Below are positions 1-64,000 of a stretch of DNA of 64,000 nt, piece by piece. Positions within the stretch are counted from its first letter, which is position 1, and each line of letters opens with the position of its first letter. A model generated the notes under the pieces. That model had not been told where the DNA came from, ran no database searches, and saw only the letters and a program-made list of their open reading frames with translations. The DNA is from Tsukamurella tyrosinosolvens (GTDB lineage: Bacteria > Actinomycetota > Actinomycetes > Mycobacteriales > Mycobacteriaceae). The DNA is taken from positions 4,712,001 through 4,776,000 of the forward strand of contig NZ_FNSA01000003.1 of assembly GCF_900104775.1 (NCBI RefSeq), written 5' to 3'. The translations under genes and the position numbers were made by a program.

Positions 1-364
1 GCGTGTTCGTGTTGTAACCGCCCTGGCTGCCGTCGCCCGCGTGCAACTGCGACAGGACCGCGGCGGGAAGCTGCTGCCCGTTGCGATCTTTACGACTATC
101 GAGGCCCATCAGCAGGATGTTCTCGCCACCATCGCTGGAACGCTGGCCGCCGGCCCGCTCGATCGCCGAGGACAACGAGAATCCGCCGATCGCCGTGCCG
201 AGCATCCACCATCCGGCCCCGGTGACGGCGAGCGTGACGATCGACAACAGCGCCACAACAGCGTGCGCCCTCCCGAACCGCGGCCCCGACACCGGGCGGG
301 CGGTGTTCCCAACCCCGTCGTCGACGTCTTCGACGGCGGGGGAGAGCCCAGATCGGTGTTCCAT
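1..364 (-). CDS. LytR-CpsA-Psr (LCP) family protein, 3' part outside window
   Basis: LCP proteins are membrane-anchored enzymes that attach glycopolymers such as arabinogalactan to peptidoglycan on the outer face of the membrane. About 121 codons are visible, from the ATG at 364 to the window edge. The N-terminus is cytoplasmic (about 30 residues), then comes one transmembrane helix (about residues 32-58), then the start of the LCP catalytic domain with NILLMGLDSRKDR and a downstream QLHAGDGSQGGYNT segment typical of actinobacterial LCP proteins. The rest lies outside the window. It is on the same strand as the cadD operon but separated by 155 bases. It could be chromosomal or carried on the island; the window does not show which. 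Confidence 0.8.
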   Translation of the reverse strand, partial: MEHRSGLSPAVEDVDDGVGNTARPVSGPRFGRAHAVVALLSIVTLAVTGAGWWMLGTAIGGFSLSSAIERAGGQRSSDGGENILLMGLDSRKDRNGQQLPAAVLSQLHAGDGSQGGYNTNT

Positions 365-519
365 GATCGGCTCTCCTAGGTTCAACTGACTCGAAACGGG
401 ATCGTCCCCGCAATCGCGGCCCGGTTCGCGACCATTGCGATGCCGCTCGCCGCTGCCGGGTGGTAGTGGATTCTGCGAAACGACCCCGACCAGGATGGAT
501 CTTTTCTGCTCGCGAGCTG

Positions 520-1125
520 TCATAGGCCGAACGCGCCGCCGGAGACCAGGATGACGACGCCGAGGCCGATCAGGACCAGCGGGAACAGCACGCTTTCCCA
601 CCGCTCGAGGATCTCGGCGACCTGGCGGCGGGTGGCGACGAACCGGGCGACGAAGACCAGGGCACCGACGAGGATGAGGAACACCACGCAGTAGGCGATC
701 ATCGCTTGGCCGCTGATGCTGACGAACACCGGCACGTAGACGCCGATGTTGTCGCCGCCGTTGGCGAAGGTCACGCCCGCGACGCCGAGGACACCGATCC
801 GGCTGCCGCTGCCCGCCCCGGTTCCGTCGCCGTCGTCATCGTCGTCGCGGCTCCGCCAGGCCGACCACGCCGCCCGCAGTCCGAGCAGCAGCGGGACCAG
901 ACCGAAGTACGGAATCGCGGACACCGGCAAGAACGCGCCGGCGCCGAGGGCGATGAGCACGGCCACGGCCAGGATGCCCGCGAATCCCAGGTATTGGCCC
1001 GCGGTGATCTTGACGGTGGTGCCGCGCTGGCCGGCGCCGCGGGCGAAGAACAGCGAGATCACGATGATGTCGTCGATATTGGTGGCCACGAACAGGCCGA
1101 TGGCTTGTAGAACGGATGACAGCAT
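520..1125 (-). CDS. cadD: CadD-family cadmium resistance transporter
   Basis: This is a small integral membrane protein of 201 residues, the usual length for the CadD family, which confers cadmium resistance by export or sequestration at the membrane. The N-terminus (LFVATNIDDIIVISLFFARG) carries the conserved paired acidic residues in the first membrane segment, and a second NGGDNIGVYVP segment repeats the same pattern in the middle. About five hydrophobic segments are visible, with a hydrophilic Asp-rich loop (SRDDDDDGDG) between them. The ATG at 1125 follows AGGAGG by 9 bases and overlaps the TGA of the upstream cyclase gene by one base; a GTG one codon earlier is also possible. It is the last gene of a three-gene operon. 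Confidence 0.85.
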   Translation of the reverse strand: MLSSVLQAIGLFVATNIDDIIVISLFFARGAGQRGTTVKITAGQYLGFAGILAVAVLIALGAGAFLPVSAIPYFGLVPLLLGLRAAWSAWRSRDDDDDGDGTGAGSGSRIGVLGVAGVTFANGGDNIGVYVPVFVSISGQAMIAYCVVFLILVGALVFVARFVATRRQVAEILERWESVLFPLVLIGLGVVILVSGGAFGL

Positions 1126-1829
1126 CACCGCGGACCTCCTGCGAGGGTCGGGTCGAACCGGTCGGCGCAGTCGGTCGAGCAGAACCACCACCTCTGGCCG
1201 CCGGCGGTTATTCGGTGCGCTGGCGCGGTCGCCGGGTCGACGCGGACCCCGCACACCGGGTCGGCCGGGTGCGGTGGTGCCGCGAGGTCGAGGGTGTGGA
1301 GCTGTATCGGGGTGCTGATGTTGCGCAGGTTGCGTTCCCCGATCGCGGTGGCGGTCAGTCCGGCGCCGGTGGTGGCGGGCAGGATCGGGTCGGTGATCAC
1401 GGCGTGGCCGGCGCCGGCGAGGGCGGTGATGCGGGCGGCGACGTTGACGGCGTGCCCGAACAGGTCACCGTCGCGGCCGACCGCACTGCCGTAGTGGATC
1501 CCGGCGCGCAGGGCGAGGAATCCGTCTTGGCCGGCGGCCGCGTCGGCGAGGGCGGTGATCGTGGCGAGCATCGCCTCGGGGGTGTCGGCGGTGAGCATCA
1601 CCGCATCACCGATGGTCTTGACCAGCCGGGTGCCCGGCTGCAGCGCCCGGCGGGCCTGAGCGGCCAACCGGATGGCCAGTTCCGCGGCTTCCTGGTCGCC
1701 GCACATCTCGGTCAGGACGCTGTATCCGGCGAGGTCGACGAACGCCACCGCCACCTCACACCGATCGAGCCCGGCGAGCTCGTCGGCCCGGTCACCGTGA
1801 TGATGCCCGTGCGGCGGCGGCGTGATCAT
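1125..1829 (-). CDS. class III adenylate/guanylate cyclase fused to a C-terminal YHS domain
   Basis: The protein has 234 residues. Residues about 22-185 form a class III nucleotide cyclase catalytic domain. VAFVDLAGYS and VKTIGDAVM supply the two metal-binding aspartates and the base-contacting lysine, and GHAVNVAARI supplies the transition-state asparagine and arginine, so it should be active. Residues about 192-230 are a YHS domain: DPVCGVRVDP, then WWFCSTDCADRF, with three cysteines as in metal-binding YHS modules of heavy-metal proteins. There is no membrane segment or HAMP domain. It overlaps the methyltransferase stop by 4 bases (ATGA) and cadD by 1 base, so all three are probably translated together. 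I infer that the YHS domain ties cAMP synthesis to metal or redox state; this is not known for the protein. Confidence 0.85.
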   Translation of the reverse strand: MITPPPHGHHHGDRADELAGLDRCEVAVAFVDLAGYSVLTEMCGDQEAAELAIRLAAQARRALQPGTRLVKTIGDAVMLTADTPEAMLATITALADAAAGQDGFLALRAGIHYGSAVGRDGDLFGHAVNVAARITALAGAGHAVITDPILPATTGAGLTATAIGERNLRNISTPIQLHTLDLAAPPHPADPVCGVRVDPATAPAHRITAGGQRWWFCSTDCADRFDPTLAGGPR

Positions 1830-2419
1830 CGGCCACCGCCGCGGCGGGCACGGAACCGCGTGATGATCGGGTTCTCGCGGACGGTGACGTCGGCCAGCGG
1901 CAGGGACGCCAGGTGCGGGTGGAGTTCGCCGCGGGTGATGAACCGGTGCGGTGCGCCTTCGAGGTGGTGCAGCAGCCGCGCCGGGGCGCTGCCGAGCAGG
2001 TCGTAGCCGACCAGCGTTCCGCCGGGCGCGAGCACCCGGGCGGCCTCGGCGAGTGCGCGTTCCCAGTCGACGACGTGGTGCAACATGATGAACGAGACGA
2101 CGGTGTCGAAGGTGCCGTCGTCGAACGGCAGGGCGGTGGCGTCGGCGACCTGGGCGTGGGCACGATCGCCGAAGCCCTGGAGCCGGTCAGCGGCGGCGGC
2201 GACCATCACCGGGTCGAAGTCGGTGACCGTCACCTCCACGTCGCCGGGGCTGGCGGTGAGGATCTGTGCGGCCATCGCACCGCCCCCGCCGCCGATCTCG
2301 AGGACCCGCCCGCGGGGGCTGACGCCCTGCAGCGCCCATGGCAGCACCCACCGGCCGGTCGCCGCTTCCCACGGGGTGCTGCGGCAGAACCAGGATTCGA
2401 TCGTCGACATCGACGGCAT
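1826..2419 (-). CDS. SAM-dependent methyltransferase (class I)
   Basis: This is a Rossmann-fold methyltransferase of about 197 residues. Motif I is VLEIGGGGGAMAAQIL, followed by TVTDFDPVMV (the acidic residue that binds the SAM ribose), DATALPFDDGTFDTVVSF and MLHHVVDWERAL, the order seen in UbiE/Methyltransf_11 proteins. The substrate cannot be read from the sequence. The ATG at 2419 has GGGAG about 10 bases upstream; starts at 2437 (ATG) and 2518 (GTG) are in frame. The last start would lie inside the metal-type operator, so I prefer 2419. It is the first gene of an operon with the cyclase-YHS fusion and CadD. A methyltransferase beside metal genes invites an arsenite- or metal-methylation idea, but no ArsM-type cysteine triad is visible. 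Confidence 0.75.
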   Translation of the reverse strand: MPSMSTIESWFCRSTPWEAATGRWVLPWALQGVSPRGRVLEIGGGGGAMAAQILTASPGDVEVTVTDFDPVMVAAAADRLQGFGDRAHAQVADATALPFDDGTFDTVVSFIMLHHVVDWERALAEAARVLAPGGTLVGYDLLGSAPARLLHHLEGAPHRFITRGELHPHLASLPLADVTVRENPIITRFRARRGGGR

Positions 2420-2483
2420 ACCACCAGCTCCCACCATGCTCGCCCGGCCACGGAGTGTGACCCGGGAATTCTTCGTGACGATT

Positions 2484-2527
2484 CGATTACACCACAGAAT
2501 CCCGCTATCATCGTCCACGAACGATGA
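2484..2527. promoter_or_regulatory. CmtR-type promoter/operator, copy 1 (shared intergenic region)
   Basis: A perfect 7-bp inverted repeat TCATCGT/ACGATGA with a 6-base spacer lies at 2508-2527. On the + strand, CGATTACACC is followed by 12 bases and then TATCATCGTC (2484-2515). The same blocks with the same 12-base spacing recur immediately upstream of the cmtR-like gene (3999-4042). Transcription to the right would serve the esterase gene; the divergent methyltransferase operon starts about 90 bases to the left. I infer that the ArsR protein encoded at 4033 binds both sites. Confidence 0.6.
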
Positions 2528-2651
2528 GAGTCAGGTTTGTTGCGGCTCGGTGCGATCGCCAAACCGTCATTAGTCCGGACGATGTTGCCCTCAGATCTGC
2601 CTCACTGAAGACGCCTCTCCTGGGGCGCGTGCGCGAACGGGAGTGCAGACG

Positions 2652-3896
2652 GTGAATCCTCTGCGGAATCTGCAGCTCACGGCAGGTCCCGTACCCCTTC
2701 TGTTGCTCGTCGCGGGCGGTGCTGCTCTCGCTGGCCTGATCGGCGCGTCCCGTCGCACGGGGTCTGCACGGATCGTCCTCGCCTGCGTCGGCGCCGCCCT
2801 CGTTGTGACGGCGGTGGTGGACTACCTCGTGGAGTTCGTGTGGAAACCTTTCCCGGATCGCCTCGACCCGCTGGTGTTGCTGTGGATCGCTCTCGGAGTG
2901 TTGGCGCTGCTGCTGGCAGGAGCGCGTGTGGCGGGCGCCCCGTCGTGGCGGTCCGCCGGGTTGAGTAGCGCGGCTGTCGGTGTCGTGATGCTGATGGGGG
3001 CCGGTCAGGTCAACTCGTTGTACTCGGCCTACCCGTCGGTGGAGGACCTCCTTCCTGTTGACTACCCGGCAACGATGCCCAAGCCATCCCCCGGTTCGAC
3101 AGTCCAGCGCGGGGTGGTGGTCAGGACGAACATCCCCTCCGTCCGGTCCCGCTTCGCCGCTCGGCAGGCGTTGGTGTACTTGCCGCCCGCGTACCTATCC
3201 GGCGCCCGCGAACAGTTGCCGGTCCTGATGCTCGTGCACGGCCAGCCCGGCGCGCCCCGTGACTGGTTTTCGGGCGGGAGGCTCGCACGGATCATGGACA
3301 CCTACGCGCAGCGCAAAGGCGGCGTCACACCCGTCGTGGTGGTCCCGGACGCGACAGGTGGTCAGTTCGAGAATCCACTATGCGCCGATACCCGGCGCAC
3401 GCGCGCGGCCACCTACCTCGCGGAGGACGTACCCGCCTGGGTACGTCAGAACCTGTCCGTCGCCCCGGCGGCGCGGGCGTGGGCGGTCGGCGGCTACTCG
3501 TACGGCGGCACCTGCGCCCTTCAGTTGGTGACGCGGTTTCCAGACGTCTTCCGCACGTTCCTCGCCTTGTCGCCGGAATCCGAGCCCGACCTCGGCGGAG
3601 GGCGCGAGCGCACCCTCCGGGAGGCCTTCGCGGGCGACCGAGGAGACTACGCCCGCGCCGATCCCATGACGTTGCTGTCCTGGCGCAAGTTCCCCGACAC
3701 TGCTGGCGTTCTCGTCGCCGGCACCGATGATGCTGCGTCGACCGCCGCCGCACAGCGCGTGGCCGTTGCGGCTGCCCGCGCGGGCATGGACGTGCGGACC
3801 CTTCGGTTGCCGGGCGGGCACGACTTCACCGTCTGGTCGCGAGGTCTCACGGCTGAACTCGACTGGATCAGCCGCCGCCTGGGCCTGCCTGCCTAA
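2652..3896 (+). CDS. membrane-anchored alpha/beta hydrolase, esterase D / mycolyltransferase-like fold
   Basis: This protein of about 414 residues has three or four hydrophobic helices in the first 120 residues, followed by an extracytoplasmic alpha/beta-hydrolase domain of the putative esterase family, which also contains the antigen 85 mycolyltransferases. Visible elements are VLMLVHGQPGAPRDW (oxyanion region), GGYSYGGTCAL (GxSxG nucleophile elbow) and LPGGHDFTVW (catalytic histidine). GTG at 2652 has GGGAG 8 bases upstream; another in-frame GTG lies at 2643. It is preceded by the CmtR-type promoter at 2484-2527, so it may be metal-inducible. Its role in metal resistance, perhaps envelope remodelling, is inference. 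Confidence 0.75.
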   Translation: MNPLRNLQLTAGPVPLLLLVAGGAALAGLIGASRRTGSARIVLACVGAALVVTAVVDYLVEFVWKPFPDRLDPLVLLWIALGVLALLLAGARVAGAPSWRSAGLSSAAVGVVMLMGAGQVNSLYSAYPSVEDLLPVDYPATMPKPSPGSTVQRGVVVRTNIPSVRSRFAARQALVYLPPAYLSGAREQLPVLMLVHGQPGAPRDWFSGGRLARIMDTYAQRKGGVTPVVVVPDATGGQFENPLCADTRRTRAATYLAEDVPAWVRQNLSVAPAARAWAVGGYSYGGTCALQLVTRFPDVFRTFLALSPESEPDLGGGRERTLREAFAGDRGDYARADPMTLLSWRKFPDTAGVLVAGTDDAASTAAAQRVAVAAARAGMDVRTLRLPGGHDFTVWSRGLTAELDWISRRLGLPA

Positions 3897-3998
3897 GCAA
3901 CAGCAGGACATTGGTCGCAGTCGGCTTGATGAGCGCCAGCCTCCAGTCTGTTGTACCGAGCGTTCAATGCTGTCACTCCCGGATCGTTCGAGGGGGCT

Positions 3999-4042
3999 CG
4001 ATTACACCGACCAATACAGGTATCATCGTCGTATGACGATGA
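3999..4042 (+). promoter_or_regulatory. promoter and operator of the cmtR-like gene; leaderless start
   Basis: The perfect 8-bp inverted repeat TCATCGTC/GACGATGA with a 4-base spacer (4023-4042) overlaps the start codon. A TATCAT -10 element (4021-4026) lies 6 bases before the ATG at 4033, so transcription probably starts at the first base of the start codon, and no Shine-Dalgarno sequence precedes it. The -35 region is weak. A bound repressor would cover both the -10 element and the start codon, consistent with ArsR autoregulation. Confidence 0.7.
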
Positions 4043-4464
4043 ATGAGTGTTCGGTGGCGACCGGGGCGGACCTCGATCCGGCGGTGGCGTTGTTCCACAG
4101 TCTCTCCGACGGCACCCGGCTGGCGATCGCGACCCGCCTCGCCCACGGCGGCGAAGCCCGGGTGGCGGACCTGATGGCCGAGTTGGGCCTGGCGCAGTCG
4201 ACCGTCTCGGCGCACGTGGCGTGCCTGCGGGACTGCGGGCTCGTCGAGGGCCGCCCGGAAGGCCGGCAGGTGTTCTACAGCCTGGCCCGGCCGGAGTTGA
4301 TGGATCTACTCGCAGCGGCGGAAACGCTGCTGGCGGCGACGGGCAACGCCGTGGCGTTGTGCCCGAACTACGGCACCGACACCGCCGTACCGTGCTGCGG
4401 AAGCGACGGCACGACCGCGGCCGGGACCGAGGAAGCTTCGGCGGCGAAGGCGGTGCGGCGATGA
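4033..4464 (+). CDS. cmtR: ArsR/SmtB metalloregulator, CmtR-like (Cd/Pb sensor)
   Basis: This is a winged-helix repressor of 143 residues. The recognition-helix region QSTVSAHVACLRDCGLV contains Cys64 and Cys68 in the same places as the alpha4R cysteines of M. tuberculosis CmtR. ALCPNYG supplies a C-terminal cysteine (Cys110) like CmtR Cys102, and Cys6 is a possible further thiol. CmtR proteins bind Cd(II) or Pb(II) with these cysteines and leave the DNA. A short tail with PCCG adds two more cysteines that CmtR does not need. The gene overlaps the P-type ATPase start by 4 bases (ATGA). The ATG at 4033 is chosen because the coding sequence becomes family-like there and it fits a leaderless transcript. 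Confidence 0.85.
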   Translation: MTMNECSVATGADLDPAVALFHSLSDGTRLAIATRLAHGGEARVADLMAELGLAQSTVSAHVACLRDCGLVEGRPEGRQVFYSLARPELMDLLAAAETLLAATGNAVALCPNYGTDTAVPCCGSDGTTAAGTEEASAAKAVRR

Positions 4465-6485
4465 GCGACGCATGCGGCTGCGGGCACGACGAACCCGCCG
4501 GTGAGGACGAGCAGGCCCCGGAGCACTGGTGGCAGGTGCGGGAGCTGCAGGCCGCCGCCGCGGCCGCAGTGTTTCTGCTCGCCGCGTACATCGTCGGCTG
4601 GACCGGCGGCCCCGAACCGATAGCCCTCGCCTTGGAGTGGGTGGCGCTGCTGATCGGGGCGTGGACGTTCGTCCCCTCCACGTTGCGCCGGTTGGCGAAG
4701 GGCAAGATCGGCGTCGGCACCCTGATGACGATCGCCGCGGTCGGCGCGGTGATCCTCGGCGAGGTCGGCGAAGCGGCGATGCTCGCTGTGCTGTTCTCCA
4801 TCAGTGAAGGCCTCGAGGAGTACGCGGTCTCCCGCACCCGCCGCGGCCTACGAGCGCTGCTGAACCTGGTCCCGGACACCGCGACCGTCCTGCGCGACGG
4901 CACCCCGACCGTCGTCTCCCCCGACGAGCTGGCCGTCGGGGACTTGATGCTGGTCAAACCCGGTGAGCGGATCGCCACCGACGGCCTCATCACCGAAGGC
5001 CGCACCGCGCTGGATGTTTCCGCGATCACCGGCGAATCGGTGCCCGTCGAAGCCGGACCCGGCACGCAGGTGTACGCCGGGTCGATCAACGGCACCGGCG
5101 CCCTGACCGTGCAGGTCACCACCACCGCGGAGAACAACTCGCTGGCCAAGATCGTGCAGATCGTCGAGGCCGAACAGTCCCGCAAGGGCGACGCGCAACG
5201 CCTCGCCGACACGATCGCCAAACCTCTGGTGCCGGCGATCATGATCTTCGCCGCCGCCATCGCCATCCTCGGATCCCTCCTCGGCGACCCGGCCACCTGG
5301 ATCGAACGGGCACTGGTCGTGCTCGTCGCCGCCTCCCCGTGCGCGCTGGCGATCTCCGTACCGGTGACCGTGGTCGCCGCGATCGGCGCCGCCAGCAAGA
5401 TCGGCGTCCTCGTCAAAGGCGGCGCCGCCCTCGAAGCCCTCGGCCGCATCCGCACCGTCGCCCTCGACAAGACCGGCACCCTGACCGCGAACCGGCCCAC
5501 CGTCGTCGACATCGCCACCACCGAACCCACCACCGACACCGCTGCGCCCAGCGTCGACAGCAGCGGCCCGGGCGGCACCGACAACGGTGGCCGCTCTCCG
5601 GGGCAGGAGTGGGTGCTCGCCGTCGCAGCGGCGCTCGAAGCGCACAGCGAACACCCCCTCGCCCGCGCGATCCTCGCCGCCCACGGCCAGACCACCGCCG
5701 CGGTCGATGTGCAGGCCGTTCCCGGGGCCGGCTTGACCGGTCTCGTCGACGGCCGCCCCGCACGGCTTGGGCGTCCCGGCTGGATCGAACCCGGCCCCCT
5801 CGCCGAGCGGGTCGCGGCGATGCAGGCCGGCGGCGCCACCGCCGTGCTGGTCGAATACGACGGGCAGGTCATCGGGGCGGTCGCCGTCCGCGACGAGCTG
5901 CGTCCCGAAGCCGGCGAGGTGATCGCCCATCTGCACCGCAGCGGCGCCACTGTCGCGATGCTCACCGGCGACAACACCGCCACCGCCACCGCCCTGGCGA
6001 AGATCGCCGGCATCGATGATGTGCACGCCGACCTGCGCCCCGAGGACAAGGCCCGCATCATCGGCGACCTCCGCCAGGATTCGTTCACCGCGATGGTCGG
6101 CGACGGCGTCAACGACGCCCCCGCCCTGGCCACCGCCGACCTCGGCATCGCCATGGGCGCCATGGGATCCGACGTCGCGATCGAAACCGCCGACGTCGCC
6201 CTCATGGGCGAAGACCTCCGCACCCTCCCCCAAGCACTCGACCACGCCCGCCGAGCCCGAACCATCATGCTGCAGAACGTCGGCCTATCCCTCGGGCTGA
6301 TCGCGATCCTCATCCCCCTCGCGCTGTTCGGGATCCTCGGCCTCGCCGCCGTCGTCGCCGTCCACGAACTCGCCGAGATCGTCGTCATCGCCAACGGCGT
6401 CCGCGCCGGGCGAATCAGGGCGCTTGCCCAGGCGGGGAGCGGTGCTGGCCAGCGGACTCCGACCATGGTGGCGGTCGGTCAGTGA
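4461..6485 (+). CDS. P1B-type heavy-metal ATPase, CadA/CtpG-like
   Basis: This efflux pump of 674 residues should export divalent soft metals (Cd, Pb, Zn) from the cytoplasm. It has no HMA domain; the N-terminus is a short Cys/His stretch (CGCGH) instead. Membrane segments lead to an actuator domain with [10 protein letters not shown], an ion-binding helix with ASPCALAIS (SPC rather than the more common CPC), the phosphorylation motif DKTGT, EHPLARA, and the hinge GDGVNDAPAL. A final pair of membrane helices follows. M. tuberculosis CtpG is controlled by CmtR in the same arrangement. It is fully coupled: its ATG overlaps the cmtR-like stop and its TGA overlaps the lspA start, each by 4 bases. 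Confidence 0.9.
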   Translation: MSDACGCGHDEPAGEDEQAPEHWWQVRELQAAAAAAVFLLAAYIVGWTGGPEPIALALEWVALLIGAWTFVPSTLRRLAKGKIGVGTLMTIAAVGAVILGEVGEAAMLAVLFSISEGLEEYAVSRTRRGLRALLNLVPDTATVLRDGTPTVVSPDELAVGDLMLVKPGERIATDGLITEGRTALDVSAITGESVPVEAGPGTQVYAGSINGTGALTVQVTTTAENNSLAKIVQIVEAEQSRKGDAQRLADTIAKPLVPAIMIFAAAIAILGSLLGDPATWIERALVVLVAASPCALAISVPVTVVAAIGAASKIGVLVKGGAALEALGRIRTVALDKTGTLTANRPTVVDIATTEPTTDTAAPSVDSSGPGGTDNGGRSPGQEWVLAVAAALEAHSEHPLARAILAAHGQTTAAVDVQAVPGAGLTGLVDGRPARLGRPGWIEPGPLAERVAAMQAGGATAVLVEYDGQVIGAVAVRDELRPEAGEVIAHLHRSGATVAMLTGDNTATATALAKIAGIDDVHADLRPEDKARIIGDLRQDSFTAMVGDGVNDAPALATADLGIAMGAMGSDVAIETADVALMGEDLRTLPQALDHARRARTIMLQNVGLSLGLIAILIPLALFGILGLAAVVAVHELAEIVVIANGVRAGRIRALAQAGSGAGQRTPTMVAVGQ

Positions 6486-7000
6486 TCACCGCGACGGTTC
6501 CGGCGGCGGCGACCGGTCGCGCACGCCTCGCGCGGCGGTGCGGGCTGCTGTCCATCGCCGCCGGACTCGCGGCCACCGATCTCGCCATCAAGGCCTGGGC
6601 CGCTAGTGCGCTGGCGGGCGACACAGTCATCGGAACTGGGCTGGTGCAGCTGCGGCTGGCATTCAATCCGGGTGCGGCGTTTTCGCTCGCCGCCGATGCC
6701 CCGGCGTGGGTGCTGCTCACAGTCACCGGCGTTATCACCTTCGCCGTTGCGGCCATCGCGTGGCGGATGGCGCCGAGCGCCGGGCGCCTCGGGCGGCTGG
6801 GGCTGGCAGCGATACTCGGTGGGGCAAGCGCCAACCTCATCGATCGGTTCCCCGATGGGGTCGTCACCGACTATCTGCACACCGGCTGGTGGCCGACGTT
6901 CAATCTCGCTGACACTTTCATCGTCAGCGGCGCTGCCATCTTGATCACCCTCACCGTATCGAGGAGTTCCGATGAGCGAGCACACTCACCTGAGCGCTGA
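6482..7000 (+). CDS. lspA: lipoprotein signal peptidase (signal peptidase II), accessory copy
   Basis: This is an aspartyl membrane peptidase of 172 residues with four membrane segments, which removes signal peptides from diacylated prolipoproteins. The two conserved blocks with catalytic aspartates are visible: GGASANLIDRFPDGVVTDYL and FNLADTFI. GTG at 6482 overlaps the ATPase stop (GTGA). A chromosome normally has a separate housekeeping lspA, so this copy is probably specific to the metal operon. The lead-resistance operon of Cupriavidus metallidurans also encodes a signal peptidase II (PbrC) beside its P-type ATPase, which points to Pb as well as Cd. Its client could be a lipoprotein encoded on the island. 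Confidence 0.9.
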   Translation: MITATVPAAATGRARLARRCGLLSIAAGLAATDLAIKAWAASALAGDTVIGTGLVQLRLAFNPGAAFSLAADAPAWVLLTVTGVITFAVAAIAWRMAPSAGRLGRLGLAAILGGASANLIDRFPDGVVTDYLHTGWWPTFNLADTFIVSGAAILITLTVSRSSDERAHSPER

Positions 7001-8633
7001 GCTGCCCCCGATCAGGCGCTGGGCCGGGTTGGCAGCGCTGGTCATCGCCCTGCTTACCGTCGGCTTGGACTTGATGGTCCTCAATGTCGCCCTGCCCACC
7101 CTGGCGCAGGACCTCGGTGCTAGCACCACCCAACTGCAGTGGATCGTCAACGCATACACCCTCGTATTCGCCGCGCTGATGTTACCCGCTGGCGGTTTCG
7201 GGGACCGGTACGGCCGTAAACGACTCCTACTGTTCGGCCTCGTGGCGTTCGTCTCCGCGTCGGCGTGGGCTGCGTATAGCGGGACCACAGGCGCCTTGAT
7301 CGCCGCGCGCGCAGTCATGGGTGTCGGCGCCGCGATCATCGTGCCACTATCGCTGGGAATTCTGCCGATCCTGTTCCCACCCGACCAGCGGCGCCGCGCG
7401 ATTGCAGTGTGGGTGGGCGCTCTGGGCATCGGCCTGCCCCTGGGCCCGATCGTCGGCGGCTGGCTCCTGCAGCATTTCTGGTGGGGCTCTGTGTTCCTGA
7501 TCAATGTCCCGGTCGGTGTTGCCGCCCTCATCGCTTGTATTGCACTACTTCCCGAGTCCTCCGACCCTGACGCACCACCGCTGGACTGGCCGGGCATTGT
7601 CACCGCTGTGACCGGAACAGCGGCCCTCGTGTTCGGGGTCATCCAGGCTCCCGACGACGGCTGGACTCACCCTGTTGTGTTGACGACCCTCGGTACGGGA
7701 GTGGTGCTCATCGCGGGATTCCTGGTGTGGGAGCGACGGGCCAGCCATCCGTTGATCGATCTGCGACTATTCTCCAATCCGGGATTCACCTGGCCCACCC
7801 TCGCGGCCACCGCGGGAACATTCACCCTCGTCGGTGTGCTGTTCGTTCTTCCCCAGTACCTGCAGATCCTCCGCCACCACGACGCTCTCGGCACCGGACT
7901 GCGACTCGTCCCGCTGGTGTTGGCGATCCTCGTCGCGGCCGCCGCCGTCGACAGCATCGTCACCCGCATCGGTGCGAAGATCCCGATCGTCGCCGGGTTA
8001 TTCATCACCGCAATGGGTTTCGTCCTCGCCTCCCGCATCACCGCAGATTCCGAGTACGGCTTCATCGCCGCCTGCCTAGCCGTCGTGGGGCTAGGAGCCG
8101 GACTCGCCCTGGCACCGGCAGTCGACGCGGTCATGGCAACCCTTCCCGAACACCGCAGCGCTGCAGGCTCAGGGCTTCTCATGGCCATCCGGCAAATCGG
8201 CGCCGCATTCAGCGTCGCCATCCTCGGCACACTGCTCAATCTCACCTACGGCCGCGACCTCGACCCGCATCTGACCGGCCTACCCGCACCAGTAGCCGCC
8301 GCAGCCCGCGAGGGCATCGCCGCCGCACAACTCATCGCGGCGGACCTGCCCGGACCGGCCGGAGACGACCTCGCCGCTGCCAGCGCGCACGCCTATACCG
8401 CGGCGATGTCCGCGGTATTTCTCGCCAGCGCCGTGGTCAGTGCGTTACTCGCCGCGCTCATCGCCCTGCGCCTCCCCGCACGACGGGAAAATCCTGCCAT
8501 AGCGGAGGGTTCCTGTGTGTTTGTCAACAGCCTGCCGAACTCGAAAAAAAATAGCGCCTGGGACGTCCTGTCTCGACGCTTCTGCCGACATCATGAACCG
8601 ACACGGCGTCCGCGCAGCCTAGGCAAGGGCTAG
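6972..8633 (+). CDS. MFS drug/metabolite efflux transporter, DHA2 (EmrB/QacA) family
   Basis: This is a proton antiporter of 553 residues with about 14 membrane segments. The first repeat has the DHA2-type LTVGLDLMVLNVALPTL, and GFGDRYGRKRLLLFG is the motif A loop. The substrate is unknown. The ATG at 6972 lies inside the end of lspA and has GAGGAG upstream, so it is the fourth gene of the metal operon. The last 40 or so residues (after LRLPARRE) are hydrophilic, low in Ala/Gly and unlike a DHA2 C-terminus. They probably come from read-through into joined DNA, and the gene then overlaps the convergent repressor by 15 bases. Confidence 0.85.
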   Translation: MSEHTHLSAELPPIRRWAGLAALVIALLTVGLDLMVLNVALPTLAQDLGASTTQLQWIVNAYTLVFAALMLPAGGFGDRYGRKRLLLFGLVAFVSASAWAAYSGTTGALIAARAVMGVGAAIIVPLSLGILPILFPPDQRRRAIAVWVGALGIGLPLGPIVGGWLLQHFWWGSVFLINVPVGVAALIACIALLPESSDPDAPPLDWPGIVTAVTGTAALVFGVIQAPDDGWTHPVVLTTLGTGVVLIAGFLVWERRASHPLIDLRLFSNPGFTWPTLAATAGTFTLVGVLFVLPQYLQILRHHDALGTGLRLVPLVLAILVAAAAVDSIVTRIGAKIPIVAGLFITAMGFVLASRITADSEYGFIAACLAVVGLGAGLALAPAVDAVMATLPEHRSAAGSGLLMAIRQIGAAFSVAILGTLLNLTYGRDLDPHLTGLPAPVAAAAREGIAAAQLIAADLPGPAGDDLAAASAHAYTAAMSAVFLASAVVSALLAALIALRLPARRENPAIAEGSCVFVNSLPNSKKNSAWDVLSRRFCRHHEPTRRPRSLGKG

Positions 8634-8879
8634 GAAGAGTTTTTCTAGCTTCTGTTGGTCGACGTTGTCGGGGCCTTCGGTTGCCATGCAGTGCTGAAGG
8701 CCGGTGGCTACGAGGGCGTAGCCGCTGCGTCCGAGGGCCTTGTTGACGGCGGCGAGTTGGGTGAGGACGTCTTCGCAGTCGTCGCCGTCTTCGAGCATCC
8801 GGATGACGGTGGCGAGGTGTCCGTGTGCGCGCTTGAGCCTGGTGAGGATCGGCTTGGCAGCTTGCTCTGGAATCTTCAC
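8619..8879 (-). CDS. CsoR/RcnR-family repressor, CstR-like (persulfide type)
   Basis: This is an all-helical DUF156 repressor of 86 residues. The first family cysteine is present in GDDCEDVLTQ and the last in LQHCMATEG. The histidine that copper-sensing CsoR needs four residues before the last cysteine is a glycine here. Two cysteines without that histidine is the CstR pattern, where reactive sulfur species crosslink the pair. The context agrees: the neighbours are DUF302, DUF2892, a thiol oxidoreductase and an SQR-like flavoprotein. Its ATG overlaps the DUF302 stop by 4 bases. I infer that it controls both directions from the twin GC boxes at 9333-9379. Confidence 0.8.
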   Translation of the reverse strand: MKIPEQAAKPILTRLKRAHGHLATVIRMLEDGDDCEDVLTQLAAVNKALGRSGYALVATGLQHCMATEGPDNVDQQKLEKLFLALA

Positions 8880-9280
8880 TCGGCGCCGCCGTCGGTGAGC
8901 GCGTCGAGCATAACGGTCAGCAACTCCCGGGCCTCTGTAGCGACAGCCGTGAGCGTGGGATTGCCGGTGAATCCCGGCATCACGTCGGGGTTCATGATCT
9001 CAACGACGGAGCCGTCGCCGTCTGCGCTGACGACCACGTTGCACGGAAGCAGGGAGGCAACCCGCGGATCCGCCTGTAGCGCTTGATGGGCGAGTTGCGG
9101 CCGACACGCGCCGAGGATCAACTTCGCCGGCACATCCACATCAAGCTTCGCCTTGAGGGTGGCTGCGATGTCGATCTCCGCGAGAACCCCGAATCCCACG
9201 CGCGCCAACCCCTCCCGCACCTGCGCCACAGCCTGCGCATACGGCGTCGGGAGTGACCTGGTCATCGTGAATTCGTTCAT
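8876..9280 (-). CDS. DUF302 family protein
   Basis: This protein of 134 residues matches DUF302: an N-terminal VREGLARVGFGVLAEIDI strand-helix, LILGACRPQLAHQAL in the middle, and LLPCNVVVSADGD followed by MNPDVM. The two conserved cysteines (in GACRP and LPCNV) are present. DUF302 proteins are often encoded with sulfur-oxidation or CstR-type genes and may bind a thiol or metal; no reaction is established. It is the first gene of the leftward two-gene operon with the CstR-like repressor. Its start at 9280 lies 53 bases from the nearer operator box. Confidence 0.8.
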   Translation of the reverse strand: MNEFTMTRSLPTPYAQAVAQVREGLARVGFGVLAEIDIAATLKAKLDVDVPAKLILGACRPQLAHQALQADPRVASLLPCNVVVSADGDGSVVEIMNPDVMPGFTGNPTLTAVATEARELLTVMLDALTDGGAE

Positions 9281-9332
9281 TGACTCATCCTTCTTCGATA
9301 CCCGAGGAGGCTGTGCACCCAGTATTGCACAA

Positions 9333-9379
9333 CCCCCTGGGGGGATGCTAGGTTCGCTGCATCCGATCCCCCTGGGGGG
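9333..9379. promoter_or_regulatory. twin CsoR/CstR-type operator boxes between divergent operons
   Basis: The same 12-mer CCCCCTGGGGGG occurs at 9333-9344 and 9368-9379, 35 bases apart. CsoR-family operators are GC-rich inverted repeats of this kind. One box lies on the side of the DUF302/CstR operon and the other just before the mmpL-like gene, so each divergent promoter could have its own site for the CstR-like protein. Confidence 0.75.
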
Positions 9380-9400
9380 TTAATGGTGAGGAGTGAAGAC

Positions 9401-11566
9401 ATGGCAGAGACAGTCGGAGACGCGCCGAAATCCGCAGCCGGTGCAACGAGTTCGTCGTTGACCGGCGCGTTGGGGCGCCTTGGCGTGTGGGTCAGCGAGC
9501 ACGGCCGGGTTGTCACGGCGGTGTGGGTGCTGTTGGTTGTGGGGCTGGGGATCTTCGCGCCGTTTGTGGAGAAGAATCTCTCCGGCGCGGGCTGGCAGGC
9601 CGACGGTTCGCAGTCGGTGCAGGTGCGGGAGCTGGCGCAGAAGCACTTCGGTGGCAACGCCAGTCACGCGATCCAGGTGGTCGTGCATAGCGACACTGCG
9701 GCGTTGACCGAAGGCCAGGGGCCTCAGATCCTCGAGCGGGTGACCTCGGAGTTGAAGGCGGATCCGCGGATCGCCCAGGTCGTCGCGCCACAGCCGGGCG
9801 TGACCTTGAGCGCCGATGGTAAGACGGCGATCGTCCTCGCCGGTGCCGGGGCAGGTACGAACGAGATGGTTCGGGCGGCGACCGATCTCAAGGGGCCACT
9901 GAGTGCGCTCTCGACGGATGCGGTGTCGGTGAATCCGACCGGCTCGTCGGTGCTGTGGTCGGACTTCAACGCGGCGAACCTGGAGGCGATGCTCACCTCG
10001 GAGATGCTGTCGTGGCCGGTGACTCTCGCGATTCTGGTGATCGCCTTCGGAACCCTGGTCGCTGCCGGCCTGCCGCTGCTTCTCACCTTGGCCGGGCTGG
10101 TGGCCTCGGCCGGTGCGCTGGTCTTGATCAATGAGATCGTGCCCGTGTCGATCTGGGCGATGAACTTCGCGATGATGTTCTCCCTCGCGCTGGGTATCGA
10201 CTACGCGTTGTTCCTGGTGGTGCGGTACCGGGCAGCGCGCTTCGGGCACGGCGTGTCGCCGCGGGAGGCGATCGCGCAGACTATGAACACCGCCGGTAAG
10301 GCCGTGTTGCTGTCCGGGGCGACCGTGCTGATCTCCCTGTCCGCGGTGATGCTCGTGCCTTCGCCGTCGTTCCGGTCGATGGCTGGCGGGATCATGCTCT
10401 CTGTCGTGTTCGTCCTCGCGGCAACGCTGACGCTGCTGCCGCTGGTGCTAGTCAAGCTCGACAAGCGGATCAACGCGCTGGCGCTGCCGTGGGCCCGAGT
10501 CGGTGAACACCGCTCACCAGCCTTCGAGCGATGGGGGCAGCGTTTGTGGAAGCGCCCATTCGCGTGGGGCGCCGCTGCGTTGGCGATCCTGATCGCGCTG
10601 TCGATCCCCCTGGCGGGACTGAAGACCGCGATGCCTTCGATCGCGGTGCTACCGTCCGATGCCAACGCGCGAGTCGGCTACGACCAGGTCAAGCGGGCCT
10701 TCGGCCCCGGCGCTCCCGGAACACTGCAAATCATCACCCCGTCCTCGGCCGCCTCGCAGGCGCACCAGGTGCTGGCCGCTGACGAGGGAATCGCCGGCGC
10801 GATGCCGCCCGCCGCAGCAACCGACGACAGCGGCTTGTCGCTGATCTCCGCGATCCCGAAGGTCGATCCCTCCGACCCGAGCCTGAGCGCGACAGTCGAC
10901 CGGCTCCGCTCCGACCTTCCAGACGGCACCTTGGTCGGCGGCGCGGCGGTGGAGAATCTCGACCTGAAGGCGCAACTCGACACCTCCACCCCGATGGTGA
11001 TCGCTGTGGTCCTCCTGTTGGGCTTCGCGCTGCTGCTGGTCGCGTTGCGTGCACCGTTGATCGCCCTGATCGGCACCGTGGTGAGCCTGCTGTCGACTGC
11101 TGCTGCGTTCGGTGTCGCCCGCTTGGTGTTCCAGGACGGTATCGGCGCGAACCTGTTCGGCTTCGAACCGCAGGGCTTCCTCGATGCATGGGCGCCGGTG
11201 TTCTTCTTCGCGATGATCTTCGCGATCGCTATGGACTACACCGTGTTCCTCCTCTCCTCCGCCAAGGAGCACTGGGAACGCTCCGGTGACCCGAAAGAAG
11301 CGATGATCGGAGCCGTCGCCCACTCCGGTCGCGTCATCTTCGCCGCCGGCGGCGTCATGGTCGCCGTCTTCTTCACCTTCGCCCTGTCCGGGCCACTGCC
11401 CCCGAAGGAGATGGGCGTCATCCTCGGCGTCGCTGTTCTCCTCGACACCTTCCTTATCCGGCTGGTCCTGCTCCCCGTCGCACTACGCCTGGCAGGACGC
11501 GCAGCGTGGGCTTGTCCCGCGTGGCTCGCCCGGATACTGCCGAACATCAGCTTCGCCCACGACTAA
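9401..11566 (+). CDS. MmpL-family RND transporter
   Basis: This inner-membrane transporter of 721 residues has two repeats, each with one helix, an extracytoplasmic domain and five helices. The proton-relay signatures are LGIDYALFLVVRYR in the first half and IAMDYTVFLLSSAK in the second. Actinobacterial MmpL proteins export lipids, siderophores or toxic compounds. ATG at 9401 has GAGGAG 7 bases upstream, and the in-frame ATG at 9383 lies only 3 bases after the operator. It is the first gene of the rightward operon with a DUF2892 protein, a DsbA-like protein and an SQR-like flavoprotein. An MmpL transporter in a sulfur-stress operon is unusual; its substrate cannot be told from sequence. Confidence 0.85.
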   Translation: MAETVGDAPKSAAGATSSSLTGALGRLGVWVSEHGRVVTAVWVLLVVGLGIFAPFVEKNLSGAGWQADGSQSVQVRELAQKHFGGNASHAIQVVVHSDTAALTEGQGPQILERVTSELKADPRIAQVVAPQPGVTLSADGKTAIVLAGAGAGTNEMVRAATDLKGPLSALSTDAVSVNPTGSSVLWSDFNAANLEAMLTSEMLSWPVTLAILVIAFGTLVAAGLPLLLTLAGLVASAGALVLINEIVPVSIWAMNFAMMFSLALGIDYALFLVVRYRAARFGHGVSPREAIAQTMNTAGKAVLLSGATVLISLSAVMLVPSPSFRSMAGGIMLSVVFVLAATLTLLPLVLVKLDKRINALALPWARVGEHRSPAFERWGQRLWKRPFAWGAAALAILIALSIPLAGLKTAMPSIAVLPSDANARVGYDQVKRAFGPGAPGTLQIITPSSAASQAHQVLAADEGIAGAMPPAAATDDSGLSLISAIPKVDPSDPSLSATVDRLRSDLPDGTLVGGAAVENLDLKAQLDTSTPMVIAVVLLLGFALLLVALRAPLIALIGTVVSLLSTAAAFGVARLVFQDGIGANLFGFEPQGFLDAWAPVFFFAMIFAIAMDYTVFLLSSAKEHWERSGDPKEAMIGAVAHSGRVIFAAGGVMVAVFFTFALSGPLPPKEMGVILGVAVLLDTFLIRLVLLPVALRLAGRAAWACPAWLARILPNISFAHD

Positions 11567-11589
11567 CCCGTGAAAACAGGAGCACAACC

Positions 11590-11943
11590 ATGACCGACAA
11601 GCCCGAAACCACAGCACCCGATCACTCCACCGAATCAGGAGCGGACACCCTGCGGCGACTCCAACCGCAGCACCGTGACCTGCGCAAAGCGATCCCCGAC
11701 GTGTACATTGAAGACACGAAACGATCTCACCGCATGCGCAAACCCAACATCGACCAAGCCGTCCTGCTCCTCGCCGGAACACTGAACCTCACCGGAGTCG
11801 CCCTCAGCGTCACCGTCTCACCCTGTTGGGCCCTCCTATCGGGGCTTGTTTCACTGAACCTGATCCAATCAAGCATCACCGGACTTTGCCCCGCCGCCGT
11901 ACTTCTCAAGAAGATGGGACTGCAATCGGGAAGGGCATTCTAG
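11590..11943 (+). CDS. small membrane protein, DUF2892 (YgaP membrane domain)
   Basis: The protein has 117 residues. The hydrophilic first half is followed by two membrane segments (about residues 60-105) containing NIDQAVLLLAGTLNL and SITGLCPAAVLLKKMGL, which match the DUF2892 membrane domain that YgaP and other rhodanese proteins carry. The rhodanese domain itself is absent. SPCWA and GLCPA give two cysteines near the membrane surface, as is typical. It starts 23 bases after the mmpL-like stop, behind AGGAG. DUF2892 proteins accompany sulfide and persulfide metabolism. Confidence 0.8.
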   Translation: MTDKPETTAPDHSTESGADTLRRLQPQHRDLRKAIPDVYIEDTKRSHRMRKPNIDQAVLLLAGTLNLTGVALSVTVSPCWALLSGLVSLNLIQSSITGLCPAAVLLKKMGLQSGRAF

Positions 11944-12012
11944 GTAGGCCGCTACGGACGGACTTGATGCGATCAGCGATCAATCCAGTGGAAACGACGG
12001 AAGGAGCTACGA

Positions 12013-12618
12013 GTGAACCAACGGCCCGCATTCACGATCTGGCTGGACCCGGTGTGCCCGTATTCGTGGACCACCGCACAGTGGCTGCTAGCCACTGTCG
12101 GCAATCCCAACGAACTACAGTGGAAGCTGATGAGTTTGGCCCTCCTCAACGAGGGACGCGAACTGCCCGAACGTGCCCGCAAGCGGATGCAGGATTCCCG
12201 AGCGGCGGGCAGACTGTTCGCCTCGCTGGAGCGCGAACTAGACAGCGAGCGGATGTGGCAGGCCCTGCGCACGTTCAGCGACCAGTACCACCGAGACGGC
12301 GGCACGATCGACGGTCAGTCAGTGCGCGAAATGCTACTCGAGCTCGACCTGCCCGCACACCACATCTCGAGCATCGACGACCCGACCTTCGACGTCGCGG
12401 TGCGCGACGCGCATTCGCTCAGTCAAGAAGCCGCGGGCGAAAGCGCAGGAAGCCCCCTGATCGGGATCGGCGAGACCGTCTTCCACGGTCCCGTGCTCAC
12501 CGCGATACCGACTCCCACCGCCGCACGCGACCTTCTCACCGCTCTCGAAACACTCGCCACCGTCAAGACCTTCGCATCCGTACAACGGTTTCCACACCCT
12601 GTAGCAGCTCACCTCTGA
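12013..12618 (+). CDS. DsbA-family thiol oxidoreductase (Rv2466c-like)
   Basis: This is a cytoplasmic thioredoxin-fold protein of 201 residues with an inserted helical domain. It resembles the mycothiol-dependent reductase Rv2466c of M. tuberculosis throughout: WLDPVCPYSWTTAQWLL at the active site, MSLALLNEGRELP, and AGSPLIGIGETVFHGPVL with the cis-proline region. The active site reads CPYS rather than CPWC, so only the N-terminal cysteine is left, as in monothiol enzymes that act on mixed disulfides or persulfides with mycothiol. There is no signal peptide. GTG at 12013 is preceded by GGAGC. It is the third gene of the sulfur operon. Confidence 0.75.
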   Translation: MNQRPAFTIWLDPVCPYSWTTAQWLLATVGNPNELQWKLMSLALLNEGRELPERARKRMQDSRAAGRLFASLERELDSERMWQALRTFSDQYHRDGGTIDGQSVREMLLELDLPAHHISSIDDPTFDVAVRDAHSLSQEAAGESAGSPLIGIGETVFHGPVLTAIPTPTAARDLLTALETLATVKTFASVQRFPHPVAAHL

Positions 12619-12638
12619 GAACGGAGCAAATCGAGATC

Positions 12639-13799
12639 ATGAATAGCAAACGAATCGTCATCGCCGGCGCCGGAATCGGCGGACTCAGCGTGATCAAAGA
12701 GTTGCGCGAATCCGGCACTCCCCTCGACAACACCGACATCACATTGATCGACGAAAACTTCGAGCACTACCTTGGCTTCACTCTGCCGTGGGTCATGCGG
12801 GGCTGGCGCACTCCAGAGAGCGTCCCGATCCGCCCGTCCGAGAAGAGCCTCGCTGGAATTCGGACGGTGCGCGGCTCTGTCTCCGGTGTCGACGCCGCCA
12901 ACAGCACCGTCATCCTCGACGACGGTGCGCACGTGGACTACGACGCGCTCGTACTCGCGCTGGGAGCCCGCAATGCAACGCAGCAAGTGCCCGGCCTCCA
13001 AGAGGCGGCCGACGCAGGCGTCGCCGTGCACTATTACGCCACCGCCGACGCCGCACGTGCCCACCGGGCACTGACCGCGTTCGAGGGCGGCCGACTGGTC
13101 TTCCTCGTCGCATCGATGCCCTTCCGCTGCCCCGTCGCCCCCTACGAGGGCACCTTTCTCGCGGCAGATCTCCTGACCGAACGCGGCGTGCGGGACCATA
13201 CAGATATCGCCGTATACACCCCGGAACCGCAGCCAATGCCCTCCGCCGGGCCCGACGTCGGCATGGAACTGGCGAACCGCGTCAGAGCGTCGGGAATCGA
13301 CCTGCATCCACTACACCAGGTCGAGCGAGTAGACCATCAGACCAAAACCCTGCACTTCACCAACGGCGTGCACGACACCTTCGACCTGCTGGTCTTCGTC
13401 CCGCCGCACGAACCCGCGTTGACCCTGGACACACCGGGATGGATTCCAGTCGACCGAGCTTCAATGCTCACCGAACACCACGGCGTATGGGCGATCGGCG
13501 ACCTCTCCGCAGTCACCTCCCCCACGAACAGGCCCCTCCCTAAGGCCGCCATCTTCGCCAAAAACGGCGCCGCCGCCGTGGCCCAAAACGTACTGCACTA
13601 CCTCGGGCTCGCCGAATCCCCAGCGTCTCTATCAGGGCAAGGCTATTGCTACATCGATACCGGAGCCCACGAATCAGCCCGGGGCCAGGGCAACTTCTTC
13701 GCCGAACCACACCCCGACGTCGCGCTCACACCCGCATCTCAACAGCTGCACCAAGAAAAGATCCGCGAAGAACTCGACTGGCGCGCCTACTGGGAATGA
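12639..13799 (+). CDS. sqr: sulfide:quinone oxidoreductase-like FAD protein
   Basis: This two-dinucleotide-fold flavoprotein has 386 residues. IVIAGAGIGGLSVIKEL is the FAD site, ALVLALGAR closes the first Rossmann unit, and HGVWAIGDLSAV is the second FAD-contacting motif. SMPFRCPVAPYEGTFLAADL places Cys164 where SQR and flavocytochrome c sulfide dehydrogenase have a redox cysteine; GQGYCYIDTG supplies a second cysteine near residue 334. SQR oxidises sulfide to persulfide or polysulfide at the membrane and passes electrons to quinone. The reading frame is open far upstream, but ATG at 12639, 20 bases after the previous stop, begins the conserved sequence. It completes the CstR-linked operon. 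Confidence 0.8.
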   Translation: MNSKRIVIAGAGIGGLSVIKELRESGTPLDNTDITLIDENFEHYLGFTLPWVMRGWRTPESVPIRPSEKSLAGIRTVRGSVSGVDAANSTVILDDGAHVDYDALVLALGARNATQQVPGLQEAADAGVAVHYYATADAARAHRALTAFEGGRLVFLVASMPFRCPVAPYEGTFLAADLLTERGVRDHTDIAVYTPEPQPMPSAGPDVGMELANRVRASGIDLHPLHQVERVDHQTKTLHFTNGVHDTFDLLVFVPPHEPALTLDTPGWIPVDRASMLTEHHGVWAIGDLSAVTSPTNRPLPKAAIFAKNGAAAVAQNVLHYLGLAESPASLSGQGYCYIDTGAHESARGQGNFFAEPHPDVALTPASQQLHQEKIREELDWRAYWE

Positions 13800-13934
13800 C
13801 AGCGGACTGCGCGGCCAAATCGAACAAGCCGTAGAGTCCCGTTTAGTCGGGAACAAACGTTGTCGATCGCAGGTCGATCTCCGAACGCTGCGCCCATCGG
13901 TCGCTCAAGCTGCCGATCTCACCGGCCGCACCGA

Positions 13935-14993
13935 TCAGCACGCACTCACGCTACAATATCCATCCGCGGCCTCTCCCGCATCGCTGATCATTGTGCGCCA
14001 CAAGCGTTTCGCGATCTGTCGCTTCAAGCATCGGATCGCCTCACGTGACGTCTTGCCTTCGTCAAGCTTGCGCCGGTAATACGCGTTACCAGCGCTGCCC
14101 GCCATCCGGGATTGGGTAACGGCAACGATGTAGATCGCCGCGTTCAAAGATCTGTCGCCCTCAAGGGGTAGGCCCCGGTGTCGTTGCTTATCGGCGCTGG
14201 CCACCTCGATTGGCGCGGTCCCAGCATAGGAAGCGAATGCCGACTGATCCCGGAACCGAGCCGGGTCGCCCGTCCGGGACAGAATCCGGCACGCCGTCAC
14301 CGTCCCGACGCCCTCAATCTCCAACAGGCTCGTCCCCGAGGCCTTCAACTCGACCTCGATCCTGGTGGTGATGTCATCGATCTGAAAGCGCAGCCTGCGC
14401 AGATCACCGACGATCGCCAGCCCCACCTCCTTGCGCATCGCATCCGCGCCCGAAGCCGGCGCAAGCCTGCGGAGCGCATCCGATGCCTCCTCCGTCGTGA
14501 ACGCCCGATCCAAACCGCCCGGCAGCAGTTCCCGCAGTAGAGCATGCAGCTGGTTCGTCAGCCTCCCCTTGTGCCGCACGAGGTCAATCCGGCGTTCATC
14601 GAGGACCCGCAACCCATCCGAATGCTTCTCGGCGCCCACCGGCCGGAAGTCGCCTTGCGAGAAGGCGACGCACGCCGCCGCGGCCGCGTCGATTCGATCA
14701 TTCTTTCGACGCCCGCCTCGGGAGAGCTCCCGCACCCGGGCTGTGGCGGTCGCCGGCACATCCACCACCGCCTCCGCTTGGCTCACGAGCCACTGCGTCA
14801 GGTGATGCCCCAACCCGGACGCGTTCTCCACCGCCCAGATCCGCTCCGGCCACTGCCCCGCCCACTTAATCAACTCGCGATAGGAGTTCAGGTCGGCGGA
14901 GATCCTCAGCGACCCCAGATCCTTGTTTGTTCCCGAATCGACCGCCGTCGCCGTATGCGTCGACTTATGCGGATCCACACCAATGACGATCAT
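13935..14993 (-). CDS. IS110-family transposase (DEDD type)
   Basis: The transposase has 352 residues. The N-terminal RuvC-like DEDD domain begins with MIVIGVDPHKSTHTATAV, then AVENASGLGHHL and RKNDRIDAAAAACVA, giving the aspartate and glutamate ligands. The C-terminal Transposase_20 region has LLEIEGVGTVTACRILSRTG and FASYAGTAPIEVASADKQRH with the conserved serine region of the family. The ATG at 14993 begins the family sequence. IS110 elements have short or no inverted repeats, so the element ends are not visible. It lies between the sulfur operon and the ISL3 element and appears intact. Confidence 0.9.
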   Translation of the reverse strand: MIVIGVDPHKSTHTATAVDSGTNKDLGSLRISADLNSYRELIKWAGQWPERIWAVENASGLGHHLTQWLVSQAEAVVDVPATATARVRELSRGGRRKNDRIDAAAAACVAFSQGDFRPVGAEKHSDGLRVLDERRIDLVRHKGRLTNQLHALLRELLPGGLDRAFTTEEASDALRRLAPASGADAMRKEVGLAIVGDLRRLRFQIDDITTRIEVELKASGTSLLEIEGVGTVTACRILSRTGDPARFRDQSAFASYAGTAPIEVASADKQRHRGLPLEGDRSLNAAIYIVAVTQSRMAGSAGNAYYRRKLDEGKTSREAIRCLKRQIAKRLWRTMISDAGEAADGYCSVSAC

Positions 14994-15048
14994 CAAGCAC
15001 CAAGCCCTGCCTGCGGCGTGGCCGACGACCGCCATACCTCACCCGGGC

Positions 15049-15056
15049 ACTTCAGT
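15049..15056. repeat. 8-bp target-site duplication, left copy
   Basis: ACTTCAGT occurs directly before the GGCTCTTC end of the ISL3 element and again directly after its other end (16278-16285). ISL3 elements make 8-bp duplications. Confidence 0.9.
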
Positions 15057-16277
15057 GGCTCTTCTCATTTCAGAGTGCGTTGACCCGGTCGGCGAGCTGA
15101 CCGGAGTGCAGTAGCGACCGCAAGATGTAGTGCTCGAGGTTGCGGAAGCCCAGGGCGATGCCACGCAGGTGCTCGAGTCGTCCGTTGATTGCCTCGACCG
15201 GGCCGTTGCTGACGCCGGTGTCGAAGTACGCCAGGATCTCTCGGCGGCGTTTCAAGAGGCTGCGGCCGAGCTGTGCGAGTTCGTCGAGCCCGGCGGGGAC
15301 TCCGGTGTGGATTCGTTTGAGAGTCTTGAACATTGCGATCTTCCCTGCCCGTCGGTCAGGGTGCTCGTAGGCGGCGATCAGATCCTGATACACCTGGGCG
15401 GTGACCTCGACCGCGACGTGACGCTCATCAGCAGCCAACGCCGAATCGAGCTTGACCTGCTGTTTGTCGGCGAGGAGAGCAGGCCGGGTGAGCAGGATCC
15501 GGCGAATCCCATAGAGCGGGTCCCCGGAGCGGCCGCGGTGCCCGCAGATCGCCTGCTGCAGCCGCTGCCGGCAGCCGGTGACCTTGTCCGCCGCCAGGTG
15601 GATGACGTGGAACGGGTCCATCACCGTTCGCGCTGCGGCGAGTACCTGCGCTGCGGCGGTGTGGTAGCCGCCGAACCCGTCCATCGCGGTGACCTTGATC
15701 CGGTCCCGGAACGCTTGATCGCGCTCTTGAAGCCAGCCGCGGAGGGCTTGCGCGGAGCGGCCGGCAACCATGTCCAGCAGCCGGGCGGGACCGGTGCCCT
15801 CACGCACGGGGGTCAGATCCACCAGGACCGTCACCCACGAGGAATCGCCGTTGCCGCGGACGTGCTTCCACTTGTGCTCATCAACGCCGAGTTCCCGAAC
15901 ACCCGTGAGATGCTGCGGGCCACGTGCAGCACCGAACGGGCACCGCAGACCGGCAGGTCCACCAGCTCGCGGACGATGTGATCGCGCACCACGCCGAGAC
16001 CTCGCCGCAGCCCGGGCATTCCAGGTCAGGCGTGAGGACCTCGCACCACAGGTGCGTCACGTCATCGGCGGTGGCAGCGTCGACGACGCTGACCCCCAGA
16101 TCGATGGCACGGCAGATGGTATCGGCAAGCAGAGACGACGTAGGCTCAGACACAGGTCCTCGGAGTGTGATCGAGATGGCGTAGGAACCTTCATCGTCAC
16201 ACCCCGGGGCCCTCTACATCTTGTGCCGCGCCACGTCAGCGGCGGACCCGCTCATGCACTCTCGCTTGGGAAGAGCC
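15057..16277 (-). mobile_element. ISL3-family insertion sequence, internally deleted
   Basis: The element is 1221 bp and bounded by imperfect inverted repeats. The left end reads GGCTCTTCTCATTTCAGAGT; the right end, read inward, begins GGCTCTTCCCAAGCGAGAGT. Both sides carry the duplication ACTTCAGT. The family is usually about 1.3-1.6 kb; the shortfall matches the missing central part of the transposase. The intact duplication shows that the insertion was not followed by recombination at its ends. Confidence 0.9.
15070..16153 (-). pseudogene. ISL3 transposase, internal deletion and frame disruption
   Basis: The N-terminal segment starts at the ATG at 16153 (MSEPTSSLLADTICRAIDLG) and includes a CPGCG zinc-binding start, then loses frame. 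The related segment VRDHIVRELVDLPVCGARS continues in another frame. The C-terminal 254 residues (15070-15834) are intact, with VTVLVDLTPVREG, VTAMDGFGGYHTA, MDPFHVIHLAADK and SNGPVEAINGRLEHLRG. Compared with the intact ISL3 transposase at 29467-30792, about 100 residues between the zinc-binding part and GVDEHKWKHVRG are missing. It is not expected to make active transposase. Confidence 0.85.
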
Positions 16278-16285
16278 ACTTCAGT
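16278..16285. repeat. 8-bp target-site duplication, right copy
   Basis: ACTTCAGT is identical to 15049-15056 on the other side of the ISL3 element. Confidence 0.9.
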
Positions 16286-16609
16286 CTCATCGATCAGTTC
16301 AGCGCCCACCGCCTAACGATCAACGCCCATCAACCGGCGACCAGCTGGACCGAACCATTCCAAATCATTGAAGCTGCGACGCCGTGAGCACGAAACACTT
16401 CTGCCACCGCAGGCTCTGACTTACGCGTGGCGCGGCCGTACCGATGTCGACGGTATTCCCCACCAAACGTCGCGATCAGCGCAGTTCTCGCTTCCGCGAT
16501 CACGCCCCTTCGCTCTGCCCGAACATCCAGCGAAAGCGACATTTCCTCCTCGGCAAAGGCGGTTGTGCGCGAGGTCGGATCACACGAGCAACCGTACGGT
16601 AGGCAGCTA
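16286..16609. other. gap without a recognisable gene
   Basis: This 324-base stretch lies between the ISL3 element and the ccdA stop. Short open frames exist on both strands, but none has a recognisable domain or a good ribosome-binding site. It probably holds the downstream end of the ccdA operon and the original target sequence of the IS. Confidence 0.5.
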
Positions 16610-17395
16610 TCAGATCGGCATGACCGTGTTGGTGATGAACAGGCGGCGAACCAGGTCCACGAACACCGCCCAGTAGCCGGTGACGAGGGCGATTCCGACG
16701 AGCACCATGAGAGCTCCGCCGAATACCTGTATGCGACGTGAGTTGCGGCTGAGCCATCCGACGGCGCGAACTGCCACCGTCGAGCCCAGGGCCAGGATCA
16801 CGAACGGCAGGCCCAGTCCGGCGCAGTAGGCGATGATGAGCACTGCGCCCCGTACTGGGTCCGCGTTGGTGCCGACCACGATCGAGAGGATCCCGGCCAG
16901 CGTCGGCCCGATGCACGGCGCCCATCCCAGCGCGAACACTCCGCCCAGCAACGGAGCCCCGGCGAGGGTGGTCCACTGCCGTGGCGCGAACCGTACCTCG
17001 CGCTCGAGAGCCGGCACCAGGCCGATGAACGCCAGGCCCATGACAATGGTGACCACGCCACCGATCCGCATCAGCACCTCGGAGTTGAGACGAATCGAGC
17101 TGACCAGCCCGAAGACGGACATCGTCATCAACAAGAACACGACGGTGAAGCCGGCCACGAACAGCGCCGCGGCCCCCATCACCCGCCAGCGCCCTGCACG
17201 AGCGCCGGCCGTGGCCTCCTCGACAGCGGCCGCCGGCGCCTCAGCGCCGACCAGGCCCGCGAGGTACGACAGGTACCCGGGGACCAGCGGCACGATGCAC
17301 GGCGAGGCGAATGAGACCAAGCCGGCGAGCGCGCACGCGGCGAGCGCAATCAGTAGCGGTCCCGAGACGGCCGCGTCTGCGAATGCCTGCCCCAT
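16610..17395 (-). CDS. ccdA: CcdA-type membrane thiol-disulfide reductant transporter
   Basis: This protein of 261 residues has six membrane segments of the DsbD/CcdA transmembrane family, which carries electrons from cytoplasmic thioredoxin to extracytoplasmic thiol proteins. The paired redox cysteines are in the first and fourth helices: VSFASPCIVPLVPGYLSYL and ALGWAPCIGPTLAGIL. Its ATG overlaps the TlpA-like stop by one base, so the two form an operon and probably a functional pair. A chromosomal cytochrome c maturation copy is expected elsewhere; this one may supply reductant to exported metal-binding thiol proteins of the island. Confidence 0.9.
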   Translation of the reverse strand: MGQAFADAAVSGPLLIALAACALAGLVSFASPCIVPLVPGYLSYLAGLVGAEAPAAAVEEATAGARAGRWRVMGAAALFVAGFTVVFLLMTMSVFGLVSSIRLNSEVLMRIGGVVTIVMGLAFIGLVPALEREVRFAPRQWTTLAGAPLLGGVFALGWAPCIGPTLAGILSIVVGTNADPVRGAVLIIAYCAGLGLPFVILALGSTVAVRAVGWLSRNSRRIQVFGGALMVLVGIALVTGYWAVFVDLVRRLFITNTVMPI

Positions 17396-18006
17396 CAGCG
17401 CTCCACCAGAACCTTGTCGATGGCCCCGGTGAGATCCTTCTCACCCACGGTGGTCAGGAAGCTCGCGGCCACTCTGCGCTGTCGGTCGAGGACGAAAGTC
17501 ATCGGTACGACCGTGGTCGGGTACTGCTCGCCGATCGCGAGCAGCGTCCTTCCCGGAGGGTCGTAGATCGACGGGTAACTCAGCTTGTTCGCGGAGATGA
17601 AGTCGCGAGCGGCGGCGTCCCCGGCGGTTTCACGGACGTTGATGCCGAGGAACTCCACTCCCTTGGTTTTGGTGGCGCGGTAGACCTTCTCCAGTTCGGG
17701 TGCCTCGATTCGGCACGGCGCGCACCACGATCCCCAGACGTTGATCACCACTATCTTGCCCCGGAAGTCCGCGAGGGACACGCTCACGTTCGGATCAGTG
17801 ACGCTGCGTCCCTTGAGATCACTGACCACGCTGCGTTCAGCTGGCGGGTAGAACTGCGTGAGCTTGCCAGCGGGGGCGATGACCCCTCCTTTGGGGGCCT
17901 GGTCGCTGTACTGGACACAACCACCCAGCAGGAATGCGGCCACGAGGATGACACCTAGCATCCGTCTCCGGGACCTCACGCGCTGCACCGCTGTGGAGCA
18001 GCCCAC
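17395..18006 (-). CDS. TlpA/ResA-like thioredoxin-fold lipoprotein
   Basis: The protein has 203 residues with a basic N-terminus (RVRSRRR), a hydrophobic stretch and a lipobox ending LLGGC, so it should be a membrane-anchored lipoprotein. The mature domain is redoxin-like: VVINVWGSWCAPCRIEAPEL has the WCAPC active site, and TVVPMTFVLDRQ has the cis-proline region. Family members reduce disulfides of exported proteins and receive electrons from CcdA, encoded directly downstream with an overlapping start. The GTG at 18006 is chosen because the next start (17961) would leave no positively charged n-region. Confidence 0.85.
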   Translation of the reverse strand: MGCSTAVQRVRSRRRMLGVILVAAFLLGGCVQYSDQAPKGGVIAPAGKLTQFYPPAERSVVSDLKGRSVTDPNVSVSLADFRGKIVVINVWGSWCAPCRIEAPELEKVYRATKTKGVEFLGINVRETAGDAAARDFISANKLSYPSIYDPPGRTLLAIGEQYPTTVVPMTFVLDRQRRVAASFLTTVGEKDLTGAIDKVLVER

Positions 18007-18480
18007 CGGGCGAGGCTCGGCCGTTCGGGTCGAGGCCGCGCGCCCAAGCCTTCGCTACCGCGCGCACCACGACCGGGCCGAGACCGAGACCGTACGACAT
18101 CACCCTTGCGGCGTCCGACATGATGATTGCCCCCGCGAGCGGGCCCACGCACCGCCGCCGTCGGTATCGGCGCAGCTCGCCATCGCACATCCATCTTTCG
18201 GCCTCCCGAGAAGTCGAACCCATCCACCCGCTCCTACTACGCACCATAGTAGCTCCGTCGGGTGGAAGCGGCGGCGACTTCGCACCCCGGCCGTGGCACG
18301 GCGCACGCGTTGTTTCCAGCTCACCGCGTCCCGGAGTCGACCTCCCACCGGTGCTGGTCGGCGCCGCGTCGTCGGGGCGCATGCTCGTCGGGCGCACCCG
18401 ATCGTCGTCGGTGTCAGGTCGATCACGCCGGCAAGAGACAGTCCCCGTCTGGCGCCATGGTGTGGTTCGCCCCGAATCCG
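18007..18480. other. 474-base gap with only weak open frames
   Basis: Between the TlpA-like gene and the MerR-type regulator, a weak leftward frame at about 18040-18230 has a hydrophobic stretch (LAGAIIMSDAARVMSYGLGL), but no start, ribosome-binding site or family resemblance supports a gene. It could be a gene remnant at a junction between island modules. Confidence 0.4.
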
Positions 18481-18879
18481 TCAGGAAATCTCCGGTTCAA
18501 GGATCCAGCACACCCCGGCGTCCTGCGCGGGGCCGCCGCGTTGGGCGCGGTCGAGCAGCGAGGTCAGTGTTCCCTCCAGCGACCGCAGTTCCTGCAGGGT
18601 GTTGTGGACGTGGGCGAGTCGTTCGGTGAGCAATCTGACCACTTGGTCACAGGGGGTGAGTCCCTGGTCGTGGAGGTTCAGGATTTCGCGGACCTCGCGC
18701 AGTGTCAGGCCTGCCGCTTGGGCGCTGCGGATGAAGTGGAGTCGTTCGATCGATTCCGGTTCGTAGTCACGGTACCCGGATGTGGTGCGGGCCGGTTCCG
18801 GGAGTAGCCCACTGTGTTCGTAGAACCGCAGTGTCTTGGTTGCGATGCCACTCTGACGGGCGAGTTCGCCGATCTTCAT
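18481..18879 (-). CDS. MerR-family heavy-metal-responsive regulator
   Basis: This protein of 132 residues has an N-terminal winged helix (MKIGELARQSGIATKTLRFYE, RTTSGYRDYE), a long dimerisation helix and a short C-terminal metal loop. The dimerisation helix opens with LTPCDQVVRLL. A cysteine at this place marks the MerR/ZntR/PbrR sensors of divalent ions, whereas Cu(I) sensors of the CueR type have serine. The C-terminal loop retains one cysteine (GVCWI). ATG at 18879 has a strong AAGGAGG. It reads away from the copA module, with a CueR-like operator between. Confidence 0.85.
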   Translation of the reverse strand: MKIGELARQSGIATKTLRFYEHSGLLPEPARTTSGYRDYEPESIERLHFIRSAQAAGLTLREVREILNLHDQGLTPCDQVVRLLTERLAHVHNTLQELRSLEGTLTSLLDRAQRGGPAQDAGVCWILEPEIS

Positions 18880-18888
18880 CACGCCTCC

Positions 18889-18920
18889 TTGACCTTCCAC
18901 CTTACTGGAAGGTTCACGAT
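18889..18920 (+). promoter_or_regulatory. MerR-type operator/promoter facing the copper module
   Basis: A perfect 8-bp inverted repeat ACCTTCCA/TGGAAGGT with a 6-base centre (18892-18913) follows TTGACC at 18889-18894. The layout closely resembles the CueR-controlled copA promoter of enterobacteria, where the repressor/activator sits in an over-long spacer. A -10 candidate CACGAT lies at 18915-18920, a 20-base spacing, which fits MerR control. It should drive the genes from 19026 rightward. Confidence 0.75.
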
Positions 18921-19025
18921 GGGTGGTGCCCGGGCGATGCGGTGATGGTCTGCCACCTTGTCCGGCGCCACGCCAGAGCACGGTCTGAGTGTGGAGTCAG
19001 AAATGTGGAAGGCAGCTGGATCGGT

Positions 19026-19745
19026 ATGGGCACAGCGAGCAGGTTGGTGGGCTTCAGCGTCATCGCGGCGATGGTCGCTGCGGCAGCGTGGTGGCTCGGC
19101 AGCATCTTCGGCCCAGGCCCGGCCGGTTCGGGTCCGGTGACCGGCGCGTCATCACACGAACGAGCGGCATCGGGCCACCGTGCCGCAGCTCCACCCGCGG
19201 CCGTGACGGTGCCCCTGGCCGCGGGTGCCCCGCCGTCGCCGACGGTCGGTGGAGCGACGGCCGGGCAATCACGCGGCGGGACGCCGTCGCCGACCCTTGC
19301 TGGGCTGCCGGTCTCGGCGCCGCTGCCGGTGGGACAGCCGTTCGTAGGGCTGTCGGGTGCACCCGCACCGCCTGCACCGCCTTCGGCGACCGGGCCTGCA
19401 CCGACGCCTGACACGGGCACGGGTGACGGCGCGGGCACGGTGGTGAGTGCGGTCGCGGCCCCGACTGGATCTGCCTCCGCCGCTCCGGGTGGCCCGGCGG
19501 TCCCAGTGGCCTCAGGAGCGGCAGGCGTGGTGCCCGGCGGTGGTACGGGCAGCGGAGCCGTCCCCGTGCAGGTGCCGCCGATCGTGGTGGTGGCGCCGAC
19601 GGTAGGCGGCGACTTGTCAGTGGGCCCTGCGGCACGGCCGAACCCGCATCCGGCGATCCCTGATGCCGGCCACGGGTCGGAACCGCAGGCTCCTCCCGGC
19701 GGGCACACCTCGACATCGACGGCGAAGGACAAGAGCGAACGATGA
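19026..19745 (+). CDS. Pro/Ala/Gly-rich membrane-anchored exported protein, function unknown
   Basis: The protein has 239 residues. One hydrophobic segment ([21 protein letters not shown]) near the N-terminus serves as signal anchor; the remainder is low-complexity, rich in Pro, Ala, Gly, Thr and Val, and ends with a His-containing tail ([18 protein letters not shown]). There are no cysteines and no recognised domain. The last codons overlap the copA start by 4 bases (ATGA), so it is the first gene of the copper operon and translationally coupled. A flexible extracytoplasmic spacer or low-affinity metal-binding protein is possible. The start is uncertain because the ribosome-binding site is weak. 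Confidence 0.55.
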
Positions 19746-22258
19746 GTACAGACCTGCACGACGGTGACCCGATCACCGGCAGCTCGCAGCAGCTCACGCT
19801 GGTGATCGGGGGCATGACCTGTGGGTCGTGTGCCGCGACCATCGAACGCAAACTAAACAAGCTCGACGGCGTGCATGCGACGGTCAACTTCGCGACGGAG
19901 AAGGCGCTCGTCGAACACCCGGCTGCGATGCCGAGCGCCGAGATCACCCACGTGATCGAAGCAGCCGGTTACACGGCCGCCCTCGTCGGTCCCCCCACCC
20001 ACCCAGTGGACAGTAGCGAGGGGGGCGATGGCCCGGACCGTGATGAGCACGCGCAGTCGCTGCGCCAGCGGGCCGTTATCTGTGGTGCGCTGGCGGTTCC
20101 GGTGATCGCGTTCGCGATGATCCCAGTACTCCAATTCGACTACTGGCAGTGGCTCTCACTGACCCTGGCCGCGCCGGTCGTGGTGTGGGGTGCGTGGCCG
20201 TTTCACCGCGCAGCCGTGGGCGGTGCACGGCACGGCACGGCGACGATGGACACACTGATCTCGGTCGGTGTGAGCGCAGCCTTCGCCTGGTCGGTGTACG
20301 CGCTGTTCCTGGGCACCGCCGGCGACAAGGCGATGCGGCACGGCTTCGGTCTGGTCGTAGACCGCGGCGGCGCCACCGGCAACATCTACCTCGAAGTCGC
20401 CGCCGGAGTGACCGCGGCGATCCTGACCGGCAGGTTCTTCGAAGCTCGCTCCAAACGCCGCGCCGGTGCGGCGTTGCGCAGCCTGCTCGAGCTCGGCGCG
20501 AAGGACGTCGCGGTCCTACGCAATGGCCGCGAAGAGCGCATCCCGACCGATCAGCTGGCGGTCGGGGACCTGTTCGTGGTGCGCCCAGGCGAGAAGATCG
20601 CCACCGACGGCGAGATCACCGAAGGCAGTTCTGCTGTCGACGCCGCGATGCTGACCGGAGAATCCGTCCCGGTCGAGGTCGCACCCGGTGACCTGGTCGC
20701 CGGCGCCACCGTCAACGTCGGCGGCCGACTGGTAGTGCGGGCCACCCGTGTCGGCGCAGACACCCAGCTGGCGCAGATGGCCCGGCTTGTCGAGGATGCG
20801 CAGAACGGGAAAGCGGAGATCCAACGTCTCGCCGACCGGGTATCCGCGGTGTTCGTGCCCATTGTGATACTGCTTGCGCTGGCGACCCTCGGATTCTGGT
20901 GGGGCGCCGGATACGGCGCCGCCGCCGGGTTCAGCGCCGCGGTCGCCGTGTTGATCATCGCCTGCCCGTGCGGGCTCGGGCTGGCGACACCGACAGCGCT
21001 GCTGGTGGGCACCGGCCGCGGAGCCCAGCTGGGCATCCTGATCAAAGGACCGGAAGTCCTCGAATCGACCCGCCGGATCGACACCGTCGTGCTCGATAAG
21101 ACCGGCACTGTTACCACGGGCAAGATGAGTCTGGTCGGCGTTCACACCGTCGCCGGCGTCACCGAGGAGCAGGCGCTGCGTCTGGCCGGCGCGCTCGAGG
21201 ACGCCTCCGAACACCCGATCGCCCGCGCCATCGCCGCCGGTGCCCGTGACCGCCTCGGTGAGCTGCCCGCGGTGCAGGACTTCACGAACCGGGAAGGCCT
21301 CGGAGTCACCGGCACGGTCGAGGGGCATACCGTCGTCGTCGGCCGAACCGGACTACTCGCCGATCTCGGCATCGATCTGCCGCAGCACCTTCGCTCGCAC
21401 AAGGAAGCTGCGGAATCCGGTGGCCGCACCTGCGTCGTCGTCGCTTGGGACGGCCTCGCTCGCGCGGTTCTGGTGATCGCCGATACCGTCAAGCCGACCT
21501 CCGCCGAGGCCATCGCCGGGCTCCGCCGGCTGGGCCTACGGCCCATCCTGTTGACCGGCGACAACGAGCGGGTCGCCCGCGCGGTCGCCGCCGACGTGGG
21601 TATCGCCGACGTCATCGCCGACGTCCTCCCCAAGGACAAGGTCGACGTGGTGACCGCGCTGCAGCGCGACGGGGCCGTCGTCGCCATGGTCGGTGACGGC
21701 GTCAACGACGCCGCCGCCCTCGCCCAAGCCGACCTGGGCCTGGCGATGGGCACCGGCACCGACGCCGCGATCGAGGCCAGCGACCTCACCCTGGTCCGAG
21801 GGGACCTACGTGCGGCGGTCGATGCCATCCGACTGGCCCGCCGCACCCTGCGCACCATCAAAGGCAACCTGTTCTGGGCATTCGCCTACAACATCGCCGC
21901 GATACCGCTCGCCGCCCTTGGGCTGCTCAACCCGCTCGTCGCCGGCACCGCCATGGCGTTCTCCAGCGTCTTCGTCGTCTCCAACAGCCTGCGGCTGCGC
22001 ACTTTCCGCAGCTCCATCACCGCCGTGGAAACCGGCGGGCCGCAGCGAAGGTCCCGCCCCACCGGGCGGCGCACGCTGCTGGGTTTCGTCGCGGTCGTCC
22101 TCGCAGTCATCATCGCCCTGGCCGTCGGCGCTCTCACGGTCCGCGACATCGACTTCGGCGACCTCGCGCCGGCCCTGCTGCTGCTGAGCCTGGGCGGGAT
22201 CATCGGCCTCGGCGGTGCGATCGTCGGATTCCTGATCGCCGGACGCCGCAACCCATGA
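19742..22258 (+). CDS. copA: Cu(I)-exporting P1B-type ATPase
   Basis: This ATPase has 838 residues. The N-terminal HMA domain has [16 protein letters not shown] (CxxC). After the membrane segments follow the actuator [10 protein letters not shown], the Cu(I) helix [18 protein letters not shown], the phosphorylation site [18 protein letters not shown] and [20 protein letters not shown]. The C-terminus is longer than usual: two further hydrophobic segments (about residues 770-830, after [16 protein letters not shown]) extend past the last normal pair. The ATPase pumps Cu(I) out of the cytoplasm. It is the second gene of the operon headed by the Pro/Ala-rich protein and is followed by a copper trafficking protein and CopZ. 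Confidence 0.93.
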
Positions 22259-22334
22259 CCGAGCCAGCATCCGCGCCGTCCCCTGCACCGACGTCCATAC
22301 CGATAACACCCGACTCTTCTCGAGAGGCAACACC

Positions 22335-23381
22335 GTGAACCTCACCGCTGTCCTGATCACCGGCCTGTTCGCCGGCGGCGTCTCGTGCGCCGCGGTGCAA
22401 GGCGGCCTTCTGACCGGCCTGATCACCCGGCAACGCGCCCACGCCACCACTCCGAGCAGCGGCCGCAGCCCGCGGCAGTCTGTGCTCGCCACTCTCGGTG
22501 AGGACCTGACCCCCGTCGGTGGCTTCCTCGCCGGGAAACTCCTCGCCTACACCGTGCTCGGCGCCCTCCTCGGCGCCTTAGGCTCAGTCGTGCAGCTGTC
22601 CGTCGGGGCGCGGACGTGGCTGCAGATCGGCGCCGGCGTGCTGATCATCGTGCTCGGCCTCGCCCAGCTCGGCGTCCCCGGATTCCGCGGCATCGTCATC
22701 GAGCCCCCGGCCTCGTGGGCCAGCTTCGTGCGCGGCCGGGCCCGCTCGCGCCAAGCGTTCGCACCCGCACTGCTCGGCGTCGCCACCGTACTCATCCCGT
22801 GCGGGGTCACACTCTCCGTCGAAGCGCTCGCCCTCGCCTCCGGGGCAGCGGTCCAAGGCGCGGCGATCATGGCCGTCTTCGTCGTCGGCACCAGCCCACT
22901 GTTCGCCGTGCTGGGCTACGCAGCGCGCAAAGCCGCCAGCGTCTGGAACAACCGCCTCGCTGTCGCGACCGGGATCGTCGTCGTCGCCCTCGGCCTGTTC
23001 ACCCTCAACGGGGGCCTCGAGCTCGCCGGATCCCCGTGGGCCGCCAGCCGCATCGGCAGCAACATCGGCCTGAGCGCCGCGGCCGCCGACACCACCGCCG
23101 CGACCATCACCGACGGCAAACAGCAGGTAGTCATCACCGCCAGTTCCGCCGGCTACAGCCCGAAGAACGTGCAGATCAAAGCCGGAATCCCCACCATTTT
23201 GATCCTCCGCGCTAGCAGAGACGCCGGTTGCACCCGCACGTTCACCATCCCCAGCCGCGGCGAAGAGAAGACTCTCCCCGCGACCGGTGACACTCGCCTC
23301 GACCTCGGCGCCCTCACCCCCGGCACCCTCCCGTACGTGTGTGGCATGGGCATGTACACCGGCACTCTCACCATCGTCTAA
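22335..23381 (+). CDS. TauE/SafE- or DsbD-like membrane domain fused to a cupredoxin-like domain
   Basis: The protein has 348 residues. Residues 1-245 carry six membrane segments with GLFAGGVSCAAVQGGLLTGL and VLIPCGVTLSVEALALASGA, giving one cysteine in each half, the pattern of the DsbD_2/heavy-metal-transport group. Residues about 255-348 form a small beta domain with DAGCTRTFTIP and LPYVCGMGMYTGTLTIV, a cupredoxin-like C-x-M copper site; the histidine of classical cupredoxins is not evident. It is probably a copper-handling membrane protein that delivers or exports Cu at the outer face. It starts 76 bases after copA, behind GAGAGG. Confidence 0.75.
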   Translation: MNLTAVLITGLFAGGVSCAAVQGGLLTGLITRQRAHATTPSSGRSPRQSVLATLGEDLTPVGGFLAGKLLAYTVLGALLGALGSVVQLSVGARTWLQIGAGVLIIVLGLAQLGVPGFRGIVIEPPASWASFVRGRARSRQAFAPALLGVATVLIPCGVTLSVEALALASGAAVQGAAIMAVFVVGTSPLFAVLGYAARKAASVWNNRLAVATGIVVVALGLFTLNGGLELAGSPWAASRIGSNIGLSAAAADTTAATITDGKQQVVITASSAGYSPKNVQIKAGIPTILILRASRDAGCTRTFTIPSRGEEKTLPATGDTRLDLGALTPGTLPYVCGMGMYTGTLTIV

Positions 23382-23423
23382 CTTCCCGTCTCACCCCACT
23401 GTCCAACGAAAGGTATCGACCCG

Positions 23424-23642
23424 ATGCCCACGACCATCACCATCAGCGTCACCGGAATGCACTGCGGCAGCTGCTCACTGCTGATCGACGACACCCTCGA
23501 AGACCTCCCCGGCGTGCTGACCTCCACCACCTCCCGCAAAAAGGGCGAGACAACCGTCGACCTCGACCCCACACGCACCACCGCCGACGACGTGATCACC
23601 ACCATCACCGAACTCGGATACCCGGCCACGCTGGCGCCCTAG
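23424..23642 (+). CDS. copZ: copper chaperone, HMA domain
   Basis: This is a single HMA domain of 72 residues with GMHCGSCSLLIDDTL (CxxC) and a beta-alpha-beta-beta-alpha-beta length typical of CopZ. It binds Cu(I) in the cytoplasm and hands it to the CopA N-terminal domain. It starts 42 bases after the cupredoxin fusion gene, preceded by AAAGG, and closes the copper operon before merA. Confidence 0.9.
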   Translation: MPTTITISVTGMHCGSCSLLIDDTLEDLPGVLTSTTSRKKGETTVDLDPTRTTADDVITTITELGYPATLAP

Positions 23643-23794
23643 TCGCGCAAGCCATCCACCGCTGATCGACGACAAGCTCGACGACCAACGCCGACGCGCC
23701 GCCCGGTCTGCACCTGCCGACTGCGACACGCAAGCCGTAGACGGGGGTATGGATAAGACCAGACGAGAAGCCCCGCGCGGCGACAGGAGCAACC

Positions 23795-25216
23795 ATGCCC
23801 ACCAACTATGACCTCGCGATCATCGGGTCCGGCGGCGGCGCGTTCGCTGCCGCAATCCGCGCGAGCACACTCGGGAAGTCGCTGGTGATGATCGAGCGCG
23901 GCACGCTTGGGGGGACCTGCGTGAACACCGGCTGCGTACCGTCCAAAGCCCTGATCGCGGCCGCCGCAGCACGGCACGCCGCTGCCGACGCTCCCGGCCG
24001 GTTCCCAGGCATCACAACGGCCGCAGGGCCGGTGGACATGCCCACGGCAGTCGCCGGAAAGCAGTCGCTGGTCGACATCTTGCGGACCGCGAAATACGCC
24101 GAGATCGCCGACTCTTACGGGTGGCAGACCCGGCGGGGCTTCGCGTCATTCGCCGGCACACCGGATGCGCCGGTCCTCGACATCACCGACGTCGACGGCA
24201 ACGTCGAAACCGTCACGGCCGAGCACTACCTGATCGCCACCGGCGCCCGCCCCTGGGCACCACCGATACCCGGGCTGGACGAGGCGGGGTATCTGACCTC
24301 GACCGCGGCAATGGACCTGACACAGCTTCCCCAGTCACTGCTAGTGCTCGGCGGCGGCTACGTCGCCTTGGAACAGGCACAGCTGTTCGCCCGCCTAGGA
24401 TCGCAGGTCACGCTGCTGGCCCGGTCGCAACTAGCGTCGAAAGAAGAACCAGAGGTCTCCAGGACGCTGGCCGAGGTCTTCGCCGATGAAGGGATCCAAG
24501 TCAAACGAGGAGCGGTACCCCTCCATGTCACCCGCACCGCAGACGGCACGGTGACCGTCACCAGCGATGTGTCCGGACGCTTGCAGGAAGATCGCGCCGA
24601 CCAGATTCTCGTTGCCCTCGGCCGCCGCCCCGCCACCGATGCAATGAACCTCGCCACGGTCGGAGTCCACACCGGCGACTCCGGACAGATCCTCGTCAGC
24701 GACCACCTGCAATCGTCCAACCCCCGGGTCTGGGCCGCAGGCGATGTCACCGGCCATCCGCAGTTCGTCTACGTCGCCGCCCGCCACGGCACCCTGGTCG
24801 CCGACAACTCACTCGCAGGCGCCGCCAAGTCCGTCGACTACACTCGACTGCCGCGAGTGACTTTCACCAACCCGGCGATCGGCACAGTCGGCATCACAGA
24901 AGAGCAGGCACGTACAGCGGGGATCCGCTGCGCCTGTCGCGTCCTGCCGCTCGACCACGTGCCCCGCGCGGTGGTGAACCGGGACACCCGAGGGTTCATA
25001 AAGATCGTCACCAACGCCGCCACGGGCGAGGTCCTCGGCCTGACCACCGTCGCCGAGAACGCAGGAGAACTGGTCGCCACCGGCGTTCACATCTTGGGCA
25101 AAACCGTCACCGAGATCGCCAACGCCTGGACGCCCTACCTGACCATGGCCGAAGGCATCCAGATCGCCGCCAAGTCCTTTGTCACCGACGTCTCGAAGCT
25201 GTCCTGCTGCGCCTAA
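23795..25216 (+). CDS. merA: mercury(II) reductase
   Basis: This pyridine-nucleotide disulfide oxidoreductase has 473 residues. LAIIGSGGGAFAAAIRA is the FAD site, GGTCVNTGCVPSKALIAAA the redox-active disulfide, LLVLGGGYVALEQAQ the NADPH site, VWAAGDVTG the second FAD contact, and the C-terminal KLSCCA the vicinal cysteine pair that is diagnostic of MerA. It reduces Hg(II) to volatile Hg(0). The N-terminal HMA (NmerA) domain of many MerA proteins is absent. No merT, merP or merB is visible; the MerR-type gene at 18481 could be its regulator. It has its own ribosome-binding site (AGGAG) 152 bases after copZ. Confidence 0.9.
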   Translation: MPTNYDLAIIGSGGGAFAAAIRASTLGKSLVMIERGTLGGTCVNTGCVPSKALIAAAAARHAAADAPGRFPGITTAAGPVDMPTAVAGKQSLVDILRTAKYAEIADSYGWQTRRGFASFAGTPDAPVLDITDVDGNVETVTAEHYLIATGARPWAPPIPGLDEAGYLTSTAAMDLTQLPQSLLVLGGGYVALEQAQLFARLGSQVTLLARSQLASKEEPEVSRTLAEVFADEGIQVKRGAVPLHVTRTADGTVTVTSDVSGRLQEDRADQILVALGRRPATDAMNLATVGVHTGDSGQILVSDHLQSSNPRVWAAGDVTGHPQFVYVAARHGTLVADNSLAGAAKSVDYTRLPRVTFTNPAIGTVGITEEQARTAGIRCACRVLPLDHVPRAVVNRDTRGFIKIVTNAATGEVLGLTTVAENAGELVATGVHILGKTVTEIANAWTPYLTMAEGIQIAAKSFVTDVSKLSCCA

Positions 25217-25252
25217 CGTCCGAGCGAACATCCCCGAATGGAACCCCCACCT

Positions 25253-25277
25253 GATGATACCCCCATGGGGTATCATC
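25253..25277 (+). promoter_or_regulatory. CsoR-type operator upstream of the multicopper oxidase
   Basis: A perfect inverted repeat has arms GATGATACCCC and GGGGTATCATC with a CAT centre. The core TACCCCCATGGGGTA matches the pattern of copper-responsive CsoR operators. It ends 26 bases before the ATG of the oxidase gene, so it should control that gene. It differs from the CCCCCTGGGGGG boxes of the sulfur module, and no copper-type CsoR gene is present in the window. Confidence 0.75.
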
Positions 25278-25303
25278 GGGTTATCTACGAGAGGTGCGAT
25301 TAT

Positions 25304-26803
25304 ATGGTGTACGCATCACGGCGCGCGGTGATTGCGGCTGGCCTGGGCCTGGTTGGGTCGGGGGTACTCGCCGCGTGCGGCGGCACGAGCACCAGCAAGC
25401 CGGGCGGCGGCTCGCGATCGATACAGGGCCCGCCGCTGCAGGCGACACCCCAGGCCGGGCAGAAGGTCGTCGAAACGACGCTCACCGCGCGGGAGAGCAC
25501 CGTCGACCTCGGCGGCATTACCGCCCGGACTTGGGCGTACGACGACGCCCTACCGGGCAAAGTCATCCGCGCCAAGGCCGGCGATTTCCTGCGCGTCACC
25601 CTCGACAACAAGCTTCCCGCCGACACCACCATCCACTGGCACGGGATCCGGCTCCGCAACGAAGCCGACGGTGTTCCCGGCGTCACCCAGGACGCGATCC
25701 GTCCCGGAAGAAGGTTCGTCTACGAGTTCACCGCACCGGACCCGGGCACCCACTACTTCCATCCGCATGTCGGCGCCCAACTCGACCGCGCCCTCTACGC
25801 CCCGATCATCATCGATGATCCCACCGAACGCGGCGCCTACGACGACGAGTGGATCGTCGTCCTCGACGACTGGACCGACGGCGTCGGCAAGAACCCCGAC
25901 CAGATCCTGGCCGACTTCCAGGCCAAGACCGGGTCACTCAAACCCGGAATGGATATGGGTGGCATGGATCACTCCTCGATGCCCGGCATGAGCAGCTCAC
26001 CGCTCGGCGATGCCGGCGACGTGATCTACCCGCACTACCTCATCAACGGCCGGATCCCCGCGGCGCCGACCGAGTTCCGCGCCAAACCAGGACAGCGGAT
26101 CCGCTTACGGATCATCAACGCCGGCTCCGACACTGTCTTCCGGGTCGCCCTCGGCGGCCACACCATGACCGTCACCCACACCGATGGACACCGGGTCAAT
26201 GACAAGCAAGCTCGGGCACTGTTCGTCGCCATGGGCGAACGGTACGACGTGACCGTCACCGCGGGCGCCGGCGCGTTCCCTCTCGTCGCCGCCGCGGAAG
26301 GCAAGAAGGGTCAGGCACTGGCGGTCCTGCGCACCGGATCCGGCGACGCACCCGCTGCCGACGTTCGCCCCGCTGAACTGGACGGCCCCGTCCTGCTCGG
26401 GGCGTCCGAATTGACCGCCGCCGACTCCGCGCGCCTACCCGACCGCGAACCGGACTCGACGCTCAAGGTCACGCTCAACGGCCAGATGGACCCGTACGCG
26501 TGGGGCATCAACGGCAAGAAGCACGGCGAAGACAAACCGTTGATAGTCCGGAAAGGCCAGCGCCTGCGGATGCAGATCACCAACGAAACGATGATGCTGC
26601 ACCCCATGCATATCCACGGCCACACCTGGGCCCTGCCCGGCAGCAGAGGCCTGCGCAAGGACACCCTGCTCCTCAAACCGATGGGCTCGGTCGAGGTCGA
26701 CCTCGACGCGGACAACCCCGGCAGCTGGGCCCTGCATTGCCATAACATCTATCACATGGAGATGGGCATGATGACCACCCTCCGGTACTCCGGTACACAG
26801 TGA
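25304..26803 (+). CDS. multicopper oxidase (CueO/copper-oxidase type), exported
   Basis: The protein has 499 residues. The N-terminus YASRRAVIAAGLGLVGSGVLAACG resembles a Tat-type signal ending in a lipobox cysteine. The four copper-ligand blocks of three-domain laccase-like oxidases are present: IHWHGIRL, HYFHPHVG, HPMHIHGH and HCHNIYHMEMGM. A Met/His-rich insert GMDMGGMDHSSMPGMS (about residues 218-233) is like the methionine-rich region of CueO that binds extra copper. It oxidises toxic Cu(I) to Cu(II) outside the cytoplasm. ATG at 25304 follows GAGAGG by about 10 bases. It is controlled by the CsoR-type operator directly upstream. Confidence 0.92.
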   Translation: MVYASRRAVIAAGLGLVGSGVLAACGGTSTSKPGGGSRSIQGPPLQATPQAGQKVVETTLTARESTVDLGGITARTWAYDDALPGKVIRAKAGDFLRVTLDNKLPADTTIHWHGIRLRNEADGVPGVTQDAIRPGRRFVYEFTAPDPGTHYFHPHVGAQLDRALYAPIIIDDPTERGAYDDEWIVVLDDWTDGVGKNPDQILADFQAKTGSLKPGMDMGGMDHSSMPGMSSSPLGDAGDVIYPHYLINGRIPAAPTEFRAKPGQRIRLRIINAGSDTVFRVALGGHTMTVTHTDGHRVNDKQARALFVAMGERYDVTVTAGAGAFPLVAAAEGKKGQALAVLRTGSGDAPAADVRPAELDGPVLLGASELTAADSARLPDREPDSTLKVTLNGQMDPYAWGINGKKHGEDKPLIVRKGQRLRMQITNETMMLHPMHIHGHTWALPGSRGLRKDTLLLKPMGSVEVDLDADNPGSWALHCHNIYHMEMGMMTTLRYSGTQ

Positions 26804-26915
26804 CACACCTGCGGCCCCGTGATGGACCGCAGGACAAGTGCACGCCTTGGCGTTACCGGACCTGCACCATTTCGGCTCATGGCGACTGCGGTCAATCCGA
26901 TCTGGCATCTCGCCA

Positions 26916-26973
26916 GTTCAACTCGACATCGGCACAGAGTGTTCACCTCGACAGTAAGGATCGTTCAAGGACG
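26916..26973 (+). promoter_or_regulatory. PHO-box-like repeats upstream of the split phosphatase
   Basis: Three GTTCA-starting repeats occur: GTTCAACTCGA (26916), GTTCACCTCGA (26941) and GTTCAAGGACG (26963). The last two are exactly 22 bases (two 11-base units) apart. Actinobacterial PhoP boxes are 11-base direct repeats beginning GTTCA, so the phosphatase was probably phosphate-starvation controlled before disruption. Confidence 0.4.
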
Positions 26974-26990
26974 TGTGATCCCATGCTGCA

Positions 26991-27082
26991 ATGACGAAGA
27001 TCGATGGTGGAAAGACGCGCGTCGCGGCGGCCGTCAGCGTGGTGGCGGTGCTCGGTGTCGTGGCGGCGTGCGGCAGTAACGA
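26991..27082 (+). pseudogene. lipoprotein alkaline phosphatase, 5' fragment
   Basis: ATG at 26991 opens 30 codons that encode a lipoprotein signal peptide (KTRVAAAVSVVAVLGVVAACGSN), with the lipobox cysteine at residue 27. The frame is interrupted directly after SN by the composite ISL3 element and would run to a stop 5 codons later. The other part of the gene begins at 30796 with the same AGT-AAC codons in the same frame, so removing 27083-30795 plus one duplication gives a continuous gene. Confidence 0.9.
27075..27082. repeat. 8-bp target duplication AGTAACGA, left copy
   Basis: AGTAACGA directly precedes the GGCTCTTCC end of the composite element and is repeated at 30796-30803. It encodes SN plus the first two bases of the next codon of the phosphatase. 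Confidence 0.95.
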
Positions 27083-27248
27083 GGCTCTTCCCAGATGAGG
27101 GTGTAGGTCGGTCGGGCGCGTCGGTCCGCAGATAGACGTCGAGGTCTCCCGACGATGGAGGTTCCTACGCCATCCATCCGAAAGACCTCGACGTGACCGA
27201 CACAACCCCGCCGGCCGGCTTCGGCCGCCCTGACCTCACCGCCTTCGC
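27083..27248 (+). repeat. truncated left end of the ISL3 element (direct repeat of 29357-29522)
   Basis: These 166 bases align without gaps to the left end of the intact ISL3 element at 29357-29522, with only scattered differences. They include the start of the transposase (VTDTTPPAGFGRPDLTAFA), which then runs to a stop at 27270. At 27249 the match stops abruptly and GGCTCATCCCAATCG begins, an inverted copy of the first 15 bases of the element's right end. Confidence 0.9.
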
Positions 27249-27476
27249 GGCTCATCCCAATCGACCCTGATCGGGTCTGCTGACCCCCTCGACGAGAACG
27301 CAGCGACATCACAGCCACCCAACCCCGACCGTCCGGGAAGCTGGGGCACGTCACACGGCCTGTGCTGCGGGCGTGTCGAGTGGGTCGTCCAGGGGCGACG
27401 CAGGAGCGTCGACGCGACGTGCTGAGAGGTGGTTCCAACCGAGCGCTAGGACACTGGCTACAGGCATGGCGATAGG

Positions 27477-28418
27477 TCAGGAACGGCGTCGCTCCCTGCG
27501 CAGGAGGGAGCGCAGAGTCTCGGCGTTCGCGTAGCCGACCCGTAGCGCGATCTCGGCGGAGGTGAGGTCCGTGGTTGCTGAGAGGTGCCGAGCTCGTTCG
27601 ATGCGAAGCCGTTGGACGAAGCCGAGCGGAGTGAGGTTGAGCGCCGCACGGACTCGTCGTTCGAGGGTGCGCCGGCTGGTGCCGAGCGACTGCGCGACGA
27701 AGGCGACGTTGAACGGTTCGTCCAGGCGGGCGCGCACGAAGCGTTCGAACTCGACGACGATCGGGTCCTCGTGCCGGAGATGTTCGTAGGCGACGAAGGC
27801 CGCCTGCGACGGACGCTCGTCTATGATGAGGAGCTTGGCGACATGTTGGGCCAGGTCGGGGCTGATCGATCGCACGAGTGAGAGCGCGAGGTCGATGTGG
27901 GCGAACGCGGCGCCGGCGGTGACGAGGTTCCCGTCGACCACGACCATGGTGTCGAGATCGAGGGCGACGGTCGGATAGCGCTTCAGGAACTCCGGCCCCA
28001 GGAACCAACTGGTCGTCGCCCGCCGATGATGCATCCGTCCAGTCTCGGCGACAGCGAACACGCCGGTGCACGCCGCGGCGATCCGGGTGGTCGCCTCGTC
28101 GAGGCGCCCGAGCGAGGCGATGACCGAACGAGCATCTCGGCTCTGGAGGGCGTCGTGGGTCGCGGCGGCCGTGAGGGTTCCAAGCGCAGGGACGACGACC
28201 ACGTCGAACTCTCCGGACTCCGACAGCGGGTGGTCCACCGACAGGGTCATCGATGCCGTCGTGGTCACTCGCCGTTTCGGTCCGAGGATGGCGAGTTCGA
28301 TCGCGTCGATCCGCGGGTCGACATCGCTGCGGGCTCCGTCGGCCACCCGCACGATGTCGATGATCGACGCGACAGCCGAACCGAAGCAGCCGTCGATCGC
28401 GATCAGTCCGATACGCAT
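27477..28418 (-). CDS. GlxA-like AraC-family regulator with DJ-1/PfpI domain
   Basis: The protein has 313 residues. An N-terminal class-I glutamine-amidotransferase-like domain (MRIGLIAIDGCFGSAVASII, VVVVPALGTLTAAA, RIAAACTGVFAVAETG with the nucleophile-elbow cysteine) is followed by two AraC helix-turn-helix units (FNVAFVAQSLGTSRRTLERR and LTSAEIALRVGYANAETLRS). Such proteins are transcription factors; the ligand is unknown. ATG at 28418 begins the family sequence. It is divergent from the monooxygenase-like gene at 28527 and probably regulates it. It lies within the composite element. Confidence 0.85.
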   Translation of the reverse strand: MRIGLIAIDGCFGSAVASIIDIVRVADGARSDVDPRIDAIELAILGPKRRVTTTASMTLSVDHPLSESGEFDVVVVPALGTLTAAATHDALQSRDARSVIASLGRLDEATTRIAAACTGVFAVAETGRMHHRRATTSWFLGPEFLKRYPTVALDLDTMVVVDGNLVTAGAAFAHIDLALSLVRSISPDLAQHVAKLLIIDERPSQAAFVAYEHLRHEDPIVVEFERFVRARLDEPFNVAFVAQSLGTSRRTLERRVRAALNLTPLGFVQRLRIERARHLSATTDLTSAEIALRVGYANAETLRSLLRRERRRS

Positions 28419-28526
28419 GGCGCCAACAATAGCAATACTGCCGTATACGCCACTTCTCACATGCCCTTGCTCGTCATACGCTGAACTCGCTTCACCAAGA
28501 AACCTCGACACCTAGGAGAACCCCTC

Positions 28527-28838
28527 ATGTCCACACCCGCATCACTTCCGTATGCCTTCGTCGCCAAGATCGTCGCGGCCGATGGACAGCACGACGCGCT
28601 CGCCGATCTGCTCGCCGGCGCTGTCGCGCTCGCCAACGAAGAAGTAGGAACGATTGTCTGGTTCGCGGTCAGGACCCACGCCGACACCTTCTGGATCTTC
28701 GATGCATTCCCCGACGAGGCCGCTCGCGACGCCCACGCCAACGGCGCCATCGTCGCAGCCCTGATGGCCAACCAGCACCTCCTCGGCGCAGCACCCGAGA
28801 TCCTGGCGGCCGACGTCCTCGCGTCCAAGCTTCCGTAG
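28527..28838 (+). CDS. antibiotic-biosynthesis-monooxygenase (ABM/YgiN-like) domain protein
   Basis: This is a dimeric alpha-beta-barrel protein of 103 residues: AFVAKIVAADGQHDALADLL opens it, and WFAVRTHADTFWIFDAFPDEAARDAH carries the conserved strand and DxF/DxxAxxxH pattern of ABM domains. Members oxidise quinols or other small aromatics or simply bind them. It starts behind AGGAG, 108 bases from the divergent GlxA-like gene, which suggests a regulator-target pair carried as cargo of the composite element. Confidence 0.8.
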   Translation: MSTPASLPYAFVAKIVAADGQHDALADLLAGAVALANEEVGTIVWFAVRTHADTFWIFDAFPDEAARDAHANGAIVAALMANQHLLGAAPEILAADVLASKLP

Positions 28839-29356
28839 TCCGCCAACGCACGAGACGATCGCGCCCCGCCGAGCCGTCGCCAGGTCGCGACGCAGCGCCA
28901 CGCTGCGTTGCCGAGCGGTGCGAGGCCTATCGGCACACGGACAGGATGTCCGAGCGTTCATCCGGCGAGGGGTCCGTCGCAGAGGAGAGCGACGTCGGGT
29001 GTCGGGCAGAGCCGTGAGGCCAGCGCATCGCGCGACCATCAGAACCGAACCGCCCCTGCCCTACGTTTCCGCAGGTCAGGGGCTGTTCGCCGGAGCCGCC
29101 TGTCGGAATCGAACCGACGACCTAATCACGTCGGCTTTGCGTCTATCGCCTGATGCGCCCACTGGGCGAACGAGCCGCTGACCTGCGCGAACGCCGAGCG
29201 TGGGGGACGCCGCCATCCGGTGGTGACCGACGACGACCGACTAGTACCGACCGTTTCACCGGAGCTTGCGGCGGCGTCGAAGCCGAGCAAGCTCCATTCT
29301 TTTAGCTCACCGCGCCCTCCTCCTCGCCGGTCCCGTCTTCGTCGAAGACGTTTCAG
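28839..29356. other. 518-base gap inside the composite element, with a tRNA T-arm-like scrap
   Basis: There is no convincing gene. On the minus strand, GTCGG-TTCGATT-CCGAC (29102-29118) is an ideal tRNA T-arm and is followed by AGGCGGCTCC, like a tRNA 3' end. The expected 5' acceptor, D-arm and anticodon arms do not pair well, so this is at most the 3' part of a tRNA gene picked up by the element. Confidence 0.35.
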
Positions 29357-30795
29357 GGGTCTTCTCAGATGCCGGTGTAGGTCGGCCGGGCGCGTCGGTC
29401 CGCAGATAGACGTCGAGGTCTCCCGACGACGGAGGTTCCTACGCCATCCATCCGAAAGACCTCGACGTGACCGACACAACCCCGCCGGCCGGCTTCGGCC
29501 GCCCTGACCTCACCGCCTTCGCTCGACTCGACGGCCTCGGTCTGAGCGTGACCGGACAACGACTTGAACCGGATCGTGCGGTCCTAGCGTGCCGCGTGGT
29601 GGAACCAGATCAGTGGTGCCGACGGTGCGGCAGCGAAGGCGCTGCTCGTGACACCGTGATCCGGCGGTTGGCCCACGAGCCGCTGGGCTGGCGACCGACC
29701 GTGCTGGAAGTTGTAGTGCGCCGCTACCGCTGTGCCGACTGCGGACACGTGTGGCGCCAAGACACCAGCGCCGCTGCGGAGCCACGCGCGAAGCTCTCGC
29801 GCACCGGGCTGCGGTGGGCGCTGGAAGGGATCGTGGTCGCACACCTCACCGTCGCCCGTGTCGCCGAGGGACTCGGGGTCGCGTGGGACACCGCCAACAA
29901 CGCGGTCCTGGCTGAAGGCAAGCGGCTGCTGATCAACGACCCCACGCGGTTCGAGGGCGTGAAGGTCATTGGCGTCGATGAGCACGTCTGGCGCCACACC
30001 AGGCGTGGCGACAAGTATGTCACCGTGATCATCGACCTCACCCCGGTCCGCGATGGCGCCGGCCCAGCAAGGCTGCTGGACATGGTCGAGGGCCGGTCGA
30101 AGGCGGCGTTCAAGACCTGGCTCGCCGACCGCGACGACGCCTTCCGTGACGCGGTCGAGGTGGTCGCGATGGACGGCTTCACCGGGTTCAAGACCGCCGC
30201 TGCGGAGGAGATCCCGGACGCGGTCACGGTGATGGATCCCTTCCACGTCGTGCGCCTGGCCGGTGACGCCCTCGACAGGTGCCGGCGCCGGGTCCAACTC
30301 GCGATCCACGGGCACCGTGGGTTCAGGGACGACCCGCTCTACAAGTCGCGGCGCACGCTGCACACCGGCGCGGACCTGCTCACCGACAAGCAGAGCGACA
30401 GGCTACGCGCGCTGTTCGTTGATGACGCTCACGTCGAGGTCGAGGCGACCTGGGGTGTCTACCAGCGCATGATCGCCGCCTATCGCCACGAGGACCGGCA
30501 ACGTGGCCGCGAGCTCATGGAGAAGCTGATCACCGACCTCAGCGCCGGCGTCCCCAAGGTGCTCACCGAGCTCACCACCCTGAGCCGGACCCTGAAGAAG
30601 CGAGCCGCTGACGTGCTCGCCTACTTCGAACGACCCGGCACCAGCAACGGGCCGACCGAGGCGCTCAACGGACGGCTCGAACACCTGCGCGGCTCCGCAC
30701 TCGGGTTCCGCAACCTGACCAACTACATCGCCCGAAGCCTGCTCGAGACCGGCGGCTTCAGACCCCAACTCCTACACCCCCGATTGGGATGAGCC
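29357..30795 (+). mobile_element. intact ISL3-family insertion sequence
   Basis: The element is 1439 bp from the left end GGGTCTTCTCAGATGCCGGT to the right end whose inward reading is GGCTCATCCCAATCGGGGGT. It contains one full-length transposase. Its right end is also the right end of the composite element; its left end has no AGTAACGA, so it does not have its own target duplication. Confidence 0.85.
29467..30792 (+). CDS. ISL3-family transposase
   Basis: The transposase has 441 residues. The N-terminal zinc-binding region has CRVVEPDQWCRRCGSEGAARD and YRCADCGHVW (CxxC pairs), then a helix-turn-helix region, then the DDE domain with VIGVDEHVWRH, VTVIIDLTPVRDG, VVAMDGFTGFKTAAAEE, MDPFHVVRLAGD and SNGPTEALNGRLEHLRG. 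The stop TGA lies in the right terminal repeat. The GTG at 29467 begins the family sequence; no strong ribosome-binding site is seen. It appears functional and could have mobilised both ISL3 elements here. Confidence 0.92.
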   Translation: MTDTTPPAGFGRPDLTAFARLDGLGLSVTGQRLEPDRAVLACRVVEPDQWCRRCGSEGAARDTVIRRLAHEPLGWRPTVLEVVVRRYRCADCGHVWRQDTSAAAEPRAKLSRTGLRWALEGIVVAHLTVARVAEGLGVAWDTANNAVLAEGKRLLINDPTRFEGVKVIGVDEHVWRHTRRGDKYVTVIIDLTPVRDGAGPARLLDMVEGRSKAAFKTWLADRDDAFRDAVEVVAMDGFTGFKTAAAEEIPDAVTVMDPFHVVRLAGDALDRCRRRVQLAIHGHRGFRDDPLYKSRRTLHTGADLLTDKQSDRLRALFVDDAHVEVEATWGVYQRMIAAYRHEDRQRGRELMEKLITDLSAGVPKVLTELTTLSRTLKKRAADVLAYFERPGTSNGPTEALNGRLEHLRGSALGFRNLTNYIARSLLETGGFRPQLLHPRLG

Positions 30796-30803
30796 AGTAA
30801 CGA
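30796..30803. repeat. 8-bp target duplication AGTAACGA, right copy
   Basis: This is identical to 27075-27082, directly after the GATGAGCC end of the composite element. It is in the same reading frame (AGT-AAC-GA) as the left copy. Confidence 0.95.
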
Positions 30804-32181
30804 CGGGGGCCCGGGGGTCTCGGGCGACACCGCGTCGAAGGTGGACATCACCCGGTCCGCGGCGGGCGACATCACCGCCCACGGGGGTGCGAAGCGCCTC
30901 GCCGGCGACCAGACGCAGGCGATCGCCGATTCGATCCAGCGGTCGAAGGCGAAGAACGTCATCCTGATCATCGGTGACGGCACCGCCAACCAGGAGCTCA
31001 CGCTGGCCCGTGACTACCAGTGGGGCGCCGGCGGCCAGATCCCCGGCATCGACCAGCTGCCGCTGTCGGGTGACTACACCACGTACGCGCTGGACAAGAA
31101 CACCAAGAAGCCCGACTACACGACCGATTCCGCCGCCTCCGGCTCCGCGTGGGCCACCGGCACCAAGACCTACAACGGCGCCGTCGGCGTGGACGTCAAC
31201 GGCAAGGCGCAGCGCTCGATCCTCGAGATCGCCAAGGCCAACGGCCGCAAGACGGGCAACGTCACCACCACCGAGCTGCAGGACGCGACCCCGGCCGTGC
31301 AGGTCGCGCACGTCGCGCAGCGCAAGTGCTACGGCCCCGTCGCCACCAAGGAGAAGTGCGCGTCGGACGCCCTGGAGAACGGCGGCCTCGGGTCGATCAC
31401 CGAGCAGCTGCTGGCGGCCCGCGCCGACGTCACCCTGGGCGGCGGCTTCAAGACCTTCCAGGAGGTCGCCGGCGCCGGCCAGTACGCGGGCAAGACGCTC
31501 GAGGTGCAGGCCAAGGAGCGCGGCTACCAGATGGTCCGCTCGGGTGAGGAGCTCGACGCCGTCAAGGACGCGGGCCAGGACAAGCCGCTGCTCGGCGTCT
31601 TCGCCGACGGCAACCTGCCCCGCCTGTGGGGCAAGGCCACCGCGACCAAGGAGGGCGGCAAGGAGCCGGCCGTCACCTGCTCGCCGAACCCCGAGTTCGC
31701 CGCGACCCCGAAGCTCGAGACCATGACCAAGAAGGCGATCGACCTGCTGGGGGGCGACAAGGGCTTCTTCCTGCAGGTCGAGTCCGGCTCCGTCGACAAG
31801 GCCAACCACGACGCCGACCCGTGCGGCCAGATCGGCGAGACCGTCCAGCTGTCCGAGGCCGTCACCGCGGCGCTCGACTTCGCGAAGAAGGACAAGGACA
31901 CCCTGGTCATCGTCACCGGCGATCACGCGCACACCAGCCAGATCGTCGAGACCGGCTCCGTCACCCCGGGCCTGACCCGCACGCTCAACACCAAGGACGG
32001 CGGCCTGCTCACGGTCAACTACGGCACGTCGCTCGACCCGGGCGAGGAGCAGCACACCGGCGGCCAGGTCCGCATCGCCGCGTACGGCCCCGGCGCCGCC
32101 AACGTCGTCGGCGTCACCGACCAGACCGACCCGTTCTTCTACATCACCGACGTACTCGGCCTGGACCGGGCCAAGAAGTAG
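30796..32181 (+). pseudogene. alkaline phosphatase, main 3' fragment (signal peptide separated)
   Basis: From AGT at 30796 the frame runs 461 codons: a linker, then the PhoA-type alkaline phosphatase fold with [20 protein letters not shown] (first metal aspartate), [20 protein letters not shown] (catalytic serine region), [20 protein letters not shown] and [15 protein letters not shown] (metal-binding Asp/His). The other metal-ligand histidine is in [12 protein letters not shown]. Without the 5' fragment the protein has no signal peptide; a GTG at 30841 could start a cytoplasmic version, where the family's disulfides and zinc loading would be compromised. Codon use (AAG, CTG, GAC dominant) is strongly biased, suggesting a well expressed gene before disruption. 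Confidence 0.9.
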
Positions 32182-32339
32182 GAGGCAAGCCACGGCCACG
32201 CGTTCGCGATCACCCTTCGCGGACCGACTGGACGAGATCCCGGTCGGCATGATCGCCGGCCGGACAGCCCGGCTCGATGTCCCGGGCCGACGGAGCATCG
32301 TGTTCAGCGGCGCCACCCGCAACTCGGCGTAGGTGGCTA

Positions 32340-32786
32340 TCACGAGTGCGTTTCGCGGGGCGTTGCGCAGTCCGGCCCTTCGCTCCCGTTGCGGTCATGG
32401 ACGGCCTGGGCATGGAGCTGGTGGCGGGTCTGCGGCCAGGTGCGTCGTCCTTCGGCGGTGGTGAGCCGGTGCGCGTGCACCAGATCCCAGGCGGCGCGTA
32501 GGTTGGCCGGGAAGGTGCGAGCGGTCGCTTCGCCGAGCATCAGCTCACGACGCTCGCCGTGTTCACGCCAGATCAGGAACGCGTAGGTGCGGCGGGCCTT
32601 TCGGCGACGGTTGAGCTTGACGCGGCCGAGCGCGACCCTGCCGTCGTCGCAGACGACGCGGCGGCGCACCTCGCCGCCGGCGGCGACGTCCTGCTCGGTT
32701 TGGTGCTCACGCAGCGTGGCTGCGGCCGAATGCACCGCGTCCGGTGGAAGCGGCGCCGGACGCCACGTCCGGCGGATAGCCCGCAC
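32340..32786 (-). CDS. hypothetical protein downstream of the XRE-ImmA gene
   Basis: This basic protein of 148 residues was not recognised. It is Arg-rich (RRRKARRTYAFLIWREHGERR) with no membrane segment and no clear domain. It begins with GTG 17 bases after the stop of the XRE-ImmA/IrrE gene on the same strand, so it probably shares its transcript. The composition suggests nucleic-acid binding, but that is only a guess. Confidence 0.5.
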   Translation of the reverse strand: MRAIRRTWRPAPLPPDAVHSAAATLREHQTEQDVAAGGEVRRRVVCDDGRVALGRVKLNRRRKARRTYAFLIWREHGERRELMLGEATARTFPANLRAAWDLVHAHRLTTAEGRRTWPQTRHQLHAQAVHDRNGSEGPDCATPRETHS

Positions 32787-32802
32787 AGCGACCTGGACGG
32801 GG

Positions 32803-33942
32803 TTAGACGCTGCTCAGCTGCGGCCGCAGCCGCGGGAACGGCCACGAGTCGCCGAACACGTCCTGCAACTCCCGGGGCCTGGTCGCGGTGATCGCAGCGA
32901 TATCGGCGACGGCGTAGCGACTGTTCCGCAGTGAGGCGAAGAACTCCGCGGCCGCCTGCGGCCGGACCGGGTACGTCGATCGCCGCTTGTCCCGCAGCAG
33001 GTTCCGGGCGTTGAGGGTGCGGAACCAGTACCGGTACTGCGATTCGGTGATGTCGGCGTGCACGTGCGCGCGGCGCACCAGCGCCGACAGGCTTACCCCC
33101 CACCGGCGCCGCAGATCGTCGAGGGTGTCGATCCGGGCCGGGGTGATCCCCCGCAGCTCGTCGCGCAACGACCCGTATGGGGCGAGGAACTCCGCGGCGA
33201 ACCGATCCGCCCGGTTCTCGATCTCCTTGAGCCCCAACGACACACCCGACAGTTCATCCATCACCAGGTGCCCCAGCTCGTGGGCGAGGGTGTGCCGCTG
33301 CCGATCCTCCGGCGCGTGGGGGTTGAGCAGGATCACAGCGGTCACCGGGCCGGTGGTGCGGACGCTGATCGCGTCGACCTTGTCCACATCGGCGGGCATC
33401 GGCAAGATCATGATCCCGGCGCTCTCGAGCAGGCCGGCGATGTCGGAGACCGGGCCATGGATGCGCCACGCCTGCCGCACCAGCTGCGCGGCCTCCTCCG
33501 ACCCCTCATCGAGCAGGTCCACATCCAGCTGCGGCACCGACCGCGGATGCACCGCGGTCGCCAACGTGTCCTCATGCAACCGGTTGAGCATCCAACCGGC
33601 GAAGTTCGCATGCTGAATCAACCTGTCCTGCAACCGCTTAGTGACAGTTTGGCTACGGAAGTGCACACCCTCGGGCGGCTCCTGCGGCAACACCGTGCAC
33701 AGCAGCTCCTCGGTCACATCGAGCACCTGCGCCCACAACGTCAGATCCGCACCACTGACCGATCCGTCGCCGCTCTCAGCGCGCGAGACGTAACTCGGGG
33801 AACGCCCCAAGGCATCAGCAACCTGCTTGGCCGTCAGTCCGCGGCGCTCACGGGTGGCGCTCAATGTGGCGGCCACCGCGCAGCGGTCGGTCGACAGCGG
33901 CGAACGCGACGCCCGCGAATCAAGATCCGTCACCGTTCCCAT
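32803..33942 (-). CDS. XRE helix-turn-helix protein with ImmA/IrrE metallopeptidase domain
   Basis: The protein has 379 residues. The N-terminal HTH (RRGLTAKQVADALGRSPSYV) is followed by a linker and an M78 zinc-peptidase domain with HTLAHELGHLVMDE and the downstream glutamate in ENRADRFAAEFLAP. A C-terminal helical extension contains a second HTH-like part (PARIDTLDDLRRRWGVSLSALV). ImmA/IrrE proteins cleave a repressor in response to DNA damage or other stress and often govern mobile-element transfer. The ATG at 33942 is preferred to 33972. It probably controls this segment of the island. Confidence 0.85.
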   Translation of the reverse strand: MGTVTDLDSRASRSPLSTDRCAVAATLSATRERRGLTAKQVADALGRSPSYVSRAESGDGSVSGADLTLWAQVLDVTEELLCTVLPQEPPEGVHFRSQTVTKRLQDRLIQHANFAGWMLNRLHEDTLATAVHPRSVPQLDVDLLDEGSEEAAQLVRQAWRIHGPVSDIAGLLESAGIMILPMPADVDKVDAISVRTTGPVTAVILLNPHAPEDRQRHTLAHELGHLVMDELSGVSLGLKEIENRADRFAAEFLAPYGSLRDELRGITPARIDTLDDLRRRWGVSLSALVRRAHVHADITESQYRYWFRTLNARNLLRDKRRSTYPVRPQAAAEFFASLRNSRYAVADIAAITATRPRELQDVFGDSWPFPRLRPQLSSV

Positions 33943-34072
33943 GGCCAAAATCTTAGACCCTCCCACCCTCACGGATCACGCTGACGTGCCGAACACCACG
34001 CAATCATTCCCCGATCACCGGTAATCCCTACCGTCACACCCGCACCACGGAGGAGGAACGGCCGTTGGGGTT

Positions 34073-34888
34073 CTACTCGTCCGCTTCGGCATCCTCGGCG
34101 GCGTTCGGGTTGGTGGGGACCTCGAAGCGGCTGCGCTCCGCGGCCAGGCCGGCACTGCGGGCGAGGACGGCGATGTCGGCCTCAGCGCGGGCGAGGCGGT
34201 CTTGAAGGTCCTCATTCTCGGCACGCAGGCGGGCCGCTTCCTCACGGGCTTCGTCCGTTGCGGCCAGCACCAACGCCCGCTCGGAAGTCATCAGCCACGG
34301 CACCCTGCGGCGCCGCCAGGCCACCAGCATGCGGCGCGCCGACTCGATGTCCACCTCGTGCGGGGCCCACAGGTACCGCTCGCCGAGGCGGGTGCGGGCC
34401 TGCACTCCGATGATCCGGTTCGCGTCGTTGAGCGTTCCGGACAGGTCGACGTTGGTCACCGCGAACTCGGCGGTGCTCACCACGTCGAACGGCAGCGTGT
34501 AGTCCTGGCACTGCTGCTTGCGCAGCCGCTGGCGCTCACTCTGCGAGACCTGCCGCCACGGGGTGTCCCGCTCGACCTTCACGTGCAGGTTGCCGTGCAC
34601 GATCAGCTCGGTCCAGTTGTGCGGCTCGTGCAGCCGCACGTGCGGCGGGTTCACCGCGTTGGTCCACTCGCGCAGCCCCTCCGACCACACCATCGCCGTC
34701 AGCAGCCCCCGCGACTTCGAGTCGTACCGACGTCGCGACGCCGGATCCAGGTACAACGCCTCACACAACTGCGCACACGCCTCATCCGCAGCGAGCGCGA
34801 TCGCAGCGATCGGCACCATATGCGGCCGCAGCATTCGCAATGCCTGCGTTCGCGGCGCCCTCGGACGCAGCCCTTCGATCCGCACCAT
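34073..34888 (-). CDS. hypothetical protein with C-terminal coiled coil
   Basis: The protein has 271 residues and is not recognised. The middle part (WTELIVHGNLHVKVERD, YTLPFDVVSTAEFAVTNVDL, VQARTRLGERYLWAPHEVD) is mixed alpha/beta; residues about 215-255 (EEAARLRAENEDLQDRLARA) form a coiled coil, and the tail is acidic. ATG at 34888 follows GGGGAGG, a strong ribosome-binding site. It sits upstream of the XRE-ImmA gene on the same strand, 130 bases apart. The neighbourhood looks like a plasmid or integrative element, so a replication, partition or phage-related role is conceivable but not shown. Confidence 0.55.
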   Translation of the reverse strand: MVRIEGLRPRAPRTQALRMLRPHMVPIAAIALAADEACAQLCEALYLDPASRRRYDSKSRGLLTAMVWSEGLREWTNAVNPPHVRLHEPHNWTELIVHGNLHVKVERDTPWRQVSQSERQRLRKQQCQDYTLPFDVVSTAEFAVTNVDLSGTLNDANRIIGVQARTRLGERYLWAPHEVDIESARRMLVAWRRRRVPWLMTSERALVLAATDEAREEAARLRAENEDLQDRLARAEADIAVLARSAGLAAERSRFEVPTNPNAAEDAEADE

Positions 34889-35052
34889 GACGCCTCCCCA
34901 GAAATCGTTACCAAACTTGCTGTCCATCTTGCAGAGGGGGTAACGATCCTGACGTTCGGACACGCCGCAGCGCAACCATCGAACTCGACGGCTCCGACCG
35001 ATTTGAGGAGAAGGCAGGGAACCGATCACCGAGCCGATGCGTCCCAATAGGA

Positions 35053-35250
35053 GTGAGCACCAATCGCGACTTACCCGACGGCACCGAGAGCGACATCCGG
35101 GACGACTTCTACGACGGAGTCACTGTGCTGCCGCCCTGGGTCGAAGCCTGGTTCGCTCAGGAACGCACACGCCACCGCAAAGCCCGCGGCGAGAGCCACC
35201 CCGCCGGCGACGACTGGGACCGCTGGGAACACCAACTCGGCATCGACTGA
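35053..35250 (+). CDS. small hypothetical protein
   Basis: This is an acidic and Trp-rich protein of 65 residues (LPPWVEAWFAQERTRHRKARG, DDWDRWEHQLGID). GTG at 35053 overlaps a GGAG-like ribosome-binding site. It is divergent from the coiled-coil gene, and the 164 bases between could hold both promoters. No family was recognised; the regular amphipathic pattern and codon use support a real gene. Confidence 0.5.
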   Translation: MSTNRDLPDGTESDIRDDFYDGVTVLPPWVEAWFAQERTRHRKARGESHPAGDDWDRWEHQLGID

Positions 35251-36361
35251 AACCCCACCATCCGCTACAGCCCAGATAACACTGACGCAGACGAACACAG
35301 CACGACCCCAGAACACCGTCCGCTACAGAGTGGGACACCGAACCGATAGCTACAGATAAGAAGGCGGCGGCCAGCTGGGCGTGGAGCGCCTCCCGCCCCA
35401 GGCCGCCGAGCGCCGCCAGTGCCTCGAGCCGGGCCGGCACCTCGCGCGGGGAATTGGCGTGCACGGTGCCGGCACCGCCGTCGTGACCGGTGTTCAGCGC
35501 CGTGAGCAGGTCGACGACCTCGGCGCCACGGACCTCGCCGACGACGATCCGATCGGGCCGCATCCGCAGCGCCTGCCGCACCAGATCGCGCACCGTCACC
35601 TCGCCGACGCCCTCGACGTTGGCGCCCCGCGCCAGCAGGGAGACGACGTGCGGGTGCACCGGATCGAGCTCGTGCGCATCCTCGACGCACAGCACCCGCT
35701 CCGCCGGATCCACCGCGCCGAGCAGACCGTTGAGCAGCGTCGTCTTACCGCTGCCCGTGCCGCCGACCACGAGGAAGGCGAGCCGCGCCGCCACCACGCG
35801 GCGCACGAGGCCGGCGACCTCCGCCGGCACCGCACCGCCCTCGATCAGGGAGTCGAGCGTCTGGGTGGCGGGCCGCAGTACGCGCAGCGAGATGCACGTG
35901 CCGCCGTGCGCGAGGGGAGGAAGCACCGCGTGCAACCGGATCCCGCTTCCCGCGCGGCCGCCGGGCCCGGCGGGCAGGTGGCCGTCAACCCAGGGCTGCG
36001 CGTCGTCCAACCGCCGCCCGGCCGCCAACGCGAGGCGCGCGGCCAGTCGCCGCACGGCATCGTCGTCCTCGAAGAGGACGCCAGCGGGTTCGAGACCCGC
36101 GCCGCGGTCGACCCACACCGTGCGCGGGCCGCAGACGAGCACGTCCGCGACATCCGGGTCAGCGAGCAGCGGCTCGAGCCGGCCGGCTCCGACCAGCTCG
36201 GTCTCGAGGTAGGCCAGGCCGTCGAGCAGGTCCGTATCCCCCAGGACCCCTCCGCATTCCGCGCGGAGCGCCGCCGCCATGACATCGGGGGTGAGGACCG
36301 CGGCCGTGTGCGCGAGCCGCTCCCGCACTCGCGCCAGCAGGTCACCGTCCGGGGACGTCAT
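35120..36361 (-). pseudogene. tadA: tadA (Flp pilus/secretion ATPase), 3' end replaced at island boundary
   Basis: The ATG at 36361 overlaps the ssd stop (ATGA). The TadA/VirB11-like ATPase is intact through LVVGGTGSGKTTLLNGLLG (Walker A), ERVLCVEDAHELDPVHPH (Asp box), RMRPDRIVVGEVRGAEVVDL (Walker B) and LNTGHDGGAGTVHANSP (His box). After EALHAQLAAA (about 35367) the sequence leaves the family, and an unrelated Cys/Arg-rich tail runs to a stop at 35120. The last 30-40 residues of TadA and the tadB/tadC genes expected next are missing. The break marks the right edge of the island. The hybrid protein probably does not work. Confidence 0.85.
35261..35357. repeat. CTACAG direct repeats at the island edge
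   Basis: TCCGCTACAG occurs at 35261-35270 and 35319-35328, each preceded by ACCA or ACCG, and ATAGCTACAG at 35346-35355. A second shared word, CAGATAA, follows the first and third. They end about 10 bases before the tadA junction and could be recombination-site or regulator repeats of the mobile segment. Confidence 0.4.
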
Positions 36362-37458
36362 GCCGCTCCCCTCCGCACGCCGTCGAGCACACGCCCGGCC
36401 GCGACGGCCAGCGGCGTTCCCCGCCGCAGCCGCAGCCCACCGTCGTCGAGCTGGGAGGCGAGGCCCGGCTGCGGGCGCATCGATACCAGCAGCGGCGCAC
36501 CGACGGCCCGCTCGACGTCGCGCGCAGAGAGCCCGCCGGGCGCGGGACCGCGCACCACCAGCCCGACCCGTCGCGCGCGGCGCGCCACCCCGTCGATCAC
36601 GGAACGCGCGGCGACGCACCCCCGCACCGTGGCGCCGACGACGACGAGCACCACGTCCGCGACTTCGAGGCATGCGGAGGTCGCCGGGTCGTCCCGCCGG
36701 GGCAGGTCGACGACGGTGACGCCCACGCTGCGGCGGCCCGCGTCGATCACGGCGAGCAGGCCCTCGACCGGGATCTCGGGCGGCGACGCCCCGCCCACGG
36801 CGTCGCTCGTCCCGGCGACCGCCCCGCCCGCCGACAGCACCGCGACGGCCCCGGCACGCCCCGGAAGCGCCGCGACCAGGGCGTCGGACGGCACGTGCCC
36901 GCCGCGCAGCGCGAGGTCGCCCCAGCGGAGGCCGGGCATGTCCGCGCAGCCGAGGAGCAGGTCGAGACCGCCGCCCCACGGGTCGGCGTCGACCGCGAGC
37001 GCGGTGATCCCGCGGCCGGGCGCCGTCACGGCGACGGCCGCCGCGAGGACGGAGGCGCCGGCTCCGCCGTGCCCGCCGAGGACGGCGACCACGCGGGACC
37101 GCGCACCGTCGTCCTGTTCCCGGGCCGCGAGAAATCGTGCCAGTTCACGGACCTGCGCGGGCAGCACGAAGACCTGTGCCGCGCCGACCTCGACGGCCGC
37201 CGCCAGTTCGGCCATCCCCGCCTCGGCCGCGACGATCGCCACCCCGTCGCGACGTGGGAGGCCGCCCGCTCGCGCCGCCTCCGCCATCGCGGTCGCAGCG
37301 CCGAGATCGAGCACCAACCCCGCAGCCGAGGCCCAGCACGCGCGCGGTCGGCCACGGTCGATGACCGTGACCGACCGTGCGGCGGCGGCCGCGGCCCGTC
37401 GTACGTCGTCGGCCAGGGCCCCGTCGGCCACCGCCATCCCGATCTCGATCCCCTGCAT
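36358..37458 (-). CDS. ssd: Ssd/CpaE-like septum-site or pilus-localisation protein
   Basis: This is a MinD/ParA-superfamily protein of 366 residues with an N-terminal receiver-like domain. ARSRVVAVLGGHGGAGASVLAAAVAV is the deviant Walker A region and ITALAVDADPWGGGLDLLLG the following Asp-containing strand. The orthologous position in M. tuberculosis (Rv3660c) holds Ssd, next to tadA and reading the same way. CpaE-type proteins position the Tad machinery. The ATG at 37458 starts the conserved sequence. It remains intact although the tad operon downstream is broken. Confidence 0.85.
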   Translation of the reverse strand: MQGIEIGMAVADGALADDVRRAAAAAARSVTVIDRGRPRACWASAAGLVLDLGAATAMAEAARAGGLPRRDGVAIVAAEAGMAELAAAVEVGAAQVFVLPAQVRELARFLAAREQDDGARSRVVAVLGGHGGAGASVLAAAVAVTAPGRGITALAVDADPWGGGLDLLLGCADMPGLRWGDLALRGGHVPSDALVAALPGRAGAVAVLSAGGAVAGTSDAVGGASPPEIPVEGLLAVIDAGRRSVGVTVVDLPRRDDPATSACLEVADVVLVVVGATVRGCVAARSVIDGVARRARRVGLVVRGPAPGGLSARDVERAVGAPLLVSMRPQPGLASQLDDGGLRLRRGTPLAVAAGRVLDGVRRGAA

Positions 37459-37606
37459 GGCACCAGCGTCGCCTACGACCGTGTCCGGTTCGCCCGATCC
37501 GCCGGCCACCTGTGGAGGAAGGTGTCCGATTCGAGAAAGCTGTGGAGGAATCCGGTGTCCGCTCTTGCGGGGTGCGAAGCCGTGTGGCACCGGTAGGCTG
37601 ATTCCC

Positions 37607-38428
37607 GTGAGCCCTACCGCGCCCGACGAGGCCCCGGTGCGCCGGGTCGCCGCCTTCTTCGACCTGGACAAGACGATCATCGCGAAATCGTCCGCGCTGG
37701 CCTTCTCGCGTCCCTTCTTCGACGAGGGCCTGCTCAACCGTCGCGCCGTGCTCAAGTCGAGCTACGCACAGTTCCTGATGATGCTGACGGCCGCGGACCA
37801 CGACCAGATGGAACGCATGCGCGACCACCTCACGCAGATGTGCGAGGGCTGGAACGTGGAGCAGGTCTCGACCATCGTGCGCGAGGCGCTGCACGACGTC
37901 GTGAACCCGCTGGTGTTCGCGGAAGCCTCCGAGCTGATCGCGGGCCATCACGCGCGCGGGCACGACGTGGTGATCGTCTCCGCCTCGGGCGAGGAGATGG
38001 TGCGCCCCATCGCGGAGATGCTGGGCGCCGACTACTCGGTGGCGTCGAAGATGAAGGTCGAGGACGGCAAGTACGCCGGCGAGGTCGAGTTCTACTGCTA
38101 CGGCGAGAACAAGGTCGTCGCCATGGAGGCGCTCGCCGCCGAGCACGGCTACGACCTCGAGCAGTGCTTCGCCTACTCGGACTCGATCACCGATGTGCCG
38201 ATGCTCGCCGCCGTCGGTCACCCCACCGCGGTCAATCCCGACCGCGGCCTGCGCAAGGAGGCCGCGGAGCGCGGCTGGCCCGTCGTCTCGTTCTCGAACC
38301 CCACACCGTTGCGCGACCGGATACCCACACCGTCGCGCAATTCCGTGCTCGCCAGCGCCGGCCTGGGCGTGGTCGCCGCCGGCGCCGGCGTGGCGACTTA
38401 CCTTGTGCTGCACCGCAAGAAGCACTGA
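37607..38428 (+). CDS. HAD-superfamily IB hydrolase (Rv3661-like)
   Basis: This predicted phosphatase of 273 residues has AAFFDLDKTIIAKSSALAFS (motif I, nucleophile DLD), VIVSASGEEMVRP (motif II), and CFAYSDSITDVPMLAAVGHP (motif IV). A C-terminal hydrophobic helix (VLASAGLGVVAAGAGVATYL) with a basic end anchors it to the membrane. SerB-like HAD-IB enzymes hydrolyse phosphoserine or phosphorylated alcohols; the substrate here is unknown. GTG at 37607 is the start. It diverges from ssd, as in M. tuberculosis. Confidence 0.85.
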   Translation: MSPTAPDEAPVRRVAAFFDLDKTIIAKSSALAFSRPFFDEGLLNRRAVLKSSYAQFLMMLTAADHDQMERMRDHLTQMCEGWNVEQVSTIVREALHDVVNPLVFAEASELIAGHHARGHDVVIVSASGEEMVRPIAEMLGADYSVASKMKVEDGKYAGEVEFYCYGENKVVAMEALAAEHGYDLEQCFAYSDSITDVPMLAAVGHPTAVNPDRGLRKEAAERGWPVVSFSNPTPLRDRIPTPSRNSVLASAGLGVVAAGAGVATYLVLHRKKH

Positions 38429-38472
38429 TACTCGCCGGTAGCAAGAGATCCGAGAATTTTCCGGCCTACCCC

Positions 38473-38501
38473 TTGATGTGATGGCGCTCACAGGGTAGAA
38501 A
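38473..38501 (+). promoter_or_regulatory. strong SigA-like promoter of the Ms1-position RNA
   Basis: TTGATG (38473-38478) and TAGAAA (38496-38501) are separated by exactly 17 bases, close to the housekeeping consensus. No coding region follows on the + strand. Transcription would start near 38508. Confidence 0.7.
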
Positions 38502-38507
38502 GGAGTC

Positions 38508-38820
38508 ACGGAGCGGCGCAAAGCCAAACCCCCACCGGAAGAGAAGGTCGAGGGTTCCTGAGCGTCAAGGCTCCCAGCACGGACACCAGGCACCCACGCG
38601 GAGCTCGCCACCTATGGCGGAAAGCGCTGTGAGCCTGCGTCACCGGGGAACTTCAGTGGTCAGCACAAGATCCGCGGATAGTGGATCTCTCCACCGGTGC
38701 ACGCCGAGGCCGTAATACAGCCCACCCTCACGCACGCTTGGTAACCGGGATCCGTGCTAGCGAACGGCGATTCGGACCCGTTCTGAGGAAAGCACCCAGA
38801 GTGCCCCTTCCTCAGCTCAG
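38508..38820 (+). ncRNA. probable Ms1/MTS2823 6S-like RNA
   Basis: A 460-base gap lies between the Rv3661-like and Rv3662c-like genes, exactly where M. tuberculosis encodes the abundant MTS2823 RNA and M. smegmatis the Ms1 RNA, which binds core RNA polymerase in stationary phase. The promoter at 38473-38501 and the hairpin at 38783-38815 delimit about 310 bases, the size of Ms1 (about 300). The interior is GC-rich with no ribosome-binding site or credible open frame. The ends are inferred from these signals. Confidence 0.7.
38783..38815 (+). terminator. hairpin at the 3' end of the RNA
   Basis: CTGAGGAA pairs with TTCCTCAG, and inside it GCAC pairs with GTGC around a CCAGA loop. There is no T-run, as is common in actinobacteria. 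It may be a terminator or the closing stem of the RNA. Confidence 0.6.
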
Positions 38821-38889
38821 GCCGGGTCGCCGTTGCGCATGTCCGGACGAAGTGTGCCGGACATCCACCGCCGCAGGCGAATTCCTCCG

Positions 38890-39636
38890 TCAGCGCTCCG
38901 CGAGCGCCAGCGCTTCCAGCCCGCCGGCCTCCAGCGCCTGGCAGCACAGCACCACCCACGCCACCACCCCGTCGGGCTCGCCCATCCCGAACGCGTCCGC
39001 GGCGTCCGCGTAGCTCGGCGCGAATTTCAACCACGTGGTCTCCGGGATGCCGAGCGCGTGCGGATCAAGACCCGACGCCACGGTCACCAGCCGCGAGGCG
39101 GCGCGCGCGACCACGCCGTCGGCGACCTCGAACGGCCGCAGCGAGAGCAACTCCCCGTGCACGATCGCGGCCACCACGGGCGCGGGCGCCTCCGTGCCGC
39201 CGGTCACGAGCTGGGCGAGCAGCCCGAGCCGCTCCCCCGTCCCGGGCCGGGGCCGGCCGAGGCGGGAGTCGTCCCCGTCGACGAGATCCGCGGCGGCCAG
39301 CGTGTGCAACCGAGCGAGCACCTGCAGCGGCGCTCGCCGCCACACACCGACCGAGGCGTCCAGCAGGTCGCCGTCGATCGCCTGATAGGCGCGCATCGAG
39401 CCGGCGAGCACCGGATCGTTGATCAGCTCGTCACGGCTCAGCGCGACGGCCGCGCCGTCGAGGGCCGCCGAGGCGCGGGCGCCGCGCAACGACGACTCCG
39501 TCGCTGTCGCCCGCCACTCCCGCCGGTTCGCGGGATGGCGGTGCACCTTGGCGAGCGCCTCCCGCGCGGCGGCCGCCGCCTCCGCGACAGCGGGGACGGC
39601 GACGAGCGGGCTCAGCGGGTCGTTCACACGCCCCAC
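38890..39636 (-). CDS. conserved hypothetical protein (Rv3662c-like)
   Basis: This is a mostly helical protein of 248 residues. ESSLRGARASAALDGAAVAL, ELINDPVLAGSMRAYQAIDG and VVAAIVHGELLSLRPFEVADG are the recognisable blocks; the last two recall Fic/DOC-type folds (a HGELLSLRPF segment in the place of HPFxxGNGR), but the catalytic motif is not present. It has the same neighbours as Rv3662c (HAD gene on one side, dppD on the other). Its function is unknown. The start is GTG at 39636 or 39627. Confidence 0.7.
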   Translation of the reverse strand: MGRVNDPLSPLVAVPAVAEAAAAAREALAKVHRHPANRREWRATATESSLRGARASAALDGAAVALSRDELINDPVLAGSMRAYQAIDGDLLDASVGVWRRAPLQVLARLHTLAAADLVDGDDSRLGRPRPGTGERLGLLAQLVTGGTEAPAPVVAAIVHGELLSLRPFEVADGVVARAASRLVTVASGLDPHALGIPETTWLKFAPSYADAADAFGMGEPDGVVAWVVLCCQALEAGGLEALALAER

Positions 39637-39666
39637 CCTAGCCCGCTCGCCGCGAGTCCCTGCGGG

Positions 39667-41445
39667 TCAGCCCGCCAGCTCGATCGAACCGCCGGGGATG
39701 GCGTCGATCAGCTTGCGCGTGTAATCCGACGACGGGTTGTCGTACACCTGGTCCGTCGGACCCTGCTCCATGACCTTGCCGCCTGCCATCACCAGCGTCT
39801 GGTGCGCGATCTGCTTGACCACCGCCAGGTCGTGGGTGATGAACAGGTAGGTCAGGCCCAGCTCCTGCTGCAGCCCCTCGAGCAGCGTGAGGATCTGCGC
39901 CTGCACCAGCACGTCGAGCGCGGAGACCGCCTCGTCGAGCACGATCACCTCGGGATTGAGCGCCAGCGCCCGCGCGATGGCGACGCGCTGCCGCTGACCG
40001 CCCGACAGCTCGTTCGGGTAGCGGTGCATGGTGTCCACCGGTAGCGCCACCATCTCGAGCAGTTCCTTCGCCCGCTCCACCCGCGACGCCTTGTCGCCGA
40101 TGCCGTGCACCACCAGCGGCTCCGTGATCGCCCGGTAGATCGAGTACATCGGATCCAAAGAGCCGTAAGGGTTCTGGAAGACGGGCTGCACCCGCCGCCG
40201 GAACTCCTTCGCCTCCGCCCCGCGGATGGTGGTCACGTCCTTCCCGTCGAATTCGACGGTGCCGCTGGTCGGCTCGAGCAGGCCGAGCACCATGCGGGCC
40301 ACCGTCGACTTGCCCGAGCCGGACTCGCCCACCACCGCGGTGGTGGTACCCCGCAGCATGGTGAAGCTGACGTCGTCGACCGCACGGAAGTCGCTGCTCT
40401 GGAACGGCAGCGAGCCCCGGATCGGGAAGTCCTTCACCAGGTTCGCGGCGACCACGACCTCCGCCGGCCCCTTCGCTGCGGAGTCCTTGAGCTCGCCCTT
40501 GACCGTCTCCAGCGCCACGTCCGAGCCGCCGACGCCCGACTCCATCACGTCCGTCACCGCGGCCGCGACCGGCGGGATCTCGGACCGCCGCGCCGACAGC
40601 GACGGCGCCGCGGCGACGAGCCGCTTGGTGTACTCGTGCTGCGGATCCTGCAGGATCTCCAGCGCGGGACCGGATTCCACGACACGACCCTTGTACATCA
40701 CCACGAGGTGGCTGGCGCGCTCGGCGGCCAGCCCCAGGTCGTGCGTGATGAGCAGCACCGCGGTGCCGAGGTCGGAGGTCAGGGTGTCCAGGTGATCCAG
40801 GATCTGCCGCTGCACCGTGACGTCGAGCGCGGACGTCGGCTCGTCGGCGATGAGCAGCTTCGGCCGGCAGGCCAGGCCGATCGCGATGAGCGCGCGCTGC
40901 TTCATGCCGCCCGAGAACTCGTGCGGGTACTGGTTCACCCGCTTGTCGGGCTCCTTCATCCCGGCCTCGGCGAGCAGCGCGATCGCCCGCTTCTTGGCGT
41001 CGCCCTCCTCGGCGTTGTTGGCCTTGAGGGTCTCCCGGATCTGGAAGCCCACGCGCCACAGCGGGTTCAGGTTGGTGTTCGGATCCTGGGGAACCAGGCC
41101 GATGCCGTTGCCTCGGATCTTCTGGAAGTCCTTCTCGGAGGCCTTCGACAGGTCCTGACCGTCGAAGACGATCTTCCCGCTCGCCACCTTGCCCGTGCCC
41201 TGCAGCAGGCCCATCACGGCCGCGGCCGTGGTGGACTTGCCCGAGCCCGACTCGCCGACGATCGCCACCGTCTGGCCCGGGTAGACCGTGAGGTTGGCGC
41301 CCCGGACCGCGGGGACGGGCTTGCCCTGGACGTCGAATTCCACGACGAGGTCGCGGATCTCGAGCAGCGGCGACGGCGTCTTGCCGAGCGCCGAGGCGAC
41401 CTTGTCCTTGACCTTGCTCAGGCCGTGCTTGTGCTCGTCGGACAT
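39667..41445 (-). CDS. dppD: peptide ABC transporter, fused double ATPase
   Basis: The protein has 592 residues and two complete ABC modules in one chain. Module 1 has AIVGESGSGKSTTAAAVMG, ALIAIGLACRPKLLIADEPT and FSGGMKQR; module 2 has AVVGESGSGKSTVARMVLG, LSGGQRQRVAIARALALNP and VIVLDEAVSALD. Both C-terminal oligopeptide-transporter extensions are present. It energises uptake of di/oligopeptides through DppB and DppC. Its ATG overlaps the dppC stop by one base. M. tuberculosis Rv3663c has the same fused architecture. Confidence 0.9.
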   Translation of the reverse strand: MSDEHKHGLSKVKDKVASALGKTPSPLLEIRDLVVEFDVQGKPVPAVRGANLTVYPGQTVAIVGESGSGKSTTAAAVMGLLQGTGKVASGKIVFDGQDLSKASEKDFQKIRGNGIGLVPQDPNTNLNPLWRVGFQIRETLKANNAEEGDAKKRAIALLAEAGMKEPDKRVNQYPHEFSGGMKQRALIAIGLACRPKLLIADEPTSALDVTVQRQILDHLDTLTSDLGTAVLLITHDLGLAAERASHLVVMYKGRVVESGPALEILQDPQHEYTKRLVAAAPSLSARRSEIPPVAAAVTDVMESGVGGSDVALETVKGELKDSAAKGPAEVVVAANLVKDFPIRGSLPFQSSDFRAVDDVSFTMLRGTTTAVVGESGSGKSTVARMVLGLLEPTSGTVEFDGKDVTTIRGAEAKEFRRRVQPVFQNPYGSLDPMYSIYRAITEPLVVHGIGDKASRVERAKELLEMVALPVDTMHRYPNELSGGQRQRVAIARALALNPEVIVLDEAVSALDVLVQAQILTLLEGLQQELGLTYLFITHDLAVVKQIAHQTLVMAGGKVMEQGPTDQVYDNPSSDYTRKLIDAIPGGSIELAG

Positions 41446-42395
41446 CAGCGCTTCCTCGCCTTCGGATCGAGTGCGTCGCTCAGGACGTCACCGAGCATCA
41501 TGAACGTGAGCACGGTGATCGCCAGAGCGGCCGCGGGGAAGAACAGGATGGGGCTGCCCTCACGCAGACGCGGCTGCCCCGAGGCGATGTCCATGCCCCA
41601 GGAGATCGAACTCTCCGGCAGGCCGATCCCGAGGTACGACAGCGTGGCCTCGGTGACGATGAACACGCCCAGCGCGACGGTGGCGACCACAATGACGGGC
41701 CCGAGGCAGTTGGGGATCACGTGCGTGAACAGCGTGCGGATCTTGGAGGCACCCAGGGACTTCGCGGCGTCGATGAACTCCTCGTTGCGGATGGAGATGG
41801 CCGCCGACCGCGCGATGCGGGCGATCTGCGGCCAGCTGAAGATCGCGAGGACCAGCACCACGGAGTAGACGGTGCGCGAGGTGACCATCTGCATGACCAC
41901 GACGGCCGCCAGCATGAGCGGCACGCCGAAGAAGACGTCCGACAGGCGCGCGATGAGCGAGTCGAGCCAGCCGCCGAAGAAGCCTGCGGTGGCGCCGAGC
42001 AGTCCGCCGATCACGACCACCGCGGCCGTGGTGAGTACCCCGACGATGACCGATGCCCGTGCGCCGTAGACGGTCCGGGCGTAGATGTCGTGGCCCTGCA
42101 TGTCGGTGCCGAACCAGTGCTCGCCGCTCACCGGGAGCATGGACCGCTCCAGGGTCGCGTAGTGCGGGTCCTTGCCGAAGGCGAAGACGCTGGGGAACAG
42201 AACCACGAGCAGGATGAGCGCGAGCAGCGCGATGCAGACCCAGAACAGGGGGCGCACCTTCAGCTGTAACCACGCCGTCTTCCAGAAGCCCGTGGGCTCC
42301 GCGTCCTGGTCGACGGCGTCGATCGCGCCGACCACGACGTCGTCGGCCGCGGCGACGAAACGTTCCTGTCCGGGGTAGGTGTGAATGTCAGGCAT
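41445..42395 (-). CDS. dppC: peptide ABC transporter permease
   Basis: The permease has 316 residues with an N-terminal cytoplasmic part (the OppC_N domain) and six membrane segments. The EAA-like loop SIRNEEFIDAAKSLGASKIR that contacts the ATPase is visible. FGTDMQGHDIYARTVYG is the conserved start of OppC-type permeases. It overlaps dppB by 8 bases and touches dppD, so dppABCD is one operon reading leftward. Confidence 0.9.
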   Translation of the reverse strand: MPDIHTYPGQERFVAAADDVVVGAIDAVDQDAEPTGFWKTAWLQLKVRPLFWVCIALLALILLVVLFPSVFAFGKDPHYATLERSMLPVSGEHWFGTDMQGHDIYARTVYGARASVIVGVLTTAAVVVIGGLLGATAGFFGGWLDSLIARLSDVFFGVPLMLAAVVVMQMVTSRTVYSVVLVLAIFSWPQIARIARSAAISIRNEEFIDAAKSLGASKIRTLFTHVIPNCLGPVIVVATVALGVFIVTEATLSYLGIGLPESSISWGMDIASGQPRLREGSPILFFPAAALAITVLTFMMLGDVLSDALDPKARKR

Positions 42396-43314
42396 AGCGG
42401 ATCCTCGGGTCGAGGGCGGCGTAGAGCAGGTCGACCACCACGTTGCAGATGAGGTAGATGACGATGAGCACCGTCACGAAGGAGACCACCGTGGCGGCCT
42501 CGCCGCGGATGATCGCCTGGTAGATGGTGCCGCCCACGCCGGGGATGTTGAAGATGCCCTCCGTGACGAGCGCACCGCCCATGAGGGCCCCGATGTCGGC
42601 GCCCAGGAACGTGACCACGGGGATCAGCGAGTTCCGCAGCACGTGCACCAGGACGACGCGCGAGCGCGGCAGGCCTTTGGCCGTCGCGGTCCGCACGTAG
42701 TCGGCGGTCAGGTTCTGCGAGACCTGCGACCGGGTGAGCCGCACGACGTAGGCGAAGGACACCAGGCCGAGCACGATGCCCGGCAGCAGCAGGTGGTAGA
42801 AGTCCAGGTTGCCGCCGACGGTGACCGGGAACCACTCCAGCTTGATGCCGAAGACGAACTGCGCGACGAAGCCGAGCACGAAGATCGGCACGGCGATGAT
42901 GATCAGGGAGACGAACAGGATCGACGTGTCGAACAGCTTGCCCTTCTTCAGGCCGGCGATCACGCCGAAGAAGATGCCCAGGATCGTCTCGACCGCGAGC
43001 GCGATGAGCGCGAGGTTCACCGTGACCGGGAAGGCCCGCTTCATCACGTCCCACACCGGCTGGCCCGAGAACGAGGTGCCGAAGTCGAGCGAGAACACGC
43101 CCTTGATGTAGTACCAGTACTGCACCAGGAAGGGCTGGTCGAGGTGGTACTGCGCGCGCAGGCCCTCGACGATCTCCGGCGGCAACTTGCGGTCACCGCC
43201 GAGCGCGGCGATCGGGTCGGCGGGCACGAGGAAGACGAGCGCGTAGATGAGCAGCGTCGCCCCGAAGAAGACGATCACGAGCTGCCCGAGGCGGCTCAGC
43301 AGATATCTCGCCAT
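42388..43314 (-). CDS. dppB: peptide ABC transporter permease
   Basis: The permease has 308 residues with six membrane segments. MARYLLSRLGQLVIVFFGAT is the typical DppB N-terminus and LTADYVRTATAKGLPRSRVV the EAA loop. It pairs with DppC to form the channel. It begins 4 bases after the dppA stop. Confidence 0.9.
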   Translation of the reverse strand: MARYLLSRLGQLVIVFFGATLLIYALVFLVPADPIAALGGDRKLPPEIVEGLRAQYHLDQPFLVQYWYYIKGVFSLDFGTSFSGQPVWDVMKRAFPVTVNLALIALAVETILGIFFGVIAGLKKGKLFDTSILFVSLIIIAVPIFVLGFVAQFVFGIKLEWFPVTVGGNLDFYHLLLPGIVLGLVSFAYVVRLTRSQVSQNLTADYVRTATAKGLPRSRVVLVHVLRNSLIPVVTFLGADIGALMGGALVTEGIFNIPGVGGTIYQAIIRGEAATVVSFVTVLIVIYLICNVVVDLLYAALDPRIRYA

Positions 43315-43318
43315 GGGC

Positions 43319-44950
43319 CTACTCCTTCGTCATGTTCGGGTAGTCGGGACGGCCGTTCCAGGTGAGCTCGCCGCGGACGCCCTCGCCGAGCACTGCGGCC
43401 TGGATGTAGTCCCACATCGGGACGATCGGGAGGTCGCGGAGCAGGATCTCCTGCGCCCGGTTCACCAGCTCGGTCGACTTCACCGGATCGAGGGTGCTCT
43501 CCGCCTGGTCGATCAGCGCGTCGAACTGCGGGTTGCTGTAGTCGCCGTCGTTCGAGCCGCCGCCGGTGACGTAGTTCGGCACCAGGAAGTTCAGCTGCGT
43601 CGGGTAGTCGCCCTGCCAGCCGTTGCGGCCCGCAGCGGTGAGCGTCTTCTTGGTCAGCTCGTCGCGGATCTGCTTGAACGTGGCGTAGGGCTTGCCCGAG
43701 GCCTCGATACCCAGGGTGTTCTTGACCTGGTTCGTCACCGCGTCGACCCACACCTTGTGGCCGCCGTCCGAGTTGTAGGCGATCTGGAACGCTCCGGTCC
43801 ACGGCTTGATCGCGTTCGCCTGGGCCCAGCGCTGCTTCGCGAGCTCCGGGTTGTACTTGACGGTCTCGTTGCCGGGCAGGTCCGCCCGCCAGCCGGGGAT
43901 CGCCTGCGCGGTGAAGTCCACCGACGGATTACGCATGCCCCGGAAGACCTTCTCGATGATCTGCGGCCGGTTGATCGACATGGAGATGGCCTGGCGCCGC
44001 AGGCGGCCCTCCTCGTCGGGCCCGAAGTGCTCGAGGAACTGCGGGATCACGAAGGACTGCGTCTGCGCCGTCGGCCGGGTGATCGCCCGGTCGCCGAAGG
44101 TCTTGCGGAAGGAACCCAGCGCGCTGTCGGGCAGTTCGTCCTGGAGATCCAGGTTTCCGGACAGGATGTCCGTGTACGCCGCGTCGTAGGACTCGTACAT
44201 GATGAAGGTGATCCCGCCGTTCTTCGGCTTCGTCCCCTTGTACTCCGCGTTGCGCACGACCTCGAGCTGGACGTTGTGCCGCCACTGCTTGAGCTTGTAC
44301 GGGCCGTTGCCCACCGGATTCTGACCGAACTTCTCCTTCCCCTCGGTGAAGAAGACGTCGGGCAGCGGCGAGAACGGGTAGAAACCGAGCGCCAGCTTGA
44401 AATCGATGTTCGGGGCCGCGAGCCGAATCGAGAAGGTGTAGTCGTCGATCACCCTCAGGCCCCGCATCTCGGTGGCCGGCGAGTCCTTCCCCTTGACCTC
44501 GTCGAAGCCCTCGATCGGGGCGAAGAAGTCCTGCTGCTTCTGCAGGTTCTTCCCTGAGGCGCCGAAGTTCCAGGCGCGCACGTAGTTCGAGGCCTTGACC
44601 GGCGTGCCGTCGGTGAACGTCCAGTCCCGCTTGAGCTTGACCAGGAAGTTCTGGTTGTCGGTGGTCTCCACCGACTCGGCGTTGGCCAGCTCGGGGGTAC
44701 CGTCGGGCCGGTAGTCGTAGAGCCCGTCGAAGAGCATCTCGATGACCTGACCGCCGCCCTTCTCGTTGGTGTCACTCGGGACGAGGCCGCTCTGCGGCTC
44801 GGTCGAGTTCACCCGGACGGTCGCGTCAGGCCCCTTGGTATCGGCCGATTTCGCACCGTCCATGCTGCACCCGGACACCGCCAGGCTCGCGGCGACGGCG
44901 ACAGCGAGGATCGCTCGCGCCGCCGGCCACCGCCTACTTCGTATTCCCAC
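43319..44950 (-). CDS. dppA: peptide-binding lipoprotein of ABC transporter
   Basis: This family-5 extracellular solute-binding lipoprotein has 543 residues. The signal peptide ends LAVSGCS, with the lipid-modified cysteine at residue 28. Family signatures are LVKLKRDWTFTDGTPVKASN and NPVGNGPYKLKQW. It collects peptides outside the cell for DppBC; the mycobacterial orthologue (Rv3666c) also takes part in heme uptake. It is the first gene of the operon, facing acs across a 217-base promoter region. Confidence 0.9.
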   Translation of the reverse strand: MGIRSRRWPAARAILAVAVAASLAVSGCSMDGAKSADTKGPDATVRVNSTEPQSGLVPSDTNEKGGGQVIEMLFDGLYDYRPDGTPELANAESVETTDNQNFLVKLKRDWTFTDGTPVKASNYVRAWNFGASGKNLQKQQDFFAPIEGFDEVKGKDSPATEMRGLRVIDDYTFSIRLAAPNIDFKLALGFYPFSPLPDVFFTEGKEKFGQNPVGNGPYKLKQWRHNVQLEVVRNAEYKGTKPKNGGITFIMYESYDAAYTDILSGNLDLQDELPDSALGSFRKTFGDRAITRPTAQTQSFVIPQFLEHFGPDEEGRLRRQAISMSINRPQIIEKVFRGMRNPSVDFTAQAIPGWRADLPGNETVKYNPELAKQRWAQANAIKPWTGAFQIAYNSDGGHKVWVDAVTNQVKNTLGIEASGKPYATFKQIRDELTKKTLTAAGRNGWQGDYPTQLNFLVPNYVTGGGSNDGDYSNPQFDALIDQAESTLDPVKSTELVNRAQEILLRDLPIVPMWDYIQAAVLGEGVRGELTWNGRPDYPNMTKE

Positions 44951-45167
44951 AACTACCTCCGCCTTGTGTTGGCCGTTTCGGTGAACAGCACTTTAAGTCC
45001 GCCCGCCCGCTGTGTCCCGGTAACCGGCAGCACTGCTAACCGACTCGCGCGCCGAGCGCCAGTGATTTTCCCCTCCGGCCGAGCGCAACCCGTTGCAACC
45101 CGCCCTCGGCACCGTCGAATTTCGACTTTCCGCTGCCGCCCCTTCCTGCCCTCCCTACGATTGACCC

Positions 45168-47114
<1,947 letters not shown>

Positions 47115-47158
47115 ATCACCTCGCTTCGAGCGACCGGGGGCGGTAACGTCCGGTAGCT

Positions 47159-48010
47159 GTGTCGTCGCCAACCGCGGCCGCAGCTCCCGGGCGTGCCGCC
47201 CCCTCCGCCGTTCTCCGCCCGTACGTCCGCCTGACAGTGGCCGGCTTCCGCCAGCAGTCAACCTATCTGGGCGCGGCGGCCGCGGGCGTGTTCACCAACG
47301 CCGTCTTCGGCTTCGTCAAGATGGCGATCCTGCTCGCGACGCTCGCCGGCGCGGGAGGGGTCGCGGGCGGGTACACGCCGGAGCTGATGGTGAGCTACAT
47401 CTTCCTGTCGCAGGGCATGCTCACGGCGATCGGCGCCTTCGGCGGTGACGGCGCTTTGGCCGAGCGAATCCGCACCGGCGACATCGCCGTCGATTTCCTG
47501 CGCCCCGTGAACGTCCAGTTCGCGACGCTCGCAACGGTGCTCGGCGGCGCCGTCTACTCGCTCATCCCGCGGGCGCTGCCACTCGTGGCGATCGGCGCCG
47601 CGACCTCGATGATGGCCTGGGCGGGCGAGCCGGCCGCGTATCCGCTGGCCGCCCTGAGCGTCCTGCTGTCGATCGTCCTGGCGCAGGCGCTGCTCTACTG
47701 CGTGCAGGTCCTCGGCTTCTGGGTGGTGGATACGCGCGGGATCCAGATGTTCCACATGGTCGCGGGAACCTTCCTCATGGGCATGTTCGTGCCGGTGGGC
47801 CTGTTCCCCGGCTGGCTGGCGCGCATCGCTGAGTTCACGCCCTTCGGGTGGATCCTCATGCCGCCGTGCGACATCCTGTCCGGCCGCATCGACGCCGCGG
47901 CGGGCCTCACGGCCGTGGGGATCCAGGCGGGGTGGACGGTGGCCGTGCTCGCGGCGGGCGCCCTGCTCACGAGGGCCGGCCGGCGGCGCCTGGAGGTGCA
48001 GGGTGGCTGA
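47159..48010 (+). CDS. ABC-2 type exporter permease 1
   Basis: The permease has 283 residues with six membrane segments. Distinctive parts are RLTVAGFRQQSTYLGAAAAG, RIRTGDIAVDFLRPVNVQF (the conserved GD/RP loop of this ABC-2 subfamily) and FMVPxG-like FVPVGLFPGWLARIAEFTPF. It pairs with the second permease and the ATPase encoded next, with which it overlaps. Related three-gene sets in actinobacteria export toxic compounds such as viologens; the substrate here is unknown. Confidence 0.8.
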   Translation: MSSPTAAAAPGRAAPSAVLRPYVRLTVAGFRQQSTYLGAAAAGVFTNAVFGFVKMAILLATLAGAGGVAGGYTPELMVSYIFLSQGMLTAIGAFGGDGALAERIRTGDIAVDFLRPVNVQFATLATVLGGAVYSLIPRALPLVAIGAATSMMAWAGEPAAYPLAALSVLLSIVLAQALLYCVQVLGFWVVDTRGIQMFHMVAGTFLMGMFVPVGLFPGWLARIAEFTPFGWILMPPCDILSGRIDAAAGLTAVGIQAGWTVAVLAAGALLTRAGRRRLEVQGG

Positions 48011-48830
48011 CACCGTGTCCGCTGCGCGCCCCGACCCGCTCGCGCCGTACCGCGCGGTGCTGACCTCACGCGTGCAGGCGCAGGTGAGCTACCGCGCCTC
48101 GCTGGCGATGGACCTGGTCGCGGCGCTGCTGCTGGGCCTCGTCGAGCTCGCCGAGGTGTGGCTGTTGTTCCACAACGCGAAGGTCATCGGCGGCCTCACG
48201 TTCTCGGCCGTGCTGCTGGTCTTCGCGCTGGCCGACCTCTCGTTCTGCGCGGCGGACATCCTGTTCGGGCACCTCGACAAGCTGCCCCGGTACGTGCGGG
48301 CCGGCACGATCGACGTCTTCTACCTGCGCCCGCAGCCGATCCTGCTGCAGCTCATGACCAGCGACATCCGCGTCCACCGCCTCACCCGGCCGGCGGTCAG
48401 CCTCTTCGCGCTGGGCTACGCCCTCACCCACAACGCGATCGCGTGGGGTCCCGGCACCGTCGGCATGCTGGTGCTCGCGCTCGTCTGCGGGCCGATCATC
48501 TACTCGGCGGTCTTCGTGATCGCCGCGGGCCTGCAGTTCGTGCTCGTCAACGGCGCCGAGTTCACCAGCTCCTTCGTCTACGGCGGCAGGTACGCCGCCT
48601 CCCAACCGGCGTCGGTGTGGCCGGGCGCGATCAAGGTGACCTTCGGCTTCGTGCTCCCGCTCGCCTTCACCGGCTACCTTCCGGCCCTGTCCATCCTGGG
48701 CCTGCCCGGCGATGGACCGTTCCGGCCGGAGCTGGCGTGGGCGCTGCCGTTGGCCACCGCGTGGGTCGTCCTCCTGGCCGGCGCGACGTGGCGCTGGGGA
48801 CTGCGACACTACCGGGGAGCGGGCGGATGA
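48003..48830 (+). CDS. ABC-2 type exporter permease 2
   Basis: This permease of 275 residues has six membrane segments and is related to but divergent from the first. HLDKLPRYVRAGTIDVFYLRPQPILLQL is the corresponding cytoplasmic loop. It overlaps the first permease by 8 bases and the ATPase by 4 (ATGA), so translation of the three is coupled. Confidence 0.8.
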   Translation: MADTVSAARPDPLAPYRAVLTSRVQAQVSYRASLAMDLVAALLLGLVELAEVWLLFHNAKVIGGLTFSAVLLVFALADLSFCAADILFGHLDKLPRYVRAGTIDVFYLRPQPILLQLMTSDIRVHRLTRPAVSLFALGYALTHNAIAWGPGTVGMLVLALVCGPIIYSAVFVIAAGLQFVLVNGAEFTSSFVYGGRYAASQPASVWPGAIKVTFGFVLPLAFTGYLPALSILGLPGDGPFRPELAWALPLATAWVVLLAGATWRWGLRHYRGAGG

Positions 48831-49786
48831 CCGGGCACATCATCGAGACGCGGGACCTGACCCGCACCTTCGTCAAGCGCGGCTGGAACGGGCGTACCAA
48901 GAGCGTCACCACCGCCGTCGACCACCTGGACCTGACGATCACGCCGGGCGAGTCCGTCGGGTACATCGGCGCCAACGGTGCCGGCAAGTCGACCACGATC
49001 AAGATGCTCATGGGCATCCTCGTGCCCACGTCGGGCACGGTACGCACCGTCGGGCTCGATCCCCTGGCCCGGCGACGCGACGTGGCCCGCCGCGTCGGCG
49101 TCGTCTTCGGGCAGCGGTCGCAGCTGTGGTGGGACCTGCCCACCGGGCGGTCGCTGGAGATCCTCGCCGCGGTGCACCGCCTGCCCGACGCGGTCGGGAA
49201 GGAGCGGGCGGACCGGCTGATCGAGCAGCTGGAACTCGGCGCCTACCTCGACCGTCCGGTGCGACAGCTCAGCCTCGGCGAGCGGATGCGCGCGGAAGTC
49301 GCCGCGTCGCTGATGCATTCACCGGAGCTGTTGATCCTCGACGAGCCCACCATCGGCCTCGACGTGCTCAGCAAGCAGCGGCTGCGCGAGTTCCTCATCG
49401 CCGAGCGCGCCGAGCGCGGCCTCACGCTGCTGCTCACCACGCACGACATGGGCGACGTGGAGCGGCTGTGCGAGCGGATCCTCGTCGTCGATCACGGCCG
49501 GACCGCGTTCGACGGCACGCTCGACGGCCTGGTCGGCACCGTCGGCGCCGCGCGCGTCCTCGTGCTCGACCTGGACCGGCCCACACCGGATCTCGAGGTC
49601 GACGGTGCGCGGCACCTCGCCAGCGAGGGCGGGGGCCTGCGCCAACGGCTGGAGCTGTCCGCGCCCCTGCCGCAGGTGCTCGCGGCCGTCGCCGAGCGCG
49701 CGACCGTGCGCGACCTCACCGTCGAGGAGCCCGACATCGAGGACGTGGTGCGGCGGCTCTACGAGCGCTCGCGCCCGAACACCTGA
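48827..49786 (+). CDS. ABC exporter ATP-binding protein
   Basis: The protein has 319 residues. GYIGANGAGKSTTIKMLMG is the Walker A motif, VRQLSLGERMRAEVAASL the signature (LSLGE) and LLILDEPTIGLD the Walker B. VGVVFGQRSQLWWDLPTGRS is characteristic of the DRA/ABC-2 exporter group that accompanies this permease pair. The end overlaps the convergent SnoaL-like gene by 28 bases. Confidence 0.88.
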   Translation: MTGHIIETRDLTRTFVKRGWNGRTKSVTTAVDHLDLTITPGESVGYIGANGAGKSTTIKMLMGILVPTSGTVRTVGLDPLARRRDVARRVGVVFGQRSQLWWDLPTGRSLEILAAVHRLPDAVGKERADRLIEQLELGAYLDRPVRQLSLGERMRAEVAASLMHSPELLILDEPTIGLDVLSKQRLREFLIAERAERGLTLLLTTHDMGDVERLCERILVVDHGRTAFDGTLDGLVGTVGAARVLVLDLDRPTPDLEVDGARHLASEGGGLRQRLELSAPLPQVLAAVAERATVRDLTVEEPDIEDVVRRLYERSRPNT

Positions 49787-50283
49787 GCGCGCAGCACGTA
49801 CACCGGGTCGCCCCCGCCGCGCGCGGGCGGCGGGCCGGCCTCGGGCACGCCGAGCGGCCCGGTCAGGTCCTTCTCCCAGCGCGTCCAGTCGGTGACGGCC
49901 CAGCGCTCGGCGATCGCCCACCGCCCGTCCCGCCGCTCGAACCGGTCCACGTACCGCAGCCCCAGCGTGAGATACGCCTGCAGCTCCGCGCCCGGCGCGG
50001 ACCAATGCGTTGCGGTGCAATAGGTCTCGACCACCGCGACGTCACCTGCCAACTCGCACAGGTGGTTGCCGACCTGGTGGTGCGTGCCGCCGAGCGACTC
50101 CAGCTGCCCCCGCACCCAGGGCACGTACTCCTCGACGGGACCGTCGAAGCCCGTGTGGTGGTCGACGGCGCCGGGGTGGTAGCAGGCGCGCACCGCCTCC
50201 GGGTCGAGGCGGTCGATGCCACGGCAGTACCGCAGCACGACATCGTGGATCTCGCGCCGGGCCAGGAGTTCGTCGACGGTCAT
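49759..50283 (-). CDS. SnoaL-like / NTF2-fold protein
   Basis: This cone-shaped alpha+beta barrel protein has 174 residues. LLARREIHDVVLRYCRGIDR and ACYHPGAVDHHTGFDGPVEE are typical of the SnoaL_4 group, with the His/Asp pocket residues; GDVAVVETYCTATHW and RYVDRFERRDGRWAIAERW follow. Members are dehydratases, isomerases or ligand-binding proteins. The substrate is unknown. ATG at 50283. Confidence 0.8.
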   Translation of the reverse strand: MTVDELLARREIHDVVLRYCRGIDRLDPEAVRACYHPGAVDHHTGFDGPVEEYVPWVRGQLESLGGTHHQVGNHLCELAGDVAVVETYCTATHWSAPGAELQAYLTLGLRYVDRFERRDGRWAIAERWAVTDWTRWEKDLTGPLGVPEAGPPPARGGGDPVYVLRAQVFGRERS

Positions 50284-50340
50284 GGCGCCAGTGGACCACG
50301 GGAGGTGGACCACGCGGGCGCGAACCGGTAGGCAGTATCC

Positions 50341-50946
50341 ATGGGTTTCACCCGCGAGCAGCTGCTCGCCTACTCGGACACCACGGTGCCGGACCTCCTC
50401 GGCCCGGATTGCCGGCTCCTGTTCTCCGGGATCAACCCGGGTCTGTGGACGGCGGCCACGGGCGCGCACTTCGCGCGGCCCGGCAACCGCTTCTACCCCG
50501 CCCTGTACGGGGCGGGCATCGTCGACCACGTCATCGACGCCACCGACGGCATGAGCTTCGCCGACCGGAACGCGCTGGTGGACGCGGGGATCGGCATCAC
50601 CAACGTCGCGCCGCGGGCCACGGCGAAGGCGAGCGAGCTGACCGCGGAGGAACTCCGCGAGGGCGGCGAGGCACTGGTCGAGCGGGTGCTCCAGGTGGCG
50701 CCGCGGATCCTCGCGGTACTCGGGATCACCGCCTACCGCACGGCCTTCCACGAGCCGAAGGCGGTGCCGGGCCCGCAGGAGCGCACCATCGGCGAGACGC
50801 GGGTGTGGGTGCTGCCCAACCCGAGCGGACTCAACGCCCACGAGACGGTCGACACGCTCGCGGCGGCCTACCGTCGGGCCGCCGAGGCGGCGGGGATCAG
50901 CCTGCGGCCCGCTGGAACGCGTCCGCCCGGACCTGCACCAGTGTGA
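50341..50946 (+). CDS. mug: G/U mismatch-specific DNA glycosylase
   Basis: This uracil-DNA-glycosylase-superfamily protein has 201 residues. LLFSGINPGLWTAATGAHFARPGNRFYP carries the GxNPG motif with the asparagine that activates water in Mug/TDG enzymes, and WVLPNPSGLNAH is motif 2 with the wedge region. It removes uracil and ethenocytosine opposite G. The 3' end overlaps the convergent panE-like gene by 50 bases. Confidence 0.9.
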   Translation: MGFTREQLLAYSDTTVPDLLGPDCRLLFSGINPGLWTAATGAHFARPGNRFYPALYGAGIVDHVIDATDGMSFADRNALVDAGIGITNVAPRATAKASELTAEELREGGEALVERVLQVAPRILAVLGITAYRTAFHEPKAVPGPQERTIGETRVWVLPNPSGLNAHETVDTLAAAYRRAAEAAGISLRPAGTRPPGPAPV

Positions 50947-51799
50947 GGTCCAGCAGCGGCGTCGCGACGCCCAGGTCCCGGGCACGGGCGGCGAGGTCGC
51001 CGAGGATGTGCTCGGCCTCGGTCGGCAGGCCCGCCACCAGGTCGCGGTAGAGCGACGAGGTCATCGCCGACGCCGGATCGAGCAGCGTCGTGGCGGTCCG
51101 CTCGTGCGATTCCGCGGGCACCGGATGCCCGGCGGCGGCCGCGACGGCCTCGGTCTCCGCGATGATCGCCCGCACCTGCGGCTCGCCGCCGGCCGCGATC
51201 ACGGGCCCGACGGGGCTGCGGAACAGGCAGCAGAGGATGCCGGTGGCCGCGATGAACGCCCACTTCGCCCACAGTGCCCCGGCGACGTCGTCGCTCACGG
51301 TGAGCCGGATGCCGGGCACGTCGAGGGCCCGCGCGACGTCGGGCGCACCGTCTCCGATCGTGATCGCGGACCAGTCAGTCATCTGGACCACGGCACCGTC
51401 GTCGAGGGTGGCGACGATCATCGCGAGCGCTCCGAGCACGCCCGGCCCGAACTCGGCCTCGAGCCGGTTCAGGTGCGCCATGCCGTTGAGGATCGGCAGG
51501 ACGACGGTGCCCTCGCCCACCGCGGGGCGCAGGTCCGCGATCGCCGCCTCGAGCGCGGGCGCCTTGACGGTGAGGACCACCAGATCGAAGGTCTGCGGCG
51601 CGGCCGCGAGCTCGCCGGCAGTGAGCACGGCGGCCTCGTGGGTGCGGGTGCCCGAGGGGTCGGTGAACCGCAGTCCGTCGCGCCGGAGCGCCGCCGCCCG
51701 GCCCGGGCGGACCAGGAACGTGACGTCCCGCCCGGCCTCGATCAGACGGGAGCCGAAGGCCCCGCCGGTCGCGCCCGCACCCACGATGAGGATCCGCAC
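50897..51799 (-). CDS. panE: 2-dehydropantoate 2-reductase family protein
   Basis: The protein has 300 residues. ILIVGAGATGGAFGSRLIEAG is the NADPH-binding GxGxxG fold, VVLTVKAPALEAAI contains the catalytic lysine, and LNGMAHL and SSLYRDLVAG are family motifs of the ApbA/PanE group. It reduces ketopantoate to pantoate in pantothenate synthesis, although many paralogues act on other 2-oxoacids. GTG at 51799 lies just before the MFS gene's stop region, suggesting one transcript. Confidence 0.8.
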   Translation of the reverse strand: MRILIVGAGATGGAFGSRLIEAGRDVTFLVRPGRAAALRRDGLRFTDPSGTRTHEAAVLTAGELAAAPQTFDLVVLTVKAPALEAAIADLRPAVGEGTVVLPILNGMAHLNRLEAEFGPGVLGALAMIVATLDDGAVVQMTDWSAITIGDGAPDVARALDVPGIRLTVSDDVAGALWAKWAFIAATGILCCLFRSPVGPVIAAGGEPQVRAIIAETEAVAAAAGHPVPAESHERTATTLLDPASAMTSSLYRDLVAGLPTEAEHILGDLAARARDLGVATPLLDLTLVQVRADAFQRAAG

Positions 51800-51801
51800 G
51801 G

Positions 51802-53121
51802 CTACACCTCGTCGAGTTCCACGTCGCGCGTCTCGTGCATCACGAGGAGTGCGATCAGGGTGGCGCCGCCGGCGAGCGCGAGGTACACGCCCACCCAGCC
51901 GACGCCGTAGGAGCTGACCAGCCACGTGGCGATGAACGGCGCGATCGCGGCGCCGAGGATCGAGGCGAAGTTGTAGGAGATGCCGCTGCCCGTGTACCGG
52001 ACGTTGGTGGCGAAGAGCTCCGGGAGCACGGCGCTCATGGGGCCGAACGTGAGGCCCATCAGAGTGAGGCCCGCGATGAGGACGGCGAGCATCGTGCCCT
52101 GCGTGGTGGTCGCGGGGTCGAGGATCCACTGGAAGGACAGGCCGTAGGCGATGATCGCGAGCGTCACGACGATGAGCAGCTTGCGGCGGCCCATCCGGTC
52201 GGCGAAGTACCCGGACACCGCGACGAAGGCGGCGAAGAACAGCACCGCGATGAGCTGCATCTCGAGGAAGTCGATGTAGGAGATGCCGAGTTTGATCCCC
52301 GACCTGTCGACCACCTTGCCGGTGCCGTAGGACACGATCCACGTGGTCACCAGGTAGAACAGGGTGTAGGTGGCGACCATGACGAACGTGCCGATGATGA
52401 GCGGCCGCCACGCGGTGCGCAGCACCTCGCCCAGCGGCGCCTTGACCTTCTTGCCGTCCTGGACGGCCTTCGCGAAGACCGGCGTCTCGGTGAGCTTGAG
52501 ACGGACGTACAGGCCGACGATCACCATGACCGCCGAGGCGAGGAACGGGATGCGCCAGCCCCACGTCATGAACGCGTGGTTCGACGTCGAGGTCTTCGAG
52601 TCGAAGTCCATGAGCTGCATGATCACGAGGAAGGTGCCGTTGGCGAGGAAGAAGCCGAACGGTGCGCCCAGCTGCGGCCACATCGCCGCCCAGGCGCGCT
52701 TGCCCGGGGCGGCGGTCTCCGTCGCCAGCAGCGCCGCACCCGACCACTCGCCGCCCAGGCCGAGGCCCTGCGCGAAGCGCATCAGCGCGAGCAGCGCCGG
52801 CGCCCAGTACCCCACCTGATCGAAGGTGGGGAGCACGCCGATGAGGAAGGTCGCGACGCCCATGGTGAGCAGCGAGCCCACCAGGGTCGCCTTGCGGCCC
52901 ACGCGGTCGCCGAAGTGGCCGAAGAGGATCGACCCCAGGGGCCGCGCGGCGAACGCGAGGCCGAAGGTCGCGAACGAGGCGAGGAGCGCCGCGGTGTCGT
53001 CCCCCTTCGGGAAGAACAGGGTGGGGAAGACCAGCACTGCTGCGGTCGCGTAGATGTAGAAGTCGAAGAACTCGATGGTGGTGCCCACCATGGAGGCGAC
53101 GACGATTCGCCTGCGATTCAT
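51802..53121 (-). CDS. MFS metabolite:H+ symporter (MHS family)
   Basis: This carrier has 439 residues and 12 membrane segments. MVGTTIEFFDFYIYATAAVL is the hallmark MHS first helix; FGHFGDRVGRKATLVGSL is the motif A loop, and RFAQGLGLGGEWSGAALLAT the third conserved element. MHS carriers take up substrates such as shikimate, proline/betaine or alpha-ketoglutarate. It is followed directly by the panE-like gene, which hints at a 2-oxoacid or pantoate-related substrate, but that is speculative. Confidence 0.88.
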   Translation of the reverse strand: MNRRRIVVASMVGTTIEFFDFYIYATAAVLVFPTLFFPKGDDTAALLASFATFGLAFAARPLGSILFGHFGDRVGRKATLVGSLLTMGVATFLIGVLPTFDQVGYWAPALLALMRFAQGLGLGGEWSGAALLATETAAPGKRAWAAMWPQLGAPFGFFLANGTFLVIMQLMDFDSKTSTSNHAFMTWGWRIPFLASAVMVIVGLYVRLKLTETPVFAKAVQDGKKVKAPLGEVLRTAWRPLIIGTFVMVATYTLFYLVTTWIVSYGTGKVVDRSGIKLGISYIDFLEMQLIAVLFFAAFVAVSGYFADRMGRRKLLIVVTLAIIAYGLSFQWILDPATTTQGTMLAVLIAGLTLMGLTFGPMSAVLPELFATNVRYTGSGISYNFASILGAAIAPFIATWLVSSYGVGWVGVYLALAGGATLIALLVMHETRDVELDEV

Positions 53122-53200
53122 TGGCAGGAGATTACGCGGGGCGGCGCAGGCCGGAAGCGGTGACCCGAATCACCCACGCCACCTGCGGTACGGTCGACCA

Positions 53201-54415
53201 ATGAACGACGCACCGCCCCGGTTCCGGGCCTCACGGGCGTTGATCCGCTTCCTGCGCACCGAGACCGTCGGCGGCACAGCCCTTCTCATCGCGGCGGCGA
53301 TCGCACTCCTGTGGGCCAACTCCCCCTGGTCCGAGAGCTATCTCCACCTCGCCGAGATCACGCTCGGCAGCGACGACTGGACGATCTTCGGCCACAGCCT
53401 CCACCTGCAGCTCTCGTTGGCCGACTGGGCCAAGGACGGGCTGCTCGCGATCTTCTTCTTCGTCGCCGGTGTGGAACTCAAACGCGAGCTGGTGGTCGGC
53501 GAGCTGTCCACGCTGCGCGGCGCCGCCCTGCCGGTGCTGTGCGCGGTCGGCGGCGTGGTGGTGCCGGCGATCATCGCCTTCGGCATCGCGCGCGACAACC
53601 CCTACATCGGCAGCGCGTGGGCCGTCCCCATCGCCACCGACATCGCCTTCGCGCTGGGCATCCTCTCCCTCATCGGCTCGCGCCTGCCGTCGGGGGCGCG
53701 GGTCTTCCTCCTCGGGCTCGCCGTGGTCGACGACCTCATCGCGATCGCGGTGATCGCGGTCCTCTTCGCCGGCGACCTCAAGATCGGCTGGCTCGCCGTC
53801 GCCGCCGTGGGCTGCGCCCTGTACTGGTTCGGGCAGCACCGTCGGATCACCACGCCCCTCTACTACGTGCCCATCGCGATCGTGGTCTGGGTCGCGATGC
53901 TGCAGTCCGGCGTGCACGCCACCATCGCCGGCGTCGCGCTCGGCCTGCTCACCCGGGTGAAGCAGGACCCGGGCGAACTCGAATCCCCCGGGGAGCGGCT
54001 CGAGCACAAGATCCAGCCGGTCTCGGCCCTGATCTGCGTGCCGATCTTCGCGTTCTTCGCCTCCGGCGTCGCAGTGAACGGCGACGTCTTCCGCGAGCTG
54101 TTCACCGACGAGCTGGCCCTGGGCATCATGATCGGCCTGTTCTTCGGCAAGATCATCGGCATCACGGGGGCCAGCGTGCTCGCGGTGAAACTACGGCTGG
54201 CGGAACGGCCCGAGGGTCTCGACAACCGGGACATCCTGGCGCTGAGCGTGCTCGGCGCCATCGGCTTCACGGTGAGCCTGCTGGTCGCGGAGCTCGCTCT
54301 GCCCGAGGGCGAGGCCGATCTCGCCAAGGCCGCGGTCCTGCTCACCTCCGTCGCGGCGTCCGTGATCGGCGCCCTGCTGTTGCTGCGGCGCGGGCGGGTG
54401 CACGAGGCCGGGTGA
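53201..54415 (+). CDS. nhaA: Na+/H+ antiporter NhaA
   Basis: The protein has 404 residues with about 12 membrane segments. IFFFVAGVELKRELVVGEL, AWAVPIATDIAFALGILSL (the TDIAFA unwound-helix region) and GLAVVDDLIAIAVIAVLF (the paired catalytic aspartates) are diagnostic. It expels Na+ in exchange for protons. It is monocistronic, starting with ATG 79 bases from the divergent MFS gene. Confidence 0.93.
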   Translation: MNDAPPRFRASRALIRFLRTETVGGTALLIAAAIALLWANSPWSESYLHLAEITLGSDDWTIFGHSLHLQLSLADWAKDGLLAIFFFVAGVELKRELVVGELSTLRGAALPVLCAVGGVVVPAIIAFGIARDNPYIGSAWAVPIATDIAFALGILSLIGSRLPSGARVFLLGLAVVDDLIAIAVIAVLFAGDLKIGWLAVAAVGCALYWFGQHRRITTPLYYVPIAIVVWVAMLQSGVHATIAGVALGLLTRVKQDPGELESPGERLEHKIQPVSALICVPIFAFFASGVAVNGDVFRELFTDELALGIMIGLFFGKIIGITGASVLAVKLRLAERPEGLDNRDILALSVLGAIGFTVSLLVAELALPEGEADLAKAAVLLTSVAASVIGALLLLRRGRVHEAG

Positions 54416-54512
54416 CGGGCCGCGGACGGCTCAGAGGTCGACACGTCGTGGTCGCGCGGACACGCCGGGGTGACCTCTGGCACGATGACTAACAAATAGA
54501 GGAGGACCAACA

Positions 54513-55022
54513 GTGAGCTTGGACAGCACACCTACCGGCGGGACCCCGCGGACGCTCTCGGCGATCCCACTGACCGATCCCAACGTGACCGCCTCGGGCG
54601 ATCCCACGATCGGCAGCCTGGTGCGGGACGCATCGACGCAGGTCTCCTCCCTGGTCCGCGCCGAGGTCGAGCTCGCGAAGGCCGAGACCATGCGCGACGT
54701 GAAGAAGGCGGCCACCGGCTCGGCCTTCTTCGCCGTGGCCGGCGTCGTGGCCCTGTACTCGTCGTTCTTCTTCTTCTTCTTCCTCACCTGGCTGCTCAAC
54801 GTGTGGCTGCCGATGTGGGCGGCCTCGCTCATCGTCTTCGTCCTCATGCTGGTCGTGGCGGGCGTCGCGGCGTTCTTCGGTTACCTCAAGGTCAAGCGCA
54901 TCAAGGGCCCGCAGAAGACCATCGCCTCGCTCAAGGAGTCGCAGTCGATGCTCAAGACCGAGGCCACCCCGGCCGCCCTCAAGCAGCCGGCGGACGCACC
55001 GTCGACCGTCGCGCGTCGCTGA
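54513..55022 (+). CDS. actinobacterial holin-X (phage_holin_3_6) membrane protein
   Basis: The protein has 169 residues. SSLVRAEVELAKAETMRDVKKAA is the amphipathic lead helix of the family, followed by two membrane hairpin helices (VVALYSSFFFFFFLTWLL and ASLIVFVLMLVVAGVAAFFG) and a basic cytoplasmic tail. Despite the family name these are chromosomal envelope proteins of unknown function; the place matches Rv3669. GTG at 54513 has GAGGAGG upstream. It is probably cotranscribed with ephE. Confidence 0.85.
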   Translation: MSLDSTPTGGTPRTLSAIPLTDPNVTASGDPTIGSLVRDASTQVSSLVRAEVELAKAETMRDVKKAATGSAFFAVAGVVALYSSFFFFFFLTWLLNVWLPMWAASLIVFVLMLVVAGVAAFFGYLKVKRIKGPQKTIASLKESQSMLKTEATPAALKQPADAPSTVARR

Positions 55023-55046
55023 CGGCCCGACCCTGAGGCACCACCG

Positions 55047-56012
55047 GTGACCAGTCCCGATCCGTCGAGCGTCCGGTTCCCCGGCCCCTGGGAGCATCTC
55101 GACGTCCGCGCCAACGGCATCCGGCTGCACGCCGTCGAGTACCGGCCCGAGGGCACCGAGCCCGACGCGGACCGGCCGCTCGTGGTGCTCCTGCACGGCT
55201 TCGGCGGCTTCTGGTGGAGCTGGCGGCACCTGCTGCCGCAGCTGCACGAGGCCGGCTACCGGGCCGTCGCCTTCGACCTGCGCGGCTACGGCGACAGCGA
55301 CAAGCCGCCGCGCGGCTACGACGGCTGGACCCTCTCCGGCGACGTCGCGGGGCTGGTGCGCGCGCTCGGCCACACGTCGGCGGCGCTCGTCGGGCACGGC
55401 GAGGGCGGCCTGGGCTGCTGGGCCACGGCCACGCTGCACCCGCGGGTGGTCTCCGCGATCGCGGTCGTCTCCTCCCCGCACCCGATCGCGCTCAAACGCT
55501 CCGCGCTGCGCAACAAGGACCAGCGCTCGGCGATGCTCGGTCCCATCACCTTCGCGCAGCTCCCCCGTGTCGCGGAGGACCGCCTCACGCGCGACGACGG
55601 TGCCGAGATCGGGGCCGTGTACGCCGCCCGCAGCGGCGCGACGTGGCGGCGCACCGCGGATTACGCCGACGCCCTCACGCAGTACCGCAGCGCCATCCAG
55701 ATCCCCGGCACCGCGCACAGCGCGCTCGAGTACGCGCGCTGGGCCTGGCGCAGCCAGTTCCGTCCCGACGGTGCGCGGTTCCTCAGCAGCATGAACCAGC
55801 GGCTGCACATCCCGGTGCTCGCCTTCCGCGGCGAAGTCGACCCGTACGTGCTGCCGCAGCCCGTCTACTCCAGCCACGACTGGGCCACGGACTACCGCGT
55901 GCGGGCCGTCGAGAACGCCGGGCACTTCGCGCACGAGGAGGCGCCCGGCACCGTCGGGCCGCAGCTCGTGGACTTCCTCGCGGGCCTGCCCGGGCCGCGC
56001 CTCCTGCCCTGA
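55047..56012 (+). CDS. ephE: alpha/beta hydrolase, EphE-like (putative epoxide hydrolase)
   Basis: The protein has 321 residues. VVLLHGFGGFWWSWRHLLPQL is the oxyanion loop, AFDLRGYGDSDKPPRGYDGW a family strand, ALVGHGEGGLGCWATA the elbow region, and FRGEVDPYVLP plus VENAGHFAHEEAPG hold the acid and histidine. The elbow reads GHGEGG, so the usual nucleophile (Asp or Ser) is replaced by Glu. Whether it hydrolyses epoxides is doubtful. It lies convergent to marP, as Rv3670 does. Confidence 0.8.
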   Translation: MTSPDPSSVRFPGPWEHLDVRANGIRLHAVEYRPEGTEPDADRPLVVLLHGFGGFWWSWRHLLPQLHEAGYRAVAFDLRGYGDSDKPPRGYDGWTLSGDVAGLVRALGHTSAALVGHGEGGLGCWATATLHPRVVSAIAVVSSPHPIALKRSALRNKDQRSAMLGPITFAQLPRVAEDRLTRDDGAEIGAVYAARSGATWRRTADYADALTQYRSAIQIPGTAHSALEYARWAWRSQFRPDGARFLSSMNQRLHIPVLAFRGEVDPYVLPQPVYSSHDWATDYRVRAVENAGHFAHEEAPGTVGPQLVDFLAGLPGPRLLP

Positions 56013-56052
56013 GCGCCGACGGTGCCGTCCGACACCCGTCGCGCCGCGCGGC

Positions 56053-57252
56053 CTACCTGTTGACGCAGGCCCCCGTCGAGACGCCCGCGGTGGCGTTGGT
56101 GCCGGCCTGCAGCGCCGGCTCGACCTGCTTGGCGGTGAGGGCGAAGGCGGTGTCGGCGTCGTCGACGGCGACGCCGAAGATCACGCCGACGACGTTGCCC
56201 TCGCGGTCGAAGACCGGCCCGCCCGAGTTGCCGGGGCGGACCTGCCCGCGGAGCAGGTAGACGTCGCGGCGGACCTGCGCATCGCGGTAGATGTTGCGGC
56301 CCTCGAGGGTCTGCTGGCTGCGCACCCGCGACGAGGAGAGCGTCAGCGGGCCTCCGCCGGGGTACCCGAGCACGAAACCGGGGTCGCCGGGCTTGGCGCC
56401 GTTGAAGACGATCCGCAGCGGCTTGACCTGCAGGCCGGGCACGTTGAGCACGGCGACGTCGGTCTGCGAGTCGAAGTAGACGACCTGCGCGCTGTACTTC
56501 TTGGTGCCGTCGACGGTGACCTGCACGCTGCGGGTGCCGGCGACGACGTGCGCGTTGGTGACCACGCGGCCCGGCGTCGCGACGAAGCCGGAGCCCTCGA
56601 GCGCGCGGCTGCACGACGGGGCCTGCCCGTCGACGCGGACGACGGAGGAGCGGACCCGCTGCACCGCCGGGTCGCTGAAGTCGACCCGGTCGGGCGTCTC
56701 CACGCTGACCACCGGGGTGTTCACGAACGGGCCCAGCGCCTGCGGCAGCCCGGAGTCGTCGATGATCGCCGAGAACTTCTGCGGCAGGCCGTCGGCGCCG
56801 ACGCCCTTGGCGAAGTCGTTGACCGCGCCGAGCACCGCGGACCCGTTGACCGACCGCGAGACCTGCGGCGCGGCCGCCGAGGTCAGCGGGATAGCGACCA
56901 GCCAGGCGGCCACGAGCAGGGCGCCGACCTGCACCACGGCGCCCACGCCGGAGTCGACGGTGCGCAGGCCGGTGCTGCGGATGGAACTGCGTACCGCGCG
57001 CCCGAGCACCATGCCGGAGAGCTCGCCGATGATCACCAGGCCGGCCAGCAGGCCGACACCGAGGAGGACACGGCTCTTGGCGCCGTCGACCGAGCCCAGG
57101 ACGTGCGGAGCGAGCAGCACGCCCGCGGCGGCGCCGAGCACGACGCCGACGAACGCGAGCACGGAGGCCGCGGCGCCCTGCCGGTAGCCGGAGAGCGCGG
57201 CGAGGATCATGAGGACGACGACGATCACGTCGACCCAGGTCGAACCGGTCAT
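56053..57252 (-). CDS. marP: periplasmic-face serine protease MarP
   Basis: The protein has 399 residues. Four membrane helices in the first 150 residues (a CvpA-like domain) are followed by a chymotrypsin-like protease: GRVVTNAHVVAGT (His), YFDSQTDVAVLNVPG (Asp) and RPGNSGGPVFDREG (Ser). Two cysteines (in APSCSRAL and TGACVNR) could form the disulfide known in MarP. In mycobacteria MarP protects intracellular pH and processes peptidoglycan hydrolases under acid stress. ATG at 57252 overlaps the NUDIX gene stop by 4 bases; the next three leftward genes form the same operon as in M. tuberculosis. Confidence 0.92.
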   Translation of the reverse strand: MTGSTWVDVIVVVLMILAALSGYRQGAAASVLAFVGVVLGAAAGVLLAPHVLGSVDGAKSRVLLGVGLLAGLVIIGELSGMVLGRAVRSSIRSTGLRTVDSGVGAVVQVGALLVAAWLVAIPLTSAAAPQVSRSVNGSAVLGAVNDFAKGVGADGLPQKFSAIIDDSGLPQALGPFVNTPVVSVETPDRVDFSDPAVQRVRSSVVRVDGQAPSCSRALEGSGFVATPGRVVTNAHVVAGTRSVQVTVDGTKKYSAQVVYFDSQTDVAVLNVPGLQVKPLRIVFNGAKPGDPGFVLGYPGGGPLTLSSSRVRSQQTLEGRNIYRDAQVRRDVYLLRGQVRPGNSGGPVFDREGNVVGVIFGVAVDDADTAFALTAKQVEPALQAGTNATAGVSTGACVNR

Positions 57253-57959
57253 CGAGCGCTCTCCTGCCAGGTCTGGGCGCGCGCGGCAGCGGCCCGCACC
57301 TCGTCGGTGAGCGGCCGCACGTCGTCGGTGTCCCAGGGCCGTTCCCAGCCCGCGGCACCGATGAGCGCGTTCACCAGCCCTCCCGTGAAGCCCCACACCA
57401 GCATCGGGCCGACCGCGAAGGCCGGGCCGCGGTAGAAGGACTTGCGCACCATGAACCGGTGCGCGGGGTCGATCAGCTCGGCCAGCGGCACGCGCCGGAC
57501 CAGCGCGGTCTCGGCGGGGTCGACGGCGCGGACTTCGGACGGCCGGGCCGCGAAGCCGATCACGGGGACCACGCGGAAGCCGGAGACGGGCACCTCGATG
57601 GGGTCCAACTCCGCGACCACCTCGACGGAGTCGGGGTCGAGGCCCGTCTCCTCCCACGCCTCGCGGAGGGCGACCGCGACGTCGTCGGCGTCCTCCGGGT
57701 CGCGGGCGCCGCCAGGGAAGGCGACCTGCCCCGCGTGCTGCCGCATGGCCGAGGCGCGTTGGGTGAGCAGGACCGTGGCGTCCTCGGGCGGCGTCGCGCC
57801 GGACGCCGTGGGGTCACCGTCGAACAGGATGAGGACCGAGGCGCGGCGCGGGTTCCGCACGCGCTGCAGGGCGGCGACGGCGCCGCCGCGCTGCTCGATC
57901 TCGCTCGCCACGTCGCCGAGGTTGCCGAGCAGCGGGTCCAGCCACCGCGGCGCGCTCAC
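57249..57959 (-). CDS. CoA-pyrophosphatase-type NUDIX hydrolase
   Basis: The protein has 236 residues. GQVAFPGGARDPEDADDVAVALREAWEETGL contains the full NUDIX box with the preceding UPF0035/CoA-specific LTQRASAMRQHAGQVAFPGG stretch. It hydrolyses CoA derivatives or related nucleoside diphosphates. GTG at 57959 overlaps the thioredoxin-like gene stop by 4 bases. This is the place of Rv3672c. Confidence 0.85.
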   Translation of the reverse strand: MSAPRWLDPLLGNLGDVASEIEQRGGAVAALQRVRNPRRASVLILFDGDPTASGATPPEDATVLLTQRASAMRQHAGQVAFPGGARDPEDADDVAVALREAWEETGLDPDSVEVVAELDPIEVPVSGFRVVPVIGFAARPSEVRAVDPAETALVRRVPLAELIDPAHRFMVRKSFYRGPAFAVGPMLVWGFTGGLVNALIGAAGWERPWDTDDVRPLTDEVRAAAARAQTWQESAR

Positions 57960-58648
57960 AGGGTCACCCCGAGCTCGGTCCGCAGGAGGGCGGCCACCTC
58001 GTCGACGGACGTGAAGGGTTGTGCGTGCACACCGGCCACAGTGCCATCGGAACGCAACAGAACGGTCACGGGGTAGGCCCGCGGCGCGCCGAGGGCCGTC
58101 GCGATCACGCTCTGCGGGTCCTGCACGGTCGGCAGCGCGACCTTGAGCTCGGCCAGGAGGTCGAGGCCGGCGACGGCGTTGGGATCGGCGTGCACGCCGA
58201 GCACCGACAGGCGGTCGCCGGCGCGCGCCGCGACGTCGGCGAGCACAGGCAGCTCGACGCGGCACGGGCCGCACCACCAGGCCCAGATGTTGAGCAGGAC
58301 GGGCTTGTTCCCCGCGGCCGCCAGGTCGACGGGCGCGCCGTCGCCGAGGCAGGTCAGGGGCGTGCCGGCGAGGGCCGTCGCGCCGATGCCCGCGGGGCAG
58401 GGCGGCAGGGCCGCCTTCGTGCGAGCGGCGGCCAGTTGGCCGGGGCTCGCGCTGGTCGACGGTGCCGCCGCCGGCGTCGTCGGGTTCGCGGCACCGTCGT
58501 CCCCGCGGGGCCAGATGGCGACGGCCAGGGCGACGGCGACGATCGCGCAGACGATGAGCCAGCGCACGCCGGCCGGGACCCGGCTGCGCTCGCCGGGCAG
58601 CAGGGGCGCGGGCTCGCGGTCGGAATCGGGCTTCGAGGGCTCGGTCAC
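57956..58648 (-). CDS. membrane-anchored thioredoxin-like protein (Rv3673c-like)
   Basis: The protein has 230 residues. One N-terminal membrane anchor ([19 protein letters not shown]) is followed by a Pro/Ala linker and a TlpA-like domain with [19 protein letters not shown] (WCGPC active site) and [14 protein letters not shown] (cis-Pro region). An extra cysteine pair precedes it (LPPCPAGIG and PLTCLGDG). It probably reduces or oxidises exported proteins. GTG at 58648 overlaps the nth stop (GTGA). Confidence 0.85.
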
Positions 58649-59415
58649 CGGCCGCCCCCGGCCTGGACCCGGCGCCGTCGCGGCGGGGGCGGCGCGATCT
58701 CGAGCAGGTGGTCGCGCTCGGGCCCCTTGACCAGGTCCGCGGCCTCGGCGGGGTCGATCGGCCCGGTCCCGAACGAGGGGCAGTCCTTGGCGAGCACGCA
58801 GACGCCGCACGCGGGCTTGCGCGCGTGACAGACGCGGCGGCCGTGGAAGATCACGCGGTGGCTCAGCAGCGTCCACTCCTTACGCGGGATCAGTTCGCCG
58901 ACCGCGTGCTCGATCTTCACCGGGTCGCTCTCCTCGGTCCACTCCCAGCGGTGCACGAGCCGTGAGAAGTGCGTGTCGACGGTGATGCCGGGGACGTCGA
59001 AGGCGTTCCCGAGGATCACATTGGCGGTCTTGCGGCCGAAGCCGGGCAGCGTCACCAGCTCCTTCATCGTGCGCGGCACCTCGCCGTCGAACCGGTCCAC
59101 GAGGGCCTGCCCCAGCCCCATGATCGACGTGGCCTTGTTGCGGTAGAAACCCGTCGAGCGGATGTACTCCTCGAGCTCCGCGCGGTTGGCTCCGGCGTAG
59201 TCGGCGGCGGTGCGGTACCGGGCGAACAACGCCGGTGTGACTTGATTCACGCGCACGTCGGTGCACTGCGCGGACAGGATCGTGGCGACCGACAGCTCCA
59301 GCGGATCGGTGAAGTCGAGTTCGCAGTACACGTGGGGGAAAGCGGTGGCGAGTGTCCGATTCATCCGCCGGGCACGGCGCACCAGTCCGAGGTGGGTCTC
59401 CGGCTCCGGGGGCAT
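58645..59415 (-). CDS. nth: endonuclease III
   Basis: This DNA glycosylase/AP lyase has 256 residues. [20 protein letters not shown] is the helix-hairpin-helix with the catalytic lysine, and [13 protein letters not shown] holds the catalytic aspartate. [17 protein letters not shown] has the C-x6-C-x2-C-x5-C spacing of the [4Fe-4S] cluster. It removes oxidised pyrimidines. It is first in the leftward operon with the thioredoxin-like, NUDIX and marP genes. Confidence 0.95.
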
Positions 59416-59490
59416 GGGAACCGATTCTAACGACGGTGCCGTGGCTCGTTCGTTGCCGTATCGAGACCTTGGCTGTGTTTACTGTCCGGC

Positions 59491-59706
59491 ATGCAAGGAT
59501 TGCTCGGGTTGCTGTTCCCGGTGGTGCTGATGCTCTTCGCGTTGGCCATGGAACGAATCGAGACGCGCGTGACGGCCGAGCCCGTCGCGCCCCCCGCCAC
59601 CGGCGACGACGAGGCGCCCGACGTCGAGACGCTGGCGCGGATCGGCCTCCCCAAGGCCGTGGACAGCCTGGACCTGGACGGCGGCGCCGAGCGCCGCGCC
59701 AGCTGA
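59491..59706 (+). CDS. small membrane protein (Rv3675-like)
   Basis: The protein has 71 residues. One N-terminal membrane helix (GLLGLLFPVVLMLFALAMERI) is followed by an acidic Pro/Ala-rich cytoplasmic tail. There is no known function. Position and shape match Rv3675 between nth and crp. ATG at 59491 follows a short leader from the divergent nth promoter region. Confidence 0.75.
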   Translation: MQGLLGLLFPVVLMLFALAMERIETRVTAEPVAPPATGDDEAPDVETLARIGLPKAVDSLDLDGGAERRAS

Positions 59707-59799
59707 CCCGGAGGATCGCCGACCGGGTCCGAGCGGCCCGAATGCGGAACGCCGTCGTGCCCTTCGACATGTGAACGGGTAACCTTTCCAGTAGTCGTC

Positions 59800-59815
59800 T
59801 GTGCGATTTCCCACA
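59800..59815 (+). promoter_or_regulatory. candidate CRP binding site upstream of crp
   Basis: TGTG, 8 bases, CACA (TGTGCGATTTCCCACA) fits the core spacing of the mycobacterial CRP consensus TGTGA-N6-TCACA. It lies 87 bases before the crp start, close to a possible -10 (CATAAA at 59832-59837), so autoregulation is likely. Confidence 0.5.
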
Positions 59816-59902
59816 TCAGCACGGAACGCTGCATAAACTCACACTTCAGGTCGCGGCGATCGCCGCCTGCGACGGATCGTCGATCAAGGAACGAGGTACC
59901 CC

Positions 59903-60577
59903 GTGGACGAGGTCCTGGCGCGGGCCGGCATTTTTCAGGGTGTCGAGCCGGGCGCGGTCGATGCGCTCACCAAGGATCTGCACGAGGTCGACTACCCCCG
60001 TGGCCACGTCATCTTCAACGAGGGCGAGCCCGGCGACCGGCTGTACATCATCCTCTCCGGCAAGGTGAAGCTCGGCCGCCGCTCTCCAGACGGCCGCGAG
60101 AACCTGCTGTCGGTCATGGGCCCGTCGGACATGTTCGGTGAGATGTCGATCTTCGACCCCGGCCCCCGCACGTCGAGCGCCACCTGCATCACCGAGGTCC
60201 GCGCGATGACGATGGACCGCGAGGCCCTGCGCGCGTGGATCCGCGACCGGCCCGAGATCGCGGAGCAGCTGCTGCGCGTGCTGGCCCGCCGCCTCCGGCG
60301 CACCAACAACAACCTGGCCGACCTCATCTTCACCGACGTCCCCGGTCGCGTCGCCAAGCAGCTCCTGCAGCTCGCGCAGCGCTTCGGCACGCACGAGAAC
60401 GGCGCGCTGCGGGTGACCCACGACCTCACGCAGGAGGAGATCGCGCAGCTCGTCGGCGCCTCCCGCGAGACCGTGAACAAGGCCCTGGCCGACTTCGCGC
60501 ACCGCGGCTGGCTCCGCCTCGAAGGCAAGTCCGTGGTGATCACGGACAGCGAGCGCCTGGCGCGCCGCGCGCGCTAG
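59903..60577 (+). CDS. crp: cAMP receptor protein CRP
   Basis: The protein has 224 residues, the same length as M. tuberculosis CRP (Rv3676). The cNMP-binding domain has [20 protein letters not shown] and [17 protein letters not shown] (the phosphate-binding cassette with Glu and Arg), and the C-terminal HTH is [24 protein letters not shown]. It is the global cAMP-responsive regulator. GTG at 59903 has GAGG upstream. The island's class III cyclase could feed the same cAMP pool. Confidence 0.95.
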
Positions 60578-60604
60578 CCGCCGCGCGGCACTGGACTCGA
60601 GGAT

Positions 60605-60648
60605 GTCCGGTCATTCGTTCTCACGATCGCCCAGACGAATGACCGGAC
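60605..60648. terminator. bidirectional hairpin between convergent crp and prpF-like genes
   Basis: Perfect 14-base arms GTCCGGTCATTCGT/ACGAATGACCGGAC surround a 16-base loop. The position in the 102-base gap between two convergent stops suits a two-way terminator; no T-run follows. Confidence 0.8.
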
Positions 60649-60679
60649 GTTGTCGTCCGTGGGGCCGGTGACCGCGGGA

Positions 60680-61813
60680 TCACGCTTCGGGAACGGCGAC
60701 CTGACCGCGCATGAGGGGCCGGGCCGTCCGCAGGAGCGAGGCGCTGTCGGCGTGCGGTCCATCGGGCCGTAGGGCCACCACCGCCCGGGCCGTGACCACG
60801 CCCGACGGGGTGGCGATGCGCAGCACGTCCCCCTCGGCGCTCGACGCCGCCTCCGCAACCACGGAGCCCGCCAGCCGTGCCGCAACGGCGACCGCCAGTG
60901 CCGCGGTGCCGGGGATGGCCCGATGCGTCTGCCCCATCGAGATCACGCGCACCACCACGTCCGCCGCGTCCGCCGGCAGCTCCGCCTCGTCGATCGTGCG
61001 CGCCGCCCGCGGCCCGGCCACGACGGCGATCTTGGGCACCGCGAGCGGCGCCTCCTCGGGGCGGTCCGCCAGGCCCATCGCGACGGCCCCGGCGCGGCGC
61101 AACCCGTCCAGTAGAGACTGAACTCTCGGGTCGGCGTCGAGCTCGTCGGGGCTCTCGGTGGCGCTCATGCCCAGGTCGCCGGCCGCGACGAGGACCATCG
61201 GCGTCGCGGCGTCGACGAGCGATGCCGCGTAGTCGCGGCCGTCATGGCGCAGCGTCGTCCGCGCGGCGCCGGCGGGCAACAGGGCCCCGGTCCGGGCGCC
61301 ACCGGGCTCGAGGTACTCGAGTTCGATCGGTGCACCGGTCCCGGCGACGCCGGGGATGGCGAGCCCGCCCTCGGTCGAGGCGACCCCGCCCTCCACGATC
61401 AGTCGCACGCGGATCGGCTTGTCGGTGTTGGTGTTGTGCACGACGACGGTGCGGTCACCGTCGTCGAGCGCGATCAGTCCGGCACCGAGCGCGAACGGGA
61501 CCACGGCCGCGGAGAGGTTCCCGCAGTTGCCGGAGTAGTCGATCACCGGCTCGCGGATCGCGGCCTGCCCGAAGGTGTACTCCAGGTCGACGCCGGGCCG
61601 GGCCGACGCTCGCACGACGACGATCTTCGACAGCGACGACAGCCCGCCACCCATGCCGTCGAGCTGACGCCCGAACTCGTCGGGCGAACCGAGCGCGCGC
61701 AGGAACAGCCCGTCGCGCTCGGGCCCTTCCGGCGGCAGGTCGCTCTCCCGGAAGAACAGCCCCTTGCTGGTGCCTCCCCGCATGAAGGTCGCGTCGACCC
61801 ACCGCAGCGCCAC
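60680..61813 (-). CDS. PrpF-family isomerase
   Basis: The protein has 377 residues with two diaminopimelate-epimerase-like halves. VDATFMRGGTSKGLFFRESDLP is the PrpF N-terminus, YSGNCGNLSAAVVPFALGAG contains the active-site cysteine region, and VRVISMGQTHRAIPGTAALA is the second half motif. PrpF isomerises 2-methylaconitate in the methylcitrate cycle or related tricarboxylates. No prpD/acnD genes are adjacent, so the substrate may differ. It starts 11 bases after the MBL gene on the same strand and is an addition relative to M. tuberculosis. Confidence 0.85.
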   Translation of the reverse strand: MALRWVDATFMRGGTSKGLFFRESDLPPEGPERDGLFLRALGSPDEFGRQLDGMGGGLSSLSKIVVVRASARPGVDLEYTFGQAAIREPVIDYSGNCGNLSAAVVPFALGAGLIALDDGDRTVVVHNTNTDKPIRVRLIVEGGVASTEGGLAIPGVAGTGAPIELEYLEPGGARTGALLPAGAARTTLRHDGRDYAASLVDAATPMVLVAAGDLGMSATESPDELDADPRVQSLLDGLRRAGAVAMGLADRPEEAPLAVPKIAVVAGPRAARTIDEAELPADAADVVVRVISMGQTHRAIPGTAALAVAVAARLAGSVVAEAASSAEGDVLRIATPSGVVTARAVVALRPDGPHADSASLLRTARPLMRGQVAVPEA

Positions 61814-61824
61814 GCCGGCCCTCG

Positions 61825-62643
61825 TCAGCCGTGCTCAGCGAGGTACTGCAGCTGGACCTTGACGGACTGGCGCGCCGCGGGCCAGGCCTTCTTGTCGACG
61901 TCGCGGTAGACGTGCTTGACGATCTTCATCGGCTTGGCGTCCGCCGCGCTGACGCCCAGTTCGTCCAGCGCGTCGCGGACCTGCTGCAGCCGGTCCTGAC
62001 GGTGCGCGGCGTACGCCGCGACGACCGGCCCGGCGTCGGGGAGGTCGGGGCCGTGGCCGGGCAGCAGCACGCGGCCGGCCGCGACGGCCGACAGCGCATC
62101 GAGCGAGCCGAGGTAGTCAGCGAGGGTGCCGTCGCTCGCGTCGAGCACGGTGGTGCCGCGGCCGAGGATGGTGTCGCCCGAGACCAGCGCGCCGGGCTCG
62201 TCCTCGGCACCGTCGACCAGGAAGCTCAGCGAGTCGGCGGTGTGGCCGGGGGTGTGCAGCACGGTGATCCGCAGGCCCGCGACCTCGATGACCTCGCCGC
62301 CGGCGAGCGGCGTCGCGGTGTTGATGCAGTACGTCGGGGAGAAGGCCCGGATGGGGCTGCGGGTGAGCTCCTCCCACCGCTTCAGGCCGCCGGTGTGGTC
62401 GGCGTGCCGGTGCGTCACCAGAGTCAGGGCGACGGTGCCCGCGGCCTTCGCGACGCGCTTGAGATGCTTCTTCTCGCCCTTGGGCCCGGGGTCGACGACC
62501 ACGGCCTCCTCGCGGCCCGGAGCGCGCAGGATCCAGGTGTTGGTGCCCTCGAGCGTCATCACCGACGGGTTGTCGCAGAGCAGCACCGCGGCGTAGGGCG
62601 TGACCTGCCGCAGCTTCCCCGGCGCCGGATGCTCGAGCGTCAT
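61825..62643 (-). CDS. metallo-beta-lactamase-fold hydrolase (Rv3677c-like)
   Basis: The protein has 272 residues. LTLVTHRHADHTGGLKRWEEL is the HxHxDH zinc motif, VLHTPGHTADSLSFLVDG a second histidine block, and VLLPGHGPDLPDAG the third. A C-terminal LACTB2-like winged region (VKHVYRDVDKKAWPAARQSV) is present. Members hydrolyse thioesters or nucleic acids; the substrate is unknown. ATG at 62643 overlaps the RidA stop by 4 bases. Confidence 0.85.
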   Translation of the reverse strand: MTLEHPAPGKLRQVTPYAAVLLCDNPSVMTLEGTNTWILRAPGREEAVVVDPGPKGEKKHLKRVAKAAGTVALTLVTHRHADHTGGLKRWEELTRSPIRAFSPTYCINTATPLAGGEVIEVAGLRITVLHTPGHTADSLSFLVDGAEDEPGALVSGDTILGRGTTVLDASDGTLADYLGSLDALSAVAAGRVLLPGHGPDLPDAGPVVAAYAAHRQDRLQQVRDALDELGVSAADAKPMKIVKHVYRDVDKKAWPAARQSVKVQLQYLAEHG

Positions 62644-63104
62644 ACCTGGACCGTGAGCTCGACCTCGACGGGCGCGCCGAGCGGCAGCTCCGCGACGCCG
62701 ACAGCCGACCGGACGTGCACGCCCGCGTCGCCGAAGACCTCGCCGAGCAGCAGCGACGCACCGTTGAGCACCTGCGCCTGGTTGGAGAAGCCGGGCGCCG
62801 AGGCCACGTAGCCGGTGACCTTGACGACGCGCTTGACCGAATCGATGCCGACGAGCGCGTGGATCGCCGCGAGCGCGTTCAGGGCGCACTGCCGGGCCGC
62901 GAACTGCGCATCGTCGAGGTGGACGATGCCCTCGCGGTTCTCGCTGACCTTGCCCTGCGCGACGAGCTCCCCGTCGCGCATCGGCAGCTGGCCGGACGTG
63001 TAGACGAAGTCGCCCACCTGCGTGGCCGGGACGTACGCGGCGAGCGGGGGCACGACCTCGGGGAGGACGATGCCCAGCTCGGCGAGGCGCTCGGAGGCGG
63101 TCAC
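62640..63104 (-). CDS. RidA/YjgF-family protein
   Basis: This trimeric enamine/imine deaminase-family protein has 154 residues with GDFVYTSGQLPMRDGELV and VKVTGYVASAPGFSNQAQVL. The usual arginine and the C-terminal acidic residue near APVEVELTVQV partly match. It preempts damage by reactive enamines. GTG at 63104 overlaps the stop of the small DUF4177 gene. Confidence 0.85.
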   Translation of the reverse strand: MTASERLAELGIVLPEVVPPLAAYVPATQVGDFVYTSGQLPMRDGELVAQGKVSENREGIVHLDDAQFAARQCALNALAAIHALVGIDSVKRVVKVTGYVASAPGFSNQAQVLNGASLLLGEVFGDAGVHVRSAVGVAELPLGAPVEVELTVQV

Positions 63105-63265
63105 GACGTCGGCCGCTTCATGTACGCGACGTGCTGCTCACCGGTCGGGCCGGGGAGCACGGTGACGAGCTCCCAGCCGTCGGACCCCCATGTGTCGAGG
63201 ATCTGCTTGGTCGCGTGCGTCAGCAGCGGAATGGTGGAGTACTCCCAGGTGGTCTTGTCGCTCAT
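63101..63265 (-). CDS. small DUF4177-family protein
   Basis: The protein has 54 residues: MSDKTTWEYSTIPLLTHAT, then LDTWGSDGWELVTVLPGPTG and a short basic end. The WExxxIP...GxxGWELV pattern identifies DUF4177. ATG at 63265; the TGA overlaps the RidA GTG by 4 bases, so it heads the leftward operon with RidA, MBL and PrpF. M. tuberculosis encodes a similar small protein (Rv3678A) here. Confidence 0.8.
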   Translation of the reverse strand: MSDKTTWEYSTIPLLTHATKQILDTWGSDGWELVTVLPGPTGEQHVAYMKRPTS

Positions 63266-63404
63266 GGCATCACCCTATCCACCGTGGGCCCGCCGCGACA
63301 GGCGCGTTCCCTACGGCGGCGCAGAACGTGTTCTCGGTCGCATTGGCGGGGAAGGTTCCCGTTAACGGCCCGGTCGTGTACGGGCGTATGGATATGCTCC
63401 GAAC

Positions 63405-64000
63405 GTGGTGGTGAGTGAGGCGGACCCCGGCGGGGTCGCGCGGGATGCGGCGACGACCTGGCCCGAGGGGCTCCGGGAGTCGCGGCTGCACTTCGTCTCG
63501 GGCAAGGGCGGCACCGGCAAGTCGACGGTGGCCGCGGCGCTCGCGCTGGCACTCGCCTCCGGCGGCAAGAAGGTGCTGCTCGTCGAGGTGGAGGGCCGCA
63601 GCGGCATCGCGCCGACGTTCGAGGTGGGCGAGCTGCCGCCGACCGAGACGAGGATCGCGACGGCCGACGGCGGCGGCGAGGTCCACGCGCTGCCGATGGA
63701 CGTGGAGGCGACGTTCCTCGACTACCTCAAGACCAACTACGGCATGGGCCTGGCGGCGCGGGCGCTCAAGTCGATCGGCGCGATCGAGTTCGCGACGACG
63801 CTGGCGCCCGGCCTCAAGGACATCCTGATCACCGGCAAGATCATGGAGTGCACGCAGCGCCGCGCGAGCGACGGCCGCTACACCTACGACGCCATCGTCG
63901 TGGACGCCCCGCCCACCGGCCGGATCGGGAAGTTCCTCGACGTCACGCGGGCGATGAAGGAGATCGCGAAGGCCGGGCCGATCGCCGGCCAGGCCGACCG
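63405..64000 (+). CDS. Get3/ArsA-like ATPase (Rv3679-like), 3' end outside window
   Basis: The visible 198 codons hold LHFVSGKGGTGKSTVAAALA (deviant Walker A with the signature lysine), KKVLLVEVEGRSG, and YDAIVVDAPPTGRIGKFLDV (switch II/Walker B). These anion-transporting ATPase-like proteins occur as a tandem pair in mycobacteria (Rv3679-Rv3680), where they influence export of lipids or hydroxylated compounds. Three successive GTG codons (63405, 63408, 63411) could start it. It diverges from the DUF4177 gene. Confidence 0.88.
   Translation, partial: MVVSEADPGGVARDAATTWPEGLRESRLHFVSGKGGTGKSTVAAALALALASGGKKVLLVEVEGRSGIAPTFEVGELPPTETRIATADGGGEVHALPMDVEATFLDYLKTNYGMGLAARALKSIGAIEFATTLAPGLKDILITGKIMECTQRRASDGRYTYDAIVVDAPPTGRIGKFLDVTRAMKEIAKAGPIAGQAD

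Follow-up and report, generated by a model that had tools for sequence, protein, structure and literature searches.

The split gene and the inserted element

The window, i.e., the whole 64,000-nucleotide stretch analysed here, corresponds to C3:4712001-4776000 of the 5.28-Mb host genome G000. In it, a PhoA-type alkaline phosphatase gene lies in two parts on either side of an ISL3-type element. The features of this locus (window positions, strand) are:

26991..27082, + strand: phosphatase gene, 5' part (30 codons and two further bases), with a lipoprotein-type signal peptide ending VVAACGSN; its final 8 bases are the left target duplication
27075..27082, unstranded: left target duplication, AGTAACGA
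27083..30795, + strand: passenger-carrying ISL3 element, 3713 bp
27083..27248, + strand: 166-bp copy of an ISL3 left end, forming the outer left end; 96% identical to 29357-29522, with the same outer tip as the simple 1439-bp ISs L083 and L084
27249..27263, - strand: 15 bp that exactly match the right tip in reverse complement, adjoining the 166-bp fragment
27477..28511, - strand: passenger 1, regulator with DJ-1/PfpI and AraC-type HTH domains, 344 aa (313 aa in plasmid annotations, which start later)
28527..28838, + strand: passenger 2, ABM-like protein (antibiotic biosynthesis monooxygenase fold), 103 aa
29357..30795, + strand: complete ISL3 element, 1439 bp, inner left tip mutated; 98.5-99.1% identical to the simple ISs L064, L083 and L084
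29467..30792, + strand: ISL3 transposase, 441 aa; NF033550 at 363 bits (cut-off 180), PF01610 at 190 bits (cut-off 23)
30796..30803, unstranded: right target duplication, AGTAACGA
30796..32181, + strand: phosphatase gene, 3' part, which encodes the PhoA enzyme domain; GTG 30841 is the first internal start listed

The ATG at 26991 starts 30 codons that end with the lipobox-like VVAAC followed by GSN, after which the leader frame enters the element and terminates after 35 codons. In profile searches, the enzyme domain scored 319 bits against PF00245 (cut-off 24), while the 446-aa frame from GTG 30841 reached 706 bits with the PhoA model NF007810 (cut-off 540) and matched PDB 5c66 (E=4.9e-168) as well as 1b8j and others. 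The likeness to PhoA alkaline phosphatases (PDB 5c66, 1b8j) covers the enzyme domain over its length; unlike them, the unbroken homologues have a lipobox-type signal peptide, and the gene examined here is interrupted. Thus the family profile of PhoA is matched, but an unbroken frame with an export signal is missing at this locus, given that the gene is split at 27083. The closest relatives of the phosphatase are found in Tsukamurella.

Directly inside the two octamers lie ISL3-type ends, GGCTCTTCCCAGATGAGGGTGTAGG from 27083 and CCTACACCCCCGATTGGGATGAGCC to 30795, so that the element reads GGCTCTTCCCAG.. at its left end and ..GGGATGAGCC at its right end. An earlier note on this DNA had placed the octamers and the ISL3-type ends at these same positions. 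Members of the ISL3 family end in imperfect inverted repeats that are a few tens of bp long. Here, 27083-27107 and 30771-30795 form 25-nt repeats that are 80% complementary, and the assignment to ISL3 draws on these repeats, the transposase profile and the 8-bp target duplications found at the split site and nine further distinct sites. The transposase gene stops with a TGA three bases before the element end, in frame with the enzyme part of the phosphatase (window 30790-30803).

The regulator and the ABM-like gene are situated between the ends, and the duplication lies outside the whole unit at 10 of 20 distinct sites, as in a passenger-carrying IS (tIS). In a composite transposon, two complete IS copies would surround the passengers; a two-full-IS composite was dropped for the present unit because its left IS copy is only 166 bp long. 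The earlier note was therefore right about an ISL3 insertion but loose in calling it composite, as only one ISL3 element of the unit is complete, and it is accompanied by a 166-bp copy of its own left end. The 15-bp right-tip sequence next to that copy occurs within the window only at 27249-27263 and at the right end, and it may be the scar of an older rearrangement.

Passenger 1, which we take to be GlxA-like, fell below every NCBIfam cut-off. Passenger 2 scored 19.6 bits against PF03992 (E=0.001), which is below the gathering threshold of 23.1, so that membership of the ABM family was not reached by this profile; it matched the solved structure PDB 2pd1 with E=3.7e-23, and the plasmid annotation says ABM. 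The ABM-like protein varies at 0 to 3 of its 103 residues across 26 passenger loci. By similarity, one passenger would be predicted to be a regulator and the other a small enzyme of the oxidoreductase type.

The empty site and the fate of the phosphatase

Tsukamurella sputi HKU70 (L007) was found to have a natural empty site, with a single AGTAACGA and an unbroken gene (4872-6341, 489 aa) whose frame opens with the same letters as window 26991-27082. On either side of this site, the T. sputi sequence agrees base for base with window 24000-27082 and 30796-35362, the first mismatch being at 35363. This shows directly the insertion into an intact exported-phosphatase gene for which the earlier note had argued by mending the sequence in silico, a step that is no longer needed. 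The fused frame is indeed open, but its length is not the about 491 codons proposed, because the natural frame has 489 aa plus the stop, i.e., 490 codons; the absence of other damage holds for the flanks compared with T. sputi.

Upstream frames were also read in 14 further homologues. All eight from Tsukamurella, which include T. sputi's own second copy (L009), have the lipobox cysteine, CG and a GPG linker; in the six from Gordonia and Jongsikchunia, the cysteine is present and the linker is different. With an uninterrupted T. sputi gene that carries the CGSN-linker junction in frame, no frame break, and the lipobox, CG and GPG in 8/8 Tsukamurella homologues, the insertion reading withstood the search for orthologues without this junction. 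With its boundaries, the duplication, the natural empty site, a second copy and relatives all observed directly, we regard it as very probable that insertion of an ISL3-type element split the phoA-type gene at 27083.

Mechanistically, the ISL3-family transposase (29467-30792) would use the outer left end at 27083 and the right end at 30795 as one unit. The 3713 bp, passengers included, would have been inserted just after the lipobox cysteine, at the 8-bp target AGTAACGA, with repair duplicating the 8 bp. The gene now consists of two pieces, a 35-codon leader whose frame ends within the element and an enzyme domain that lacks its start, signal peptide and lipobox.

It follows from such an arrangement that no active enzyme from the split locus would be expected to reach the cell surface. 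PhoA-type enzymes require export for disulfide formation. Conversely, the split might involve no loss if a transcript of the transposase gene or a start at GTG 30841 yielded a cytoplasmic or otherwise exported phosphatase, given that the transposase frame, which is also that of the enzyme part, ends so close to the junction, and that the 446-aa frame from GTG 30841 contains the enzyme domain. The TGA nevertheless parts the two frames and no signal peptide is left, which together with the need for export makes this alternative very unlikely. The gene is thus split, as the earlier note had said, while its inactivation is a prediction from sequence.

A perfect duplication would in principle permit precise excision, and passages of PMC7986276 count ISL3 among the families with circular intermediates, so that a reversible switch, in which excision restores the gene at a useful frequency, may be envisaged. 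Against this, the empty site belongs to another species, and we consider such a switch highly improbable.

The host genome also encodes a paralogue of the split gene that is 90% identical, unbroken, 489 aa long from the nearest Met, and equipped with the same lipobox. Given this intact paralogue, the split gene is best seen as a second copy within a region common to several species. At the other Tsukamurella loci, no match to the window neighbourhood was found outside the gene, and these homologues are therefore probably kin of the paralogue rather than of the split locus. Any loss of the enzyme at the split locus is probably buffered by the intact paralogue, and because the latter is 90% identical to the split gene, the effect of the insertion on the host is probably small.

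Further copies, shared flanks and target duplications

A second identical 3713-bp copy is located at G000:C3:3867400-3871112 (L029 5401-9113), with its own duplication, TTCAAGCC, on both sides. It sits at the end of a frame that is annotated as an MMPL transporter in T. tyrosinosolvens NCTC13231. Two identical 3.7-kb repeats in a genome can mislead assembly, and an assembly or chimera artefact was therefore considered. Both G000 sites, however, have perfect duplications, and the separate assembly of NCTC13231 contains both insertions with the same octamers and 2900/2900 identical flank bases on each of four sides. From this agreement the host is probably T. tyrosinosolvens, although the flanks of the phosphatase site are common to other species too. 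A further Tsukamurella species, G007, has the same right junction. On these further assemblies, the artefact reading was rejected as scarcely credible.

Among 16 Tsukamurella genomes, full copies (100% identity) were found in G000 (two) and G007 (four), and none was reported in the other 14. The fourth copy of G007 has the same right junction in the phosphatase gene as the window and is identical from 30796 to 35362, while its left flank is different. Its left side ends with AACGA, before which the sequence of the window is found up to about 16278 (the junction was compared by eye), so that G007 lacks the approximately 10.8 kb (16279 to about 27078) to the left of the phosphatase insertion. 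The left edge of this gap coincides with the tip-like GGGAAGAGCC carried by the remnant of a second ISL3 element at window 15070-16278, which is 67% identical over about 700 bp and includes a piece of transposase (15070-15834, minus strand). The gap looks like an IS-adjacent deletion and suggests that the phosphatase insertion predates the sharing of the region between the two species.

Window 1-35362 is present at 100% identity in T. sputi HKU70 (a rounded figure for 1-24000, exact for 24000-27082 and 30796-35362) and largely in G007. In both, the identity ends at 35362, within a frame with a T2SSE domain (35120-36979, minus strand). This segment carries merA-labelled and multicopper oxidase genes, and it resembles a mobile island inserted at an identical position in three species.

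Of 397 genomes sampled from the order, 45 matched the element at E<=1e-50. Besides G000, near-full copies with 97-98% identity occur in a single piece in G095, G298 and G369 and in two pieces in G341; the remaining matches were parts of the element, the IS alone or weaker relatives. Among 72,556 plasmid records, 112 matched and 15 of these cover at least 80% of the query; those 15 together with H16, H17 and H18 are the 18 of the 112 whose loci were examined. Relatives with 96.5-98% identity are found on plasmids of Rhodococcus, Pseudonocardia, Dietzia and Cryobacterium as well as in other genomes of the order, so that the pair of regulator and ABM-like genes rides an ISL3 element across several actinobacterial genera. 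Among the best candidates per genome, a solo IS of the same kind was not reported in G000 or G007, where the six near-identical IS copies listed are all inside passenger elements.

For the target duplications, only passenger loci with both outer ends were considered, and loci in which both flanking octamers were the same were counted once. Loci that lack an outer end or have other sequence in its place (L052, L085, L088, L112, L120) and partial copies (L056/L094, L061/L092, L062/L095, L063/L096) were excluded. Perfect 8-bp duplications were found at 10 of the 20 distinct sites, namely L030 (the phosphatase site; also L082), L042 (the second copy; also L081), L053, L054, L055, L086, L087, L098, L099 and L100. 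The sites that have none are L089, L090, L091, L093, L097, L111, L113 (also L114 and L118), L115, L116 (also L117) and L119, and these include all the Rhodococcus plasmid sites counted (L111, L113, L115, L116 and L119). By genome, duplications are perfect at 2/2 copies in G000 and 3/4 in G007. At several of the sites lacking a duplication, the left octamer is in common and the right octamer differs, which argues that rearrangement beside the element is common. For simple ISs with more than 98% identity and readable flanks, L084 is duplicated and L083 is not; for more distant ones, L067, L075 and L076 are duplicated, L068 is not, and L065 ends at a contig edge.

Origin of the passenger-carrying unit and its known relatives

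The outer left end and the simple ISs L064, L083 and L084 have the left tip GGCTCTTCCCAGATG, while the inner left tip of the element reads GGGTCTTCTCAGATG. Because of this mutated tip, the inner 1439-bp IS may not readily leave alone, so that the regulator and the ABM-like gene would travel along with it. The inner tip is mutated at 19 of the 26 passenger loci, many of which are copies of one lineage and hence not independent; it is intact at four (L085, L086, L112 and L119) and has neither form at three (L055, L087 and L088). Outside those 26, it is also intact at L058, L059 and L060.

The passengers could have been acquired by a classical composite, i.e., two ISL3 elements around them, the left one of which later shrank to 166 bp. 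The 166 bp of IS left end stand at the left in direct orientation, as this origin would predict, and at L085 an inverted near-complete IS (752-2010, 1259 of 1439 bp) is joined to the left of the passenger segment, replacing the outer left end. However, none of the mapped loci, with flanks of 0.6-3 kb, has two complete ISs in the required order, and the 15 bp that follow the fragment match the right tip in reverse complement, which is not the order that a shrunken IS leaves. Every mapped passenger locus that retains positions 1-166 continues through the same junction, and the present mobile unit therefore has one IS only. Overall, we consider a composite origin rather unlikely.

A bolder reading, which we hold to be somewhat less likely than not, is end capture followed by end decay: the IS would have gained an extra left end beyond its neighbor genes, its own left end would then have mutated, and the transposase would since mobilize itself only together with those genes. 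If so, the 3.7-kb class would illustrate, across genera, how an IS turns into an obligate gene carrier.

The transposase, ends and duplication make the unit an ISL3 element, and its gene content makes it a passenger-carrying IS, as already described for ISPst2. Passages of PMC6305408 describe ISPst2a/b of Arthrobacter plasmids as passenger-carrying ISL3 elements of 2985 bp with an ArsR regulator and a putative permease, and list 8-bp direct repeats for ISPst2 and ISArsp7. Like ISPst2a/b as described there, the Tsukamurella element belongs to ISL3 and has inverted repeats of about 25 bp, 8-bp direct repeats and two passengers including one regulator. In contrast to ISPst2a/b, its passengers are others, its left end consists of 166 bp that repeat the end of its internal IS, and a second, mutated left end lies inside it.

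Simple ISs of the ISPfr2 type (1439 bp, 98.5-99.1% identity), a label that comes from plasmid annotation only, share the outer ends and, at L084, the 8-bp duplication, but have no passengers. ISPfr2 is reported in Brevibacterium in passages of PMC6579920; the name also occurs in PMC2909200, and both ABM and ISL3 terms occur in PMC12063358, which is a Lactobacillus paper by its title. Passenger-carrying ISs are named tIS in a passage of PMC7986276, and one of PMC10886379 calls the mechanism of ISL3 transposition still unclear. In the portions of the open-licence literature searched, no name was found for the element or its passengers, which is not a strong claim of absence from print.

With a filled and an empty site, a second copy, simple IS relatives and a relative with a bordering deletion of about 10.8 kb, this locus is an unusually complete natural insertion record. 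The process is an ordinary one, of which the locus is a very clean case, and the interest of the locus also lies in the possible route from a simple IS to an obligate passenger carrier.

Two tRNA-like features were dropped. For a stretch at about 29090-29180, ARAGORN found no tRNA in the window and the one Rfam match was far below the cut-off (E 0.19), while the tRNA-Leu call at L095 3670-3764 overlaps a transposase-like frame and was taken as spurious. The passenger elements at L086, L089, L090, L091 and L092 have an extra 359-360 bp at the point where the window passes directly from 28879 to 28880; the window carries the shorter version.
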